DNA of 64,000 bases from an uncultured Clostridia bacterium. GTDB taxonomy: Bacteria > Bacillota > Clostridia > Lachnospirales > Anaerotignaceae. The translations under genes were made by a program, and so were the position numbers. Each line of letters starts with the position of its first letter. Within the stretch, counting starts at the first letter, position 1. Where the stretch lies: NCBI GenBank assembly GCA_944384265.1, contig CALWSR010000001.1, positions 62,001-126,000 of the forward strand, written 5' to 3'. Positions 1 through 64,000 of this stretch are shown here, piece after piece. The notes below the pieces were generated by a model. It made no database searches. It was not told where the DNA came from and saw nothing but the letters and a program-made list of their open reading frames with translations.

Positions 1-1
1 A

Positions 2-145
2 GACGAAGCTATTATGGATACTAGTGAAATAAAAGATAGAGCAATTTCTTTTCGTAGTAATCCTGAGAGTTTTCCTATGATAAACTCACCATACTTTTTG
101 TCATTGGATTTACATGATTTATTATACATAGGAGATGGGGAATGA
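2..145 (+). CDS. C-terminal fragment of an unknown protein (cut by window start)
   Basis: An open frame runs from the window edge to a TGA at 143-145 and gives the last 47 residues of a protein that starts outside the window. The fragment is soluble-looking and mixed-charge, with no motif I recognise. Its stop overlaps the next start (ATGA), so the two genes are probably translationally coupled. The AGGAGATGGGG just before the stop is the ribosome binding site of the next gene. Function unknown. Confidence 0.6.
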   Translation, partial: DEAIMDTSEIKDRAISFRSNPESFPMINSPYFLSLDLHDLLYIGDGE

Positions 146-1017
146 ATTCATTTATAAATAGAAATTGTATTCTTATAGTACAGGAAATTGAAAATCATCC
201 TGATTCTATTATAGATAAAATTAAAAATTGTTTTGAAAGTATAAATATAATTTATATTAATTCCACAATACAATTACAGAATTTTAAGGAGAAGCCACTT
301 TTTGATGAAAAGTGGCTTCTCCTTTTTGAAAATATTTATATATTTGAACAAGTGTATAAATCTATGGATTTGAGGACAGTATTTCCTGTATTTTTAACAC
401 ATAAAGTATCAGATAGGGATATATTAAAAGATTTATTAAATACAGCAAATATACCTTATTATATATTTACAAATCCATTTACAAAAGAAGATGCAACTAA
501 ACTTATACTTGATCTGGCACCAAGTACAATTAATTCCATAATGGTTAATAGGATATTATCTAAAACTGGTGTGTCGCCGAAAAGAATAACTGAAGCAATT
601 ATGATTATGGATTCTGTTGGTTACACAGTATCTAATATAAATAAATACCTTGATAAAAATGTATTTGTTAACACTTCGGATGTTTTAGATGCCTTACTAC
701 ATCATACAAAAATGACAAAAACAAAATATAAAGCTGTTTTGAATTACCTTATGATTTATCGTAATTCATATAAATCTTACATAAAAAAAGAATTATTAAA
801 AGAAATCGAACTATATATACATGTTTACAATGACATACTAAATGGTATTCATATGCAAAAGGGGGTTCAAGAATATATTAAAAGTGTAGATTCATTAACT
901 AATTATAAGTATATGCATATACTTGAGTTATTTGAATACAAATCAATCAATCAATTAAAGGTGGTGAGAGGTTTTATAGAACAATCAAATTTTTTACAAT
1001 TTATAAATTTCTTATAA
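142..1017 (+). CDS. Possible DNA polymerase III delta-like clamp-loader subunit (uncertain)
   Basis: A 291-aa soluble protein with no signal peptide. The N-terminal half looks like a Rossmann/P-loop-type fold with no Walker A. The C-terminal half is helical, like the collar domain of clamp-loader delta (HolA) subunits. The size is close to HolA (about 330-340 aa). The idea is helped by a clear clamp-loader ATPase at 48753-49862 and a possible sliding clamp at 30018-31088. No diagnostic residue confirms it, so this is inference only. The start has AGGAGA a few bases upstream and overlaps the previous stop. A perfect 15-bp inverted repeat followed by T's lies inside the gene at 286-324. Confidence 0.3.
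   Translation: MNSFINRNCILIVQEIENHPDSIIDKIKNCFESINIIYINSTIQLQNFKEKPLFDEKWLLLFENIYIFEQVYKSMDLRTVFPVFLTHKVSDRDILKDLLNTANIPYYIFTNPFTKEDATKLILDLAPSTINSIMVNRILSKTGVSPKRITEAIMIMDSVGYTVSNINKYLDKNVFVNTSDVLDALLHHTKMTKTKYKAVLNYLMIYRNSYKSYIKKELLKEIELYIHVYNDILNGIHMQKGVQEYIKSVDSLTNYKYMHILELFEYKSINQLKVVRGFIEQSNFLQFINFL
286..324 (+). other. Intragenic perfect hairpin with T-rich tail
   Basis: The 15-base arm 286-300 (AAGGAGAAGCCACTT) is perfectly complementary to 310-324. The loop is 9 nt and a T run follows immediately. It looks like an intrinsic terminator but lies about 50 codons inside the gene at 142-1017. It could be a premature terminator/attenuator, or a relic of an insertion or duplication. Confidence 0.6.
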
Positions 1018-1034
1018 GGAAAAGGAGGTAGACG

Positions 1035-1772
1035 ATGAATTGTTATACAGAATTATTTAATTCTGGGTTTGTAACGGATAAAGTGGATTATGAAAAACAT
1101 GTTGTATTGCTTCCACAGCAGTACACATCTATATGTGATTTATCCTTAGTAGTAGATTCTGATATTTTCAATTCTATTCTAAAAAAAGCTAGAAGTGAAA
1201 ATCCTATGAATGAAGCTATACTTGTTAGTTTACATGATGCATTACAGAATGAGGAATTTTCTTTATATCAACTTTTTATACAGGATAATGACTTGATGGA
1301 TATTTATATGAAAAAACGAAACGAATATTCTAAAATACAAAAAGATACAGATACAAATCTATTTAATGTGCTCAAACCTGAAAATCCATATTTAGCACTT
1401 GATGCAGATGAACATGACGAAGAGTTCGAAAATTATAAAGAAAACATTAATACTATCATAGATGAGTTAGAAGGATGTATTTCAACAAATTCTTTCTTGG
1501 ATATCTTTATATGCGAAAATCATAATGATGGTGAACGTAATACTGAAATTCTAACTAAGACTTTAATAAGATATTCAGAGGACATTAGTAAAGATAATTT
1601 TATCTCTATCTATTCTGCGTTCTCTAATATTTTATTTACAGGTAAAATAAACTGTGATGCTATATTGCAAATGTATAGAATACTTGCAGATATTTGCTTA
1701 CAGAAAAAAGATTATGAGACTTTAGATGATCTATTTTCAATATTTATTGAAAAATTATACCCTGATGAATAA
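1035..1772 (+). CDS. Unknown acidic soluble protein
   Basis: A 245-aa protein starting at ATG 1035 behind a perfect AAAGGAGG. It is rich in Asp, Glu and Asn, predicted mostly helical, with no signal peptide or membrane segment. The second half (about residue 125 onward) has alternating hydrophobic helices, as in a small helical-repeat or adaptor domain. It lies 17 bp after the preceding gene and 24 bp before a membrane protein, so the three are likely one transcript. I recognise no family; an intracellular partner of the membrane proteins that follow is possible. Confidence 0.65.
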   Translation: MNCYTELFNSGFVTDKVDYEKHVVLLPQQYTSICDLSLVVDSDIFNSILKKARSENPMNEAILVSLHDALQNEEFSLYQLFIQDNDLMDIYMKKRNEYSKIQKDTDTNLFNVLKPENPYLALDADEHDEEFENYKENINTIIDELEGCISTNSFLDIFICENHNDGERNTEILTKTLIRYSEDISKDNFISIYSAFSNILFTGKINCDAILQMYRILADICLQKKDYETLDDLFSIFIEKLYPDE

Positions 1773-1796
1773 CTTTAAAAAATAGGAGATGAATAT

Positions 1797-2501
1797 ATGA
1801 ATACTAAAATTTCACCTAAAATAAAATTACTAATTCTTTTAATTATTGTAGCAATTGGACTAGCTTTTTTCGGTTTTGTAAAATTAGGTAGTTCTTCGTC
1901 TACTATATCTCTATATGTTACATCAATTTTAATTATTATTGCAGGATGCTTTTTTACTTCTGATACAGTTAAATTGTTATACAAATTCTATGAACAAAAA
2001 GCACCTTGGCAAAGATTTATACCAGTTATAAATGAGTTTTATGCTATTGATATTAAGCTGAAAGTTGTAGCTTATATATTTTTTATAATTGGTGTGATAC
2101 TTACAGTAATTGGTTTTTTACCGTATAGTGTTAAAAGTATTTTTGGAGCGACATTTGCAACAGAAGGTTCCTTTTATACTCTATTTGGAGCATTTATTAT
2201 ATTTTCTATTATGCAGATAATTGTTGGCATTGGCACAGTTTTGGCAATTAGAGATATTAAAAATGAATGGGCAACTTTGATTGGAACTGATATTGGTATG
2301 ATTAAAATTCTTGGAGCTTTTGCATTATTTCCAATACTTAGAATTTTATCTTATTATGCTATGCGAAAACCATTGGATACATTAGTTGCTTTTAATAATT
2401 TAAATGCCTCTAGTGCTAATGCTGCTAGTATTATTCTGGATGAGGATGAGGAAGAGGATGAGGAAGAATTTTATTATGAAGAAGATGAGGAGGAATTTTA
2501 A
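1797..2501 (+). CDS. Polytopic membrane protein with poly-acidic tail
   Basis: A 234-aa protein with about five hydrophobic segments (roughly residues 9-28, 36-53, 89-108, 127-150 and 166-185) and a very acidic C-terminus (about 216-234, nearly all Glu/Asp with Tyr/Phe). The motif around residue 62, Trp-Gln-Arg-Phe-Ile-Pro, recalls small integral membrane proteins in which a WxxxIP motif precedes a helix, but I cannot name a family. AGGAGATG precedes ATG 1797. The stop overlaps the next start (TAATG). It could be the inner-membrane platform of an envelope complex. The acidic tail may bind a basic partner or DNA-binding protein. Confidence 0.7.
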   Translation: MNTKISPKIKLLILLIIVAIGLAFFGFVKLGSSSSTISLYVTSILIIIAGCFFTSDTVKLLYKFYEQKAPWQRFIPVINEFYAIDIKLKVVAYIFFIIGVILTVIGFLPYSVKSIFGATFATEGSFYTLFGAFIIFSIMQIIVGIGTVLAIRDIKNEWATLIGTDIGMIKILGAFALFPILRILSYYAMRKPLDTLVAFNNLNASSANAASIILDEDEEEDEEEFYYEEDEEEF

Positions 2502-3301
2502 TGGCAAGTCTAGGAACAAAAAAATTCAAAAGGACATCTAGTAATACTTCTGGTGTTGTTTCTGATAATGACTGGGAAGAAGAGATTGGTTACCCACCAG
2601 AAACAGAACAAAGTTTATATCCTACATCTGAAAGAAATAATGAATCTTTAAACTTTGGTAAAATTACTGAAAATACCATACAAAAAGAGGAGACCTCGGT
2701 TGGATTTGTAATGCCACAAAATAGGACTGTAGAGAAAACTAACCTCAATAAAACCACAAGAACCAATAGAGTAAACAACAATATAGATTCTGTCAATAAT
2801 ACAAAATTATTTTCAAAAGAAAATGTTAATTACCAATACCAGGATACTTTAATCACAGAAGTTGTTGAAATTGATTCCATTAGCGATAATACATTTTTAT
2901 TAGACTATGTATATAAAAAGGAAAAAGAGGTTGGAGCCTCTCTACCAGTAGAAGCTTATGGTGTAAGTGATAGTGTTTTTGAGCATAGTACAAGTCATGA
3001 AATAGTAACAATTGGTAATGAAAGATATTTATCTAACAAAGAAGAAACATTAAATAAAGAGAATCTGGATTTATTACTTTCTAATGTTTCTAAATTTTTA
3101 GCCACTATTGGTTACTTTGATTTGTCACTAATTAAAAAACACACATTCACTGGGGAATTTGGTACGAATTGTATTAAAGCATTATCTATTAATACATACG
3201 AGTATAATGCGATTCTTGGTCTTTGCGATAAATTTAATACAGTGGAAACTACAATTATTGGTAATGGGAACGATACAATTATGCGTTTTGAAAAAAAGTA
3301 A
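2501..3301 (+). CDS. Unknown protein: disordered N-terminus, small folded C-terminal domain
   Basis: A 266-aa soluble protein. About the first 110 residues are Ser/Thr/Asn/Glu-rich and look disordered. The last 110 or so contain regular hydrophobic patterning and probably form a small alpha/beta domain. No signal peptide or membrane helix. Its ATG shares bases with the stop of the acidic-tailed membrane protein, which implies coupled translation and perhaps a physical partnership. A 9-bp A/T-rich inverted repeat (3290-3298 with 3311-3319) spans its stop codon and could be a weak terminator. No family recognised. Confidence 0.65.
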   Translation: MASLGTKKFKRTSSNTSGVVSDNDWEEEIGYPPETEQSLYPTSERNNESLNFGKITENTIQKEETSVGFVMPQNRTVEKTNLNKTTRTNRVNNNIDSVNNTKLFSKENVNYQYQDTLITEVVEIDSISDNTFLLDYVYKKEKEVGASLPVEAYGVSDSVFEHSTSHEIVTIGNERYLSNKEETLNKENLDLLLSNVSKFLATIGYFDLSLIKKHTFTGEFGTNCIKALSINTYEYNAILGLCDKFNTVETTIIGNGNDTIMRFEKK

Positions 3302-3331
3302 AAATCTTTGCTTTTTTTCAAGGAAAGAAGA

Positions 3332-3721
3332 GTGAGATATTTGAAAGAAGAGTTTGAGAATTTATCATTAGATTCTTTTGAAGATGTACTTGGCTTACAG
3401 TGTATTGATCCAGATTTAAACGATGACATGGTTGATATAAGGGATATTCCTAAAATAGAATATCCCTTTATATTATTAAGTGGGATTGAGTATATCAATG
3501 TGCTATCACTTTTATATAAAACAGACTCTGAGAGCTGTCGTACTTTTAATTCTTGGATTTATATAGATAGTGAGTACACACAAATTGAACCAATAGCATT
3601 AACTTTTAATACTTTATTATTAATGAGAAATCTGGGTGTAGTTATTACTATATACGCTTCTTACGATAAAGTCAGTACATTAAATTTAAATGATCCTAGT
3701 ATTATGGAAAAATACATTTAG
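3332..3721 (+). CDS. Small unknown protein
   Basis: I chose GTG 3332 because AAGGAAAG lies just upstream; an in-frame TTG at 3308 would place that binding site inside the gene. The product is about 129 aa, acidic at its N-terminus, then a compact alpha/beta-looking domain with no membrane segment. It sits between the disordered protein and an acidic lipoprotein in the same operon. It contains an 11-bp perfect hairpin at 3439-3468 followed by TATATT. Function unknown. Confidence 0.55.
   Translation: MRYLKEEFENLSLDSFEDVLGLQCIDPDLNDDMVDIRDIPKIEYPFILLSGIEYINVLSLLYKTDSESCRTFNSWIYIDSEYTQIEPIALTFNTLLLMRNLGVVITIYASYDKVSTLNLNDPSIMEKYI
3439..3468 (+). other. Intragenic perfect 11-bp hairpin
   Basis: AAGGGATATTC (3439-3449) pairs perfectly with 3458-3468 across an 8-nt loop, inside the coding sequence of the small protein at 3332. 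It is one of several perfect hairpins embedded in genes in this window. Confidence 0.5.
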
Positions 3722-3739
3722 GTTAGAAAGGAGTTTAAT

Positions 3740-4282
3740 ATGAAAAAGTTTATTTATCTGCTAATATGTTTATCTATATTCTCTTTACCTTTATATGGTT
3801 GTAATGCAGATAGTGATGTAGTAAATGAACAAACAAACGATGACACAGATACTCTTGATTTTGAATTAACTAATGAAACAATAGTAGATGATTCAGACGT
3901 AGAAGTTCCTTCATATTCTGTGGAGGATGATTCCGAATTACTTGATGATTTACTGGGGAGTCCTGAGGATATAACTGGTCAAGAGGATATAGTTTCAGAA
4001 AATCTTGAACAAACTAGTACTGACACTACCATTGATGCTACAACAGAAAATGATACCACTAACACTGTTGATGATGATATTTTGAATCTATTAGAACAGG
4101 CTATATCCGATGAAGAGGGTGCAACTCCCCAAGATTCCGCAACAGAGCCGGAAACTACTGAAAATTTAGAAGCAAGTACTGAACAAAATAAAACAGAACA
4201 AGAACAAGAGCAAACAATAGATAATAGTTCTAATAATACAGCAGAACGTAAGGTGCCAAATACAGGAATATATCCCGATTAA
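3740..4282 (+). CDS. Acidic, disordered lipoprotein
   Basis: A 180-aa protein with a short lysine N-terminus, a hydrophobic core and a lipobox ending Leu-Tyr-Gly-Cys (Cys at about residue 21), so it should be processed by signal peptidase II and anchored outside the membrane. The mature part is almost entirely Asp, Glu, Thr, Asn and Gln, with no hydrophobic core: a flexible spacer or cell-wall-spanning stalk. The C-terminus contains VPNTG, which resembles a sortase motif, but no hydrophobic anchor follows, so sortase use is unlikely. AAGGAG precedes ATG 3740. Exact role unknown. Confidence 0.75.
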   Translation: MKKFIYLLICLSIFSLPLYGCNADSDVVNEQTNDDTDTLDFELTNETIVDDSDVEVPSYSVEDDSELLDDLLGSPEDITGQEDIVSENLEQTSTDTTIDATTENDTTNTVDDDILNLLEQAISDEEGATPQDSATEPETTENLEASTEQNKTEQEQEQTIDNSSNNTAERKVPNTGIYPD

Positions 4283-4308
4283 TTATCTTTAAAGTTGGGA
4301 GGTTTTTT

Positions 4309-4479
4309 GTGGATTTAATTATTGACAATTTAGTTGATTTATTACTAATTCTATCACTACCTTTAATTTTATTACTTTGTTTTATAAAATATAAAGATAT
4401 TTCTTTCCTACATAAGAAAGAGTCAGATTCACCAAAAGAGAAATCTGGTATTTCAGAAAAGAAGGTTGATAGAAAATGA
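4309..4479 (+). CDS. 56-aa single-pass membrane micro-protein
   Basis: GTG 4309 lies 6 nt after GGGAGG. The 56-codon frame encodes one strongly hydrophobic helix (about residues 9-28, mostly Leu/Ile) followed by a basic, Ser/Lys/Glu-rich cytoplasmic-looking tail. The stop overlaps the ATG of the next gene (ATGA), the arrangement seen throughout this operon, which supports it being real. Function unknown; probably a small subunit of the membrane assembly encoded nearby. Confidence 0.6.
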   Translation: MDLIIDNLVDLLLILSLPLILLLCFIKYKDISFLHKKESDSPKEKSGISEKKVDRK

Positions 4480-4730
4480 TTTTTAAAATAGGTTTTTTGA
4501 TATTGATATTATTCTTATTGCTGCAAGATAGAGAGTTAGGTGACTTAGAAAATTTATTATATGTGCCAAGAAATAGAGTGCCAGAACAAGATAACAAAAG
4601 TGATACTACTATAAATACAAATATCGATACTGAAAAGAAACATACTGGTCACTCAGATGATATATTGCCTGACGTTGATCAAGAATTATCACCAGAAGAG
4701 TTTGCACAGAGAATTTTTGATGAAATCTAA
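4476..4730 (+). CDS. Small membrane-anchored protein with acidic exterior
   Basis: An 84-aa protein. Residues 1-17 form a very hydrophobic N-terminal anchor; the rest is hydrophilic and Asp/Glu-rich with a short amphipathic C-terminal helix. The start overlaps the stop of the preceding micro-protein. No lipobox cysteine. It probably belongs to the same envelope complex as its small membrane neighbours. No family recognised. Confidence 0.6.
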   Translation: MIFKIGFLILILFLLLQDRELGDLENLLYVPRNRVPEQDNKSDTTINTNIDTEKKHTGHSDDILPDVDQELSPEEFAQRIFDEI

Positions 4731-4756
4731 AAAATGGGAAGGGGGGTTATAGTATT

Positions 4757-5125
4757 GTGCAAAAGAAAAAGTTTATGTTATTTCTACATTATTTAGTAGG
4801 TATCAGTTTGTTTTGTAATTTAAGTATGACAGTTGCATATATAGCATTTAATTTGTTTTCTGTTAGATTTAAATTATTTTTGTTTATATCTCTAATATTC
4901 TATTTATGGAATATTATGAGTTATTATAAATTACATTCGGACTCCGTTCCTGTAATTACATTATTACTTCCTCATATCGTACATATGGTATTTGAATATT
5001 TTATTTTACACGATTTGGATTGGGAAGCAATTACTATCTTGATTATACTCGATATTATATTTATTATAATCAAGTCCTATAAGGCATCCGCCTTTCCTTT
5101 TATTAAAGAGATAAGAGAGGAGTAA
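4757..5125 (+). CDS. Small polytopic membrane protein
   Basis: A 122-aa protein with three or four hydrophobic helices covering almost its whole length (roughly 10-30, 38-56, 66-84 and 89-107) and a basic C-terminal tail. GTG 4757 follows a G-rich binding site (GGAAGGGGGG). It ends 5 bp before the next gene. No catalytic motif; likely a structural membrane subunit. Confidence 0.6.
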   Translation: MQKKKFMLFLHYLVGISLFCNLSMTVAYIAFNLFSVRFKLFLFISLIFYLWNIMSYYKLHSDSVPVITLLLPHIVHMVFEYFILHDLDWEAITILIILDIIFIIIKSYKASAFPFIKEIREE

Positions 5126-5130
5126 CCTAA

Positions 5131-6009
5131 ATGATAAAAAGATTGGATAATGATATTTATCTAAATATCTCAAAATTAAAGATAGGTAATTTTGGCTCTG
5201 CAGTAGCATACGTGTATGATGGCAAGAGTAAAACTGCAAAAAACGATTCACCATATTTTTTACTGTATCTGAAAGATATAAATGGCGTCACAATACCAGG
5301 ATTTGTATTTAATATTATTGATCATATAAAAGATGGGAGAACTTTAACAAATATTAAAGGTAAGTTTATTACCTTCGAATACTATTGTGATTCTTGGGGC
5401 AGTAATGGTATATCGCTACAATTAACAGCTTTAAATTTAGTGCAATCTCCAGACACTTCACTCATATCAACTTTTATAGGTAGTTTGCCTGATGTCGATA
5501 AATATCTTAAAGATTTGACAAATACACTATCTAAAGAATATGGTAATCCTATTCAGCTGCCAGAAATAAGTTTAAAAATGTCATATATAGATTTTTGTGA
5601 TGGTCGTGTTGGAGGTTTAGTTTATCAATATATTATTATGTTATATCAATTACAAACATATAAACTAATTTATAGTGATAGTGAATATAAAGATTTAATT
5701 GAAACATTTATAGTTTTTATATCTTGTCATCTTGATTATCTGGAAAATGGATGTGAAGCTGACATAGCTTTATTATCCAGAATGACAACGAAAATAAAAA
5801 TATTAACGGAAAGATTGAGTGCAACATCAACAGTGGAAGAGATTGTACAATACTTTAATGGATATAAACCTCGTGATATAGCAGTTAGAACAGTATTACA
5901 CCACTTCGAATCTGTACAGAAGACAATAAAAGAGGTTTATCTAAATAGAACATTGCCACTAACGGTTACTGGAGATGCAGGATATGGAGTGATTAAACGG
6001 TATAAATAG
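5131..6009 (+). CDS. Unknown protein, possible N-terminal OB-fold
   Basis: A 292-aa soluble protein. About residues 10-105 have the strand-rich pattern of an OB-fold nucleic-acid-binding domain. The remainder is helical. OB plus helical domain recalls YhaM-type exoribonucleases, but the HD-domain His-Asp motif of that family is absent, so I do not assign it. GAGGAG precedes ATG 5131. It is the last gene before the hairpin at 6025-6078, which probably ends this transcript. Confidence 0.45.
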   Translation: MIKRLDNDIYLNISKLKIGNFGSAVAYVYDGKSKTAKNDSPYFLLYLKDINGVTIPGFVFNIIDHIKDGRTLTNIKGKFITFEYYCDSWGSNGISLQLTALNLVQSPDTSLISTFIGSLPDVDKYLKDLTNTLSKEYGNPIQLPEISLKMSYIDFCDGRVGGLVYQYIIMLYQLQTYKLIYSDSEYKDLIETFIVFISCHLDYLENGCEADIALLSRMTTKIKILTERLSATSTVEEIVQYFNGYKPRDIAVRTVLHHFESVQKTIKEVYLNRTLPLTVTGDAGYGVIKRYK

Positions 6010-6024
6010 AGTTGCACATTCTAT

Positions 6025-6082
6025 AATGCACCGTCTATATATTATTAGGTATTAAAAAATATATAAAGGCGGTGCATTTTTT
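6025..6082 (+). promoter_or_regulatory. Hairpin acting as terminator and possible RBS-masking leader
   Basis: AATGCACCG (6025-6033) pairs perfectly with 6070-6078, and an inner TATATATT/AATATATA stem can stack on it. Six T's follow (6077-6082), as in an intrinsic terminator, and the next ATG comes immediately after them at 6083. The only Shine-Dalgarno-like sequence (AAAGGCGG, about 6065-6072) lies in the 3' arm. The same structure could therefore end the upstream operon and also hide the binding site of the downstream gene. Confidence 0.6.
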
Positions 6083-6436
6083 ATGACTTCAAAAACTGAT
6101 AGAACGGGTATAACTGAAATTGCAACACGAGATTTTAAAAATACTTATGGTTTAACTTCACCTGCTAATCAAAGTTCTAGAAAAACATTTTCTGATTCTT
6201 TTAAAATGACAGTTATACAAGACTATTTAAATGGTCTGGAAAGAAAAGAGATATTAACAAAATATGATTTATCTCCTTCAACATTTCATAGTTGGATTAG
6301 GGCATATACAGCGGAGCAGAAAGAATCTACAAGTTTACAGTATGATAATGAAGAACATACAGATTCGTTTTTACAAAAAGTTTTAATCGAAAATGAAACA
6401 CTCAAAAAAATTATTTTGATGTTATTAGATATATAA
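6083..6436 (+). CDS. Orphan transposase-type helix-turn-helix protein
   Basis: A 117-aa protein whose residues about 34-76 match the HTH found in IS3-family OrfA and related transposases (KTFSDSFKMTVIQDYL start, then a WIRAY-type end). A C-terminal leucine-rich helix follows. No catalytic transposase (DDE, rve) gene or terminal inverted repeats lie nearby, so it is either an isolated remnant or a domesticated DNA-binding regulator. The start codon abuts a terminator-like hairpin that contains the ribosome binding site, which suggests tight control and perhaps autoregulation. It directly precedes a large lipoprotein. Confidence 0.6.
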   Translation: MTSKTDRTGITEIATRDFKNTYGLTSPANQSSRKTFSDSFKMTVIQDYLNGLERKEILTKYDLSPSTFHSWIRAYTAEQKESTSLQYDNEEHTDSFLQKVLIENETLKKIILMLLDI

Positions 6437-6452
6437 ATTAAGGAGGTATTCA

Positions 6453-7802
6453 ATGAAAAAGAAAATCTATTATTTATTAATTGCTATTGCCTCTAGTACA
6501 TTATTTAGTGGATGTAATATTGATTTCTCAGAATATGCCGTAAAATTAGATCAAATAAATCCTGCTATCAATAATGATTTTGGATTAAGGGTATCAGTAA
6601 TAGAAGGTGTTGATGATAATAATGAATTTGGCAGTTCAGCTGATAATGATTATTTTAATACAGATGATATTATTGAAAACGGTACAGAAGAAGTTGATCA
6701 TCATAAAGTAACATCAGATAAATTAAATAGTGTAAATAGCAATACTTTAACTAGTTCAAAAATTAAAGAGTTGGAATCTGGCGGTTCTGTAGTAGAAGAT
6801 GCAACTACAAATATACCTATTGTTGTGAACTCTATTGCTGGTGGTAGTTATGTACAGGACTATTTGAAAAAATATTCAAATGATATTATAAAGTCCATAG
6901 AGAATAAAAAGAGTGAGATAGACAAGTCTCAAGCTACTATAACTCCTAAATTTTATTTTAATTTGGCTTATAGTGGTTTAGATATTGATGAGAATGGAAA
7001 GAAAAAATGGGTGAATTATTCTTCTAGTTACATACCAAGTAATATGGATAATTATATCTATAGTGATGTTCTTGCTAATCTTATGCAAATTAATAACTGG
7101 TATAATATACGTGCTGATCTGGAAAGTGCGTTCAACAAGCAAAAACAAATTGCTACGGATTTTGGTAATTCAATATTAAAAGTTAATGGGACAAATAAGA
7201 AAGTAAACGAATGCACAACTGCCGAGTTAGTATCAAAAAATACAGCTAGAGTAGATGCAAAGTATAGTGATACGTGGGCATTACTGCAAAATAATAAAAA
7301 CGGGAAATATGTATATACGACCTATCAAGAATTTCTAAATATTTATAGGGATAAACCAAATACATCTTTTTCTAATGCAGCAAATGCCGCAAAGATATAT
7401 ACCAAGACCTTACCGTCCTTTTCGTCTACATATGGCGTAAATTGGTCTACATATGGATTACCAGATAATGTTGCAGATAAAAGTAAAGTACGTATGTATT
7501 CAAGAATTAAATTAAGCTATATTAATTCTATTTTTCGTTCGAGTTCTAATGTAAATAGAGATAGTATTGGTACTGATACTATCTTATATAAAGATAAAGA
7601 TGACTATGGTGGTACAGTCTATTATTTTGAGAATAGAAATCATAGATTAGTTGTTACAGTTTATTGTACTGATTTAAACAGTACAGGGCTTAGTGCAGAA
7701 GTTAAAGATTTTGTTTTGAATCTAATAAATGATTTACGAAATCCAACTGAAATAAATTCTACGGAATTAAAAGGTCTTAGACAAATACATAAGGGGGATT
7801 AA
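6453..7802 (+). CDS. Large lipoprotein of unknown function
   Basis: A 449-aa protein with an N-terminal signal and lipobox ending Phe-Ser-Gly-Cys (Cys at about residue 21), so it is membrane-anchored and surface exposed. A linker of about 100 residues rich in Asp, Asn and Ser precedes a folded domain (about 125-440) with many Tyr, Asn and Lys residues. AAGGAGGT precedes ATG 6453. A terminator overlaps the stop codon. No enzymatic motif recognised. It may be a surface receptor or shield of the envelope apparatus. Confidence 0.7.
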   Translation: MKKKIYYLLIAIASSTLFSGCNIDFSEYAVKLDQINPAINNDFGLRVSVIEGVDDNNEFGSSADNDYFNTDDIIENGTEEVDHHKVTSDKLNSVNSNTLTSSKIKELESGGSVVEDATTNIPIVVNSIAGGSYVQDYLKKYSNDIIKSIENKKSEIDKSQATITPKFYFNLAYSGLDIDENGKKKWVNYSSSYIPSNMDNYIYSDVLANLMQINNWYNIRADLESAFNKQKQIATDFGNSILKVNGTNKKVNECTTAELVSKNTARVDAKYSDTWALLQNNKNGKYVYTTYQEFLNIYRDKPNTSFSNAANAAKIYTKTLPSFSSTYGVNWSTYGLPDNVADKSKVRMYSRIKLSYINSIFRSSSNVNRDSIGTDTILYKDKDDYGGTVYYFENRNHRLVVTVYCTDLNSTGLSAEVKDFVLNLINDLRNPTEINSTELKGLRQIHKGD

Positions 7803-7815
7803 CCCCCTTTTTTAT
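7791..7815 (+). terminator. Intrinsic terminator
   Basis: AAGGGGG (7791-7797) pairs with CCCCCTT (7803-7809) across a 5-nt loop that contains the stop codon of the lipoprotein gene; TTTTTA follows. Strong GC stem plus U tract. Confidence 0.85.
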
Positions 7816-7898
7816 TTATCTTTGCGTTATTTCATGGTACTCATTTATTACTTAATATTATTAGTACAAAAAGTATAAAAAATAAAATAATAGAAAGA

Positions 7899-7941
7899 AA
7901 GGAGTAAATTCAAATTATACATAATTTGAATTGTATATACT
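7899..7941 (+). promoter_or_regulatory. Leader hairpin between RBS and start codon
   Basis: A strong AAAGGAG (7898-7904) is separated from ATG 7942 by 37 nt. A perfect 12-bp inverted repeat with a 2-nt spacer (7907-7918 and 7921-7932) fills the gap. If it folds, it loops out 26 nt and leaves about 11 nt between binding site and ATG, close to normal spacing. An in-frame TGA at 7927 excludes a longer reading frame. The arrangement is like phage T4 gene 25, where a hairpin brings the Shine-Dalgarno to the start. Confidence 0.6.
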
Positions 7942-9075
7942 ATGTATTTTTTAAATCAAGCACTATATGATGAGCAATCTAATTTTCTTGGCGTTACATT
8001 AGATTGTTATAAAGATGATAATATTACTGAACGGATCACAAGAAAGGTTGTAGATACAAATGAATTAACTAATCTATGTACATCATCAGATAATAGAGGT
8101 TTTTGCATAAAGGACAATGCTGTGTTGAGTGACAACAATAATGGCTATATTATCAATTTAGAACAATATCATTTTATACAACAAGCAACAAAAAGTGAAA
8201 AGAAAGTTTTAGATATAACCGATTTAATTTTGATTTTATTGGAGTGTGATGGTTGTATTTTACCTGATTTTTATAATACAGATAAGTTTACAGGACAGGA
8301 ACTTATAGTAGCTAAGAATTTAAGGGTTTCTAAGAGTTCCTTTAATATTTATGGTTTTATGTTAGTAGATGGTATGTATGAATCATTTTCATTATATGAC
8401 TCAGATACTTTACAACCAAAATCTTTCTTTGTTGGTGTTCCATCTAAAACAGATATGACTATGTTTCAAGATACAGTAAAATATGATAGTTCTATCTTTA
8501 TAAATGACTTGGAAACAGATGTATATAGATGTACTGTACCATTATTAGGGTATCCTACTAGTGTTGCAGATTCTTTAGTAAACTATCTTGGATTTTATTC
8601 GTGTGCATATGACATTTATAAAAAATTAGTAGAATCTTGTTTAAACTCATATGCACCTAGTTCAGAAGAAGTTAAATATAGACAAAAGGAACATAAAAGA
8701 AATAATCATAAAATAAATATCACAGCATCTCATACAAATGATGGTTTTAAGGATTTTGATACAGCTATGACTGCGGCTATATCTGATGTTGATTATCCTA
8801 TAACAGATGGTTTAAGCATAGCCATTTATTATGCTCGTAATTTAGCAAATAGATTTAATGAACAATCTGGGACAATACAAGAAAAAACAATTAAAGTTTG
8901 TTTATCGTTATTAGATGATATTAAGATTGCAGCACTAAAATGTAATTTGGAGTTGCTTTCTATTCGCTATTATTATCTAGATAAATTGGATGGAGTAACT
9001 ACGAATACAAGTAGAAAAGTTTTTAAAGGAGGAGATGTTTATGGTTCTACGTTATTTAAGAGAGTTGGTTGGTGA
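7942..9075 (+). CDS. Unknown protein
   Basis: A 377-aa soluble protein. The first ~190 residues are strand-rich and the C-terminal ~150 residues are helical. No signal peptide, membrane helix or familiar motif. Translation appears to need the leader hairpin described just upstream. The 3' end overlaps the next gene by about 35 bases, which implies coupling. No family recognised. Confidence 0.6.
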   Translation: MYFLNQALYDEQSNFLGVTLDCYKDDNITERITRKVVDTNELTNLCTSSDNRGFCIKDNAVLSDNNNGYIINLEQYHFIQQATKSEKKVLDITDLILILLECDGCILPDFYNTDKFTGQELIVAKNLRVSKSSFNIYGFMLVDGMYESFSLYDSDTLQPKSFFVGVPSKTDMTMFQDTVKYDSSIFINDLETDVYRCTVPLLGYPTSVADSLVNYLGFYSCAYDIYKKLVESCLNSYAPSSEEVKYRQKEHKRNNHKINITASHTNDGFKDFDTAMTAAISDVDYPITDGLSIAIYYARNLANRFNEQSGTIQEKTIKVCLSLLDDIKIAALKCNLELLSIRYYYLDKLDGVTTNTSRKVFKGGDVYGSTLFKRVGW

Positions 9076-9928
9076 ATATAGGCAGCCAATTATAATTGAT
9101 GGAGAATTGTTAACAATTGATACTGCTATTATATATTGTAGAAAGAATAGGGGTGTAATTACTTTCTTAACAATAAATAGCAAAAAAGAAGAAATTATAT
9201 ATCAAGCTTCTGAAGTATTGGAATTAATACAGCAAAAAATAAATATAGCACTATCTAAACATCCACTCCTGACACCTAACAGTGATATTAATAATCAATT
9301 TAAAATTTCTTGTTGTAAATTAACAAATATTATTGTAATAAAAACAATATATTATCAGCTAATGGAAGATGAAAAAGGGCATATGATTAAAAATAAATTA
9401 TTAGAGTATGAATCAGCTTTAACTGATTTTTATATAGATGAGCTCATAAATTATTACCTTTTATACACTCGTGTACTGCGACCTAGAATTTCTAGAAGAG
9501 TTAATATTCTAATTAGAGCACATTTAATAAATAACTATTTTATACCAATTAAGATTGCCTCAAGAGATATAAATTGTCCTTTTGATTATATTGATATTGC
9601 AAAATATATAGAACCTTTATTACATTATGAGAAAGTATTATCTGCTTCTGATAAAACTCAAAGTGGGTTAAAACTATCAGTTTTAGCAGGATGCGATTTT
9701 GCTGAGGTTTGTAATATAGCAGTAAAACCTCTTGAGCCCAATTATATTATGTTTGGAATAATTTATAAGTGCCTAACAAACTTTGGAGAAAGTGCAATGA
9801 AAAGATTTTTACAAACATATCAATCAGTTGTAGCAGCCATAGATATCAATAAAGACGATACTGTTACTCAAATAAAAATAAATAGGTATGAATGTTTTGC
9901 AGCATTATTAAATACACCCTTTACTTAA
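9041..9928 (+). CDS. Unknown protein
   Basis: About 295 aa. I prefer ATG 9041 because AAAGGAGG (9025-9032) is 8 nt away; ATG 9035 is too close. The protein is basic, Ile/Leu-rich and mainly helical, with no membrane segment or motif that I recognise. It overlaps the 3' end of the preceding gene and is 28 bp before an ImmA-like gene. Function unknown. Confidence 0.6.
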   Translation: MVLRYLRELVGEYRQPIIIDGELLTIDTAIIYCRKNRGVITFLTINSKKEEIIYQASEVLELIQQKINIALSKHPLLTPNSDINNQFKISCCKLTNIIVIKTIYYQLMEDEKGHMIKNKLLEYESALTDFYIDELINYYLLYTRVLRPRISRRVNILIRAHLINNYFIPIKIASRDINCPFDYIDIAKYIEPLLHYEKVLSASDKTQSGLKLSVLAGCDFAEVCNIAVKPLEPNYIMFGIIYKCLTNFGESAMKRFLQTYQSVVAAIDINKDDTVTQIKINRYECFAALLNTPFT

Positions 9929-9956
9929 AAATGTTATATAAACAAAGTAGGAGATT

Positions 9957-10433
9957 TTGGAGATATATAATATTAAAATTCCAATAGATGATCCTGAAAA
10001 GATAGTTTTTAGACTTGGAGGAATATTACTGATTGATGATACACTTCCTATTTGGTTTTATCCAGTTATTAAAAAGAATTTAGACGTTTCTGAATTTACT
10101 TTAGTTATCTCTAAGTATGAAACAATAGAAGAAAAATTAAGAAAGATCATAATGGGAATTGGACATTTATTTTTACATATGGGCTATAAAATAAATGATG
10201 AACTATGGAACAGCTATACAAAGGAATATAAGACTAGTGGTTATACTGAATTTATTGAAGCAGAAGAATTTTTATATGACTTTGTTATGCCTCTAAATTT
10301 ATTTAAAACTATAGTTTATGAAAACACAGATAGACATAGTTTAGAAGTAGATATTAAAAAAGTTGCTGACTTCTTTAATGTTCCTACTTCATGGGTTCTA
10401 ATAAGAGGTAAACGATTACACATGATTGAATAA
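9957..10433 (+). CDS. ImmA/IrrE-like protein lacking the catalytic HE
   Basis: A 158-aa protein starting at TTG 9957 behind GTAGGAGAT. It matches the ImmA/IrrE metallopeptidase pattern: a G-H-xxx-H stretch near residue 65, then an acidic helix with AEEF, then FVMPLNLF, the usual 'FAxxLLMP' segment, and a C-terminal small domain with VPTSWVLIR. The expected HExxH reads MGIGH, so first His and Glu are lost and peptidase activity is unlikely. ImmA proteins usually cleave or bind XRE repressors; this one may be a binding-only regulator or structural derivative. Confidence 0.5.
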   Translation: MEIYNIKIPIDDPEKIVFRLGGILLIDDTLPIWFYPVIKKNLDVSEFTLVISKYETIEEKLRKIIMGIGHLFLHMGYKINDELWNSYTKEYKTSGYTEFIEAEEFLYDFVMPLNLFKTIVYENTDRHSLEVDIKKVADFFNVPTSWVLIRGKRLHMIE

Positions 10434-10457
10434 TTTATATCGAAGGGAGACTTACTT

Positions 10458-11348
10458 ATGCTTTTAGATGAACACACACGTTTTTTAATTTTAAATGGGA
10501 TGTTAAATGGACATACGGATGATGATATTATGAAAATACTAAAATTATCAGAAGAGAAGTTTGCATCTCTAATAGGGTTCGATACATTTCAAGAGTATAT
10601 GAATATTGTAGAAAATATTAGATGGTCTTTGGAGATTTCAGATGTTGAAAGATTTATTATAAATTTATATTTTCTTGATTATTATTGTTCTTCATACATT
10701 CCAAAAAGTGATGGAGATATTTATGTATTTACTGTAAATATGATTAGAGATGAATATCTACAAAAGCCATATGACACTGAAATATTAAAAAATATGTTGC
10801 TTGATGTGTTGCCATCGGTCACTATTGGAAATTCTTTAGAAGCGAGAGATGGCGTGATGACTATTCCATCTAAATATGAAAAGAATTTCTCAACAAGTTG
10901 TGTATCAGCTTTTAAGAAATATGCTTATGGTGATACAGTTTTAACTAGAACTGTTTTTAAAGATATAATGAATTATTTTGATATTGTAAATTATTCCAAT
11001 TTATCTAGAAAAAATTGTAGACAATTTATAGAAGTAGCTGCTAAAAATAAATATCACTTGAGTATATTAAATCAATTAGTAAATTTACCATTGGTGGATT
11101 ATCTAACAGTTTATAGTATTTTTGGCTCCATTATTAAGATAAGTAATGATTCAGAGAAATTAATGGTATTGACTAATGATAAGAACAAAGTTTCTAAACA
11201 AATACTATTGTCTAATTCTGTACTAAATCTTTTAACCAAAACTCCAAATTTGTTAGAATCTTGTTACTATGATGATGGTTATATTATGATACTTACTAAT
11301 TCTGGATATAGACCACTAATTCTTCAAGAGGAGGCGGATTTATATTGA
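10458..11348 (+). CDS. Unknown protein with possible N-terminal HTH
   Basis: A 296-aa soluble protein. Residues about 10-40 look like a helix-turn-helix of the kind seen in small regulators (GHTDDDIMKILKLSEE). The rest is alpha/beta with no motif that I can name. ATG 10458 has GAAGGGAG upstream. Its end overlaps the start of the DnaQ-like exonuclease. It could be a regulator or a DNA-transaction protein. Confidence 0.55.
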   Translation: MLLDEHTRFLILNGMLNGHTDDDIMKILKLSEEKFASLIGFDTFQEYMNIVENIRWSLEISDVERFIINLYFLDYYCSSYIPKSDGDIYVFTVNMIRDEYLQKPYDTEILKNMLLDVLPSVTIGNSLEARDGVMTIPSKYEKNFSTSCVSAFKKYAYGDTVLTRTVFKDIMNYFDIVNYSNLSRKNCRQFIEVAAKNKYHLSILNQLVNLPLVDYLTVYSIFGSIIKISNDSEKLMVLTNDKNKVSKQILLSNSVLNLLTKTPNLLESCYYDDGYIMILTNSGYRPLILQEEADLY

Positions 11349-12040
11349 AATTTATTTTTCTCGATACAGAAACAACAGGATTAAAAGAAGATAGAACTAT
11401 ATTTAAAGATACTGCTGCAGGTTCTAGAGAATACTTACAAAAAGGGGACGAAGTTATACAAATTGGTGGTTTAATAACGGATGCGAATTTAGTTCCTTTA
11501 CGTTTATTTTGTCATCATTGCGATACAACAATTTGTAGTATGGATACTAAAGCACAACAGACTCATGGAATTACAATGGAATTTTTAAGGGCCTATGTAA
11601 AAGATATTTTTCTAGAAGAGGTATTAGTTACAGAATTACCAGAATTATTTGAAAGTGATATAGTTACAATCGGATATAATATTCAATTTGATACTAAAAT
11701 GATAAAACAAACAATATGTGATTCCAAACAAACTCTTATTTTTGGTAATCCAATTGTTAATAGCATTGTTCCATCTGAAGGAAAACATACACTTGATTTA
11801 GTACCATTTTTCATAAAATATTTTAATGGAAAGCCTGTTAGACAAAAGTTAGAATCACTTGCTGTAAAAAAGACTGATGACTATAATAGATTCTTAGTCG
11901 AGTTTAGTAATATTCCTTTACATACTAATATACCAATGGAATATGCCTTTCCTAATGGTGTTCACAGTCATAATTCTATGTACGATAGTATCATATGTTA
12001 TTTACTAACTAAAGATATATGGAAACGAAAGTTACTTTAA
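11345..12040 (+). CDS. DnaQ-like DEDDh 3'-5' exonuclease
   Basis: A 231-aa protein starting at TTG 11345 after AAGAGGAGG. Exo I is LDTETTGL (Asp7, Glu9), Exo II is GYNIQFDTKM, and Exo III has His-x-x-x-x-Asp within HNSMYDS near the C-terminus, the DEDDh arrangement. Such enzymes proofread for a DNA polymerase or trim nucleic acid ends. The family A polymerase at 20489 has no room for its own 3'-5' exonuclease domain, so this gene may supply proofreading. An insertion of about 20 residues after Exo I is unusual. The 3' end overlaps the next gene. Confidence 0.85.
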   Translation: MKFIFLDTETTGLKEDRTIFKDTAAGSREYLQKGDEVIQIGGLITDANLVPLRLFCHHCDTTICSMDTKAQQTHGITMEFLRAYVKDIFLEEVLVTELPELFESDIVTIGYNIQFDTKMIKQTICDSKQTLIFGNPIVNSIVPSEGKHTLDLVPFFIKYFNGKPVRQKLESLAVKKTDDYNRFLVEFSNIPLHTNIPMEYAFPNGVHSHNSMYDSIICYLLTKDIWKRKLL

Positions 12041-13668
12041 TAAAGGCTCAGAAGAGACTTACAAATATAACAAATGAGGTGGCTGCTGCTGAACAAAATC
12101 TAGATTTTTTGATACAATCAAAAAATGGTAAAATAGATGATGTTTTACATAGGCAGCAAATGGCATTTGCTGATAAACAAAATAGAGTGATTGTTCGGGT
12201 TCAGGAGGCTATCATAGCAAAAAAACGAGACATATCTATGCTGGTTAACACAAATTTAAACAATAATATACAAGATGTTGATAATATGATGGAAGAGTCT
12301 GGAATGATAGATAAAATCTATTCTGTATTAACAGATGAGCAGATACAAGCCTATGAGCCATTTAATAATTATTGTATTTCATCTGATGATGAATTAAATG
12401 ATAAAATTGAACAACTAACTACTCTAAGTTCTAAACTATCTAAACAAATTAATTATACACCATTATTTCGCATGATTCAAAAAATTAATATTTCTAATAG
12501 TGAAAAAGATAGTGATGGAAAAAAATATCTAACATATATTTTTATACTTTTTATTACTGTATTGATGATGGTTTTTGCATCATCAATACTGATCTTAATC
12601 TATTTTATTTTAGGTATTTATTCTTTTATTCAAGCACATAAGATTGCAAAAGTATTAAATCTATATGATGCTGTAATGCAATACTGTGAAAACGATATTA
12701 TGAAAGAGAAAAAAGAATCTGTTAATGACTATATTTCAAAGTCAACAGATTCTTTTTTTACAGATGTAGAAGAAGAGTATATTTCTATCATAAAAGAAAA
12801 GAAATTCAAAAAGAATGATAAAGAAATTGCACAACTTAGTGACTCTATTAAAAGTGAGATTGAAAATGCAAAAATGAATTTACTTTGTTTACGTAAGGAA
12901 TTAGCAGAATGTAAAAAGGAAGTTGCTCGTATCGAAAGCGAATTAGAGGCACAAGAACAAGATAAATTAAAAAAACTTGATCAAATAAAAAATTTCTATT
13001 TGGATTATACTAAAGTTAATTGGGAAAAGAAACTACTAGAAAATATCTATTTGGGGCAAAATAAAAAGAATGAGGCTCTTTTGCTGCCAGTAACAAAAGA
13101 CAATACACTATATTTGGCAGAAAAGAGTGATGATTTATTTGAACTTGCTAGACTATTTATACTACAAATGTTAATGCATGTAAATCCAGATTATCTTGTA
13201 CAAATAGCCTTAGATTATAAATATATGGGTGGTAATTTACAACCTTTCTTGGCACTACCAAATAGGTCTTTATCCATATTTATGGAAAATGATAAAATAA
13301 ATGAAAAAATAGAATCGATGCAGGAGGATATCTTTTCTAGAAATTCAAATATTCTGAAATCAGTAGCATCTATTGAAGATTTCAATAATCTAATGTCCAC
13401 GTATAATGCTACAGGAGAGTCTTATGTATTTGTCCATATATTTGGGTTACAAAGTATAACTGATGTAATGAGTCATTTCCTTAGGAATGGACCGAAGGTT
13501 GGTTACTATTTTAATCTCTATATGACAATGGAGGAATATAAGAGTTTGAATTCGGAGGATATCCTTGATAGTATACAAAATTATTATTTATTACATAATG
13601 TGCAGAATTTAGGTGTTTTTCCAGAAAAGCGTCTGAAAATGGTAGTAGCTTCTTATTTAGAGAAATAG
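12019..13668 (+). CDS. Membrane/coiled-coil protein with degenerate FtsK/EssC-like domain
   Basis: A 549-aa protein. Residues 1-150 are coiled coil, 170-205 form two membrane helices, about 215-330 are a long coiled coil, and 365-549 resemble an FtsK/EssC ATPase domain without Walker A. In that domain HVNPDYLVQIALDYKYMG aligns with the 'xxPxxlxlxDxKxg' segment and a degenerate 'Walker B' follows. This looks like the membrane half of an EssC-type protein, with the active ATPase encoded separately at 17455. It lies directly before two WXG100-like genes. No good binding site; the start overlaps the exonuclease gene. A perfect 15-bp hairpin lies at 12709-12758. Confidence 0.55.
   Translation: METKVTLIKAQKRLTNITNEVAAAEQNLDFLIQSKNGKIDDVLHRQQMAFADKQNRVIVRVQEAIIAKKRDISMLVNTNLNNNIQDVDNMMEESGMIDKIYSVLTDEQIQAYEPFNNYCISSDDELNDKIEQLTTLSSKLSKQINYTPLFRMIQKINISNSEKDSDGKKYLTYIFILFITVLMMVFASSILILIYFILGIYSFIQAHKIAKVLNLYDAVMQYCENDIMKEKKESVNDYISKSTDSFFTDVEEEYISIIKEKKFKKNDKEIAQLSDSIKSEIENAKMNLLCLRKELAECKKEVARIESELEAQEQDKLKKLDQIKNFYLDYTKVNWEKKLLENIYLGQNKKNEALLLPVTKDNTLYLAEKSDDLFELARLFILQMLMHVNPDYLVQIALDYKYMGGNLQPFLALPNRSLSIFMENDKINEKIESMQEDIFSRNSNILKSVASIEDFNNLMSTYNATGESYVFVHIFGLQSITDVMSHFLRNGPKVGYYFNLYMTMEEYKSLNSEDILDSIQNYYLLHNVQNLGVFPEKRLKMVVASYLEK
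12709..12758 (+). other. Intragenic perfect 15-bp hairpin with T7 tail
   Basis: AAAAAAGAATCTGTT (12709-12723) is perfectly complementary to 12744-12758, with a 20-nt loop and a continuing T run (12753-12759). It is terminator-like but lies in the coiled-coil coding part of the gene at 12019. Confidence 0.55.
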
Positions 13669-13750
13669 CAATTTTTTTCGTAAATTTATTAAATTTTTTA
13701 GTATTACCAAATGTATTACAAAAAATAAATAATGAAAGGATGATTTAATA

Positions 13751-14047
13751 ATGGGTAGTTACGATTATAATTCAGATGCAATTCCTAAGGTGGAAGCTGC
13801 TACAGATGCTATTGAGGAGTATGCAAATGCCACAATGCCAAAGTTTATTACTTTTATTGAAGAAATTGCAGATCAGTCTGGTTCTAAAAAATTTAAGGAT
13901 AATGTAGCTTCTTTACGTGAAACTACAGATGCGTTTAAAAAGACATTACTTGAGTTTTGTGGCGAACCTGGTGATAAAATGGATTCAGGTACGTTGCATG
14001 GTTATAATACTGGTGCAAGAAAACTTGCAGAAGTTCTTGGAGAATGA
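13751..14047 (+). CDS. WXG100-sized secreted-substrate-like protein A
   Basis: A 98-aa, entirely helical protein with no signal peptide, the size and helical-hairpin pattern of WXG100/ESAT-6 proteins. The turn reads Q-S-G followed by KKFKDN, where WXG100 proteins have W-x-G then a helix with Phe, so the Trp is replaced. No Y-x-x-x-D/E tail. GAAAGGATG precedes the ATG. It is followed by a second protein of similar size, and EssC-like genes lie on both sides; that context is the best evidence for a type VII-like role. Codons are more biased than in neighbours, which suggests high expression. Confidence 0.6.
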   Translation: MGSYDYNSDAIPKVEAATDAIEEYANATMPKFITFIEEIADQSGSKKFKDNVASLRETTDAFKKTLLEFCGEPGDKMDSGTLHGYNTGARKLAEVLGE

Positions 14048-14070
14048 TTTGATAAAGGAGGTTTATTTAT

Positions 14071-14412
14071 ATGGCACAATTTAATTTAGATCCAGCACAA
14101 GGAGAAGAGTGTGCTGCGATTTTGCGAGATCAGTTGAATGGAGCAATCTTTGAACCAATATTAGAAGCTTATCAGGCTATGACAGAATCTGGTGAAAATA
14201 CTGTTACTAATGCATACCTTGATAAATTCAAAAAGCTGCAACAGGTTTATAATGATGATGTACTACCAAATTTTGAGGCTGTTAACACTAATTTAGGTGA
14301 ATATACGGAACTGGCATATATGATGCATAATAAACAAGTTGATGAGACTGTTTCTGCTGTAAATGTAGACCCAATTCAAAATGCGGGTTTTGCCGATGCC
14401 TTTGGCATTTGA
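14071..14412 (+). CDS. WXG100-sized secreted-substrate-like protein B
   Basis: A 113-aa, acidic and all-helical protein, with E-S-G at the expected turn (about residues 43-45) and a possible second helix containing LDKFKKLQQ. It sits 23 bp after protein A with a perfect AAAGGAGGT, so the two are likely made in equal amounts and may form a heterodimer as EsxA/EsxB do. The C-terminal 20 residues are flexible, Val/Asn/Ala-rich and end in Phe-Gly-Ile, perhaps a secretion signal. A terminator follows at 14436. Confidence 0.55.
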   Translation: MAQFNLDPAQGEECAAILRDQLNGAIFEPILEAYQAMTESGENTVTNAYLDKFKKLQQVYNDDVLPNFEAVNTNLGEYTELAYMMHNKQVDETVSAVNVDPIQNAGFADAFGI

Positions 14413-14435
14413 TATCATTGTATAATACTTAGTAG

Positions 14436-14460
14436 AGGGGGCTTTGGCCCCCTAATTTTA
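14436..14460 (+). terminator. Intrinsic terminator
   Basis: AGGGGGC (14436-14442) pairs with GCCCCCT (14447-14453), loop TTTG, followed by AATTTTATGTTTT. It closes the two-gene WXG100-like unit, so these two genes can be expressed above the level of the downstream genes. Confidence 0.85.
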
Positions 14461-14506
14461 TGTTTTAAATCATTCTTATCTATATTAAATATTAGGAGGA
14501 TTTTAT

Positions 14507-17458
14507 ATGCTTTATACTATTCCTATTACTGCTTCAGATAATCTACAATATTATATTTTTCTTTATGATACTAAAACAAAATCTGGCTTTAATGAGATAA
14601 AAAACAACTCAACATTGTTGGACTCTATATGTAAAGAACATCATATTGAAATAAAGTTAACAAAGGACACATTTAAATTAGTTAATCAAGAACCACAAGT
14701 ATCTATAATGCCGATTATAACAATCACGGAGAATACTTGTGATTGTTATATACATAATGATTTTTTGAGTTTGCAAGAACAATCTTTAACTGTTAGGAAT
14801 ACAATTTATCAGCAACTAGCAGATGAGTATTCTTCAATACCCGAAGAGGAGAGAAACCATGATGAATTAAGTTATAATAGTATATTATATCCACTTTTGC
14901 AAGAAAGTTTGGATTCTATACTGGAAGTGAAAACAAGTACTAAACTAGATTTAGATTTAAAGTTTTTTAATTCTAAAGAATTATTCGATAGCATGTGTAG
15001 TAAACGTCCTATTTTTGAAATACCTATGACAGAAAATCAAAATGCAATACAAACAAATAACGAAGATGAACTTAATGTTGCTTTACCTTCTCTTGGCGTT
15101 ATAAGAGAAACGCCAGAAGATGCAATAAATGTATTAACTCTAATAAGAGTATTATCTCCCTATAGAAGGTATTCTGAAAGTATAAATTCGTATTTATACG
15201 AATCTAAATACCATACACCATATTTTAGAACAGGTGGTGATGGTCTAAAGGTACATGATGAATTAGCAAAATCTAAACTTAGTAATGATTTTAAATGGGT
15301 ATATGGCAATCAAAATAATAATTTATTACCTATACAGACAAATGAAGAGAAATTATACAATAACTTAAAAACTTTATATTCAAAGGATATTTCAGAACAT
15401 CTTACTGAAATATTAACAGGAATCATAAATACAACTACACTTGGTATGAAAGTAAATAGGTTAGTAGCATTGCCAAAGGAGAAAGCATTAGCAGCCTTAG
15501 ATATTTTAGATCACAACTCTCCAACATATCTTACCATTTCTATGAATAGTGATATATTAACAAACTTATCTGATGGAGATATTTTAAGTAAAGAAACTGT
15601 TTCATCAATGTTTGACAAAACTATTACTCTAAATACAGAACAAATAAAGCTTCTTATTGAAGATATACAGCATAAAACAAAAATTATTGATTGTGACAAT
15701 AATTTGATTAAACCAAATTTTATCATCGATGATGAAAAAGAATTGATTAACTTACTCTTAGAAAATGGATTTATTACACTCCATTTTAAGACATTTGTTA
15801 CTACAATGATTCAACTAGCCTATAGACTAAACTGGGGACATACTGGTTCTACGAAAGCAATACCTTCTATATCTACAGAAGCAGCAAGAAAAATCTTCGA
15901 TAGTAACATAAGTGATTTATTAAATCGCATATTATTAAAAAATACTGTAAAGAAACAAAAATCTGCTCAACAAAGTAATAGATATTCTGATACTACAGGT
16001 TACTCTGATGAAGATGCTGATGAGGATATTGATGACGATTTATCATTAGAGCTTGACGAAGTTTATTCAGATTATCCATGGTATACATCATCTTCAACTA
16101 GAAGAAAAATAAAGGAAAGTGCTAATGGCTATATGGATAACGATATTGATGTATCTATTAAGGCGTTAGATACTGAAAGTAAAATTGTTGAAAGATGGAG
16201 AGTAGTTTCTGGGGAAGTTGCTATAAGTATGTACATAGATAATTGCTTTACTTTGATTGGAAAAATTGATATTTACTTATTGGCCGTAATTAAATTATTA
16301 CGCTGGGGAGATACAAGAAAACCAACATTTTTAATTTTCCCTGAATTTCCAGAAATCAATACTGTATTTGATTTAAATGAGTCTACTGTTTCTGAAAATA
16401 TTTTTATAGTAGACGAAAAAGATTTAATTAAGCATAACGGGTGTGAATATACATTAACAGCATGTTTACGAGCAAAATCTAAAATATTAAATACAAAGCA
16501 AGCACCTATCGTTGGTTTTCTATTATCTAAGGACTATGGTAAAATTCAAAAACATTATATAGCTTCCTGGAGTGATTTATTTTCTAAATGTTACACAAAT
16601 GAAAAAGGCATTGATATTGATCCTTTAATTGCACCACACTTTGATATTAGTCCTATCTTTAATAATATTGTGTACATTGAAAAGATTTCTTCTACTTTAG
16701 AATTTGAATTTTTCACATCGGACAAACATATAAAAGAATCACATGAGTTTATGTGTCAAGCAAGTGATTTATCTGAATGTAAGAATTTAATCATAGAAGA
16801 TGTTATGCGTAGTAATGCTTATAAAGCTGCTATAAAGGCAGAAACTATTACAACAAATAAGGAAAGACAGTATTCTATATTAAATAATTATATACTCAGA
16901 CTTGCTAAACTCTATAAAAATTGTGAGGATAAAATTGATTCTATATCTACTGTGAATGACTTTATGTCCATATTAAAAATATGGGGTAACTTGTCAGTGG
17001 GCTCTATAAAGAAAGAGCATAATGAAGCAGTTGCTACAAATACATTGAAAAAATTAAATATAGGGGAGGATATGGGAGAATCAGCTAGTGTGGATACACT
17101 TATTGAACAAATTAAAGCATATGGTAAATATATGTTAATTGTTGATACAGAATGTATGACAGGTTTACCTTCTTTAAATTTTTCTGATGCTGATGTAAAT
17201 AATACTGCATTAAAATATCGTAATAGAGTTGTTTTAACAATTCTAAATGGGAAAACAAAAGATGGGCAGATATCTATAATATCAAATATAGATGATGTTA
17301 CTGATAGCAATCTAATGAAAGACAATTTAGGTAAACCATATGTTATGAGTTATACTAATCTTATTAAGGTTTTAGAGGTTATAAAGAAAAAGGGTTCTTG
17401 TCGCACTAAATCATCAACATTTTATTTACAACCTACTTTGGAGGAGAAAGTGTTATGA
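14507..17458 (+). CDS. Large unknown protein between WXG100-like and EssC-like genes
   Basis: A 983-aa protein without signal peptide or membrane helix. It has an N-terminal strand-rich region (1-90), a long mixed alpha/beta body, a central acidic segment near residues 500-530 (runs of Asp/Glu), and a helical C-terminal third. TTAGGAGG precedes ATG 14507, and the stop overlaps the ATG of the EssC-like ATPase (ATGA), so a stoichiometric partner of that ATPase is likely. I do not recognise a domain. It occupies the position where type VII systems often encode accessory cytoplasmic factors. Confidence 0.6.
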   Translation: MLYTIPITASDNLQYYIFLYDTKTKSGFNEIKNNSTLLDSICKEHHIEIKLTKDTFKLVNQEPQVSIMPIITITENTCDCYIHNDFLSLQEQSLTVRNTIYQQLADEYSSIPEEERNHDELSYNSILYPLLQESLDSILEVKTSTKLDLDLKFFNSKELFDSMCSKRPIFEIPMTENQNAIQTNNEDELNVALPSLGVIRETPEDAINVLTLIRVLSPYRRYSESINSYLYESKYHTPYFRTGGDGLKVHDELAKSKLSNDFKWVYGNQNNNLLPIQTNEEKLYNNLKTLYSKDISEHLTEILTGIINTTTLGMKVNRLVALPKEKALAALDILDHNSPTYLTISMNSDILTNLSDGDILSKETVSSMFDKTITLNTEQIKLLIEDIQHKTKIIDCDNNLIKPNFIIDDEKELINLLLENGFITLHFKTFVTTMIQLAYRLNWGHTGSTKAIPSISTEAARKIFDSNISDLLNRILLKNTVKKQKSAQQSNRYSDTTGYSDEDADEDIDDDLSLELDEVYSDYPWYTSSSTRRKIKESANGYMDNDIDVSIKALDTESKIVERWRVVSGEVAISMYIDNCFTLIGKIDIYLLAVIKLLRWGDTRKPTFLIFPEFPEINTVFDLNESTVSENIFIVDEKDLIKHNGCEYTLTACLRAKSKILNTKQAPIVGFLLSKDYGKIQKHYIASWSDLFSKCYTNEKGIDIDPLIAPHFDISPIFNNIVYIEKISSTLEFEFFTSDKHIKESHEFMCQASDLSECKNLIIEDVMRSNAYKAAIKAETITTNKERQYSILNNYILRLAKLYKNCEDKIDSISTVNDFMSILKIWGNLSVGSIKKEHNEAVATNTLKKLNIGEDMGESASVDTLIEQIKAYGKYMLIVDTECMTGLPSLNFSDADVNNTALKYRNRVVLTILNGKTKDGQISIISNIDDVTDSNLMKDNLGKPYVMSYTNLIKVLEVIKKKGSCRTKSSTFYLQPTLEEKVL

Positions 17459-19569
17459 TTGATGTTGATTTCTCTAATTTAACAGATTTTATTGATGTTT
17501 ATAATACTGAGATGAGTAGGTTTAAGCCAGAACCTGTTTACTGCTTTCCATACCTAAAAAGAGTATTAAATGAACAATATAAAAAACTCCAATCAACATT
17601 AAAATTCCCTATGGAGATTAAGTTACCTAAAGATGAAGAATACCTATTGCAAGGTGATTTTGAACCAAAACAAATTATAAAACTTGATAAACCAGTTATG
17701 TGGGAAGATGTACCTATATGGTTTGAATCTACAATGGAACAGGCCTATCTCCGTTTTGGATATAAAAATTTAGATGCAAGATATATTTCTGATATAGCAT
17801 TGAGTATGGAATGTATCCATGGATTTTTAGGAGGATCATCAGGGCATGGTAAATCTGTAACAATGAACGCAATGATTTGTGGTTTGTGTATGGAGTATGC
17901 ACCATGGGAACTAGAAATACACTTAAGCGATGCCAAAATTGTTGAGTTTAAAAAATATGGTGTAAATCATAGAATACCTCACATTTCTACAATAGCAGCA
18001 ACTTCTGATTCTGATTTTGTTATTTCTGTATTACAAAGTGCTTTTGATAAAATGCAGATGAGAAATAAGATATTCGGGAGTATTGGAGCATCTAATTTAA
18101 AGTCATTTCGAAAAATGACTGGATTGGCTTTGCCGCGTGTTATTATCATTATGGATGAGGTTGAATCAACATTTAAGTTTGCAGGTAAAAAAGCTAGTAA
18201 AATAGCTGATCTAATTGACGGATATGCAAGACTTGGACGTTCTGCAGGTTATCATATAATTATGGCAACACAAAATTTAACTTCTGATATTCCATCCTCA
18301 GCTATGGGACAGGTTAAACTTAGAATGTGTTTGGGTGCTGTTGAAAGTGTTTCAGAAAAGGTTCTTGGTAATAAAGGAGCATCCGAAAACATGGGGCGTA
18401 TAGGTAGAATGATTGTAAATACAGAAGCTTTGAATGGGGGCAATACCTTTAAGAGTAATATTAAATTTCAAACACCTTTCTTAACAGATGACAATTTTGA
18501 GGTTGAAATGAAAATGTTAGAAGAGAAAGGTAGAGAAGTTGGGTATAAAAAGACATTAAGTTTTTATGATGAGGAAGATATAAAAACGGTTGAAGAAGCT
18601 TGCGATATAATCAATCAGACACAACAAAAGATGAAGGAACGGGGAGAGATGAATAATAAAGTATGTCCTATTATTTTGGGAACTCCAGCTTTTGTTACAG
18701 ATGATATTGATGAGTTACTAAAAATATACCTAACTAATGATGATGTTGAAAATATAGCTATATCTTCTCCAGTTGCATATAAAATTGGAGTGTTTCTAAA
18801 GATATTATCGGAGAATTTGAAAGAACAATATAAACTTTTTAATATCACTTCAAAAATAGATTATCTTAAAATGTTTCCAAACACATCTATAAACAAAGAG
18901 GCAAAATCTGTGTATACTTCAGATTTTGCCGTTGTTTCTTTTTTGGTAAATCAATCATTATTTATAGAAGCTATAGAGATACTATCTCAAAGGTTAACTT
19001 TACAAGAAAGTATAGTAAATAACGCTAACTCTTATTTTGATAGAAATAATTTGCATGATTTTAAAAATAATAAACATATGATTTGTCGTTATCATATATT
19101 TTCTACTTTTAAAGATTATGTTGACTACAAAGAGATATATGAAAGTGTATATAAATATTTTCCAAACTTTTCTTATCTTTCCAAAGTATATACTTCGGCT
19201 GGTACTACTAATAGGTGGTTGGAGAAAAAAGATTATAATAAGAAAGCAATTTTTATTGGAGATGTTAATAAAATTGTTGGTTTGGGAAGAGATAGCAAAA
19301 CAAGAGAAATAGATAAGTTAAAGAAATTAATGCAAGACTGTTATAGAGTAAATATTATTTTTATTTTATATGGCAGTACTTTTACTGATTTGCAATCCCT
19401 AAATTCTGGTATTAGATATACAATTTTTGATTCTGTTGATACTAGAGAATACAGTAAATTTAAAGCAGACGACCCAGGGGAGGTTAATGCTGTTTTATGT
19501 ACTTTATTTGATACAATAGGGACTGGCGAGAAAATTAAAAAATTTAAAAGGAGTAAAATAAAAACATGA
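17455..19569 (+). CDS. EssC/FtsK-like ATPase, one active and one degenerate domain
   Basis: A 704-aa protein. Domain 1 has Walker A GGSSGHGKS (126-134), an HLSDAKIVEF segment, Walker B VIIIMDEVES (about 229-237), and the 'GRSAGYHIIMATQ' stretch of FtsK/SpoIIIE/EssC ATPases. Domain 2 (about 400-690) keeps the fold pattern but has lost Walker A, as in EssC D2/D3. There are no membrane helices; these are on the protein at 12019, so the usual single EssC chain appears split. It would power export of the WXG100-like proteins; DNA translocation is the alternative. Translation is coupled to the 983-aa gene upstream and to the next gene. An 11-bp hairpin lies at 18900-18930. Confidence 0.8.
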   Translation: MIDVDFSNLTDFIDVYNTEMSRFKPEPVYCFPYLKRVLNEQYKKLQSTLKFPMEIKLPKDEEYLLQGDFEPKQIIKLDKPVMWEDVPIWFESTMEQAYLRFGYKNLDARYISDIALSMECIHGFLGGSSGHGKSVTMNAMICGLCMEYAPWELEIHLSDAKIVEFKKYGVNHRIPHISTIAATSDSDFVISVLQSAFDKMQMRNKIFGSIGASNLKSFRKMTGLALPRVIIIMDEVESTFKFAGKKASKIADLIDGYARLGRSAGYHIIMATQNLTSDIPSSAMGQVKLRMCLGAVESVSEKVLGNKGASENMGRIGRMIVNTEALNGGNTFKSNIKFQTPFLTDDNFEVEMKMLEEKGREVGYKKTLSFYDEEDIKTVEEACDIINQTQQKMKERGEMNNKVCPIILGTPAFVTDDIDELLKIYLTNDDVENIAISSPVAYKIGVFLKILSENLKEQYKLFNITSKIDYLKMFPNTSINKEAKSVYTSDFAVVSFLVNQSLFIEAIEILSQRLTLQESIVNNANSYFDRNNLHDFKNNKHMICRYHIFSTFKDYVDYKEIYESVYKYFPNFSYLSKVYTSAGTTNRWLEKKDYNKKAIFIGDVNKIVGLGRDSKTREIDKLKKLMQDCYRVNIIFILYGSTFTDLQSLNSGIRYTIFDSVDTREYSKFKADDPGEVNAVLCTLFDTIGTGEKIKKFKRSKIKT
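18900..18930 (+). other. Intragenic perfect 11-bp hairpin
   Basis: GGCAAAATCTG (18900-18910) pairs perfectly with 18920-18930 over a 9-nt loop, within the degenerate second ATPase domain of the EssC-like gene. A T-rich stretch follows after a few bases. Confidence 0.5.
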
Positions 19570-20468
19570 TTAACTTAAAAGACATTGAATCATTAAAATA
19601 TAATTGTTCTTATAAATCTCAATTATCAAGGATATCTTATGCATTACACCCTCTTAGAGAAAGGAAAGGATACTATTGTTATTTTTTGGAAGGAGTTGGT
19701 ATTTTTAATAAAAATGATGTTGTGCTTTTAGGAAATAAAGTTACATGTTTTGTAGAGTACATTGACGAAAGCAATAATATACATTTTGAACTAATAACTA
19801 ATAATACCAATTATAAGGATACTGAAAATATAGTAGACACGTTTTTGACCGAAAATAAAAACACCTTTTTATATTCTTTAATTGAGTTATTTAAGTATAA
19901 GACACTACGATTAAATAGTCGTATCTCCGAACAAAAACAAGACATTAATGAAAATGGTAAATCAGCAATCTTAACACTTCTGTTAAAGGATAATAGTACG
20001 CTTGAGTTAAATTTTGAGCATGACTTGGTATGTACTTATATCAAAGAGGATTTAACTAAGACACAAGTAACAGAACAAGAACTATTAGAATTAATAAAAA
20101 ATACTGACAAAATTTTACAATTAACTACTAGAACAGTATCACCACGTGGTTCTCGTGAAATCATATTAAAAAATAATTTTACTGATATTCTTAGAGAACT
20201 CTTTTACTTTATAAATAGAACTTTGATTCTTGATTACTCCATTTCAACTAATGAAATGCGAAGATGTATTGTATTTGATAAGCAAGTAGTGGAGATACAA
20301 ATGACATCAAAAAATTGCATTGCTATGACAACATATTCTATTAACAAATTTAATTATGGATTTCCTGATTCTATTATTTGTAACACTGATTCTATAAAAG
20401 ATATTAATTATAAAATAATGGAATATGCTGATGAACATAATATCCATATTGATAGAAAAAGAAGATAG
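19566..20468 (+). CDS. Unknown protein coupled to the EssC-like ATPase
   Basis: A 300-aa soluble protein whose ATG overlaps the stop of the EssC-like gene. It has a strand-rich N-terminus and two repeated-looking alpha/beta halves; no signal peptide, membrane helix or motif. AGGAG lies upstream of the start. The position suggests a cytoplasmic chaperone or accessory protein of the type VII-like system, but it could equally belong to the polymerase genes that follow 20 bp later. Function unknown. Confidence 0.55.
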   Translation: MINLKDIESLKYNCSYKSQLSRISYALHPLRERKGYYCYFLEGVGIFNKNDVVLLGNKVTCFVEYIDESNNIHFELITNNTNYKDTENIVDTFLTENKNTFLYSLIELFKYKTLRLNSRISEQKQDINENGKSAILTLLLKDNSTLELNFEHDLVCTYIKEDLTKTQVTEQELLELIKNTDKILQLTTRTVSPRGSREIILKNNFTDILRELFYFINRTLILDYSISTNEMRRCIVFDKQVVEIQMTSKNCIAMTTYSINKFNYGFPDSIICNTDSIKDINYKIMEYADEHNIHIDRKRR

Positions 20469-20488
20469 CACTTGTTAGGAGGTTCCTA

Positions 20489-22126
20489 ATGTTAAAGATA
20501 GAAAATAAACACAGTATGGAAGAATATCTTATGTTACTTCGTAACGCTCCAAGAATTGCTGTGGAGCATAAGAAATTAGAAAAGGCAATATCAGAGTGTA
20601 ATTATATGATTACTGATTATTTTAATATTACTCAGCTTGAGTTAAGAATTGCATCTGAAGGTAAATATACTGAAGTCTCGCCAAAAGATTTAATAGATTT
20701 CCTTATATATTCTGGGGAAAGCGAAAAGACTTTTAAAGTAAGAAATATACAATCCTTATCTTTTGATATGACAAAAGTTGTAAAACCTCTACTTGAACGT
20801 GGAGTATTTCCAACTATTTTAGAACCTTATACTCATATGCGAAGTTTTACATCTTATCGTAACTTTTTAACAAAGTTACTAGAAAACCAGGAAGTGATTA
20901 TAAATTCTCGTAATGATGGTATTTTAATTAGGCAATATAAATATACAGTTACACAGCAAGAAAATTTACGTGCATATTATAAAGATATTGGTGTTATAAA
21001 TATACCAAAAATGTTTAGTGATATTATTACGGTACACGATACTGATAAATTTTTAATATGGTGCGATTATCCTCAAGCTGACTGGAGACTAGCATATAAC
21101 TTATTTATTAGGGATTCTGAAAATGCAAAAGTAATGGATAGTGTAGATGATTCGTATATGGGAGCAGCTATGCTTGTAGAGGGAGAAAATTTTGATGAAA
21201 AAGTGTTTACTAGTTCTCGTTCAGATTACAAAATACATACTTTAAAAACTTTTTATAATTCAAAAGATACTAAAGATATAGTTGTTAAGTTAAGAAACTT
21301 TTTTCTATCATGCCCTAAATATCGAAAGTACTATAGAGATCTTAAAGGTTTGCATAAATTTAAACTTCCAATAATCTGTAAATCATATTTTGGGTTTGAA
21401 CAAATTTTACCTGACAATCAATATGAAGATAGTTTTATATCAAAAGGAATGAATACACCGATACAAACGATGACCTCTCATGTTGTATCTGAAACTGTAT
21501 TTGGTATATTGGAAAGATTTTATGATTTGGGGTACACTTCAGATGATATTGGTATATATTTTGTACGACATGATGAGCCTATTTTTATTGCGTCAAAAAA
21601 GATACTAAAAGATGCCTGGGTTTTCGGTGATTGTTCAGATATACATATAGATGGATTTTCACCAATACAGTTACAATTCTTTTTTGGCTACAATTATAAA
21701 GTAGAGGATAATACATTAACTGCCATTGTTAAATCATCCTGTGAAAATAATAAAACAAGATACCACTACTTTGAAGATGGGGTACTGGATAACTCTTATT
21801 CACCAACACCACCAATATTTTCTGGGTATGTTGATATACAAATTAAAAATGGAGTCCCTTATGCAGCATTTTATTTAGAAGAAGGTGAAATTATACGAAT
21901 TTATAAAGTTAGTACTACAATCTTCGAACAGGCAATAGAACAGGGATTACATTTATTACTAACTGAATTTGATTACTTATCCTATTTGTATCTCGAAAAC
22001 ATTGTTATGAATGATATTATTAAAGTAAACACTACTTTAGTAAAATTAGCTATATTATACTCTGCATCACAAACAGACCTACTATCATCTCAAATAAATA
22101 GGTATATAGAAAACGAGGTGTTGTAA
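20489..22126 (+). CDS. Family A (PolA-type) DNA polymerase core without exonuclease domain
   Basis: A 545-aa protein with the polymerase palm/fingers of DNA polymerase I. Motif A is CDYPQADWR (Asp193). Motif B has Arg244, Lys248 and Tyr256 at the spacing of E. coli Arg754, Lys758 and Tyr766. NTPIQ is at 322-326 and motif C is RHDEP (His361-Asp362-Glu363). The spacing A to B (about 51) and B to C (about 113) matches the family. The 5' and 3' exonuclease domains are absent, and about 180 residues follow motif C, far more than usual. Motif B lacks the usual Phe and Gly (Leu252, Asn257). AGGAGGT precedes ATG 20489. It is probably the element's replicative polymerase. Confidence 0.85.
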   Translation: MLKIENKHSMEEYLMLLRNAPRIAVEHKKLEKAISECNYMITDYFNITQLELRIASEGKYTEVSPKDLIDFLIYSGESEKTFKVRNIQSLSFDMTKVVKPLLERGVFPTILEPYTHMRSFTSYRNFLTKLLENQEVIINSRNDGILIRQYKYTVTQQENLRAYYKDIGVINIPKMFSDIITVHDTDKFLIWCDYPQADWRLAYNLFIRDSENAKVMDSVDDSYMGAAMLVEGENFDEKVFTSSRSDYKIHTLKTFYNSKDTKDIVVKLRNFFLSCPKYRKYYRDLKGLHKFKLPIICKSYFGFEQILPDNQYEDSFISKGMNTPIQTMTSHVVSETVFGILERFYDLGYTSDDIGIYFVRHDEPIFIASKKILKDAWVFGDCSDIHIDGFSPIQLQFFFGYNYKVEDNTLTAIVKSSCENNKTRYHYFEDGVLDNSYSPTPPIFSGYVDIQIKNGVPYAAFYLEEGEIIRIYKVSTTIFEQAIEQGLHLLLTEFDYLSYLYLENIVMNDIIKVNTTLVKLAILYSASQTDLLSSQINRYIENEVL

Positions 22127-22127
22127 A

Positions 22128-22817
22128 TTGGATAATCTTGAAAAGAAATTACGTGATATTTATTCTACTAAAGGCATTCAATTTGTATATGAGGTTTGTA
22201 GAAGTATGTTATCTATAAAAGATAACACTGGTAAGAAAAGAACAGTAAACGGAAACATATGTGAAATTTTATTATGTTTGATGACAGAAGAATATATTTC
22301 TAAAAAGAAAATAGATGGTTTCATTGTTAGAAGTCTTGTCCTGAAAGATCCAACAAAGCCCAATAGTGATTTTAGAACAGAAATAGATTTTCTTTTATGT
22401 ACTAAATCGCTTGTATTTTGTACTGAGTGTAAGTCTTATGTTGGAAATAAAAGAATCACAGATAAATTTACTTTACATACACAGAGTAGAGAATTCGATG
22501 TTTTTTCACAAAATCAGATACATGTCGAAACATTGTATAAAAATATAAGATCTGCAAAATTGGTGCATAACAATAAATTTAACATAGCTATGTCGGCATT
22601 TCTATTTTCTAATGGAGATATTAGTGATGAGCGTAATATACAGTATAAACGAATAATGCCTGCTATTACTCAAAATAATTTATATCAATTTTATAATTCA
22701 TTTTTTGAATATCCCTGTTCTGATGTGTGGGACATTATAAAATTAAAAAAGATAACATCAACTATTTTAGGGAATAAAAATTTAAGGATTGAACATAAAA
22801 ATTATCTAGGATATTGA
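22128..22817 (+). CDS. NERD-domain nuclease-like protein
   Basis: A 229-aa protein from TTG 22128 (GAGGTG upstream, one base after the polymerase stop). It has the NERD/PD-(D/E)XK-like core: a Glu in an N-terminal helix (GNICEILLC), then EIDFLL with the catalytic Asp, then CTECKSYVG with Glu-x-Lys, followed by a Gln/Asn helix. NERD proteins are thought to act on nucleic acids and are common on plasmids. Its position between polymerase and primase suggests processing of replication intermediates or defence; the sequence does not decide this. Confidence 0.7.
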   Translation: MDNLEKKLRDIYSTKGIQFVYEVCRSMLSIKDNTGKKRTVNGNICEILLCLMTEEYISKKKIDGFIVRSLVLKDPTKPNSDFRTEIDFLLCTKSLVFCTECKSYVGNKRITDKFTLHTQSREFDVFSQNQIHVETLYKNIRSAKLVHNNKFNIAMSAFLFSNGDISDERNIQYKRIMPAITQNNLYQFYNSFFEYPCSDVWDIIKLKKITSTILGNKNLRIEHKNYLGY

Positions 22818-22835
22818 TTTGGATGTGATTGTATT

Positions 22836-23333
22836 ATGAAAAAAAGAATAACTATATTTTTAATAATATTGTTCTGTTTGTTATCCGTATTTAGTTCATC
22901 ACTTATATTCTATATTAATTCCTATCCAGAGGATACTAAAATTGTAGATGAGTTAATAAATCAAAATATTTTCCATAAGATGAAAGGTTTTAAGACAATA
23001 TCCTTATTTGGACGTATTATGGTTATTCCTGATTATGTTGATGTTATTGAATCCTATGTTGACCATGAGAGTGATGATACTATAAAGTTTGACAATCTAG
23101 TAAATAAAATAAAAGAAATTGAATATGTTGATGAACCAACAGAAAATATTTTTGATGGCGCAAACTGTCAAACAATGACTATCTATATACAAGATTGGTG
23201 CGAAAAAAATAATATACCTTATAGAGTTATTGTAGAACCAACACACGTATTTGTAATAGTTCAGATAAAAGATATATGGAAGATTATTAATTTTAATAGG
23301 GGGTTAGAAATACATGATGAGTACATTGGATAA
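22836..23333 (+). CDS. Membrane-anchored transglutaminase-like cysteine protein
   Basis: A 165-aa protein with an N-terminal hydrophobic helix (about 5-27) that probably anchors it outside the membrane. The C-terminal half resembles transglutaminase-like/papain-fold proteins: GANCQTM with the Cys (about residue 109), PTHVFVIV with the His, and an IINF segment where the third residue (Asp/Asn) is expected. Such domains cross-link or cleave wall or protein substrates; it could modify the peptidoglycan or pilus-like structures. The binding site (GGATGTGA) is weak. The 3' end overlaps the next gene. Confidence 0.6.
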   Translation: MKKRITIFLIILFCLLSVFSSSLIFYINSYPEDTKIVDELINQNIFHKMKGFKTISLFGRIMVIPDYVDVIESYVDHESDDTIKFDNLVNKIKEIEYVDEPTENIFDGANCQTMTIYIQDWCEKNNIPYRVIVEPTHVFVIVQIKDIWKIINFNRGLEIHDEYIG

Positions 23334-23922
23334 TATATATGGAAAATTTTTAAGTCTTGAGGACAATTATTTAAGCTCTGGGTTAACAAGAAAAGAATTC
23401 GTACTACAACTGTTTGGAGGTGATATAGAAATTGGTGCAACGATACTAACAGACGCTATATTAAAAGAGGGAGTATCGAAAGCAAAAGATATTGAAAAAT
23501 TTTCTTTCTTAAAAGATATTTTTTCTTTTTTTATAAAACAGAAGAATAATTTGGATTTTATGTCTACTTTTAATAATCCTTTGGACAATAACGAAATAAC
23601 AAATGATACAGATATATTAAATAAATTAGTTATTACTTTAACACAACCGGTACATGCGCCTATTTTTAGTCAAAAGGATTTATACAAGGAAAATCAAGCA
23701 TTACATTATGTTGTCACTCCAGATTCTATAAAATATGTATCACTCGATGACTGCCATGCATTCAAAATTATGAATGAGAATTTTGCAATTTTATTAAAGA
23801 CTTTGCATAACACTACTTCTGATTTGAGTGTAAATACTGTATATATTAAAGGTAAGCGTGGTTTACGTAAATGCAAGAAAAATGAATTACTGCCTTATTT
23901 AGAAGCAATGTGTGGTGAATAA
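23314..23922 (+). CDS. Unknown protein upstream of primase
   Basis: A 202-aa soluble protein, starting at ATG 23314 or the adjacent ATG 23317 after AGGGGG. The N-terminal two thirds are helical, and the C-terminus is a short basic domain with a GKRGLRKCKK stretch that could bind nucleic acid. It lies between the transglutaminase-like gene and the Toprim gene and nearly overlaps the latter. It might be a primase or helicase-loader partner; no family recognised. Confidence 0.5.
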   Translation: MMSTLDNIYGKFLSLEDNYLSSGLTRKEFVLQLFGGDIEIGATILTDAILKEGVSKAKDIEKFSFLKDIFSFFIKQKNNLDFMSTFNNPLDNNEITNDTDILNKLVITLTQPVHAPIFSQKDLYKENQALHYVVTPDSIKYVSLDDCHAFKIMNENFAILLKTLHNTTSDLSVNTVYIKGKRGLRKCKKNELLPYLEAMCGE

Positions 23923-23926
23923 GAAT

Positions 23927-24691
23927 ATGAAATCATTTAATATTGTATATGGTAAATTGATAGAAAAATTATATAAAGATGATATTGACTCACAAATATA
24001 TTATCTAAAAACAGTTGCAGCTGTCAGAAAGATACCATTAGAATATCTTTTGAAATTAAAAGTAATATTTGTTCCAAACAATGAATATCTGCATTATTAT
24101 GGTGGTAATGATATTTTAAATCCTAATTATGATATATATTTTGATAATCATTGTAAATGGACACACTTTATTTTAATACCAATAAGAGATTTATCTAGAA
24201 ATATTGTAGGACTTGTTGGTTGGGACTTGAACCATAAAGCTAGAGAAGAAGATGGTGAAAAGGGTCTTGAAATGTATAAAACTTCTAATAAATTGGTAAT
24301 GAATAAATCACATTATTTTTTAACAGATATTGATGTGATAGAAAGCAATTATGAAAAAGAAGTTATTTTTGTTGTAGATGGTGTATTTGATGCTATATCA
24401 CTGAATAACTTGGGTATACCCACAATTGCATTATTAGGTTCTAATACAAGTAAAACATTATATTACTTTTTACGTTGGTACTCTTATGTTTATGTAATTC
24501 ATGATAATGATAAAGCAGGATTAACTTTATTAGAGAAGTTAAAAAAAGCAGTACCTAATGTCTATGGTGTTCATCAAAATAAAACAAAAGATATTGATGA
24601 TTTGTTAAAATTAAATCCACTTATAGTTTCAAAACAATTAGTAGATTTATTAAATAATCCAGTAAAGGGTGATTTTTATTTAAAAACTTAG
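23927..24691 (+). CDS. Toprim-domain DnaG-like primase core
   Basis: About 254 aa from ATG 23927 (GGTGA 8 nt upstream; an in-frame GTG at 23912 is an alternative). The Toprim signature is clear: VFVVDGVFDAISL (acidic residue then D/A), a LLGSNTSK loop, and VIHDNDKAG with the DxD pair. An upstream GLVGWDLNHK segment matches the DnaG/twinkle N-part. The zinc-binding and helicase-interaction domains are absent and the protein is much shorter than host DnaG (about 600 aa). The first acidic residue is Asp rather than the usual Glu. Likely makes RNA primers for the polymerase encoded 1.8 kb upstream. Confidence 0.8.
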   Translation: MKSFNIVYGKLIEKLYKDDIDSQIYYLKTVAAVRKIPLEYLLKLKVIFVPNNEYLHYYGGNDILNPNYDIYFDNHCKWTHFILIPIRDLSRNIVGLVGWDLNHKAREEDGEKGLEMYKTSNKLVMNKSHYFLTDIDVIESNYEKEVIFVVDGVFDAISLNNLGIPTIALLGSNTSKTLYYFLRWYSYVYVIHDNDKAGLTLLEKLKKAVPNVYGVHQNKTKDIDDLLKLNPLIVSKQLVDLLNNPVKGDFYLKT

Positions 24692-24703
24692 TTTTTATAT
24701 CCC

Positions 24704-24729
24704 TTAAAAACATACATTTGTGTTATAAT
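24704..24729 (+). promoter_or_regulatory. Extended -10 promoter
   Basis: TGTTATAAT (24721-24729) is a perfect extended -10 element (TGn-TATAAT). The -35 region (TTAAAA, 24704) is poor, as is normal for extended -10 promoters. It points at the decayed HipA-like cargo just downstream. Confidence 0.5.
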
Positions 24730-24754
24730 ATTTATATCGCATATTTTATTCTGA

Positions 24755-25266
24755 TTGGGTGTGATTACATATGAAAAAACGAATTTGCAGATTACTACAT
24801 TTAATGATCTAAAATTTACTTTACTAGGATATACTAGTAGCTCTCAAAGATGTTTTTTAAAAGCCTATAACAATAATGTATATTATAAACTTTCTAATTT
24901 TGATTCTTACCTAAAACTTTTGAAAACGAATCAATTTATGAAATTATAGATAGTAGAGTAGGAAAATTAATGGGTTTCCCTACATTAGATTATTGGTTAT
25001 GTAAAGGAAGAGTATCCATTGATAATGGTGTATCTTTATTATTCTCATGCATTGACGATATTGCTATTGAGAAATTTGATATAAAAAGCAATCCAAGAGC
25101 AAATAATTTTATTGGTTCTCAAGACCTAGAATTTAATCTAAGCTTGATAAGTAAACATATAGATTTTAATATGATAACTGATAAAGATTATAATTTTATA
25201 TTTAATGGTATAGAAGATTTATTATCTGAAATCCATAAAATTAAAATTTTAGATATGTTGGTTTGA
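24755..25266 (+). pseudogene. HipA-like kinase pseudogene
   Basis: Two consecutive frames together encode a protein resembling the small HipA-like/phosphatidylinositol-kinase-like proteins of Bacillota: FLKAYNNNVYYKLSNFDSY in the first frame, then ENESIYEIIDSRVGKLMGF in the second. The frame changes near 24905-24925. The C-terminal part ends at 25266 with a stop much earlier than expected for a kinase, so the catalytic region is missing. An extended -10 promoter precedes it. The gene is probably a dead toxin-like or kinase cargo. Frame and stop damage are read directly from the sequence; family is by memory of similar proteins. Confidence 0.5.
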
Positions 25267-25276
25267 AGGAATAACA

Positions 25277-25622
25277 ATGCAAAAAAAATTTTGGATATAT
25301 GATAGCTGGTTAAATGATAAAAAAATGGGTATGTTGACATATGATGATGATTTATCTCAATTTAGTATTAGTGTTGACAAAAATCTTAAACCAGAAGAAG
25401 CACCTTTTATATTCTCATACTTTATGCAAAAAGGATTTATAGAAATACCACCAGATTGGTCTCTACGCTGGGGTTAAAGAAAGAATAATACCTCATAATA
25501 GACAGCTAATTGGCGTTATTATGCGTAACCTTGGTGTAACTGAATATAATGAATATGATATGCTAGTTGCTATGAAAGGTAAATGTACTAATGATGGATG
25601 TTATATTGTTCCAATTGTTTAG
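25277..25622 (+). pseudogene. Frameshifted HipA-associated small protein
   Basis: The first frame (66 codons from 25277) stops at 25475-25477 just after a GGGG run (25470-25473). One base fewer in that run restores a frame that continues to TAG 25620-25622 with WVKERIIPHNRQLIGVIM and a GKCTNDGCY end, typical of the small protein usually found next to HipA-like kinases in Bacillota. The protein would be about 115 aa. A true disabling mutation or a homopolymer sequencing error both fit. Confidence 0.5.
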
Positions 25623-25633
25623 GGGGTTATGTC

Positions 25634-25867
25634 ATGGGATTCAATCTAAAGTATCTACCCAAATCTGATATTATATTTACAGTAATGTTTTTAAATAAAG
25701 AACTTTGTGAAAAAAAACTCTTGAAACTGTTTTAGGAGAGCACATAGAGTTGATTGGTATTGCTGCTGAGTATAAAAATGATTTACATAAGGCAGCTTTA
25801 AACTCTATCTATAGATGGCCGTGCTATTACAGATTTATCTAAAAAACAAATAAAGCAATTAATGTGA
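25634..25867 (+). pseudogene. Decayed ORF, possibly Rpn/PD-(D/E)XK-like
   Basis: Starting at ATG 25634, three frames must be joined to read a continuous protein. The frame changes at an A8 run (25710-25717) and again near 25810. The joined product contains LPKSDIIFTVMF and LETVLGEHIELIGIAAEY, which recalls the N-terminus of Rpn-type PD-(D/E)XK proteins common in Clostridia. The catalytic part is deleted. Family assignment is weak. Confidence 0.35.
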
Positions 25868-25904
25868 TAGTATACGCATTATTGTTTTATGTATATCAAA
25901 TGAG

Positions 25905-25945
25905 AGGAGACACTTTCTAATAAAGAAAATGTCTCCTTGTTTTAT
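25905..25945 (+). terminator. Intrinsic terminator
   Basis: AGGAGACACTTTCT (25905-25918) pairs with 25924-25937 with one C-A mismatch, loop AATAA, then TTGTTTTAT. It closes the decayed cargo region. Confidence 0.7.
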
Positions 25946-25976
25946 ATTAAAAAATGTTCCTTATTTTAGTATCTAC

Positions 25977-26024
25977 ACTATATTAGAAAATATTACTAAA
26001 ATGTAAACTATATTTTGAAAATAT
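25977..26024 (+). repeat. Direct repeat pair upstream of SSB-like gene
   Basis: ACTATATTAGAAAATAT (25977-25993) and ACTATATTTTGAAAATAT (26007-26024) are near-identical direct repeats with a 30-bp period. They lie immediately before the ribosome binding site of the abundant protein at 26041, so they could be operator sites or part of the promoter. Confidence 0.45.
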
Positions 26025-26040
26025 GAAGGAGGAAATAATT

Positions 26041-27540
26041 ATGTCATCTATAACTACAGAATTTAGTATTAAAAGTATTTTCCAGCAGGCTCAGTCTGGA
26101 GAACTCAAAATGCATTCATCATTGGGAACCCGAGATGAGTCTAAACAAACAAAAGAGTTTATAACACGTATTGCTAAAATGTCAACTGTGTGTGGGATCA
26201 ATGCAAGGGCATTGGTAATGAAAGACATTGTACTTCCATTTAATCCTTTTACACTGAAATCTGATGATACCTATAATGAAAATAACAAATATAGACCCAT
26301 TTTACTTGTTAGTCAGGTTATTGAGGGTATCAAAGAGCTTTGTAGAGAAGATCCCGAACTCGCTAAAGGCTACGAGAACTTACTTGAAGGTACATTTGAT
26401 GATTGTAAAGAGGCTACAATGAATGACTATTTACTTTTTAAACATAAAGGATTTATTTTTCCGCGAGTTATGTCCTATTATGTTACACAAGTAAATATGG
26501 CTGGTAAGCAAGGATTACCTGAATTTAAAGTACGATATACTGTTGATGAGCGTGAATTAAATGCAGAAAAGAATTATGACTATGATAAGGCTCCTGTACA
26601 TGCTCAGCTTGCTTCTCTGTTTAATGCTATCTGTAGAGAAGAATGGAAATCAGTAAAAACTATTTTAGATAAAAACAATGTTACTGATGATGAAAAGACA
26701 GCAAAACGTACAGATATTTTCTCTAAATCACCTATTTCTTTTGTAAAACCATTTAATGTTCTTCCGTTCTTCTTCTTTCCACATGATGAGAAATTCCCAA
26801 CAATTAAAGAAGACAACTTTATGGATATTGAGAAAAATATTAGATTTTACAATAAAACAGATAAATGGATTACTGCATTTAATGAGGTTCAAAAAGAGGA
26901 TGAACTTGACGAATTAATTGATTTCTATGATTTCACTATTAAGACGCCTGAATCTGGCACTGCTACATCTAGTGGAAAAGTATTGACTGATGATGATGCT
27001 AATGCAGTTTATCAAGCTTTGACAATAACTGTTACTGATGGAAGAACATCTTTGGTTAAGAGTTTAACTAAAGGCTTTGTTAGTGCATATAATGCTATTA
27101 AAAATTATTTTATGAACTCTCAGATGGAAGAAGTAAAAGAAGATGGAATGAGCTTTGAAAAAATTATATCATTATCTACAAGATGTCGTCCTATTGATTC
27201 TATAAGTGAGTCAATCTTACCTGCAGCTTGTGAGATCTTTAATGAGAAGTTTGCTGACTCACCGTACTTTACAGAAAACATCAGAAAACAATTTGATAAT
27301 ATACTGTGTGCAATGAATCCTGCTAATGCTTTAGCTACTGCAGAATACGATGCTGCTGAATTAGAGGAGGCTGGAAGAGAAGCATTTACTGATATGCAGC
27401 AATTTATGGTAGAAATTTCTGATGAGCAGGAAGAGGATATTGATCTCAATATGCCATATCCTACAGTATCGGAAGATAAAATTTCAAATCCTGATGTTGA
27501 AGATGCAAGTGCAGATAATAATCCAATTATAATTGCGTAG
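26041..27540 (+). CDS. Abundant acidic protein, candidate single-stranded DNA-binding protein
   Basis: A 499-aa protein. I chose ATG 26041 because GAAGGAGG lies just upstream, whereas ATG 26023 would put the binding site inside the gene. Codon choice differs from neighbours and resembles highly expressed genes. The body is mixed alpha/beta with a strand-rich first half; the last 45 residues are acidic and unstructured (DEQEEDIDLNMPYP and onward), like the partner-binding tail of SSB proteins, although the usual terminal DDDIPF is absent. It sits between primase and recombination genes and has its own terminator. SSB-like is inferred from context and tail; a structural protein remains possible. 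Confidence 0.4.
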   Translation: MSSITTEFSIKSIFQQAQSGELKMHSSLGTRDESKQTKEFITRIAKMSTVCGINARALVMKDIVLPFNPFTLKSDDTYNENNKYRPILLVSQVIEGIKELCREDPELAKGYENLLEGTFDDCKEATMNDYLLFKHKGFIFPRVMSYYVTQVNMAGKQGLPEFKVRYTVDERELNAEKNYDYDKAPVHAQLASLFNAICREEWKSVKTILDKNNVTDDEKTAKRTDIFSKSPISFVKPFNVLPFFFFPHDEKFPTIKEDNFMDIEKNIRFYNKTDKWITAFNEVQKEDELDELIDFYDFTIKTPESGTATSSGKVLTDDDANAVYQALTITVTDGRTSLVKSLTKGFVSAYNAIKNYFMNSQMEEVKEDGMSFEKIISLSTRCRPIDSISESILPAACEIFNEKFADSPYFTENIRKQFDNILCAMNPANALATAEYDAAELEEAGREAFTDMQQFMVEISDEQEEDIDLNMPYPTVSEDKISNPDVEDASADNNPIIIA

Positions 27541-27548
27541 TTAGTATG

Positions 27549-27580
27549 ACGGGGGTGAAATACCCCCGTTTATTTTTTTG
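27549..27580 (+). terminator. Intrinsic terminator
   Basis: ACGGGGGT (27549-27556) pairs with ACCCCCGT (27562-27569), loop GAAAT, followed by TTATTTTTTT. It isolates the SSB-like gene from the recombination genes. Confidence 0.85.
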
Positions 27581-27604
27581 TTCAAAGAATGGGGGTATTA
27601 TATT

Positions 27605-28711
27605 ATGCATGAAGTAAAACTTTCTTTAGTAAACATACAATCACATAAAAACACATCTATTGTATTAAAACCAGGACTTACATTATTGGTTGCTAAAGAC
27701 AATAATGTTGGTAAAAGTACAGTATTTCGTGCTTTGGATCTAATCGCGCAAATACATAACTCAAAACCAGAAGATATTATACCATTACTCAGATATGGAA
27801 CAGAAGAAGGTATAATATCTTGTGAATTTGATAACCAGAGAGTGGAATTACATATATTTTTAATGAACTCTACTATACGCTATTATTTCCTACATAATAA
27901 AAATAATACTATAACGCAATTGGATCGAGCTCCAACGGAATTAATACATGCCCTTAATTTAATTGCACCAACTGATATTAAACAAACTATAAACATGGTA
28001 GAAGCTGATAAATATCAAATTGTAATAGAAGAGGGTAGTGTAAATGATTCCATCATATCTTTTTTGTTCACAGATCAAATGGTAGAACATATTAAAGAGA
28101 ACGCTGCTGAGTTTGCTAATATTCTTTCAGGAGATAATAAATTTTACTCTTCTAATATATCACGTGAACAGAAAAAATTAGAAACTTTGAAGTATAGACC
28201 TTATGTAAAAGAATTTGATGATACTAAAGAATTTCTAACAAAAATTTGCACTCTTATAGATAAAATACCAAATTATGACGGGTTACGTAAATTAAATTTA
28301 ATCTCTATAAATACATCCTTAATCGAAAAACAGATTGAACTTGTAGAATTATTAGATTCTCTATTATGTCATAAAAAAATAACTGCATTATCAAAATCAG
28401 AAGTTGATTTTTTAATTAATATTTGTGATTTAATAATAGTATTGGGACGTCTAATAAAAACTTTACATCTAAATTCTGGGCAGAAAATTGCTTTAGACAA
28501 AATTTATTCTGTATTAAGAAAATTTGAATATTTAGATACTCTAAATAACACATTGAATAACTATATTATGTATTCAAATAAGTTAGATAAATTACTATAT
28601 GAAAAATCTGAATTAACACAACAACTATCAAAAATTTTAATGACTGTAAATTGTCCCGTGAAAGGCAAGGTGTTTTACAATGAAAAAGGATGCATATCTA
28701 CTGATGACTGA
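27605..28711 (+). CDS. N-terminal half of a split SbcC/Rad50-like ATPase
   Basis: From ATG 27605 (GGGGGT upstream; TTG 27578 is less likely) a 368-aa protein begins with the SMC/RecF-type N-terminus: VKLSLVNIQSHKNTSI, then a Walker A AKDNNVGKST (30-39), in which the first Gly is Ala. The rest is helical/coiled coil. There is no Walker B, signature or D-loop; these are found in the separate protein at 31085. SbcD overlaps the 3' end. I infer a split Rad50 that pairs with SbcD to process DNA ends or hairpins. Confidence 0.75.
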   Translation: MHEVKLSLVNIQSHKNTSIVLKPGLTLLVAKDNNVGKSTVFRALDLIAQIHNSKPEDIIPLLRYGTEEGIISCEFDNQRVELHIFLMNSTIRYYFLHNKNNTITQLDRAPTELIHALNLIAPTDIKQTINMVEADKYQIVIEEGSVNDSIISFLFTDQMVEHIKENAAEFANILSGDNKFYSSNISREQKKLETLKYRPYVKEFDDTKEFLTKICTLIDKIPNYDGLRKLNLISINTSLIEKQIELVELLDSLLCHKKITALSKSEVDFLINICDLIIVLGRLIKTLHLNSGQKIALDKIYSVLRKFEYLDTLNNTLNNYIMYSNKLDKLLYEKSELTQQLSKILMTVNCPVKGKVFYNEKGCISTDD

Positions 28712-29699
28712 TTTGCATTTTGCTTTTAGAATGAATGCTAGAAAGAATTATCTTAAAGAAATGTCAGATATATTAAATAAGATTATACATATAAAAAATA
28801 CCTATGAGCAAAATGGTTATTCCGTTAATTTAATTGTTTTAGGCGACCTTTTTAATAGAGGAATTGCAGATCCCACTGAAGCGATGCATGCTCTGGAATT
28901 CTTTAAATATATCTTTTCCTTATTTTCTAAAGTTTATGCAGTAATAGGAAACCATGAGTTTACCTATTATAAAAACAATCCATTTTGGTTTCTTATATCT
29001 AATATTGAAGACGAATCTATAGTGAATATTCAGAAAAAAATGAAACAACCATTAGGTTTTACAAATTATATACATATAGTCGATAGAGTGATTAACGGCA
29101 ATGTATCTCTCATTTTTAATCATTATGGTGTTGGCATTAAGGAGATTAATAAAGAGCTTGAAATAAATATAGGACTATTTCACCAGGATATAGGTTCGAA
29201 GCAAATAACTAAAATGTATTCTAAATATGAAGATATTGAAACAAATGATACTCTTGCATATTACGATTATTGCTTTTTTGCTCATTTACATAATGCAAAT
29301 GGTATTTATAAAATCAATGATAAGTTTATAGCTTATTATTTACAATCCCTAGGAAGATCCAATCATACAGAAGTTGAAGATACAAATTTGGAGAGAATAA
29401 TTCCAGTTATAAAAATCGAAAACGGTGTCTTTTCTGGTATAGATGAAAATAAAATAATGCTTCCATCTCGCGATGAAATATTAAATGTGGAACAAATATT
29501 GATAACACAAAAGTTATATCAAGAGAGTAAGGCAATTAAGGAAGAAACGGAACATATTGTTATTGGGACATCCCTATACGAAACATTGTTAAAAAGTGTA
29601 GAAGGAACTGAAGATTCTATAGTCATGAATCTTTTAAGTAAAAGTGAAGCTGAAATGAAAAAAGATTATTTTGATTATTTAAATGATAATTTATTATGA
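28680..29699 (+). CDS. SbcD/Mre11-like metallophosphoesterase nuclease
   Basis: A 339-aa protein whose start lies inside the end of the SbcC N-half gene. Calcineurin-like phosphoesterase motifs are present: DLH (Asp11, His13), GDLFNRG (Asp56), GNHE (90-93), a His in IFNHYG, and FFAHLHN near residue 205. These coordinate two Mn ions in Mre11/SbcD, which cut hairpins and process DNA ends with SbcC. The size and motif order fit SbcD without its long C-terminal cap. A short coiled-coil gene, a clamp-like gene and the SbcC C-half follow in the same operon. Confidence 0.85.
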   Translation: MKKDAYLLMTDLHFAFRMNARKNYLKEMSDILNKIIHIKNTYEQNGYSVNLIVLGDLFNRGIADPTEAMHALEFFKYIFSLFSKVYAVIGNHEFTYYKNNPFWFLISNIEDESIVNIQKKMKQPLGFTNYIHIVDRVINGNVSLIFNHYGVGIKEINKELEINIGLFHQDIGSKQITKMYSKYEDIETNDTLAYYDYCFFAHLHNANGIYKINDKFIAYYLQSLGRSNHTEVEDTNLERIIPVIKIENGVFSGIDENKIMLPSRDEILNVEQILITQKLYQESKAIKEETEHIVIGTSLYETLLKSVEGTEDSIVMNLLSKSEAEMKKDYFDYLNDNLL

Positions 29700-29713
29700 G
29701 AGGGGATAAAAGT

Positions 29714-30016
29714 ATGGAACAAAACATTGAAAACATTAAAAATAGATTGGAACAAATTAAGATCCAAGTCGCAATTAACGAAGAAAAAATAAAATCTAGC
29801 TTACAGGAATTAGAGTCTTTTCTTAATTGTTTGAACCCAGATTTTATAAATGAATTATCTGTTATAGTCCCAAACATTAAAGTTTTAGATAATTTAACTA
29901 TAGATCAAATACAAGGAGATTCACAAAATATAATAGGAAATCAATTAGCAGATATAATTAGTGAGTTAAAAAAATATTTGGATAATGAACTGGATCGCTA
30001 TGAAGGGATGATGTAA
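29714..30016 (+). CDS. Short coiled-coil protein, possible SbcC linker
   Basis: A 100-aa protein from ATG 29714 (AGAGGGG upstream; ATG 29696 puts this site inside). The first ~45 residues form a heptad-like coiled coil (Ile, Leu, Glu, Lys pattern) and the remainder is helical. It is located between the two halves of a split SbcC with one SbcD gene, so it could bridge or stabilise the missing Rad50 coiled coil. No family recognised. Confidence 0.55.
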   Translation: MEQNIENIKNRLEQIKIQVAINEEKIKSSLQELESFLNCLNPDFINELSVIVPNIKVLDNLTIDQIQGDSQNIIGNQLADIISELKKYLDNELDRYEGMM

Positions 30017-30017
30017 T

Positions 30018-31088
30018 TTGATTGATCTGATTTTATTTTCTAAATTGTTAAAAGATACACAAGCAACTATGATTTTAACACAAAAGTCAGACTCTAAATT
30101 AGAATACTATCTAATTGGAAGAACTTTAGCATATTCCATTATAACAAATGGTATTTGTGATGGCAGTATTGATAAAAAACAGATAATATTAAACATAGAT
30201 TTGAAATTACTCAATATTTTACTAAGAAAAGATTTTATATTTAATTTACATGTAAGTGATGGTAAAGCTATTTTTTCTACAGTTGGGTCTAATAAAGGTG
30301 CAATGAACCTAACACCATTATGTATAGAAAAGAGCGATTCAGGTGTGATGGAAATTATAAATAATTTGATTACTTTTTTAAAAAGACAAGAACTATTTAA
30401 AAGTTCAAATAATTTCGATGATCAGGATTTAACTTTATATAATCTTGAAGATATAAAAATATTAGCAAGTTTATCTAATAAAACCAAAGAGATAATACAG
30501 GTAACTAAAAAGTATTCTGTAGTTGAATTAAATGGGGTAATTGCCTTATTAAAAACTGAAGGGTATCCTTTGGCTATAAATGGATCAATTCTAAATACTT
30601 TGTTAATTGAAGGTGGTGAATTTTATAAATTTGGTTCAAAACTATATTTTATATCTAAACAAAATAATACATTTGTAATATTTAATATTGTATTACCTTC
30701 AACTAAAGTTGATATGTCTATTATTTCTAAAGGGCCAGTACAGGAATTTTATACAATAGATACAAAAGACATTGTTGATTTAATATATAATTTAAATAAT
30801 AATTTGCAAAGTGTACATCTAAATTTTGCTGATTCTAAACTCATTATGTCTAATGATACAGGTGAGTTACTAACACATAACTTTTTAATTAAAAAAGCTG
30901 AAACTGTAGCTTTACAAGAATTAAGAAAAACTAAAAAACTAAATAATAAAATAGAAATGGCTACTATTCGTTTGCCAAAGCAGGTGTGTCAGCTATTACC
31001 GTTTTTTAAGGGTGAAATCGATGTTTTTATATTTAAAAATAAAATAATTTTTCGTAAGAATAAATTATATTTAATCTTTGGGAGGTGA
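30018..31088 (+). CDS. Possible sliding-clamp-like (DnaN fold) protein
   Basis: A 356-aa protein from TTG 30018 (GAAGGGA upstream). Length equals a bacterial beta clamp (about 365-370 aa) and the pattern of alternating strands with short helices recurs about three times. The C-terminal segment LLPFFKGEIDVFIF followed by a strand-turn-strand end resembles the last clamp domain. Beta clamps encircle DNA and tether the polymerase; a clamp loader is encoded at 48753. No invariant residue identifies clamps, so this is a fold-pattern guess. It lies inside the SbcCD operon, as T4 also links clamp, recombination and nuclease genes in its replication cluster. Confidence 0.4.
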   Translation: MIDLILFSKLLKDTQATMILTQKSDSKLEYYLIGRTLAYSIITNGICDGSIDKKQIILNIDLKLLNILLRKDFIFNLHVSDGKAIFSTVGSNKGAMNLTPLCIEKSDSGVMEIINNLITFLKRQELFKSSNNFDDQDLTLYNLEDIKILASLSNKTKEIIQVTKKYSVVELNGVIALLKTEGYPLAINGSILNTLLIEGGEFYKFGSKLYFISKQNNTFVIFNIVLPSTKVDMSIISKGPVQEFYTIDTKDIVDLIYNLNNNLQSVHLNFADSKLIMSNDTGELLTHNFLIKKAETVALQELRKTKKLNNKIEMATIRLPKQVCQLLPFFKGEIDVFIFKNKIIFRKNKLYLIFGR

Positions 31089-31729
31089 CTTTTATATCAT
31101 ACTTAAATAGATTTAATACTCTAAGTAAAGCTTACAATACTTTATCAAAAGAAAATTATTTATATGAAACTACTAAAGAAACTATAGAACGATACAATCT
31201 TAAATTAAACAAAATTAATACATTACAATATTTTCTTAAACGTGCAAAGCAAATAGTTGCTAAAAGTGAAAAAGAGTGGAGAGATGCAATAACTCAATTA
31301 TTAGAAGCTGAAATTAATAAGAATTTGGCTATTATATTTCCTTTTGATAATTATAGAATCTCATTAGACTATGAGGTAGTTAGAAATAAGATACATCTGA
31401 AACCAAGGATATCTTCAAAAGATTTTGAAAAGATAAAAATTAATAAGAGTCAGGGTAGATTATTAACACAAATTGCGTCTGCATCTGCAGTAATAGCTAT
31501 AATGAAACTTCAAGGAATAAGTACAATCTATATCGATGAAGCATTTTCTGGATCGTCTAAAGAAAATCTTGAAAAAGTAGGAGGCATGGTTGCAGAGATT
31601 TTAAGTGAGGGAATTAATCTCATTATGATTGTACAACATTCTGTTATAGCATCTAATTTACCTGATGCTCACATATATTACTTTAATCGTTCTACATCTA
31701 ATGAAACTACAATTACAGAGGAGTGTTAA
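31085..31729 (+). CDS. C-terminal half of a split SbcC/Rad50-like ATPase
   Basis: A 214-aa protein holding the second half of an SMC/Rad50 ATPase head: a coiled-coil start (1-75), the signature region KSQGRLLTQIASAS (121-134; Ser122-Gln-Gly in place of SGG), Walker B TIYIDEAF (148-154, Asp151-Glu152) followed by a D-loop-like SGSS, and H-loop His185 in MIVQHS. It complements the Walker A half at 27605, so the ATPase is split across two genes with three genes between. GTG 31085 overlaps its own binding site; a rare ATA at 31094 would be better spaced. Confidence 0.8.
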   Translation: MTFISYLNRFNTLSKAYNTLSKENYLYETTKETIERYNLKLNKINTLQYFLKRAKQIVAKSEKEWRDAITQLLEAEINKNLAIIFPFDNYRISLDYEVVRNKIHLKPRISSKDFEKIKINKSQGRLLTQIASASAVIAIMKLQGISTIYIDEAFSGSSKENLEKVGGMVAEILSEGINLIMIVQHSVIASNLPDAHIYYFNRSTSNETTITEEC

Positions 31730-31732
31730 TAT

Positions 31733-33340
31733 ATGAATACTGAAATAGTGAATTTAATTGGAACTGATGTTAAAATTCCGACAGTATTTGGAGAAATAGT
31801 TCCAGATATACGAGATTATATTGCATATATTAGATTAAAATATCCTGACCCCTGGACAAGGATATATTTGAAGACTGATCTATTAAATAATACTAGTGAA
31901 CTTTTACACTCAGCCAATATATATTGTTTTGAGACAGACAATGATTTACAAACATTGCGTGAACATGAACAAGAGGTTCTATTTGGAATTGATACGGCAT
32001 TTTTAATTATAACTAAAAAATTATTACAAGATAATATGCCTAAAAATAAAGATATTTCTGATGCATTAATTTCTATTATAAATTCTTTTAAACAGAATGT
32101 TAATGTTCAAAGATTTGATGTATTGTTATATTTTGAGGATATGCTGAATGAAGATATAGAAATATTGAATGGTATACACGATACAGCTATTATGCATTAT
32201 TCTTCATCAGACATTTATTTTATATATCCAAGAAAGTTTGGAGATTATCTTAGAATTGATACAAAAAATATAGATATTGTACATCACATTGATGCCATTA
32301 GAAAAGCAAGACATATTGGTAATTTTAAATTAGATATGTTAAATGAATTAGAATTATTTGTAAAAGAAGAACAAGCAGCAGGTAAAAATAAAATAACATA
32401 CTCGGGTTTTGAAGGTTTTGCAGACCTAAGATATATAGTGTCTTATTTATATCTAAAATACAAAATTGAATTTGTATATCCATATTCCTTGCTGACATGG
32501 GTAACAGATTCTGAATATATTTATCTATATAATAGGTTAAGTTTATTTGAGAGGCTCAAATTTGTGCAAAGCTTGCCTGAGGCTTTTTGTTATGACATTA
32601 AAAAGTCATATAAACAAGTTGATTGTCGTATGAGAAGCTATAGTACACCTAAAGTTATAGCTGTCTACGATTTTAGTACATGTGAAGAAGTTAGTTTATC
32701 TGTAGATTGGGAAAATGATATTTTTGTTGATTTTCGCGAGTTATTTATTGATAAAACACCAATAATTTCTGATATAACCGTAAATGTTGACTTTAAATCT
32801 TTTAAAGATTTTGATACTGATAAAATGCTTGTAGATAAATTTATAAAAATGGATATTTCTAAATATATCACAATTAAAAATTCAATTCTACTAAATAGAG
32901 ATAATACTCTATATTTAGTGCATACTAAAGGTGATTTTAGTGTAGAAACAATATTACAAGTTCAAAATGTTATACAAAATTTACCTTTTAATATTGAAGA
33001 AGTAAACTTCCATCGTATATATACACATCCTATTTTTAAAGAAGTAGTTGGCGATGTAAAACCAGCATATTCCATTGATGTGCGTTTGCTTTCTTTTTTA
33101 TTTAATAATAACCCATCTATGCTGTCTTATTATGAGCGTTCTCTAAGATGGTGCAGAATTCTAGAAGAAGAAAATATTGATATTTTCAAAGAAATAAAGT
33201 TAGAAACAATTCGCAAAGAACCTACATCAAGATATTTTATATCTTGCTTTGGAAATCCTTTGAACTTTAGTAAGCAATCAAAAACCAATGTTGTAATGAG
33301 GGTTACAAACAAAATAATGGAAGGGAAGAGATTACCATGA
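31733..33340 (+). CDS. Unknown protein in recombination operon
   Basis: A 535-aa soluble protein (ATG 31733, GAGGAG upstream) with no recognised motif. It has a Tyr/Asp/Phe-rich body with alternating strands and helices and a conserved-looking C-terminal helical region. It is three bases after SbcC-C and overlaps the helicase start, so probably acts with them in recombination or repair. No confident family. Confidence 0.55.
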   Translation: MNTEIVNLIGTDVKIPTVFGEIVPDIRDYIAYIRLKYPDPWTRIYLKTDLLNNTSELLHSANIYCFETDNDLQTLREHEQEVLFGIDTAFLIITKKLLQDNMPKNKDISDALISIINSFKQNVNVQRFDVLLYFEDMLNEDIEILNGIHDTAIMHYSSSDIYFIYPRKFGDYLRIDTKNIDIVHHIDAIRKARHIGNFKLDMLNELELFVKEEQAAGKNKITYSGFEGFADLRYIVSYLYLKYKIEFVYPYSLLTWVTDSEYIYLYNRLSLFERLKFVQSLPEAFCYDIKKSYKQVDCRMRSYSTPKVIAVYDFSTCEEVSLSVDWENDIFVDFRELFIDKTPIISDITVNVDFKSFKDFDTDKMLVDKFIKMDISKYITIKNSILLNRDNTLYLVHTKGDFSVETILQVQNVIQNLPFNIEEVNFHRIYTHPIFKEVVGDVKPAYSIDVRLLSFLFNNNPSMLSYYERSLRWCRILEEENIDIFKEIKLETIRKEPTSRYFISCFGNPLNFSKQSKTNVVMRVTNKIMEGKRLP

Positions 33341-35613
33341 TAAATTTGTCAGATTTCTCATGCATAGACAATAAAACAGCAAAAGAGGCTTCTTCGGAAG
33401 CCTCTTTTATTTATGACACTAAATTACAAAATAGAATTGATAGGTTTAAGCAAAAGAAAATTTTATCTGGGAATAAATTTAAAAGAGAAGATATATTACC
33501 TTTTATAAAGAAAAATTATGGTTTGGAAGGAGTACAACGCTATAAAATTGCTAATTTTATAATGGAAAAACATAAACTCATTATAGCTCAAGATATGTTA
33601 TTAGCACTATCTTGTAATAATAAATCTAAAATTATATTGGCTACTGCTGGTGCTGGTAAAACAACTATGCTTCAATTAGATCTTGAAATTTCAAAAATAA
33701 TGGACAAAGCTAGTAATAAAAATCAGTTAGCAGCTGAAATAATTCCAGAGGTAAATATAAAGTTACCAAGAATTTTATATTTTAATTACAATAGACATAA
33801 TACAGCCCCTATATTAGAAAAGCATAAGGAAATGGTGAACCATCTTAATAAATATATAACACCAAAGATTCCTAACGATGATATTGAATCTGTAACAGTT
33901 CATGCATTTTGTAAGAGATGGCTTACAGTGTATAAAGAACTGTTAGGACTTGAAAAAATTGAAGTATTATCAGATGAAGATAGGGTAAAAATATGGAATT
34001 CAATAATATTGCCAAGATGGAAAAAGTTTTATGATGATATTGAACCAGTATCACATGACATAATGAACGATTTATATATTTATAAAGAAAACTCAATGTT
34101 AGACTGGGATTCATTTTTTGATAGTTCTAAATTTATAGATTATGGGTTAAAACAAGATTTTGTAAAGGCCTGTATAGAAAAATACATTGCTATTAAAAAA
34201 GCTATGAAATTAATGGATTTCATCGATTTTATAAAAGAGTTTATTGTTCTTATAAAAACTAATATTGAAGTTAGAAACAATGTCTGTGGAAGATATAAAA
34301 TAATTATTGCTGATGAGGCTCAAGATTTTACCGCTTTAATGAATGAGTTACTACTGAATCTACAAAATGAAAATACAAAAATAATAGCAGTAGGCGATAC
34401 TGACCAAACTATTTATGCCTTTCAGGGAGCTTCGCCAGATACTATTTTATCATTATCAGATAATTTAGAAGATTGTGAAATACTTGGATTGGATACAAAT
34501 TATCGTTGTCCTAAAAATATTATATCAGCAGCAAAGTCAATTTTACAAAATAATGTTCTTAGATTTGATAAGGATATAGTTGGGGTAAAGGAAGGGGGTA
34601 ATATTAGTTTTAAACCATATAATGATGATAACGAAAAGATTATATTCTTAAAAGAAAAATTAAAGGATATGCGAGATAAAGACTTGCAGAATACAGTTAT
34701 CAGTTATAGAAACAATGATAGTGCAATTCTTATAGCAGAAGAATTGTTCTACTCTAACATCCCTTTTATTATATCTGAAGACCAGAAACCTTTTTCAAAT
34801 GATATTTTTAAGAAAATATTGAACTTATTGCAAGGTCTTTATTTAAAAGATAATACATCTTATCTAAAATATTTATGGCAAATACTACCTATACAGAAAA
34901 CACTATGGTTAACGATACTAGAAGATAATGCGAAAAAACGTAGAAGACATATAGAAGATATAGTTTTCGATACTTATTCTCTTCCTCAAAGTTTTACAAA
35001 TGTATTTAATACGATTTTAGAGATATCGTCTAAAATGGAAACAACACCTACATGTAACTATATAGATACAGTGATTCAATATTTTAAGTTATACTACTTT
35101 AATTTTGTTTACAGTAACAAAAGTAATTTTTCTAGAATTACTGGAAATGAAGATTTCTATCTACAAAGAACATTTAAATTTTTTAATCGTGATATACTTT
35201 TTAAAAACGCCTTAGCTGATATTGCAAATGCAAGAAAGAAAAATGTGAATGGGGTCACATTATCAACTATACATGCCCTAAAAGGTTTAGAGTTTGATAA
35301 TGTAATTGTTGTGGATATGAATGAATCTATTTTCCCGAATTATACAAAAATTGAACAATTATATCCAGCTAATACAGCATTGGAAGAGAAGGAGTCAGAG
35401 AATAGACTTTGCTATGTTCTTTTAACTAGAGCAAAAGAAACATTAACTATATTATATCAACAATCTGACCCATCAGTTTTTATACAAATGATTAAAGGCA
35501 AAGTTAAGCTGCAAGATATAGAACATAATAATACTTTACATATCTCAGCTTTAAGTAGTTCTGGTGACAATTTACAATCTAAGATGGATTTTATAAATAG
35601 AATGCTTAGCTAA
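33337..35613 (+). CDS. UvrD/PcrA-type superfamily 1 DNA helicase
   Basis: A 758-aa protein with all SF1A motifs: Walker A ATAGAGKTTM (102-111), TVHAFCKRW (Ia), ADEAQDF (II), VGDTDQTIYAFQGASPD (III), NYRCPKNI (IV), STIHALKGLEFDNVIVVD (V) and a final YVLLTRAKETL (VI). It unwinds 3'-5' DNA for repair or rolling replication. The 90-residue extension before the Walker A is unusual. A very stable UUCG hairpin lies in codons 15-24 (33379-33406). AAGGGAAG precedes ATG 33337 and the start overlaps the previous stop. Confidence 0.9.
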   Translation: MINLSDFSCIDNKTAKEASSEASFIYDTKLQNRIDRFKQKKILSGNKFKREDILPFIKKNYGLEGVQRYKIANFIMEKHKLIIAQDMLLALSCNNKSKIILATAGAGKTTMLQLDLEISKIMDKASNKNQLAAEIIPEVNIKLPRILYFNYNRHNTAPILEKHKEMVNHLNKYITPKIPNDDIESVTVHAFCKRWLTVYKELLGLEKIEVLSDEDRVKIWNSIILPRWKKFYDDIEPVSHDIMNDLYIYKENSMLDWDSFFDSSKFIDYGLKQDFVKACIEKYIAIKKAMKLMDFIDFIKEFIVLIKTNIEVRNNVCGRYKIIIADEAQDFTALMNELLLNLQNENTKIIAVGDTDQTIYAFQGASPDTILSLSDNLEDCEILGLDTNYRCPKNIISAAKSILQNNVLRFDKDIVGVKEGGNISFKPYNDDNEKIIFLKEKLKDMRDKDLQNTVISYRNNDSAILIAEELFYSNIPFIISEDQKPFSNDIFKKILNLLQGLYLKDNTSYLKYLWQILPIQKTLWLTILEDNAKKRRRHIEDIVFDTYSLPQSFTNVFNTILEISSKMETTPTCNYIDTVIQYFKLYYFNFVYSNKSNFSRITGNEDFYLQRTFKFFNRDILFKNALADIANARKKNVNGVTLSTIHALKGLEFDNVIVVDMNESIFPNYTKIEQLYPANTALEEKESENRLCYVLLTRAKETLTILYQQSDPSVFIQMIKGKVKLQDIEHNNTLHISALSSSGDNLQSKMDFINRMLS
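33379..33406 (+). other. Intragenic UUCG terminator-like hairpin near gene start
   Basis: AAAAGAGGCTTC (33379-33390) pairs perfectly with 33395-33406, closed by the extra-stable C(UUCG)G tetraloop, and TTTTATTT ends the structure. It begins only 42 nt after the helicase start codon, so it is well placed to be an attenuator or to block translation. Confidence 0.65.
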
Positions 35614-35647
35614 GAATTACATGTCTATATGGGAAGGAGAGATATAC

Positions 35648-37159
35648 ATGGATAGTAGTATTTTAGAAACATATTTAGATTGTAATATATTTCAACCAAC
35701 TAATGTAGATATTCCTTATATAAAAACTAAATCTATTGTAAGTATATGTGAGGAGTTACACTTTGCTATATTAACTGGTGCTAGAGTTATGCTATATGGG
35801 GATTATGATGCAGATGGATTATTTTCAATGCTTGTATGGAAAGAAGTATTTGATTGTATAGGCTATTCTAATTATTTTTTATATCAATATACAAAAAGAA
35901 CACATCATATTAGTCCTTTTATAGTACAACAGGCAATACATGGAAATGCGGAATATATAATTATATGCGATACGGGTTGCTCTGTAGAAGATCAAAATGT
36001 ATTAACTTCATTGAAGCAGTATGGTCTTAATATTATTGTTATAGATCATCATTCCTCTAAATATGATTATGATGCCTTACAAAGAGAAATAAATGTTTTT
36101 AATTCGTTTGAAGAGCAAGATGCTCTAAATGGGGATGCTGTTAGTGGTGCTTATGCAGCCTTGCTTGTAGCAAATGTGTTATGCTTGGATTTTTTACATA
36201 AACCTTTAGCTAACAATGCAAAATGTTATGCTTTGGCGTCCATGTATTCAGATGTTGTGGATTTGTCCACTAAAATTGGAGTTGCTTTATATAATAATGT
36301 TGTATTGCAAAAACTAAGTATGCCTGCTTTTATGCGTGCTTTTAATCGCTATAATTATAGAATAGGTAAAAGATTTTTTCAATACATATTTAATCCACCA
36401 ATAAATGCTTGTTTTCGTTCTGAACATTTTGAAGATTTAAATTTTTTGTTGTCGCAAAAAGTAATATACAAAAAAGAAAAGTGTATCGAAAACATTTTAG
36501 AATTACATCAATTTTATTCAAAACTAGCTGCAACATATTCTTTTAAGTTTACACAAGAGCGTTTTGGTAATTTACTGTATTGTGTCTATAATTTAGAAGA
36601 AGGAGAGAAATTTGTACACATCCGTAATTTTTCTGGATTGATTGCAAATAACATAGCATCTGCAGAAAACTGTGCAGTTGTTGTCTTATTTAAAATGAAA
36701 AACAATTATCAAGGGTCATTTAGAGATCCCTTTAAAAGAAATTTTTTATCTTTTTTTGAATTGTTTTGTAACGCTGGTGGTCATCCACCAGCATTTGGCA
36801 TTACTGTACCATTAGATAAAATTGATTTCTTTAAAAAGAATTTAATTGAGATGGGAGCACGTACTTCAGATAATAAAGATGAAAAATATATCTATATACC
36901 ATCGGAATGTATAGAAACTATATCAGACTTACAAATAGTGGCTTTATATAACGAATATATGAATACTAATAAATCTGTTGTATTAAAAGTTATCTGCAAA
37001 AAAGTATCACTAATTAAATCTACTTCATTTTATAAATATTATAATGTTGATTTACCATTACAAGTAACTTGCGTTTCACCGTTAATGAGAGGATCAATAT
37101 TACTAGTAGAGCCATGTATCTGTAAAGATATACAGCTAAAGGAGGTTGCATTGTTATGA
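35648..37159 (+). CDS. RecJ-like DHH-family exonuclease/phosphoesterase
   Basis: From ATG 35648 (GGAAGGAG upstream) a 503-aa protein with DHH motifs: YGDYDADG (motif I), CDTGCS (II), IVIDHHSS (III), and the DHHA1 motif NAGGHPPAFG in the C-terminal half. RecJ degrades 5' single strands during recombination and repair; the alternative is a bifunctional nanoRNase/phosphodiesterase, but the length favours RecJ. It lies 34 bp after the helicase gene, suggesting joint action. Confidence 0.85.
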   Translation: MDSSILETYLDCNIFQPTNVDIPYIKTKSIVSICEELHFAILTGARVMLYGDYDADGLFSMLVWKEVFDCIGYSNYFLYQYTKRTHHISPFIVQQAIHGNAEYIIICDTGCSVEDQNVLTSLKQYGLNIIVIDHHSSKYDYDALQREINVFNSFEEQDALNGDAVSGAYAALLVANVLCLDFLHKPLANNAKCYALASMYSDVVDLSTKIGVALYNNVVLQKLSMPAFMRAFNRYNYRIGKRFFQYIFNPPINACFRSEHFEDLNFLLSQKVIYKKEKCIENILELHQFYSKLAATYSFKFTQERFGNLLYCVYNLEEGEKFVHIRNFSGLIANNIASAENCAVVVLFKMKNNYQGSFRDPFKRNFLSFFELFCNAGGHPPAFGITVPLDKIDFFKKNLIEMGARTSDNKDEKYIYIPSECIETISDLQIVALYNEYMNTNKSVVLKVICKKVSLIKSTSFYKYYNVDLPLQVTCVSPLMRGSILLVEPCICKDIQLKEVALL

Positions 37160-37701
37160 AGATTGTGCATATCAATGCACAGAATTTACAAGTATGGGAA
37201 AACCTAACAAGAGACTCACAATGCTTAGTTAATGCTCATGTTCAATTTGAGGATATGATGGAAACACTACCACAATATAATACTAGGGATGTACTTGGTA
37301 TTATATTGTTTCCTAAAACTTTATCTACTTCTCTTTTTAAACAATTGAAACAGTTGGATGAGTCATTTTATTTTGTTAAAAAACCTGTTGTTATTATTGG
37401 AGACAATATATACAAATATTTTGAAAATATAGATTCTTCTTATAAATCTTATAAAAATCTTATACTTTATATTCAAAATTCGGAAGGAGGTACAATATCA
37501 GATACAGATATTCATAACATTATGACCCTACTACTTGCAGAGCATGGAGGAATCTATAATATCCCAGCAAACAGATTTAAAAAGAAGAATAAAAAGATGT
37601 TAGAGATTTTAAAAGATTCTGATAGTGATGCTTCTTTTGTATTAAAACTGATGTTAGGAGATGATATAAATTATGCAGTTGGGAACACACAAGAAAACTA
37701 A
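37156..37701 (+). CDS. Unknown protein
   Basis: A 181-aa soluble protein, alpha/beta, with a receiver-like pattern (VVIIGDN-type strand, hydrophobic core) in the first 130 residues. AAAGGAGG precedes ATG 37156, whose codon overlaps the RecJ stop. The 3' end overlaps the next small membrane gene. It might be the first gene of the pilus-like operon. No family assigned. Confidence 0.5.
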   Translation: MKIVHINAQNLQVWENLTRDSQCLVNAHVQFEDMMETLPQYNTRDVLGIILFPKTLSTSLFKQLKQLDESFYFVKKPVVIIGDNIYKYFENIDSSYKSYKNLILYIQNSEGGTISDTDIHNIMTLLLAEHGGIYNIPANRFKKKNKKMLEILKDSDSDASFVLKLMLGDDINYAVGNTQEN

Positions 37702-38095
37702 AAAACAGTTTAATACCACGAAGCAAAATACTTCTGATATAAAGAAGAAACTAAAAAAAGTTGATCCAATAGAAAAATCTAATAAAAAAGAAGGGGATAA
37801 TTTAGAGAATGAGAATAATATTACACAAAGCCAAATTAAACCTGTTAAACAGCATAGAAAAAAGAATGCTTCTGCGGAAAAAGCCAGAAAAAGATTAACT
37901 AATATTTTAGAAGTCGAGTCAGAAAGAACAACCGATGCTGTTGATGTGAGTATAACAGAGGTAGTTGAACAAGATACAATGTCTATGCAAAATGTGGTTA
38001 GTTTACTACTAACCATTATTTTATGTATTACATCAAGTTACTTAGCAGTTACTTTTGCTGGTGATAGATTAGCAATGCATTGGATGGGAGTGTAA
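37673..38095 (+). CDS. Small protein with C-terminal membrane anchor
   Basis: A 140-aa protein, highly basic and charged for its first ~85 residues (Lys/Glu/Thr/Asn) and with one membrane helix at about 105-125 near the end. No signal peptide. It begins inside the previous gene and ends just before the pilus-type ATPase, so it probably belongs to that machine as a cytoplasmic tether. No family recognised. Confidence 0.55.
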   Translation: MQLGTHKKTKKQFNTTKQNTSDIKKKLKKVDPIEKSNKKEGDNLENENNITQSQIKPVKQHRKKNASAEKARKRLTNILEVESERTTDAVDVSITEVVEQDTMSMQNVVSLLLTIILCITSSYLAVTFAGDRLAMHWMGV

Positions 38096-38099
38096 TAAT

Positions 38100-39722
38100 G
38101 TGTTAAGTACTATACAAGTAGATCTTAATGTTGAGGATTTTAAATCAATAACGGATACAAGAGTTATAAATTCAATAAAAGAGGAAAATATTAGTAATTC
38201 CTATTTAATTGATTCTTTATATCTTTTAAGATTTACATCTTTTAAAGAGATTGCACTAGTATTTACAAAAAAATATAATGCAGATTTAGTCTACTTAGTC
38301 AAGAATCCAACACCACCTGATATGACTGATGTTGCCAAAAAATATGGGGTATTCATTACAAAAAAGAAAGTGATCACAATATATGTTCCTCTTGATGTAG
38401 TATTGGATAAAACTATCATTGAAACAAGTCCTGATTTTGTTGGATATAGAGTTGAATATAAATATATTATGAGTTGTAATGCAACAATTCTTAATAAAAA
38501 TCTTGATGTTAATATTTTGTCTAGGGAACTACTTGATTTTAGACCATTACTATTGATTAGAAGGTTGATTTTGGATTGTATCGCATGTGGTGGTACTGAT
38601 ATACACTTTAATAGTATTTATATAAATAAAGAGAAATACCATAAGGTACAATATCGTGTTAGTAGAGAAATTGTAGACTCATCCTTTAAATTGGATTTTG
38701 ATTTAATACATATGGCTATTAATAAATTAGTTTCTAGAAAAAGTACATCCTTAGCAGTTGATTTAGAAACTATAAATGGTATGACAACGGATATACCAAA
38801 TATTTTTAATGATGATACAGTCGATTTAAGATTTACTGGCTCTCTTGTTAGTGCAGGTTTATATGTTGTAATAGCAATACAACAGGTGACCACTACTTCA
38901 AAAACAATAGATGAGTTGGGATTTCCACCTGATGATGTAAGAAAATTGAGAAACATAGCTAAGAAAAATGAAGGATTAGTGCTTAATACTGGCCCTATGA
39001 GAAGTGGTAAAAACACAACAATTTTTGGTATGCTTAATGAAAAGATTGCAATGCCTATTAGAATTATTGAATACTCGAATCCTATAGAGGTTCGTATGCC
39101 AATACCGCAAATAAATTATAAGGGGGATATAAATGCTTTAAAGAGCTTAATGCGTATGGCGAAGAAGCAAGACTTAGACTATGCTGTATTAAATGAAATT
39201 CCAAATCAGGAAGTAGCTTTCGCTGTTAGAGACTTAGTTAATTCAGCAGTTGGTGTAATTACTACAACACACTTAACACGAGTTTGGCATCTGCCCTATA
39301 AACTTGAAGAGTTATACGGTAATGATTATAAAACTATCATTTCACAATTGTTGGCTGTAATAAATCATCGCATGTTTCGTGAACAGGTTGCTGATAACTT
39401 TATAGTATATGAATTAACTGAAGACAGTGCAACTACACCATTTAGTCAATTTGCTTATAATTTAGGAGTACATAGATATTTCGAACCAGCACCAAATAGC
39501 AATGCACACTTAAAGTTGCAGCCATTAATAGAAATTTTAATATTCAATGATGATATTAAAACAGAACTTTTAAATAATAAATCCTTATCCGAATCTGAAC
39601 AATTCTTAGAAAGATATATAAGAAAGGTTGGTGAGAACCTCGAAAGAAAACTTGTGCAAGGCATCAACAATGGACAATTTAATATTAGGGAGTTGGAACA
39701 ATTTTATATGGGAGGTGATTAA
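38100..39722 (+). CDS. GspE/PilB-type secretion ATPase with altered P-loop
   Basis: A 540-aa protein, GTG start after GGGAG. The order fits GspE/PilB: N2 domain with GGTDIHF (near 164) and VDLRFTGS, then LGFPPDDVRKL, Walker A GPMRSGKNTT (298-307), an Asp box (IIEYSNPIEV), Walker B region with NEIPNQE, and a His box in ITTTHLTRVW. In the P-loop the Ser/Thr after Lys304 is Asn305, so nucleotide use may differ. Such ATPases power type IV pili or type II secretion. GspL- and PilO-like genes follow, but no prepilin, prepilin peptidase or PilC-like gene is recognised nearby. Confidence 0.8.
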   Translation: MLSTIQVDLNVEDFKSITDTRVINSIKEENISNSYLIDSLYLLRFTSFKEIALVFTKKYNADLVYLVKNPTPPDMTDVAKKYGVFITKKKVITIYVPLDVVLDKTIIETSPDFVGYRVEYKYIMSCNATILNKNLDVNILSRELLDFRPLLLIRRLILDCIACGGTDIHFNSIYINKEKYHKVQYRVSREIVDSSFKLDFDLIHMAINKLVSRKSTSLAVDLETINGMTTDIPNIFNDDTVDLRFTGSLVSAGLYVVIAIQQVTTTSKTIDELGFPPDDVRKLRNIAKKNEGLVLNTGPMRSGKNTTIFGMLNEKIAMPIRIIEYSNPIEVRMPIPQINYKGDINALKSLMRMAKKQDLDYAVLNEIPNQEVAFAVRDLVNSAVGVITTTHLTRVWHLPYKLEELYGNDYKTIISQLLAVINHRMFREQVADNFIVYELTEDSATTPFSQFAYNLGVHRYFEPAPNSNAHLKLQPLIEILIFNDDIKTELLNNKSLSESEQFLERYIRKVGENLERKLVQGINNGQFNIRELEQFYMGGD

Positions 39723-39988
39723 TGGTGTCAGATGAAATGTTGAATAACATAGAAAATAACACTGAATTGTTAAATGGTTCAAGAGAGGAAATAGACACCG
39801 TTTTAGTATCTTGCATAGACCCATCATTAAATAAGAATAATCTGGATAATAATAACATATCAAATAAATCTAATGATCTCTATATATTATATTTAACATT
39901 AATAGAGCAGGGAAGTATATCACCATTTATTGGAACATTACCAATACCCGAGTCAATTCTAAAAAAAGGCGGTGGTAGATTATGGTGA
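39722..39988 (+). CDS. Unknown small protein in pilus-like operon
   Basis: An 88-aa acidic, Asn-rich protein with no membrane helix; ATG overlaps the ATPase stop (TAATG) after GGGAGG. The C-terminal part (PIPESILKKGGG) ends with a basic tail. It overlaps the next gene's start. A cytoplasmic linker for the ATPase is plausible; function unknown. Confidence 0.5.
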   Translation: MVSDEMLNNIENNTELLNGSREEIDTVLVSCIDPSLNKNNLDNNNISNKSNDLYILYLTLIEQGSISPFIGTLPIPESILKKGGGRLW

Positions 39989-40479
39989 AACAAAATTTTA
40001 TAAAGATTATAATGTTAGTGCTTTTATTACTATCGTCTTTATTATTTCCTACCACCAATATTTTTAGTGCGACTACAGCAATAAAGCAATATTTTTCTAT
40101 TGGGGAAGAATTAAAAAATGCAAAAATAGAATATAATAAAAGTAAACAGTTTGCTGTATCTGCTGAAGAGTCTTTTATTACTACGAGAAGTACAGATATT
40201 AATCCGTATGATCCTGTGATTGTTTCCCAATTAATAAGTGGATTAGAAGGAGTTACGGTCACAAAAATAAATGCTCTTTCTATCGATGAAATTCCAACTG
40301 TTGTTGGTGAATATTCACCAGAAGCAAATCAATGGTGTGATGGACTAGAATTTCATATTACAGCTACAGATATTGAAAATACATTATTACGTATTGATAA
40401 AATGGAGTTGATTGTTGTCTCTACTACTGTAAAAGCACCAAATAAGATCATATTACAAATTCAGACAAAGGGGGTATAA
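39982..40479 (+). CDS. PilO/GspM-like bitopic membrane protein
   Basis: A 165-aa protein with one N-terminal membrane helix (about 7-30), a short coiled coil (EELKNAKIEYNKSK region) and an extracytoplasmic alpha/beta domain, the architecture of PilO or GspM, which bridge the ATPase platform to the outer parts. Position between GspE-like and GspL/PilN-like genes supports this. Sequence similarity is too low for certainty. GGCGGTGG precedes the ATG. Confidence 0.45.
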   Translation: MVKQNFIKIIMLVLLLLSSLLFPTTNIFSATTAIKQYFSIGEELKNAKIEYNKSKQFAVSAEESFITTRSTDINPYDPVIVSQLISGLEGVTVTKINALSIDEIPTVVGEYSPEANQWCDGLEFHITATDIENTLLRIDKMELIVVSTTVKAPNKIILQIQTKGV

Positions 40480-40482
40480 TGA

Positions 40483-41772
40483 GTGAAAACTACTGCTGTT
40501 ATAAGATTAAGTGATATGACTTTTATTCTTATGAAAGATGAAAAAGTCTTAATAGCTTTATCTTATCGTAAAAATGCAGCAGCTTTGGCATTCTTATTGA
40601 AGGCATTACACATAGACGAACTATATATGTTGGTTGAACCTAATATTGAGATAGATAAAAATAAGTCTATTGGTAATATTATTTCTGAATGGAATATTAA
40701 TAATATATCATTTTCTCTACTTGATTCTGATATAGAGTCAATAACTTATTTTGCAGAAATGGTTAATGCTAAAAATACCTTTATTGTAAATTCATTATTT
40801 GATTATGGTTATTTTAGTAGACTTCCAAGTTTCAATTTAGTAAAAACCTATAAAGATTCATATGCATATTTATCTTATGAAAACAAGAATTTATCCTATA
40901 TACAAATAAATAATAAATTAGAGGATTTATTGTCAGCTAATGTAAAATTTTATGATGAGATGCATATTATCGATGCTGATAAGGTTAAAGGAAGATTTCC
41001 TGAATTAGCATATAGAGAAGCCATTGAAATAGCTGCACTTGCTCCCTTATTATATGCAACTACAAATTCTTTAAAAATCTCTGTAAAAGATTTAATTAAA
41101 AAGGAAAATATCCAAGAATTAGATGAAAATAATATAATCGAAGAGGATAATGAAGCAGAGATTGAAGAAAATATTATTGATATAGAACAGGAGTTAGATA
41201 CACAAGAAGATAGCAAAAATGTTTTACCTAATGAGTGTGGAACACCTAATTTCATAAATATACCAGAAGAACCATCTAAACACAAAAAGCAAAAATTACA
41301 TAAACATAAAACCAAAAGACCAAGAGTAAAGAAGAAATCTATATTTAGTGGAGCTTTAACAGCATGTATTGTATTTTTAAGTATATGTGTTGGTATAGCT
41401 TTTGGAACACGAAGTTTTCCAGGTTATATCGCAACATTAAGTAATGAATTACATTTAATTTCAGAGGAAACAAAACTTTTTAATGAACAGGAGGTTTTCT
41501 ATCAGAGTCAAATTGAAAAATTGAATGGAAGACAAAACACATCATTAAACATCTATACAGATTTAAATAATATACCAGTACAAGGATTATTAGGGGAGAT
41601 GAGAGCCTATAGCGATTCAAACATTGCAATATACTATTTATTAAATGCAGATAGCATTGATCCATTAGTAGAAAAAATAGAGGAGAAATATACAGTTTCT
41701 TCCGTGTCAGCGACAGATACAATAAAATTAAATGATAATACAGTTTCAGTATTTTCTATAACACTACATTGA
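40483..41772 (+). CDS. GspL/PilM-N-like bitopic membrane protein
   Basis: A 429-aa protein (GTG after AAAGGGGG). Residues 1-190 form a cytoplasmic domain with actin-like pattern (PilM/GspL type), about 200-285 an acidic then basic linker, 285-308 one membrane helix after a Lys/Arg-rich stretch, then a coiled coil and an extracytoplasmic alpha/beta domain. This fused PilM-PilN or GspL architecture together with the ATPase and PilO-like gene gives a minimal pilus/type II inner platform. No sequence motif is decisive; the layout and topology are the evidence. Confidence 0.5.
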   Translation: MKTTAVIRLSDMTFILMKDEKVLIALSYRKNAAALAFLLKALHIDELYMLVEPNIEIDKNKSIGNIISEWNINNISFSLLDSDIESITYFAEMVNAKNTFIVNSLFDYGYFSRLPSFNLVKTYKDSYAYLSYENKNLSYIQINNKLEDLLSANVKFYDEMHIIDADKVKGRFPELAYREAIEIAALAPLLYATTNSLKISVKDLIKKENIQELDENNIIEEDNEAEIEENIIDIEQELDTQEDSKNVLPNECGTPNFINIPEEPSKHKKQKLHKHKTKRPRVKKKSIFSGALTACIVFLSICVGIAFGTRSFPGYIATLSNELHLISEETKLFNEQEVFYQSQIEKLNGRQNTSLNIYTDLNNIPVQGLLGEMRAYSDSNIAIYYLLNADSIDPLVEKIEEKYTVSSVSATDTIKLNDNTVSVFSITLH

Positions 41773-41777
41773 TAATT

Positions 41778-41798
41778 AAGGGCCTTTGGGTCCTTTTT
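41778..41798 (+). terminator. Intrinsic terminator
   Basis: AAGGGCC (41778-41784) pairs with GGTCCTT (41789-41795) with one G-T pair; TTT then follows. It ends the pilus-like operon. Confidence 0.7.
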
Positions 41799-41811
41799 AT
41801 TATGTCCTAAT

Positions 41812-41898
41812 TATTATTTGCGAATATTATTTTCGGTTTTACCGAAATTTATTATAGATAACATAATACTAATTGAAGGAGTTGATACCATGCCTTAA
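41812..41898 (+). promoter_or_regulatory. Candidate par leader/centromere-like site with mini-ORF
   Basis: Upstream of parM are two 11-bp direct repeats (TATTATTTGCG at 41812-41822; TATTATTTTCG at 41825-41835), a palindrome TTTCGGT-TTT-ACCGAAA (41831-41847), and a strong GAAGGAG with perfect spacing to ATG-CCT-TAA (41890-41898), a two-codon ORF. In type II par systems the centromere often lies upstream of parM and is bound by ParR; this is a candidate only. Confidence 0.35.
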
Positions 41899-41971
41899 TA
41901 CCTATCGCTTATTCTATTACCACTGAAATTACTAACTTTTTTTGAACCTATATGTGAAAGGAGATTTATTT

Positions 41972-43312
41972 ATGCTTTTAAAAGAGAAGAGAGAGACAGG
42001 TACTATTATTGACATTTCACAAAGTAACAAAAAAATAACATTAGTTGCTGGTATTGATGCTGGTTCAACAGAAACCAGAGTATCTCTAATAAATGCAAGC
42101 GATTATAATACTCTATTAAATCCAGTATCCTCGGAAAAAACATTACATACAATTGCTGAAACATACATTATACCATCTACTTTTGCTATCTTAGAAGACA
42201 ATAGGGAGATATTACCAAAAACAAGTAGCTTAACTGATAACTATGATAGCATCATAAATTCTATCGATATAGATGCTAATAAACCATACATAGAGAAACA
42301 CAGGATTGTAAGAGGACAAAAATTAAGAGATGCTGTAGGTTCTGTGGAAAGATTTTTAGATAGTAATACTCCAAAAACATCTAATCAGATTTTTTATGTT
42401 AATATATTGGATGCTTTAGGATATAGCATTTTACAGAAATACTCTGGTGAAATACCAGATATTGTTGATATTTATTTAAGTGTTTCTGTACGTCCTAATG
42501 AACTGGGAGAAACTTTCAAAAAAGAGTTATATGATAATTTAAAAGGAAAATTCAACTTTGTTTGGAATAGTTACAAAAATAAAAAAGTTAATATTGAATT
42601 AAATATAGTTTTTATTCTATTGACAACAGAACCAGAAGCACAGATAGAAGGATCATCTTCTATGTATGATTTGATAGTAGATACGCTCACAGATAAAGAA
42701 GGAACATTAACTAAAGAGGAACAAGTACAATTACAGGAAGCAACATATGTATCTGGAATACTGTATCAACCTGTTTCACATCTTCATATAGAGGGTGGTG
42801 GCTCTTCAGTTGGTACAGAATATGTTCACATTGATGAACAAGGAAGTCCTGTGTTAATGAATACATGTTCTCGCACTTTTAATGTTGGTGGTAATTTTTT
42901 AATGCGTACATTAAAGGATAAATTAAGAGAAAATAAAGGAAGGTTAGTTTCAGATAATACAGCATATACTGCTTTAGTTACAGGATATATCAAAAATGGT
43001 TGTCAGCAAGATAATGTATTATCTCATGTAAAAGAAGTTAAAGAATCACTTGCACGTATTATTTTTGAAAAATTGATGCATGAGGTTATTGATGTTAATT
43101 CTGACATTGTATTAACAGAAATTGGGTATATTTCAATGTCTGGTAGATTATTTTCTAAAGGTGAGAATGATGTATCTGTAGCAGATTATTTTAGTGAATT
43201 GATACACAAAATATCTCCTAATACTGTAGTTATAAGGCTACCTAAAAATTTTATTCCTCAGGGAAATGCTTTACGTTTATTAAATACCTATGATGTATTT
43301 ATGGAACAATAA
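41972..43312 (+). CDS. parM: ParM-like actin-family partition ATPase
   Basis: From ATG 41972 (GAAAGGAG upstream; the in-frame TTG 41942 is too early) a 446-aa actin-like protein: phosphate-1 motif AGIDAGSTETRVSL (first strand), phosphate-2 motif IEGGGSSVG (Gly-rich loop), a long linker and an adenosine motif EIGYISMSGR near the C-terminus. These filaments push plasmid copies apart. It is bigger than plasmid R1 ParM (320 aa), closer to Alp-type proteins. ParR-like gene follows after a terminator and a promoter, unlike the usual tight parMR operon. Confidence 0.8.
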   Translation: MLLKEKRETGTIIDISQSNKKITLVAGIDAGSTETRVSLINASDYNTLLNPVSSEKTLHTIAETYIIPSTFAILEDNREILPKTSSLTDNYDSIINSIDIDANKPYIEKHRIVRGQKLRDAVGSVERFLDSNTPKTSNQIFYVNILDALGYSILQKYSGEIPDIVDIYLSVSVRPNELGETFKKELYDNLKGKFNFVWNSYKNKKVNIELNIVFILLTTEPEAQIEGSSSMYDLIVDTLTDKEGTLTKEEQVQLQEATYVSGILYQPVSHLHIEGGGSSVGTEYVHIDEQGSPVLMNTCSRTFNVGGNFLMRTLKDKLRENKGRLVSDNTAYTALVTGYIKNGCQQDNVLSHVKEVKESLARIIFEKLMHEVIDVNSDIVLTEIGYISMSGRLFSKGENDVSVADYFSELIHKISPNTVVIRLPKNFIPQGNALRLLNTYDVFMEQ

Positions 43313-43328
43313 TATTTTGAATTAAAAT

Positions 43329-43376
43329 AAAAAAGAACAGGCACTTACATAATAGCAAGTGCCTGTTCTTTTTTTA
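43329..43376 (+). terminator. Strong intrinsic terminator
   Basis: AAGAACAGGCACTT (43333-43346) pairs perfectly with 43357-43370; loop 10 nt; T8 follows. The A run at the left makes it potentially bidirectional. It separates parM from the ParR-like gene. Confidence 0.9.
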
Positions 43377-43384
43377 CTTAAATA

Positions 43385-43415
43385 TTCCAATTTATATTGT
43401 TTATAGAACTATAAT
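43385..43415 (+). promoter_or_regulatory. Candidate promoter of the ParR-like gene
   Basis: TATAAT (43410-43415) with a weak TTCCAA -35 (43385-43390, spacer 19). A separate promoter is expected because of the strong terminator just upstream. Confidence 0.35.
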
Positions 43416-43462
43416 TTAATGCTGATAAACATTATGAAATAAGCAATAAAGGGGGATGTTTT

Positions 43463-43831
43463 TTGGATATAGTGCGTCTGGAATTTAATATACCAGTAAG
43501 TTCTGAAGAAGAACGTGAACATCTATTAGCTAGTTATTGTAATGGTAATTTACATAAATTGATTTTAGATTATATACATTCCAATGGTATTGAATTGCAA
43601 TCAAAAAAGATAGAAGAAAGTGATGCTAATAAAAAACTTGATCATATACTTAACTTACTTCTATCAAATCAACTGAATATTAATTCTACATCTAATAAAG
43701 AATCAGATGTTATACAAAAACAAGATGTTACTGATGAGGTTACTATCTCTCCAACAAAGCAATTACCTCCAAAAAGAAGAACTCCTGGAGGTACAGGATT
43801 ACTTGGTAGAAAAATGTTAACAAGAAATTAA
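43463..43831 (+). CDS. parR: ParR-like ribbon-helix-helix DNA-binding protein
   Basis: A 122-aa protein from TTG 43463 (GGGGG upstream). The first 45 residues have a strand then two helices (IVRLEFNIPVSSEEEREHL and LHKLILDYIHS segments), the RHH of ParR centromere-binding proteins. The middle is a flexible helix and the last 25 residues are basic, as expected for the filament-binding tail. Small size and position after ParM support the assignment. Confidence 0.6.
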   Translation: MDIVRLEFNIPVSSEEEREHLLASYCNGNLHKLILDYIHSNGIELQSKKIEESDANKKLDHILNLLLSNQLNINSTSNKESDVIQKQDVTDEVTISPTKQLPPKRRTPGGTGLLGRKMLTRN

Positions 43832-43898
43832 TTGATGCTTTTTATTGCAACAGTTGGTTATTTAATGACTATTATTAAAAAAGACGGGAGGAATAGTT

Positions 43899-44699
43899 AT
43901 GTTGCATCCAACAACAATTTTATTTGCATCTTATAATATTAAAACATCTAAATTTGAAAATATTAATATTTCCTTTTTAAATGAAAAAGATATTAACATT
44001 ATAAATGCCGAAATTAGTAAAATGGCAATGATACTTTCTGAGGACAATATCTTTTATGAAAATTTTGATGGGATAAGTGTTGCATCTACAACACAGTATA
44101 CTTTAACTGGACAAATAACAATTTCAAGAGAAACTGCTATTGTATTGACAAAATTAGCTGAAGCATGTTCATTTTGGAATAAAAATAATACTGCACAATT
44201 AGATGAGGGTAAATCAGATGATTTAAGTAGTGATATGCTGCTTACAAAAATTGATGCATTTCCCTCTTCAATTTATAGAATTGTTTATAATTTATTGAGT
44301 GAAGATAAATACACTTCTTCAAGACAAAATAAAGGTTTATTGAAATTAAATGAAGTATTGCAAAAAATAATTGCATATAACAATCAGGGACAGTCTCATA
44401 TTACAGGAGAAATGTTAAATAAAATAAATAATTTATCCTCTATGCATTTTTGGAGACTTTTACTTTCAAAAGAATATATGAAATATTATTCTGAACTTCC
44501 GCCTAAAATTACTTTAGATACGATGCAGACAATAAAAAATGAACTTGCTCATTTTAACATTCATGGGTTTGTACCACCAGATAAAGTATATCAGGCATTC
44601 AATTCTGTGACAGAATATAGGAAAAGTACAATTCATGTTTCGGAAGAAATAATAGAATTTTTATTTAAAATTGTTAAGTCAGGAGGTATAAGTTTATGA
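43899..44699 (+). CDS. Unknown protein
   Basis: A 266-aa protein (GGGAGG then ATG 43899) with a strand-rich first 105 residues that could be an OB-like nucleic-acid-binding domain, and a helical remainder. No signal peptide or membrane helix. The stop overlaps the 5'-3' exonuclease start (ATGA), so a replication role is likely but not shown. Confidence 0.5.
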   Translation: MLHPTTILFASYNIKTSKFENINISFLNEKDINIINAEISKMAMILSEDNIFYENFDGISVASTTQYTLTGQITISRETAIVLTKLAEACSFWNKNNTAQLDEGKSDDLSSDMLLTKIDAFPSSIYRIVYNLLSEDKYTSSRQNKGLLKLNEVLQKIIAYNNQGQSHITGEMLNKINNLSSMHFWRLLLSKEYMKYYSELPPKITLDTMQTIKNELAHFNIHGFVPPDKVYQAFNSVTEYRKSTIHVSEEIIEFLFKIVKSGGISL

Positions 44700-45776
44700 G
44701 TATAACAATACTAGATATACATTCTGTAGTATATGGCGCTCATAAAGGAAATCCTATTTATAAATGTGGATTTCCAATTTCTGGAGTTGCTAAAGTATTT
44801 GGTATCATAAATGGTTTACTAAATAGAGATGATTTTGCTCTATGTTTTGATGGTGATTCTATTATAAAAAAAAGAATTATATCCTGAATATAAGGCAAAT
44901 AGAATTCCAGATTATTCTGTCTATGCACAAATAGATTTATTAAAAGAATTATTATCCTTATGTAACATACCATACTACTGCTCAAAAGAATACGAAGCAG
45001 ATGATTACATATATTCATTGTGCCATGATTTATCTATGTTATCAAGAGGAGATGAAAAGATAAACATTTTATCGGATGACAGGGATATTGCTTGTTGTGT
45101 GACAGATAACATAAATCTAAAAAATATTACATCTAATGGAAAATCTATAACAAAAAGTAATTTTTCAGAAAGGGTAGTACCAAATAAAAGTATACCGTTT
45201 AATACAATTTTATTGCATAAATTATTTTATGGCGACAAATCCGATAACTATAGTGGATTTAAAGTTCCTGGTTTATCCTTTGATATTTTATCATCTATGG
45301 TTGTAGATACATTACAGCCATATATTGATTGTGGCGACTTTTGTGAAATTCAATTTTCTGATTATGATGTATTTTGTATTATAGTTGACAGTATTGATTT
45401 TATTTCTTCAGAAGATAAAGAGCGTGTAAAACAATATGCAAGATTAATATTCCCATATCGTATTCAGTTAGGAAACAAATCTTTGAAAGATTACGCTAAT
45501 GATATGGTATCTGTTCCTTTATATAAAATACATAGAAGTATGGGTATTTTTAGTTCTCAACAAATTTCAATACAAAATTTTAACAACATATGTAACACTC
45601 TTGGTGTATCTCGAAAGGGAAATGAATCTAAAGAGTTATTGGATCTTTTATCGATACGGGCAAAAGCTCTTATTGACGGTGACTTTATTGCCTCAAAAGT
45701 CATATCAAAAAAAATAGAAGAACCACAAGTGACCGATCTTGTGCATATGAAATTGGATGGAACACTACTTAGTTAA
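44696..45776 (+). pseudogene. 5'-3' exonuclease (FEN/PolI-type), frameshifted at an A8 tract
   Basis: The gene starts at ATG 44696 after AGGAGGT with ITILDIHSVVYG (Asp7). The first frame ends just after an A8 run (44866-44873) at 44887. One A fewer restores the frame at ELYPEYKANR, the classic helical-arch motif, and the rest continues to 45776: YEADDY, ILSDDRDIACC, GDKSDNYSG (the helix-hairpin-helix GDxSDNxxG). The whole is about 360 aa, like the 5'-nuclease domain of Pol I or T5 exonuclease. The frame break could be a homopolymer sequencing error, a real mutation or transcriptional slippage. The polymerase at 20489 lacks this domain, so it is needed for primer removal. Confidence 0.8.
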
Positions 45777-46299
45777 TTATCATTTATACTATGATCTTGT
45801 TTTTCGAGCCAAATTTTGTTATTTATCTCCAGGAATATATATGATTGATTTTCTAGATTATATTATGGCTGGCATTGCGTTTAACACTAGAAATTTTGAA
45901 TTACCATCTAGAAAAATATCATTTTACGCACAAGTGTATGCTGATTTGGTTGAGGCAAAAAACACAGAAATAGTAGAAAAAGCAATAAAATATTTTTATG
46001 AAGATATTTTTGACATTTATCAGAAATATCTTAAAAGCTTTAAAACAGAAGAGATAAAGGAAGAGGATACTGTTATTTTGTTGCCTTTATGGGAAAAAAC
46101 ACCGTTCCTAAAGGAACATTACAAACAAACAACTGTTGGTCCTACAACAGATGATTCATTATTAAATGATTTGATACTAAATTTGTCAAATTATAGATCT
46201 GTTCTTAATAATCATAAACAATTACAATATATACACTTATCCTATGAATGTATACTTGATAGAAATAATACTAAATTATTGGAGGTTCTATATGAGTGA
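45757..46299 (+). CDS. Unknown protein after exonuclease
   Basis: A 180-aa, mainly helical, acidic protein. Frame starts at ATG 45757, but there is no clear binding site; ATG 45841 after AGGA is the alternative (152 aa). The C-terminal end overlaps the next gene. It has no signal peptide or known motif. Function unknown. Confidence 0.5.
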   Translation: MEHYLVNYHLYYDLVFRAKFCYLSPGIYMIDFLDYIMAGIAFNTRNFELPSRKISFYAQVYADLVEAKNTEIVEKAIKYFYEDIFDIYQKYLKSFKTEEIKEEDTVILLPLWEKTPFLKEHYKQTTVGPTTDDSLLNDLILNLSNYRSVLNNHKQLQYIHLSYECILDRNNTKLLEVLYE

Positions 46300-46870
46300 T
46301 TTAACATTTGTATGTAAAAAAGGTTTGGGTACAATTTATGGAAATATGATACGACAAGTGGCACTGAAAGGTGTAGATACATGGAGACCTATTGCCTATA
46401 ACATGGGAAAAAAAGGAAATTCAATAGGTATGCAAGGCGGCTTAAATTTTAACACACTCCAAGTTTATGGTGCAACTATAAAACAACTATCAGAACCAAA
46501 TTTAAATTCGAACTTATGTGTTGAGTTATTTAGAAAAAAAGATAGTATTTTTGTGAGTCAAAATTTTGAACTACATGGTTTAAATAACTTAAATATAGAT
46601 AGTTTCGAAGCATATCTGCACTTTGCAAGTGGTTCTTATAGTGTAGAGGACAATGCAAGTTATTTACAAAATAACTTAGATGTGCCAATAGAAGACTTAA
46701 TATGTATTTCTTCACGCCATTCGGATGTTATTACTGTCACTTTTATTATTGAACCAATAGATGAAGTATCTGAAAAGCTCATTTTTACTTGTGAAGAAAA
46801 GCCTATAATTGAGGCTATATCAAGTATTCGTAAAGCATTTACTTCATTTGAAGCAGGAGGTTCTATCTAA
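46292..46870 (+). CDS. RNA polymerase alpha N-terminal-domain-like (Rpb3/Rpb11-type) protein
   Basis: A 192-aa protein from ATG 46292 (GGAGGT upstream). The start segment KKGLGTIYGNMIRQVAL closely matches the alpha-NTD/Rpb11 dimerisation motif (G-x-G-T-x-x-G-N-x-x-R). At the C-terminus LIFTCEEKPIIEAISSIRKA resembles the final alpha-NTD strand and helix. The large alpha insertion domain and CTD are missing. If right, it is an element-encoded RNAP-like or dimerisation module; its neighbours are replication genes. It could be an unrelated fold that shares the motif by chance. Confidence 0.35.
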   Translation: MSDLTFVCKKGLGTIYGNMIRQVALKGVDTWRPIAYNMGKKGNSIGMQGGLNFNTLQVYGATIKQLSEPNLNSNLCVELFRKKDSIFVSQNFELHGLNNLNIDSFEAYLHFASGSYSVEDNASYLQNNLDVPIEDLICISSRHSDVITVTFIIEPIDEVSEKLIFTCEEKPIIEAISSIRKAFTSFEAGGSI

Positions 46871-48633
46871 TGAATCCGCTAGATTTTAAAAATTTAGATG
46901 ATATTAAGATTTTGTCTAAATATGCTTTAAATAATGTATTACCTGAAAAAGAGTATTTTACTATGCAAGATTCTGGAAAGGATATGAGTGATTTCATACC
47001 TTTGGGTGAAAATATAGATAAAATACATATTGGCTCATTTCAAGGTGAAAATCTAATTATACAACAAGGAAAATCTGATATATATCTAATTACAGATGTA
47101 AATAAATTCGGATTTAGCATGGTGCATTATATATTACAACACGATAACAAAAAGGTGACACTGTCTAACAGTTTGCCAATAAAACAATTATTTACTAACA
47201 AGGAGGTATCTTTTATGAACAACACTAATGTAGGAAATTTAGCAGGATTAGCAAAACTCAATCTCAATAGTCAGGTTGGTAGTCAGCAACAAGAATCGTA
47301 TCAAGCCACACAACCAGTTGCTGCACAACAGCCAGCTTATGTTGCTCCACCTGTTAACCAAGTAGGCACAGGTATGGCACACTCTTCTAATGTTTCTAGA
47401 TCTCAGATTGCAACTGTTGCTCGTGCATTTGGTTATGTAATTGGTTATATCACTCAAACTGGTCCTCAAATTAAAATGAAACTTGCAAAAACGTCAACTA
47501 AAAAACAAGGTTCCAGTACAGCAGAAGTTTCATATTCCATTCAAGCTGTAGAATCAAAACCTTCTAAACCAATTAGAGTATTGGCTGCACTTCCTAAAGG
47601 TATTTGCATGAAAGAGGGTAGACCTGCATCTGCTGATGAGATTTATAGCTGTAATATCGATTTTAATGATAAAGATACTGATTTAGCTTACTTCTCTTGG
47701 AAGCAGCATACTGCAGTTGCATTTATTGGTGCTGTTGGTAAAGCACTCCCTGAGTTTGCACCTACTCATAATGATGCACGTGCTCATTATAACCCTAAAG
47801 ACATTTTAGAAAACAAAGTTAATATGGGTTATGTAGAAATTGTTTCAAGAGAAAATAGAAGAAGAGATAGAGGTAATGGCGAAGATTACTTGTGGTCTTT
47901 AAAGAGCACAGCACGTCGTTCTCTGTTTACTCCTAATAACTATTTGCCATTAAAACAATTTCAGCATATTCCAATTAAATGTAGTAATGATTTGGATGCA
48001 TACAATCTCAATAAAATTGCTTTTGGTGGGTTGGATAAAAAGGTTCCACATACATCTGTTACTAGATTGGAAACAGCCTATTCCGAATGCCCTCAAACAA
48101 TTTACAAACGTGAGTATGTGCTGACAGAAGATGGTAAAGAAGTTAAAAAAGATGGTATTGGTTCTATCTATTTTATGGCAGGTGAGTCTGATAAAGTAGG
48201 AGATACAGAACATCCTAAGAGTGTACTTAATTATACTCCTTGGTATGCTACTGCTGAAAAAGGTAAAACTGCTGAAACAAAACCTGTAACAAGAATTGTA
48301 AATAAAGTAGAAAAAGCCTCTAAGAGTGACCCCACAAAAGTTAGTCTGCGTAATGTATATATTACATTCGCTGCCGACTATGGTGTTGGTGCTCACAAAG
48401 GAGAATGGAAGCAATATGAGTCATTTATCCGATACATCGAACCTTGCATTTCTGTGGATGAAATTAAAGCTTTGACAAGTAAGGATAGTAGTAGAGGAGT
48501 TATTGGTGGTCAGCAATGGTCTACTGATATTCAAAATAGCTTCTTGAAACTTGCTAAATCTTCTGAGGTTATGAGTGATCACGAAGCTGTTGCACAAAAA
48601 TACTCCAGAGATCAACTTGCATCTGCTCTGTAA
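46870..48633 (+). CDS. Abundant protein with internal in-frame start (possible SSB-like), two products
   Basis: The long frame starts at ATG 46870 (TAATG overlap) and gives 587 aa. A perfect AAGGAGGT (47200-47207) lies 7 nt before in-frame ATG 47215, giving a 472-aa protein. Codon use changes at that point to the pattern of highly expressed genes. The N-terminal 115 residues look like a small separate domain; the rest begins with a low-complexity Gln/Ala/Pro linker (about 135-165) and a long strand-rich body that could bind nucleic acid. Its own terminator follows. Two isoforms, or a fusion of two once-separate genes, fit. Function uncertain; SSB or structural. Confidence 0.55.
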   Translation: MNPLDFKNLDDIKILSKYALNNVLPEKEYFTMQDSGKDMSDFIPLGENIDKIHIGSFQGENLIIQQGKSDIYLITDVNKFGFSMVHYILQHDNKKVTLSNSLPIKQLFTNKEVSFMNNTNVGNLAGLAKLNLNSQVGSQQQESYQATQPVAAQQPAYVAPPVNQVGTGMAHSSNVSRSQIATVARAFGYVIGYITQTGPQIKMKLAKTSTKKQGSSTAEVSYSIQAVESKPSKPIRVLAALPKGICMKEGRPASADEIYSCNIDFNDKDTDLAYFSWKQHTAVAFIGAVGKALPEFAPTHNDARAHYNPKDILENKVNMGYVEIVSRENRRRDRGNGEDYLWSLKSTARRSLFTPNNYLPLKQFQHIPIKCSNDLDAYNLNKIAFGGLDKKVPHTSVTRLETAYSECPQTIYKREYVLTEDGKEVKKDGIGSIYFMAGESDKVGDTEHPKSVLNYTPWYATAEKGKTAETKPVTRIVNKVEKASKSDPTKVSLRNVYITFAADYGVGAHKGEWKQYESFIRYIEPCISVDEIKALTSKDSSRGVIGGQQWSTDIQNSFLKLAKSSEVMSDHEAVAQKYSRDQLASAL

Positions 48634-48652
48634 AATAATTTTATAATTTTTA

Positions 48653-48689
48653 GGAGGTAGTGGAATATTCCACTACCTCCATTTTTTTT
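48653..48689 (+). terminator. Strong intrinsic terminator
   Basis: A perfect 28-bp palindrome from GGAGGTAGTGGAAT (48653-48666) to 48680, followed by ATTTTTTTT. Ends the abundant-protein transcript. Confidence 0.9.
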
Positions 48690-48717
48690 GCAGTAAATTT
48701 TTAAGGATTTGTATTAA
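48688..48717 (+). promoter_or_regulatory. Candidate promoter of the clamp-loader gene
   Basis: TTGCAG (48688-48693) and TATTAA (48712-48717), spacer 18, just after the terminator and 35 bp before the clamp-loader start. Confidence 0.35.
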
Positions 48718-48752
48718 TACTTGATATAACTATATAGGAAGGGTGTAATTAT

Positions 48753-49862
48753 ATGCCAATAAATACTGATATTGTAAATCTTTATGGTAATACTGCGTTA
48801 AGAACAACAATTAATCAATTATTAATTAAAAACGAATATCCTAAGTTTACTATTCTTTGTGGTCCTATGGGTGTGGGTAAATCTACAATGGCTATGATTG
48901 CAGCAAAACACATAACTTCAAAGAACACAGAACAATCAACCTCTATACATACAATAAATTGTGCTACAAATCCTAATATAGCAGAATTAGAATCAAATTT
49001 TTTTAGATTTTCTCCATTAGAGCCAATAGTATTTATATTTGAAGAGTTACACGGATTATCTAAAGATAATAATGAGCAAACAATGTTGTTAAATATATTA
49101 GATAACTTACCAGACAATATTTATATAATTGCAACTACTACTGAATTATTTAAGATACAAAGACCAATAGTAAGTAGAAGTATAAAATTTGAGTTTAAGT
49201 TACTTACTACAAAAGAAATGAATCAGTTAATAGAAAGTTATATAAAAGGTAAAAATATCTCTTTTAGTTCTGATGTTATATCAGCTTTAGTACACACAGC
49301 TAAAGGCATACCTAGAGATTTATTAAAAACTGTAGATTTGATTATAAAAGGTGAATTATCTAACGAACAGATATTTAATTTGGTTGAATATGTAAGTGAC
49401 AATAGCTTATTTGCAATTTTCTCCTCACTAAAATCAGAAGCAGTTTCTTTTAGTTTAGTAATAACAGACTTAATGCTTACAATACCTAACAATCAAGTGC
49501 AATCTATGCGTGATTTCTGGTCTAGATTTATTTTAATCAGTAAAGGTTCGACAGAAATTACAATAGACAAAAACATATTTAACTCTCTAAATAATTTATA
49601 TAATAATAAAGAAGTGACAATGATAACAGAAATGTTACTCAATACTAATGAAAGTAGATTAATACTTGATCTTCTATATTTGAATATGAAACTTACAAAC
49701 ACTTCAAATAAAGATATGGTGGGAGTACAAAAAGTTATGCATTACCAAAATACTATAGAAAATATAGAACAAGTTGCTACAATATCTAATCAAAGTAACC
49801 AAAAATTAACAAAACAGTCTTTACAACAATTTAAACTGAATAAAGGAAAGGAGGGACTATGA
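48753..49862 (+). CDS. Clamp-loader AAA+ ATPase (DnaX/RFC-small-like)
   Basis: A 369-aa protein. Walker A GPMGVGKST (37-45), Walker B VFIFEELH (93-100, Glu-Glu in place of Asp-Glu), sensor 1 IIATTTEL (125-132) and the SRC-type arginine finger as SRS (141-143), then a helical collar. The length fits an RFC small subunit or a short DnaX without a tau tail. It would load the clamp candidate at 30018 onto DNA. A delta-like partner may be the gene at 142. AAGGGTG precedes ATG 48753. Confidence 0.8.
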   Translation: MPINTDIVNLYGNTALRTTINQLLIKNEYPKFTILCGPMGVGKSTMAMIAAKHITSKNTEQSTSIHTINCATNPNIAELESNFFRFSPLEPIVFIFEELHGLSKDNNEQTMLLNILDNLPDNIYIIATTTELFKIQRPIVSRSIKFEFKLLTTKEMNQLIESYIKGKNISFSSDVISALVHTAKGIPRDLLKTVDLIIKGELSNEQIFNLVEYVSDNSLFAIFSSLKSEAVSFSLVITDLMLTIPNNQVQSMRDFWSRFILISKGSTEITIDKNIFNSLNNLYNNKEVTMITEMLLNTNESRLILDLLYLNMKLTNTSNKDMVGVQKVMHYQNTIENIEQVATISNQSNQKLTKQSLQQFKLNKGKEGL

Positions 49863-49866
49863 TACT

Positions 49867-50301
49867 ATGAGAGTTTTAATAGGAAAAGAAATTAATATAG
49901 ATAAACCAGTCAATCTAATAGATTTGAAGCCTATTGATCGTGTATTATATTCTGCAGTTTATGCTTTTCATCAAACAAAATATTATACTAGACGTATAGC
50001 ACAAACAGCAGAGAAGGAAGAAGAACGCAAACGATTAATTAGGGAAAATTTAATAGATGATTTATTAGCAATGATTCATCAACAAATAACCTTAAATAAT
50101 AGCTTAATTGGAAAACAAGATACCTGTAACGCTATATTAATTTCTATAAAACCAAAGTACGTACCTTTTATAGATGAAGTAATTACAGCAAAAGATTTTA
50201 CAGCATATATTTTAGAACATATAAAACCAGATAAATCTATTGATTATCATTCACATAATTTACCTCATTTAATTTATATAGAGCGTAGAGGTGATTCTTA
50301 A
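49867..50301 (+). CDS. Unknown small protein
   Basis: A 144-aa protein (AAGGAGGG upstream) with a central helix of charged residues (KEEERKRLIREN), perhaps a coiled coil, and a C-terminal alpha/beta segment. It follows the clamp loader by 4 bp and precedes the giant surface protein with no gap. No family recognised; could be a replisome adaptor. Confidence 0.5.
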   Translation: MRVLIGKEINIDKPVNLIDLKPIDRVLYSAVYAFHQTKYYTRRIAQTAEKEEERKRLIRENLIDDLLAMIHQQITLNNSLIGKQDTCNAILISIKPKYVPFIDEVITAKDFTAYILEHIKPDKSIDYHSHNLPHLIYIERRGDS

Positions 50302-53300
50302 ATGAAATATAATTATTTTTTAAAGCGTAGTGCAGCATTGTTACTAACGCTTTTTTTAGTAGCACAACCAATTTCACTTATATATGCTGCTCGTGGTGAT
50401 GGAGATTCTGGAAAAGAAGAATATTCTGGAAATGTTGTTGTCATAGAGGTTCCTTCTGCTGGTGTTCGTAGTGTTAATGATTTAACTTCTTCTGACTATA
50501 AAATAAGTATTACAGAGTTAGAAAAATCTTATAGACATTTTGATAAAGAAGATGGTTTGACAGAATATTTCTTTTCGGATAATCAGGAGAGAAAAATTGA
50601 AGATCTTCCTGATTATATTGCTTGGCTTATCGAACATAATATATTAAGTAGAGATGATAAAATCACAATAACATATTCAAATCATTCTAAATTCCCAGAG
50701 GTAGATTTAGAAAAAACAGATTTACAAATTGAAATGTTTGCACCAACAACAAAAACAGATTTCTTATTATTACTATATAAATCTGTTTTTGGAACAATAC
50801 AATCACGAGCAGTTGGAGTTCAAACAGATAGTTATAGAATTGATGAAAATGGCGAATTAACACAATTCATATTAGATTCTTGGGATTATAAAGCACAAGG
50901 AGATTATGTTAAGAAAAGTTATTTAAATAAGACTAATCTTGAAGTTAATCATTATGTCGATTTAACTGGCGGTGATGGTGGTTCTGGTGGATCAGGCGGT
51001 AACGGTGGTGACGGTGGCGATGCCAATGCAGATATTTATATTGATGGAATTGTAGATAGCTATCAATTTCAGCCAATAGGGGATACATTATTGTATCATA
51101 CAACAGATGTTATAGAGTTATATATGTCAGCTATGTTAAACAAGGGACTTATAACAGAAGATGATAATATAAAGCAAACATTTCTTGAAGAACATAATAA
51201 ATCAACATTGTCTGGTGGCGTAACAAGCTATCCTCTATGGGATAGTAGGTTATACCCCAAATTATATATGGGGACATTACCAAAAAGAACAGCAATTTCA
51301 GAATTAAATATTGGAAGTGGTCCTTTAGGAAGAGGATACAAAGTTACTGGTTCTGGAAGTTCTTTAGTAATAGATAAAGAAGATGTAGGAAGCGAAGCTC
51401 GCTCTATGTTTAATGATGAAAATGATTTAACAAGAATGGATGTTTATAGATATATCTATAGATTCATGCAGTCTAGCGAAAAGGTACTATCAGAACTGGA
51501 GTCGTCAATAGTATCTTACAAATATGGTGCAAAATTTGAAAATAGTGTATTACCAGAAGATGTGGAAATTTTACAATATTTAACAGCTAAAGGCATACTG
51601 GATTTTGATCATAATTATGATTACATAAATTTATATAATAGTATAAGTTGGAACGATACATATAAACTCCTATATCGTGTTGTAAATAAAGAAGCAAGAT
51701 TTGATTTTAGCAAGATACAATTAACAGATAGTGATCAATATTGGCAAGCTAAGGGGTTTTCATCACAACCAATCACTCTATATGGAGACCAACCTGACTT
51801 TGATATTTTACCATTAAAATCCTTAAACGATACAGAAGATACAGTCACATTAGCATCTGTTGGTTTTGGTGGTATAATTTCGGATTATGATATAACTCTG
51901 CTGGCTGAAGATACCTTTGTTTCTGAAATTATGTCTAAAGATTTCAGAACATTAGAATATAACAATATTAACTTTGATCCTTCTATATTGTTATTATCTG
52001 ATGAAGCATTAAATCTTTTGGTTAAAGATGCTATTAATATTGAATCGGGTAATAATGAAGTTGGATTTTCAGAAGATACTATAAATAAAATAACAGGCAT
52101 TGAAGATTATAAGAAAAAGTTACCTTGGTGGAATAGTAACAAATTTAAAGATACAGCAGAATATGTTCTTAATAATGCTTTTATTTCTCTATCTTATACA
52201 GATGTTGCACCGGATACAGAAATACAAAATAAGCTAAAAAAGATACGCTCTACTAAATTTAACTGGGCATCTATTAATAATTCTCAGGTATCTGATAAAA
52301 ATGCTTCAATGCGTTTGACTATAAATACTTTATCTTCTGGTAAAGTAGATAATATTTTTTCTAAATCTGATGCAGATAGATATAATTTTATAATGGAAGA
52401 AGCTAAAGTTTTAACTGTTATGGATGTATCTAAAGGGAATGAGTTATATAAAATAGAGCGTTCAGAATCATCTGGAGAACTTGAAAATACTGCAAAATGT
52501 ACTAGAGGTTTAAAGGCAGAAAACAGGCAACAGGCCCAAAATAAAGCAACAGCATCTACAAGTGTATCGAATATAAATTCTGCGGCAGAGGCTGTATTAA
52601 ATGTACAAACATATACTGGTAGTACTGTTCAGAGTGGACAGGCACAGACATATGTTTCATTGAGAGAACTACAAAAAGTATATCCTAAAATTGTAAAAAT
52701 TTCAGATAGTATACTTAAAAATACTTCTACTGGTAGTTATGCTTATTTTAATTTAGAACAAAATGTTGCTTTAGTTGGTACTTCTGTGGTACAGACACAA
52801 GGGGAAAGTGTAGTAAAGAAAGATGATGAATTATATTATGACTGGAATGTTATCTATAGATTATTTCCTGCAGCTACTTCCAAAGACCTAAATATCGGAA
52901 ATGCACTTTATTATTCCGACAGTTTAATAGAGAGTGAGTATAATAATATGCCAATATATGGTGATGATATGCTCAATAGAACTACTGCATCCGTAATGAA
53001 TGTTGTAACTACATTGAATAATGTTCCAAGTAGTGAAACGACAGTAAATGAGAATGAAATAGGCAAACCGGATTTAAGTAAAGCAGAACATGAATTATTT
53101 GTAAGTTTGTCGTCTATTGATTGTAATGCAAATATTATTTATAGAGTATTATCAAATAGTAAAAAAGAGTATGCTATAGCTGTATTACAATTTAATCCAG
53201 ATAATTCATCGGATTTAAATGTTCAAATTCCAGCAACACCAACATTAGAGGATATGATGGGTACTATAGCAAAACGGCCATCAGACGGAACAGGAAAAGA

Positions 53301-55431
53301 TAGATGGGACAGAAATATTGAATTAGGTAATTTATACGCTAATTGGATATATGGAACACAAGATAAGGAATATGTAAAAACTGGCATAATTAAACCATCC
53401 TTAACAATCATTGCTCTTCCTGATTCTGAAAGTGAAACCTCTGATTTACTAACAGAATTAGCTACAATGAAAGGTCTAAAATATGGAAGTATTGATGAGA
53501 TTAAATCATCACTTTTAGATAAATATTCATTACAAGGTTTGGTTGATAATGATTTATTTAAATATTATACTTCAAAAGAAATTAAAGGAGCATTATGGAG
53601 TCCAGAATTAAAAGCGACTACAGGACAAGAGATACCAGACTTATCGGATAAGAATTATGAGAGATATATCATTGATGAAACGGGACACTTTGCATATATT
53701 AAAAATAGATTATACATAGCATTGTCTATGATACCTCATTTAAAATATAATCAACAAGGTGTAACAGAATATCTTTATACCAAACCGTCACAGGTAGACT
53801 CTCAGTGGAGTATTGGACAAACAATAAAATTTAAAGTAGGGGATACAGATGATGATACTATAAATGGTGTTGTTGTTTCTCTAAATGGTATCTTTGCCAC
53901 TATACAGTTAGATGCTGTGCAGGGTATTCCATTTTATGATAAGGGTGTTGTAAAAATAGTGCCACCGAATACATCTAGTATCACCAATATAGATGACAAA
54001 GATTTAATTGGTATTCGCTTAAGTGCATTAAGAGATAAGTATCCAAGTGCAGTCATTGACAAAGATAGTAGATTGATAGATGATCCCTTAGCATTCTTTC
54101 CATCAATTAATAAATCATCTTTTGTAGTTACAGAACAAAAAACACATTTTATAGAAGCTTCTAAGAAAACTCCAAAAGATAGTATTTCTTCATCTCAGCT
54201 CTCTACACAAACAACTTTTACGGCACATAAAAAATTAGTTGATGAGAAGTTAAAAAAATTATCAGGAGAATCTTCTATTGATTATAATAATGTATATGCT
54301 TTTCCCAAAATTAAAATACCAATTACAAGCTATACTATTCTAAATGGTGAGCTAAAAGAGGCATCTCCAGATCGTTCTGCGTTTATGCCGCCAGTTTTAT
54401 TTCAATCATTAAATAAGTTGATTGTAGATCAGATGATTGACACATCTCTTGGTGCTATACCAGTTAACGAAATACCTGATGGTGCTATATTATCAACGTC
54501 TAATGCTGCTCTAGTTTCTAAAACAAGTAATGGGAAAAAAACATTTGTTGGGTTTATTGATGTTAGTTTTTCAGAAAATGCAGCAAATATTTTACCATCA
54601 AAGAATGATTTATATAAATCATTTGCTTCTTGTATGGTTAATGTTGGAAATCAGTATTTAAATATTACAAAATATTTTAAGAGTCTTGATTTTGCCGATA
54701 TTGGAAACTATGATTCTGAGATAGACATTTTAAATAAGTCTTCTGGAAAAGAATATAATTTGAACCTATATTACAAAGAAGATTCTACAAATAAGATGGT
54801 TCGTAAAATGGTTACACAATCTGGTACAGAGTCAAGTCAGAATATATCTACTACTCAAAATAATTATACGCCTTACGGTGGTAATACAGTAGGTCTTGGT
54901 TCTATTGTATTCGAAGATGGTTTATTAGCATATCGTATTTCAGAGGAGGGTGAAGTGCCTATTTATACATTACTATCTCATTCTGAAAATGCTGTTGTTG
55001 GCGATTTAAGTAATATAGAATTTTTTGATGATAAAGTATTAGAAGATTCTATATTAGATAAGACAACCGAATTGACAACTGCTGGATTTCAAATGTTAGC
55101 TAATGCCGATTCTTTGCGTGAGGCATTTAAAGAAGAGTTTGCTGATGCGTTTAAAGGTGATTTATTAACCTTATTACGATTAATTTTTTTCTGCATATTG
55201 TCATGGTTACTTGTGTCATCATGGGTTTGTTACGGCTTAATGTTTAGTAGGGTAAGGGGTATACTTGAGATGATAAAATACCCAACTGGAGAAAGTAATA
55301 AAAGAGGATTTGATTTAATCAAATTATTCTCTTTAAATACGTTGTCTCTGGAATCAGAATTTACATTAGGGCGTTTTATACTTTATGATGTTATTATTTC
55401 TTTATTATTAATGTTAGTTTGGAAATTGTAA
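50302..55431 (+). CDS. Giant exported, membrane-anchored surface protein (1709 aa)
   Basis: N-terminal signal peptide (about 1-32, ending near IYA). A Gly/Ser/Asp linker at about 222-240 (DNA 50968-51021). SLH-like segments near 90-170, 275-300 and 425-470 (helix-Gly-Ile-Leu pattern), and a stretch near 785-860 beginning YVSLRELQ that resembles copper-amine-oxidase-type stalk domains. The body is Ser/Asp/Asn-rich. The C-terminus has two membrane helices (1621-1648 and 1691-1709). This is a huge exterior protein tethered in the membrane, a likely scaffold of the apparatus encoded by the following genes. No enzymatic motif. AGAGGTG precedes ATG. Confidence 0.75.
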   Translation: MKYNYFLKRSAALLLTLFLVAQPISLIYAARGDGDSGKEEYSGNVVVIEVPSAGVRSVNDLTSSDYKISITELEKSYRHFDKEDGLTEYFFSDNQERKIEDLPDYIAWLIEHNILSRDDKITITYSNHSKFPEVDLEKTDLQIEMFAPTTKTDFLLLLYKSVFGTIQSRAVGVQTDSYRIDENGELTQFILDSWDYKAQGDYVKKSYLNKTNLEVNHYVDLTGGDGGSGGSGGNGGDGGDANADIYIDGIVDSYQFQPIGDTLLYHTTDVIELYMSAMLNKGLITEDDNIKQTFLEEHNKSTLSGGVTSYPLWDSRLYPKLYMGTLPKRTAISELNIGSGPLGRGYKVTGSGSSLVIDKEDVGSEARSMFNDENDLTRMDVYRYIYRFMQSSEKVLSELESSIVSYKYGAKFENSVLPEDVEILQYLTAKGILDFDHNYDYINLYNSISWNDTYKLLYRVVNKEARFDFSKIQLTDSDQYWQAKGFSSQPITLYGDQPDFDILPLKSLNDTEDTVTLASVGFGGIISDYDITLLAEDTFVSEIMSKDFRTLEYNNINFDPSILLLSDEALNLLVKDAINIESGNNEVGFSEDTINKITGIEDYKKKLPWWNSNKFKDTAEYVLNNAFISLSYTDVAPDTEIQNKLKKIRSTKFNWASINNSQVSDKNASMRLTINTLSSGKVDNIFSKSDADRYNFIMEEAKVLTVMDVSKGNELYKIERSESSGELENTAKCTRGLKAENRQQAQNKATASTSVSNINSAAEAVLNVQTYTGSTVQSGQAQTYVSLRELQKVYPKIVKISDSILKNTSTGSYAYFNLEQNVALVGTSVVQTQGESVVKKDDELYYDWNVIYRLFPAATSKDLNIGNALYYSDSLIESEYNNMPIYGDDMLNRTTASVMNVVTTLNNVPSSETTVNENEIGKPDLSKAEHELFVSLSSIDCNANIIYRVLSNSKKEYAIAVLQFNPDNSSDLNVQIPATPTLEDMMGTIAKRPSDGTGKDRWDRNIELGNLYANWIYGTQDKEYVKTGIIKPSLTIIALPDSESETSDLLTELATMKGLKYGSIDEIKSSLLDKYSLQGLVDNDLFKYYTSKEIKGALWSPELKATTGQEIPDLSDKNYERYIIDETGHFAYIKNRLYIALSMIPHLKYNQQGVTEYLYTKPSQVDSQWSIGQTIKFKVGDTDDDTINGVVVSLNGIFATIQLDAVQGIPFYDKGVVKIVPPNTSSITNIDDKDLIGIRLSALRDKYPSAVIDKDSRLIDDPLAFFPSINKSSFVVTEQKTHFIEASKKTPKDSISSSQLSTQTTFTAHKKLVDEKLKKLSGESSIDYNNVYAFPKIKIPITSYTILNGELKEASPDRSAFMPPVLFQSLNKLIVDQMIDTSLGAIPVNEIPDGAILSTSNAALVSKTSNGKKTFVGFIDVSFSENAANILPSKNDLYKSFASCMVNVGNQYLNITKYFKSLDFADIGNYDSEIDILNKSSGKEYNLNLYYKEDSTNKMVRKMVTQSGTESSQNISTTQNNYTPYGGNTVGLGSIVFEDGLLAYRISEEGEVPIYTLLSHSENAVVGDLSNIEFFDDKVLEDSILDKTTELTTAGFQMLANADSLREAFKEEFADAFKGDLLTLLRLIFFCILSWLLVSSWVCYGLMFSRVRGILEMIKYPTGESNKRGFDLIKLFSLNTLSLESEFTLGRFILYDVIISLLLMLVWKL

Positions 55432-55439
55432 TTTTTAAC

Positions 55440-55472
55440 GGGTTGATTTTTTATAAATCAACCCATTTATTT
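55440..55472 (+). terminator. Intrinsic terminator
   Basis: GGGTTGATTT (55440-55449) pairs with AAATCAACCC (55455-55464), followed by ATTTATTTTTTT. Lies between the giant protein and the 411-aa membrane protein, so partial read-through or a separate promoter is expected. Confidence 0.85.
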
Positions 55473-55498
55473 TTTTAGATTAAGGAGGGATATTAGTT

Positions 55499-56734
55499 AT
55501 GAATGTTATGTCTGTGCAAATGCACTATATCTATACTTTAAATGATAAAAACAAAAAAATACATCAACTATCTATACTAATTTTATGTCTTTTAGCATGT
55601 TATATCATAATGGTTATTAATGCTCCTTTATTTAGTGCTGCTAGTACAGGAGACAATTTTACAAAAATATTTGAAACAAATGCATTTAGAGGTTCCTTTC
55701 AGTGGCTATCTAAAATGGATTGGTTGGGTATGATTATGCAGTTTGCAATATCTGTTTTTTCTGTTGTTGGTGTTTGCCTTATGGTTTTACGTATTATAAC
55801 GTCTATGCTGTATTTATCTTCTAGAGGACTTTGGGAGGAAGTTTCTGAAATAAAAAAATCTGGTGGAGATAATGATTTATATGACCTTGGTTTACTTGGA
55901 CAATTAAAGAAAGTAGGTCAAGGTAAACAAGGTACTGGTATGGATGCTATTTTAAGTGCTTTTCTAATTCTGTTACCTGATGTTAAAAGATATTCCGACT
56001 TTGCTGAGGGTAGGGGTGATAAGTTTGATGAAAATATTACTTTTACAAATTATATGTTAAAAATAGCTATACCTACAGTAATGTGTACTTTCTTCTTTGC
56101 AATGGGATTTAATGGGACTTTATTTAAGGCATTGGCTGTAACTGTAGATGCTATGGGTACATTGGCAGACAGAGTTGTTTCCCAAAATTATGCAGCTATG
56201 GTGAATGACTTAATTGTGACTGGAAAAGCATATAAATTTGCAGTAGACCAAGATGGAACTTCAAAAGGTGAATTTCAAGGTAAAATTGCAAGAGAAATAT
56301 ATGCACAAATTTTAAGACGTATTGATGATATTGATACAAATACTAGCTTAACTATTGGTGCTAATGTTGAAAAAGCAATTACTGACGCTATTACAGCAGA
56401 TAATGTAAGTAGTGGCGGCTCATATGGTAGACAAGTAAAATTAACATCTGATGACTTAGCTACAGATTCAAACTGGGAATTACTTGGATACACCATTATC
56501 GTAAATAGTACCCCAAACTATGATGGTGCTGCTGTACAACCGTATTCTGCATCTTTATATGAATTAGCAGGTGGTTCTGAAAGTGGTTTATCAGAAACAA
56601 CTTCTATTTATGGTGAAGAAAGTAAAACAATGTATGCCCATGTTTATATTGATCAAGTAAAAGTTAAGGATAATGACTTCTTTAATAAGGACGCACTTAA
56701 TGGTAGTGGTGGAAGTTCTTCTGATGAAGATTAA
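55499..56734 (+). CDS. Membrane protein, T4SS-like channel candidate
   Basis: A 411-aa protein with an N-terminal hydrophobic segment (about 24-42), a long pair of membrane helices near 75-105, one more near 185-205, and a soluble Ser/Thr/Asp-rich C-terminal half. AAGGAGGG precedes ATG 55499. Its place between giant exported proteins and a polytopic subunit recalls VirB6/TrbL-type or pore proteins of conjugation systems. No clear family motif; role inferred from topology and context. Confidence 0.55.
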   Translation: MNVMSVQMHYIYTLNDKNKKIHQLSILILCLLACYIIMVINAPLFSAASTGDNFTKIFETNAFRGSFQWLSKMDWLGMIMQFAISVFSVVGVCLMVLRIITSMLYLSSRGLWEEVSEIKKSGGDNDLYDLGLLGQLKKVGQGKQGTGMDAILSAFLILLPDVKRYSDFAEGRGDKFDENITFTNYMLKIAIPTVMCTFFFAMGFNGTLFKALAVTVDAMGTLADRVVSQNYAAMVNDLIVTGKAYKFAVDQDGTSKGEFQGKIAREIYAQILRRIDDIDTNTSLTIGANVEKAITDAITADNVSSGGSYGRQVKLTSDDLATDSNWELLGYTIIVNSTPNYDGAAVQPYSASLYELAGGSESGLSETTSIYGEESKTMYAHVYIDQVKVKDNDFFNKDALNGSGGSSSDED

Positions 56735-56756
56735 TTTTGTATAATGTATTTTTTTA

Positions 56757-56795
56757 TTGAGGGGTACGTAATAAACGTACCCCTCAATTTTTTTT
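56757..56795 (+). terminator. Strong intrinsic terminator
   Basis: TTGAGGGGTACGT (56757-56769) pairs perfectly with 56775-56787, loop AATAA, then T8. Follows the 411-aa gene. Confidence 0.9.
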
Positions 56796-56808
56796 GGAGG
56801 TGATTTAT

Positions 56809-57009
56809 GTGTTTAATTTTTTAACAAAAATTATTTCCATATTTTTTATTTTATTTTTAATTTTTAATTTAGTATCTTGTTCGCCTGAAACAAAAGAGGA
56901 TTCTATATTTTTTGATATAGAAAGAATATTAAATGGTGAAAAAGTATTGGATGGAGAACAACTAACAGATATATTTCGCATAAATGATAAAGACGATAAT
57001 AACACTTAA
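56809..57009 (+). CDS. Small lipoprotein
   Basis: A 66-aa protein from GTG 56809, 7 nt after GGAGGT (the TTG at 56794 would include the binding site). The hydrophobic signal ends in Leu-Val-Ser-Cys (Cys at about 24), a lipobox. The mature part is short, acidic and probably disordered. It could be an assembly or exclusion factor of the envelope complex; function unknown. Confidence 0.65.
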   Translation: MFNFLTKIISIFFILFLIFNLVSCSPETKEDSIFFDIERILNGEKVLDGEQLTDIFRINDKDDNNT

Positions 57010-57080
57010 GAAAGTAGAAAAATTGAAAAATTATCCCAGTTATTAGTATTAAAAATAAAAAACAGAAGGAGGAGTAAACT

Positions 57081-60000
57081 ATGAATTGGTTTAGACAGAA
57101 AAAACTCATTTTAAAAATACGTTATTTTCTATCAAAAAAATGTATTCCTTTATTCTTAGTTTTTTCTATGTTATTTTCAATAACATCATTCTATAATCCA
57201 AATACTTTTTTGGCTATATCGGAGGATACTTTTACTTTAGTTGATGATGCAAAAGAAAATGTGTCAATATATCTAAATCAGACACAGATAGCTTATAAAA
57301 GTGAGCTTAAAGAAAAAGGTAATATGACACAACTTCTTAAGTATTATGTTAGATATTTAATTGCTATGGATTACATATCCAACAATGTAGTGGAAACGTC
57401 CAATGGTAGATATGACTATGTTATTGGACAACAAGAATATCAAACATATGTACAGACTTTGGGTACAATGTCTAGAGAAATTAACAGTATATATAATGGA
57501 GCCGAAAATGAAAATGAAGCTAACGATAAAGCATCCGTAACAAGCATACAAGATAAAACAGTAGAATTTTGGTTAAATGATCTATCTAAAACAATAGATG
57601 TTAGTCTACCTACATCTCAAAAGACAACAACTATATATCGTGATGAAATACAACATATTTTTGATGACTATTTAGTTAAATTACTTGAAATTGTTTCTGC
57701 AGATGCGTTGAGTCTCGAATCCATATCAGATGTAGAGTCTGAACTTGGAACAGATGACGCTATAAATAAAGTAATTAACAGCAATAAAAATTATGTTGGC
57801 CCATTATCAAACTTATTTTCTACGATTATATTGTCAATTGATTATTGGAATTCAATACATACTACAAATGTTATTAAAAATGAATATAATAGCAATACTT
57901 TGGAGTTTAATACAAATTTAGGTAAATTGATAACAAAAGCTTTATCAGAGTATGAAGAAGAGGGTAGTTCTGAAGAAGAAATAGTGATAAAGGATACAAA
58001 TAATATACTTTCCTTATTGACAAATACTAGTAGAGTAGATGGAGAACTTATAGTTGATGGAAATGGAGATGCCAATTTAACTGAACTTGGGTATATCATT
58101 ATTTCTGCTGGTTCTGTAAATGATCCCTTTGTATCTAAAGCTGGAAATGATTTATTTTTAGAAACAATACATCAGTTTGTTACAAGCGAAACACAATGGG
58201 ATAAAACAACTACAATAATTAAAAAAGCGATTTCTTTGAAAAAACCATTATGGGTTGCAAGTGTATCTGAGATAAATAATTCTAAATCTGGTAAAGAAAC
58301 TGTGACTTATAGACCAGCTTTTATAACAGACATGGTATCTATAGGGGATACTACAAATACCAGTGATAGTCTAACTCAGTTTGGCATATTAAAAGGATAT
58401 ATGCAGCAAAGTAAAGTTGATAGCAGTACTTTTGAATATGTTCGAAATGCTGATCCAGCTACTGATAGCGACATAGAACAAGATAGTGTAACATCTGGAA
58501 TTGTTACGGTTGGTTCGGATACTGTACTTGCTAATAATGATGAAATGACAGAACCTATTGCTTATATTGTAAATGATAAAAGTATTTTTAGAGGTACTTC
58601 AAGTTGGCCAGAAATGATTGGACAAACAACTAATATTACTTTGCAAAATGCTAGAATGGATACTAAATCAAATGAAAGTTTAATTAACGCTAATATGGGT
58701 ATGCTTTTTGTTAATGGATTGGGTGATATAGTATTAGCAGATGATACAATAGTACTTCCTGCTATTGCAAATCCATTATTATACGAATACACCGATGATT
58801 CTTTTAAGTTAGAAGAGGGAAGTGCTGCATATGGTGCAAATGGAAAAGAGTATACATTTAATGAGGATTTTAAAGGCTACTACCCATACACTGCTACTTT
58901 TATGAATCATGCTCCTGAAGTCACCAAAACTGGCAGTAATTCAGACAAGTTATCTTTTGCTAATAAAAAAGATAAAGACAAATATGTAATAGTTGCAGAA
59001 GAGATTAATTTGAGTGCTAAAATGAAAAATACTGCAGTTCAAATAACGGATGGTTCAAATGATGGTGGTAAAGTTTCTACATCTAGAAGAAATGTAGTTC
59101 CAATAGATATAAATTCATTTTCAGTACAAGAAGATGAGGAAGATGTTACATCATTATTTAGATTATTTGAATTAGGTCAATCTTTTTCTGTCGGTGGATT
59201 TTTTAAGAATAGTCTATTTACAAATAGAAATAATGCTTACTATGTAAAAGATATGAAGTATAATTCTGATCAACTTTCATTTTTCCCACTAGTTGATGAT
59301 ACTACAGATATAGAAGATAAAGTAAATATTAGTGCTCCGATAACTACCTCTACTAGAAGATATATTGCTTCTGTTGATGCTGGAAATGGTGAATGGTCTC
59401 CAACAGGAAACTTTAAAGTTGATTATTTTGTTAGAAATTATATAGCAGAAGCATTACTTGGTACACAATATGCTTCTACAATGGTTAAAAATTTGAATGT
59501 AGATTATGAAGATATAGTAAACGATACGCCAAGAAGATTTGAACTATTTATTACAGGTATTGTAAATAGTTTAATGGATACATTTGGAAATATAGACGGT
59601 GTATTGAGTATGCGCAATGCGTATGAAAATAAGTTCTTTGCTTTAATAATTGAGTTTATAAATATGTATTATCCATTTATAGCTGTATTGTTATTGATTA
59701 TCATTGCAACACGATTTTTAAGAAGTAAAATTAGTGTACCATATATTATTGTTATTTCTTTAATGACAATAGCAGGTTTTGAGATATACACTACGTGGCT
59801 TCCGACATACTCTACATGGTCATATAATTTCTTTGTTAATGATATTGCTGAGGATATAAGTTGGAATGCTATTATTCATCAATCTGAGAATTATGATGAA
59901 ACTTATGCTGATTCTGATAGAGTTAATGCTAATGGAGACCCAAAGCCATACACAGCAACTATAACATTATATCAGCTTTCTAATGCAGATGTCATTCGTA

Positions 60001-61565
60001 CATGCAATAGATTGAATGTAACAGAAACAGAATTAAAATCTGGTGATGTAATTTACATCGATCAAAATGCTGGTATTTTTCTTCAAGGCAATTTAATTAA
60101 AATGTCTTTAGATAAAGCATTGGCAAATAAAACAATACGTGGTCTTTATTTAAATCAATGGGAAACTTTAGCTGCAGAAGAAAATGTTAAGTTAGATGAA
60201 ATTGAATCTACAGAGTTAAATAAAAATCCGTATCAGATTAGATTTATAGATTCTTCACCCTCTTTGGATACGTATTATATGCCATTAAATAATATTATTC
60301 AATCATTCACAGATAACTTAAATTTAACCACTTCGATTTTTAAAATACAACGAAATACATTTTCTTATGACAAAGATTTCTATAAGGATGCTTTTGTTGT
60401 AAATTCATTTATTAATTCAGGATTATTTTTAGATCCTGGAAATTTTGATGCAATAAGAGGGAACATTGTAGAAGGAACTATAGAAAACGGTGACTTTACT
60501 ATTTCCAGCGTAAAAGAGTTAATTGAAGCAAAGTTTAAATATCCAGAGGACTGGTTGGGTTTATCTAATATATTAGTAGAGCCGACTGATGAGATGAAAG
60601 AGACTCTTTGGATGAATACATTAAAGAAGAATGGTTATTATGATGTGAATTGGGAACCAAATGATAAACTAAATGATTTAATTTCATACACTAACAAGCA
60701 TACAAAATTATTTATAATGAAAAATAGTGATCAACTAAGTTTTATATCTGATGAAAATGCAATAAAGATTATATCTTTATATGCAACAACAGCATTGTGC
60801 CAACGCGGTTCTGAGTATACTTCTTGGATGTACCCTAATTATGTAAATAGCAGCGAGCTTGAATTAAAGGACGTACTCTCTGCATCTCTAACAAGTATGT
60901 ATGATAAAATAGTAGCTGTAGATGGCTCCTTTGTAAATACAATTGGATTCCTATATGGTATTGTTGGCTTATTTTCTATAGCACTTATTTTATTTTTCTC
61001 TAATCTATTTATTCTAGTTATAACTTATTTAATTCCAGTATTATATGCATCTCTTGGTGTTTTAATTGTTGCAAAATTAGTATTAGGACAGAGTGCTAGT
61101 GCAACGATTAAGGGGTATTTTAAAATAACTTTTACAACAATTGTTTTATATTTTGTTTATAATATATCTCTAACAATTGCAAATAAACTTGGCCATGATT
61201 GGTTTTCATTATTAATAGTTACTTTATTTAGTTTTATATGTTGTTACTATATGTTTTTTATATTAATGTCCCTAATACAGAATTTTACAGACCTTGGAAA
61301 TGCAACATTAAAAGCAAATTTACTTCGTGCATCTAATATTCTTACAGGCGGCAGTATTCAGAAATTAATAGCAAAAACAACAGGTAATATACAATCTAAT
61401 ACAACTTCTGCAACACAGCATGGTGTGTTTAATGTATTCAGTAGAAATTCATCTATAGATGATATACCTATATCAAGAGGAAGCCGTGAATTAAATAAGT
61501 CTAATGTTGATTCCGTAAGACATTATGCTTCACCTCATAGAAGAAAAGGAGTTGATAAGAATTGA
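57081..61565 (+). CDS. Giant polytopic membrane protein (1494 aa), VirB6/TrbL-like C-terminus
   Basis: An N-terminal signal or anchor (about 20-40) precedes an exported, Ser/Asn/Thr-rich domain of about 800 residues. Membrane helices lie near 861-905. A second exterior stretch follows (about 910-1285), then four or five helices (about 1287-1403). The C-terminal 90 residues are polar. The clustered C-terminal helices recall VirB6/TrbL polytopic subunits of T4SS, here with a huge extracellular domain. GAAGGAGGAG precedes ATG 57081. The stop overlaps the next start. Probably the channel of an envelope-spanning machine; assignment is from topology. Confidence 0.55.
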   Translation: MNWFRQKKLILKIRYFLSKKCIPLFLVFSMLFSITSFYNPNTFLAISEDTFTLVDDAKENVSIYLNQTQIAYKSELKEKGNMTQLLKYYVRYLIAMDYISNNVVETSNGRYDYVIGQQEYQTYVQTLGTMSREINSIYNGAENENEANDKASVTSIQDKTVEFWLNDLSKTIDVSLPTSQKTTTIYRDEIQHIFDDYLVKLLEIVSADALSLESISDVESELGTDDAINKVINSNKNYVGPLSNLFSTIILSIDYWNSIHTTNVIKNEYNSNTLEFNTNLGKLITKALSEYEEEGSSEEEIVIKDTNNILSLLTNTSRVDGELIVDGNGDANLTELGYIIISAGSVNDPFVSKAGNDLFLETIHQFVTSETQWDKTTTIIKKAISLKKPLWVASVSEINNSKSGKETVTYRPAFITDMVSIGDTTNTSDSLTQFGILKGYMQQSKVDSSTFEYVRNADPATDSDIEQDSVTSGIVTVGSDTVLANNDEMTEPIAYIVNDKSIFRGTSSWPEMIGQTTNITLQNARMDTKSNESLINANMGMLFVNGLGDIVLADDTIVLPAIANPLLYEYTDDSFKLEEGSAAYGANGKEYTFNEDFKGYYPYTATFMNHAPEVTKTGSNSDKLSFANKKDKDKYVIVAEEINLSAKMKNTAVQITDGSNDGGKVSTSRRNVVPIDINSFSVQEDEEDVTSLFRLFELGQSFSVGGFFKNSLFTNRNNAYYVKDMKYNSDQLSFFPLVDDTTDIEDKVNISAPITTSTRRYIASVDAGNGEWSPTGNFKVDYFVRNYIAEALLGTQYASTMVKNLNVDYEDIVNDTPRRFELFITGIVNSLMDTFGNIDGVLSMRNAYENKFFALIIEFINMYYPFIAVLLLIIIATRFLRSKISVPYIIVISLMTIAGFEIYTTWLPTYSTWSYNFFVNDIAEDISWNAIIHQSENYDETYADSDRVNANGDPKPYTATITLYQLSNADVIRTCNRLNVTETELKSGDVIYIDQNAGIFLQGNLIKMSLDKALANKTIRGLYLNQWETLAAEENVKLDEIESTELNKNPYQIRFIDSSPSLDTYYMPLNNIIQSFTDNLNLTTSIFKIQRNTFSYDKDFYKDAFVVNSFINSGLFLDPGNFDAIRGNIVEGTIENGDFTISSVKELIEAKFKYPEDWLGLSNILVEPTDEMKETLWMNTLKKNGYYDVNWEPNDKLNDLISYTNKHTKLFIMKNSDQLSFISDENAIKIISLYATTALCQRGSEYTSWMYPNYVNSSELELKDVLSASLTSMYDKIVAVDGSFVNTIGFLYGIVGLFSIALILFFSNLFILVITYLIPVLYASLGVLIVAKLVLGQSASATIKGYFKITFTTIVLYFVYNISLTIANKLGHDWFSLLIVTLFSFICCYYMFFILMSLIQNFTDLGNATLKANLLRASNILTGGSIQKLIAKTTGNIQSNTTSATQHGVFNVFSRNSSIDDIPISRGSRELNKSNVDSVRHYASPHRRKGVDKN

Positions 61566-62593
61566 CAGAAGAAAAATTTTATTCTTTAAAAGAAGAGCAG
61601 GAAGCAAGTGGGAAAATGATTTTCCCGCTTAATATTCATCAATCATTAAATGCGAGTGCTGGGTTACAAAACGGTGAAAAAATAACAATAGCTATTACTG
61701 GTTGGGTAATTTTTTGTGCAATTCTAGCATGGCTGCTAATGTCATTTATTAGGAATATTGTACCAACACATTATATTCTTATTACTATTAGCATTATAAT
61801 AATACTCAATTTAACCTTAGGAGTATACTTACTTAGATTTTTAATGGATGAGCGTTCAGTTTTAAAGGAATACGAGGCAAAAGATGGTGATTCTTTCGCC
61901 TCGTATTTTAGAATTTATCGTGATACACAAATGTCTATAGACAGTAAATATGGAATAATTGAGTATGATGATGGAACTCAAGCTGCCATTTTACGCATGC
62001 GACTTGGTTATAATACTAATGACAAATCTAATAATACATGGATGTTTAATAGAGATGCTTTTAGAATTATTAATGATGCAGGTATGCCTCATAGAGAGAT
62101 AACTACTACAGAAGTATTTAGAGATAGTGATTCTTCTGAATTTATGCGGCGTCAAACAAACAATATAAATGATCCTGTTTTAAAAGAAGCTCAAAAAAGA
62201 ATTTTGAAAGGAATATTCGATATTGCAGAAAAAGAATCAAATGTTCCTGTTATGTATATCATGATATTTGCAACAACCCAAATTATGAGAGATGAATTAT
62301 ATAATGTTATAAAAAGATTAGAAAAGCATTATGATGTGGAACAGACTTGTTTTAGAGATATTAAGTTTCTAAATAATGATGAAATTTTAGAATTTCTTAG
62401 AAATTATTATAAACTAGAAGTTATGGATATGAGCCTACTTCGTGCTAAAACAACAATCAATGATTTAAGTAAATCAGTATCTTGTGAATTATTAAGAGTT
62501 TATGGGACTTCTGGTAAAAATTATAATACTGATGCAATGCATGAATTATTACCATCTATCATTAAAAATACTGGTATAAGGAAGGTGAAATAA
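61562..62593 (+). CDS. PrgI/VirB3-like membrane protein with large soluble tail
   Basis: A 343-aa protein from TTG 61562 (AAAAGGAG upstream). Two membrane helices (about 43-64 and 70-92) near the N-terminus are the PrgI/VirB3 layout. The remaining 250 residues are soluble alpha/beta, which is unusual for VirB3 but like VirB3-VirB4 N-terminal fusions. There is no Walker motif here. It is coupled to the 1494-aa protein. Two hairpins (61606-61630 and 61869-61907) lie inside the gene. Confidence 0.45.
   Translation: MTEEKFYSLKEEQEASGKMIFPLNIHQSLNASAGLQNGEKITIAITGWVIFCAILAWLLMSFIRNIVPTHYILITISIIIILNLTLGVYLLRFLMDERSVLKEYEAKDGDSFASYFRIYRDTQMSIDSKYGIIEYDDGTQAAILRMRLGYNTNDKSNNTWMFNRDAFRIINDAGMPHREITTTEVFRDSDSSEFMRRQTNNINDPVLKEAQKRILKGIFDIAEKESNVPVMYIMIFATTQIMRDELYNVIKRLEKHYDVEQTCFRDIKFLNNDEILEFLRNYYKLEVMDMSLLRAKTTINDLSKSVSCELLRVYGTSGKNYNTDAMHELLPSIIKNTGIRKVK
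61606..61630 (+). other. Intragenic hairpin near gene start
   Basis: AAGTGGGAAAA (61606-61616) pairs with TTTTCCCGCTT (61620-61630), one G-T pair and a 3-nt loop. It starts 44 nt after the start codon of the PrgI-like gene. Confidence 0.5.
61869..61907 (+). other. Intragenic hairpin, 10-bp outer stem plus inner stem
   Basis: AATACGAGGC (61869-61878) pairs perfectly with GCCTCGTATT (61898-61907). An inner AAAGA/TCTTT stem (61880-61884 with 61892-61896) extends it. It lies just after the second membrane helix of the PrgI-like gene. Confidence 0.5.
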
Positions 62594-62595
62594 AA

Positions 62596-63858
62596 ATGCT
62601 TAATATTTATCTAGTTGTAAATAAATCAAATAGTATTGCTTCTCAGTTTTTAGAAGAACAAAAAATTGCAAAGATAGTACATTCTGCAAGTTCTCTTAGT
62701 TCTGATACAACTATAGATCAGAATATTTATGATGTTGATAAATTCATTTATATTTACTATGGTGATGTTAAAGATAATAATGTTGCATTTAAACAAGACT
62801 TAAGTAAGTTTAAGATGATGTTAAAATCAGCATTCTTTAGTACGAATAGCATCTTATTTATTTTAGTGCAGGCTGATCCTGATATAAAAGAATATGTGCA
62901 GACGGTATTAAAAGAGTCTGATTTACCTAAAGAGAATATAGAGATTGTTGAACATAATGAAACACTTATGATACCTGAGCTTGTAAAATATATTTCTGGT
63001 GTTAGCTTAGGTGATACCACTAAAAATACATATCTGAATGTTTATATATCGGAAGCTGGTAAAAACGAAAAAGAACGCTATGAAAATAAAGCAAGTGATA
63101 AAATTAAAAATATCACACCTCAATTAGTCGATGATTCAGAAATGTATCGTAGAAGGGTCAGAAACGTAGCAATTAGTAATGACAGGATTGTTTCTCAAAA
63201 AGAAACAATCAATTTATCTAAAGAAGAGTTTCCGATGCATAAAAGAAAAACTCTTGATTTTAAAGAAACAATTGTAGTTTCTGGTGAACAATATACTAAT
63301 TTTTTAGATATTGCAAAAGCATATGCTACTTATTTCGAGTATGTTGGCACTAGATGTTTAGTTATAAATATGACAAACGAATCTTTTGAAATAAGAAAAA
63401 AAGGAATAAATAGGTTATCTCTTTTTGATCTTGAACATCAGTATATACCAGAACATCCTATCTCTTATATAAATTTAAACTTAGCCAATTTTTCACATCT
63501 TATTGCTAATGAAGATAACTTGATTTCAATATCTGTTAAAATTCTGGTAGTGAAAGAAGAATTATATAGTATTGTTTGTAATATATTAAGATGCTCATTG
63601 GGGAATTTTAAAATAGTGAAATTAATACATAAACAATCTCTATCATTTGAAAAACTGAAAAGTGTACCAGTAACACCAGATGTTATTGTAGTTACAAACA
63701 AATTGATAGACGAAGATTTTGATATTTCTAGTTATAGAGATGATTTCCATGGTACTATCTGCGTATTAGAACCAGACACTTTTACTACTATAGATGATCA
63801 AAGAGATTTTTATTATGATTGTTTTGGTAATACAGGAGGAGAGGATTATAATGATTAA
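62596..63858 (+). CDS. TadZ/CpaE-like protein with degenerate ParA/MinD domain (uncertain)
   Basis: A 420-aa soluble protein. The N-terminal 140 residues are receiver-like alpha/beta. About residues 145-220 are charged. The C-terminal 200 residues resemble a ParA/MinD ATPase: ETIVVSGEQYTNFLDIAKAY then GTRCLVIN, where the strand-loop-helix should hold a Walker A but reads GEQYTNF, so it is non-catalytic. This receiver plus inactive ParA architecture is typical of TadZ/CpaE pilus-localisation proteins. The next gene overlaps. A 10-bp hairpin lies at 63186-63210. Confidence 0.4.
   Translation: MLNIYLVVNKSNSIASQFLEEQKIAKIVHSASSLSSDTTIDQNIYDVDKFIYIYYGDVKDNNVAFKQDLSKFKMMLKSAFFSTNSILFILVQADPDIKEYVQTVLKESDLPKENIEIVEHNETLMIPELVKYISGVSLGDTTKNTYLNVYISEAGKNEKERYENKASDKIKNITPQLVDDSEMYRRRVRNVAISNDRIVSQKETINLSKEEFPMHKRKTLDFKETIVVSGEQYTNFLDIAKAYATYFEYVGTRCLVINMTNESFEIRKKGINRLSLFDLEHQYIPEHPISYINLNLANFSHLIANEDNLISISVKILVVKEELYSIVCNILRCSLGNFKIVKLIHKQSLSFEKLKSVPVTPDVIVVTNKLIDEDFDISSYRDDFHGTICVLEPDTFTTIDDQRDFYYDCFGNTGGEDYND
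63186..63210 (+). other. Intragenic perfect 10-bp hairpin
   Basis: GATTGTTTCT (63186-63195) pairs with AGAAACAATC (63201-63210), loop CAAAA, inside the TadZ-like gene; no T tail. Confidence 0.4.
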
Positions 63859-64000
63859 ACGTATGGACGATTGCGTTGTTATACTTGATAGGGATACAAA
63901 GGCTCTGGTGGAAAATGTAGCATATATTGACCTATCAAATAATACAACAATATTGACAGATATAAACGAATTAAATGGATCGTTTGCTAAAATGCCGGTA
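63851..64000 (+). CDS. N-terminal fragment of unknown protein (cut by window end)
   Basis: From ATG 63851 (AGGAGGAG upstream) an open frame of 50 codons runs to the window end. It overlaps the stop of the previous gene. The fragment is acidic with alternating strands and no signal peptide. Its first residues (MIKRMDD) resemble those of the gene at 5131 (MIKRLDN), but this short match proves nothing. Function unknown. Confidence 0.55.
   Translation, partial: MIKRMDDCVVILDRDTKALVENVAYIDLSNNTTILTDINELNGSFAKMPV

Follow-up and report, generated by a model that had tools for sequence, protein, structure and literature searches.

What machine, if any, is encoded by a run of genes for giant membrane proteins in an uncultured Clostridia bacterium, and what kind of element carries it? 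The window that we analyzed, a stretch of 64,000 nucleotides, corresponds to positions 62001-126000 of the 196,082-bp contig C1 (CALWSR010000001.1), and the reading was extended past its 3′ end; coordinates refer to the window unless marked C1 or C2. The original prediction placed proteins of 1709, 1494 and 411 aa, a PrgI/VirB3-like protein and a TadZ/CpaE-like protein in one direction near the end of the window, and proposed that they form an envelope-spanning machine like a type IV secretion system (T4SS). All five ORFs are present where they had been placed; they are read from the + strand as a compact operon, in which neighbouring genes overlap or lie close together.

A conserved cassette of giant and membrane proteins

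The 1709-aa giant (50302..55431, +) has a signal helix, an exterior part of ~1580 residues with a Gly-rich stretch, and two C-terminal transmembrane (TM) helices. It is followed by a polytopic membrane protein of 411 aa (55499..56734, +), which is among the best-kept parts of the cassette (46% over 312 aa to its homologue on contig CANRDC010000001.1). Next comes a small ORF of 71 aa with a lipobox-like N-terminus and an uncertain TTG start (56794..57009, +), assigned by position and by eye, as is an 86-aa ORF at the matching position on CANRDC010000001.1. The 1494-aa giant (57081..61565, +) has a VirB6-like topology, in which hydropathy gives a signal helix, an exterior domain of ~820 residues, a TM pair, a second exterior domain of ~375 residues, and four to five C-terminal TM helices. 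The end of its gene is overlapped by 4 bp by the start of the gene for a 343-aa protein (61562..62593, +) with two N-terminal TM helices and a C-terminal domain in the cytoplasm, a protein whose topology and position are VirB3/PrgI-like. Two cytoplasmic proteins complete this stretch, one of 420 aa (62596..63858, +), which by eye may have a degenerate ParA/TadZ-like fold that has lost its P-loop, and one of 422 aa (+), whose start lies in the window (63794..64000) and which runs on to C1:127062. Upstream, the gene for a 144-aa protein (49867..50301, +; 44% to CANRDC010000001.1) abuts the 1709-aa gene, and a clamp-loader AAA+ ATPase of 369 aa (48753..49862, +; phrog_5846, E 2.3e-26) opens the same conserved block. 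The order on the contig is clamp loader, 144, 1709, 411, 1494, 343, 420 and 422 aa, then a P-loop ATPase of 635 aa and proteins of 875 and 270 aa.

Homologues of the five proteins lie in matching order on CANRDC010000001.1, with identities over the BLAST-aligned stretches of 26, 46, 36, 38 and 26% for the 1709-, 411-, 1494-, 343- and 420-aa proteins, respectively; the giants there measure 1919 and 2078 aa. Another contig, BNUF01000069.1, also has homologues of the 1494-aa and 343-aa proteins, in the order 1422, 323, 425, 437 and 419 aa, then VirB4. The five ORFs are evidently not chance reading frames. From hydropathy only, the 1494-, 2078- and 1422-aa proteins share one topology in the three elements, namely a signal helix, a long exterior part, a TM pair, ~375-400 exterior residues and four to five clustered C-terminal TM helices. 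By the same measure, a signal helix and two C-terminal TM helices occur in both the 1709- and 1919-aa proteins, and two N-terminal TM helices in all of the 343-, 366- and 323-aa proteins.

Database comparisons added few names. The 1709-aa giant has no family in Pfam, PHROG or PDB profile searches, and hhalign gave no profile match between the 1494-aa protein and the TrbL-family protein of pMRC01. PDB profile searches with alignments A5-A8, A16 and A18 (A6 and A7 being the 343-aa and 1494-aa proteins) returned nothing useful, and A14 gave only Gly-rich or chance matches. The PrgI/VirB3-like label of the 343-aa protein fits its two-TM topology in three elements but finds no sequence match, including to pMRC01 TrsD and the TrsD neighbour (hhalign). 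Calling the 420-aa protein TadZ/CpaE-like is a weaker point: by eye its P-loop can be read as degenerate, but family and PDB profile searches gave no support for a TadZ/CpaE-type ParA-like domain.

The recurrence of the same cassette and topologies in two other Clostridia argues that the giants are core parts of the machine and not cargo adhesins. We rejected simple adhesins as an identity for them: no match to such proteins was found, they have no LPXTG motif, their position and topology are kept in the relatives, and they lie in the context of a VirB4 cassette.

A VirB4-type ATPase downstream of the cassette

The VirB4/TraE ATPase that had been expected downstream is present as a 635-aa protein with a P-loop (C1:127155-129062), 1.2 kb past the end of the window. 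Its direct matches to Pfam P-loop_TraG and NCBIfam TraC are weak. A profile of the protein and two homologues was aligned by hhalign with the VirB4s of pMRC01, of the Vescimonas plasmid pMM35_02 and of locus L014 (Prob 98.7, E 1.5e-16), an important caveat being that locus L014 had itself been found with the query; the pMRC01 VirB4 alone gives a weaker match (E 4.6e-4, Prob 33). In a survey of 350 genomes the same profile retrieves, at ~1e-13, six ordinary PrgI-VirB4 fusions, which are 46-80% identical to the Vescimonas one, and a control comparison with the element's own FtsK-like ATPase gave nothing. The profile-profile match, the retrieved fusions and the empty control make the identification as a VirB4-type ATPase well supported at the sequence level. 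The protein is 49% identical to its counterpart on CANRDC010000001.1; an AlphaFold model from a three-sequence alignment has low confidence (pLDDT 44).

A peptidoglycan hydrolase had also been predicted downstream. Here a 270-aa 3D-domain protein (C1:131964-132776) accounts for a family match in the scanned downstream set, the assignment to this gene being by eye, and a large membrane-anchored protein of 875 aa (C1:129046-131673) shows by eye an NlpC/P60-like Cys/His pattern, but Pfam/NCBIfam and PDB profile searches gave no family for the latter. Two TM proteins of 161 and 165 aa (C1:134655-135634) are weak candidates for VirB8 (NTF2-like). Among the parts compared, no sequence match to VirB3, VirB6 or VirB8 was found in the cassette proteins, and topology and gene order only are what suggest VirB3, VirB6 and VirB1 roles. 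The proposal of an envelope-spanning T4SS-like machine thus gains a VirB4 ATPase and a conserved cassette, but its conjugative side stays at the level of plausible, since no relaxase family was found.

The cassette lies within an element integrated in miaB

The window lies inside an element inserted in miaB and flanked by two tyrosine integrases. A 682-bp 5′ part of the miaB region is present twice, at the two ends of the element (85% identical). At the right end, a tyrosine integrase of 387 aa (by eye) precedes the copy that completes an intact miaB; at the left end, on contig C2, a truncated miaB copy is followed by a 407-aa tyrosine integrase (Pfam), and an HTH_17 match there fits an excisionase. 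The duplicated miaB part and the integrases mark both ends, on C2 and C1, which puts the size of the element at 36.4 + 164.0 kb, or at least ~200 kb. In two congeners miaB is intact and adjoins mutS; the sequence on their left side shows no match to C2, so that synteny confirms the right flank only. One strand holds 118 of the 122 ORFs.

In the assembly the element is divided between contigs C1 and C2, which by eye share a starting stretch of ~57 bp (C1:1-80 and C2:1-60). An inverted repeat, next to a 311-aa Xer-like recombinase (C1:65-1000), seems to be the meeting point of the two halves, and it is possible that this pair reflects invertible DNA and caused the assembly break.

Relatives appear rare and anciently separated

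A scan of 84,980 species genomes for the VirB4 Walker region returned two loci. One is CANRDC010000001.1, a 228,842-bp contig from a rabbit Oscillospiraceae MAG, and the other is BNUF01000069.1, an 11,870-bp contig of Clostridia bacterium MS499-75. Matches to a giant or to VirB4 were confined to the source genome among 58 genomes of the family, and occurred in three of 392 order genomes (one of the three, at 21% identity, is probably an ordinary T4SS) and in one of 391 class genomes; the 411-aa profile found only the source genome among 398 phylum genomes. In phage records, plasmid records and viral_contigs, no relatives of the giants or VirB4 were found, one viral_contigs match being unrelated. 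Phage contig L015 was set aside as an ordinary phage with a HerA-like ATPase. Relatives of the element thus appear to be very rare, a statement of limited sensitivity because the 84,980-genome scan was limited to patterns and the first pattern searches of viral_contigs used poor peptides.

Comparison of the element with CANRDC010000001.1 gives 71 homologous gene pairs at 33-158 kb, with 67 of 70 steps in order; a break at 37-38 kb would suit a circular order, and a few genes are out of place. G+C content is 48% in CANRDC010000001.1 and ~29% here, which indicates an old relation and not a recent copy. No tyrosine recombinase was found on CANRDC010000001.1, nor an overlap of its ends. This contig consists of genes like those of the element and may represent a plasmid-like form.

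An RNA polymerase and replication genes on the element

Outside the window, C1:40160-47920 encodes a single-chain β-β′ RNA polymerase of 2586 aa with an intact NADFDGD motif. Its chain holds the β domains Rpb2_3, Rpb2_45, Rpb2_6 and Rpb2_7 and the β′ domains Rpb1_2 to Rpb1_5. CANRDC010000001.1 encodes a 2755-aa homologue, and identity to the host's own rpoC is 25-32%. A tree of eight rows groups the two element polymerases as a clade (100/100), whose stem measures 3.7 changes per site and which stands apart from cellular and jumbo-phage β′; the exact place of the clade is uncertain because of the long branches. Several phage records (OR844998, OR849902 and similar) match over the β and β′ regions in the manner of cellular rpoB/rpoC, and look like bacterial contamination.

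Replication genes of the element include a family A DNA polymerase, a clamp loader and UvrD, and its left end carries a class II-type ribonucleotide reductase. Further families in the scanned element sets are a CHC2 zinc ribbon, toprim, DHH, metallophosphatase, GreA N-terminal, sigma region 4 and dUTPase. An NAD-dependent DNA ligase is apparently split into two genes 20 kb apart (C1:37023-38480 and C1:57968-58897), both of which are kept in CANRDC010000001.1. Two larger proteins have counterparts there as well: one of 505 aa (26023-27540; 43%), with no Pfam or PHROG family, no PDB match and an AlphaFold model from two sequences at pLDDT 34, and one of 587 aa (46870-48633; 29%), with no Pfam or PHROG family.

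FtsK-like, pilus-like and surface modules

An FtsK/SpoIIIE-type translocase of 704 aa is encoded at 17455..19569 (+; PF01580, 9.5e-18; phrog_1358, 1.1e-34; 47% to CANRDC010000001.1). No VirD4 coupling protein was found on the element, and the FtsK-type ATPase is a candidate for that role. Its gene lies ~31 kb away from the VirB4 cassette, beside two WXG100-sized proteins, and the protein may serve a type VII-like system instead of the T4SS. The two WXG100-sized helical proteins (13751-14412) have 98 and 113 aa, with counterparts of 99 and 115 aa at the same place in CANRDC010000001.1, and a 549-aa TM protein is encoded upstream of the EssC/FtsK-like ATPase; together these genes are a possible type VII-like module.

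A GspE/PilB-family secretion ATPase of 540 aa (38100..39722, +; PF00437, 3.2e-15) has in this copy GPMRSGKN as its conserved P-loop in place of GK[ST]. Within 38100-43312 it is accompanied by a PilM/N-like protein and an actin-like protein (ParM-like, by eye). The CANRDC010000001.1 element set adds T2SSF and two prepilin N_methyl matches, and these genes together suggest a pilus-like system. Surface proteins of 3938, 1498, 1016 and 1574 aa, likely real adhesins, lie elsewhere on the element, away from the giants (C1:6737-29642 and 149588-154312). Two of them have clear LPXTG-type motifs, and a sortase and a penicillin-binding protein were recognized by eye among these regions.

Relaxase and virion genes

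The relaxase that the original prediction expected on the element did not appear: Pfam scans of ~220 proteins from the two large elements found no relaxase family. Terminase, portal, capsid and tail families were likewise absent from Pfam and PHROG scans of these proteins, core set A4 lying outside the PHROG scan and the adhesins and a few proteins that straddle tiles lying outside the scans. We rejected a MOBM-type (tyrosine recombinase-like) relaxase common to both elements because CANRDC010000001.1 has no tyrosine recombinase. Two NERD nuclease-like proteins are kept in both large elements, one of them encoded ~3.7 kb 3′ of the VirB4 gene. As MOBC relaxases are PD-(D/E)XK-like (PMC12857230), our best guess is that these NERD proteins may include an unrecognised relaxase.

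A model for the element and its alternatives

We hypothesize, and consider it probable, that the carrier is a giant element of at least 200 kb, integrative and probably also conjugative, which combines a divergent monoderm T4SS and an FtsK-like coupling protein with its own replisome parts and RNA polymerase. The sequence itself shows the VirB4 homology, the conservation of the cassette, the integrated state, the RNA polymerase and the replication genes. The cluster would make up the part that spans the envelope in a T4SS of monoderm (Gram-positive) type, strongly divergent and powered by the VirB4-like ATPase. The 343-aa protein would take the place of VirB3, the 1494-aa protein would be a VirB6-like, polytopic translocon that exposes two large domains outside the cell, and the 1709-aa and 411-aa proteins would make up the wall-crossing and surface part, with the 875-aa and 3D-domain proteins opening the peptidoglycan. 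The element would sit in miaB, replacing its 5′ end, and exit by means of the integrase and the excisionase-like protein, and would replicate and transcribe its genes largely with its own enzymes. Recipient cells would be held by the sortase-anchored adhesins, possibly also by the type IV-pilus-like system, and element DNA would be sent through the VirB4-driven channel, to which the FtsK-like ATPase would couple it. We infer DNA as the substrate, the coupling role, the activity of the element and every step of transfer.

The main rival is a T4SS that has been turned to secreting proteins, to cell contact or to competition, on an element that spreads vertically or otherwise. It would accord with the lack of a relaxase match, the many adhesins, the sortase and the WXG100-sized proteins, and has a precedent in the Patescibacteria T4SS, which is related to the monoderm conjugation class and mostly relaxase-free (PMC12102498). 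However, the carrier is mobile, with integrases and a replication apparatus, and a relaxase could have escaped recognition, given the PD-(D/E)XK-like MOBC enzymes (PMC12857230) and the two conserved NERD proteins; we regard co-option as unlikely, if a serious competitor.

A temperate jumbo phage or phage-derived satellite, with virion genes too divergent to recognize and giants that are virion or host-envelope parts, is less probable still. The virus-like gene set (RNA polymerase, DNA polymerase A, clamp loader, dUTPase and split ligase), the large conserved proteins without family (505, 587, 983 and 1036 aa) and the strong one-strand bias would all suit such an origin. Against it stand the VirB4 cassette, the giants and VirB4 without relatives in phage records or viral_contigs, and the lack of a terminase, portal, capsid or tail family in Pfam or PHROGs (set A4 outside the latter scan); the sole terminase hint is a weak match of the FtsK-like protein (5.4e-5 versus 1.1e-34 for FtsK). 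We give very little weight to a decayed or chimeric integrated island in which unrelated surface genes lie beside a partial T4SS without forming one machine. The rarity of relatives and the split over C1 and C2 would accord with decay, but the 71 homologous pairs with 67 of 70 steps ordered, the full-length ORFs and the intact RNA polymerase catalytic motif in the distant element run the other way, and the collinear CANRDC010000001.1 element already contradicts this reading.

Comparison with known systems

The conjugative T4SS reading places the cassette nearest to monoderm conjugative systems (MPF_FATA/MPF_FA; pCF10, pIP501, Tn916 and pMRC01). As in these, a VirB4-type ATPase, a two-TM protein upstream, a polytopic protein with a C-terminal TM cluster and peptidoglycan-active proteins (here predicted) lie in one block. 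The proteins here are much larger, the VirB3-like one having 343 aa whereas VirB3 homologues are 10-15 kDa (PMC12857230), and two extra cytoplasmic proteins lie between the VirB3-like gene and VirB4. The cassette also differs in having no sequence match to the VirB3/VirB6 parts compared and no recognised relaxase or VirD4, with an FtsK-type ATPase instead. We conclude that the machine takes the monoderm T4SS, a known kind, to a new and extreme form.

The carrier shares features with several other kinds of element. Like the FtsK-type ICEs of Actinobacteria (AICEs, TraB), it is integrative and putatively replication-capable, with an integrase and an FtsK/SpoIIIE translocase, but AICEs use the FtsK protein alone, without a T4SS (PMC3218068), whereas a VirB4 cassette is present here. 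Jumbo phages (phiKZ-like, AR9, Rhizobium RHph_Y65) resemble it in their large genomes, cellular-related RNA polymerases and replication genes; in contrast, the polymerase here is one fused β-β′ chain in a separate clade, a T4SS is present, the element is integrated, and virion genes are unrecognised. RNA polymerase homologues have been mentioned on likely mobile elements of Firmicutes (PMC7598289), and the element shares with these and with YonO an RNA polymerase-family enzyme on a Firmicutes mobile element. YonO is ~100 kDa and very distant (PMC5467207), whereas the enzyme here has ~2600 aa, with β and β′ domains in one chain. The Borg elements of methanotrophic archaea are very large, partly virus-like and of uncertain class (PMC12660748), general traits in which the element resembles them; unlike Borgs, the element here is in a bacterial host, integrated in miaB, and has a T4SS cassette.

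We found no description of an element that combines a T4SS with its own RNA polymerase and replication enzymes in the open-access PMC literature, and, taken whole, the element may represent a class not described before. We tentatively consider, as possible rather than probable, a separate class of 200-230-kb Clostridia elements, virus-like and virion-less, that lack a classical relaxase, spread from cell to cell by a giant-subunit T4SS and carry a single-chain RNA polymerase whose lineage differs from every cellular and phage enzyme compared.

An active element of this kind would be transferable between bacteria and would pair nearly the whole information-processing set of a large virus with a conjugation-type channel, which would make jumbo phages and conjugative elements harder to tell apart. 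It would also add a deep, single-chain branch of multisubunit-type RNA polymerase, which is expressible and testable. The outer part of monoderm T4SSs is still little understood, and the wall-crossing parts of this T4SS, which would be enlarged to 1500-2000 residues, could be of use in studying it.
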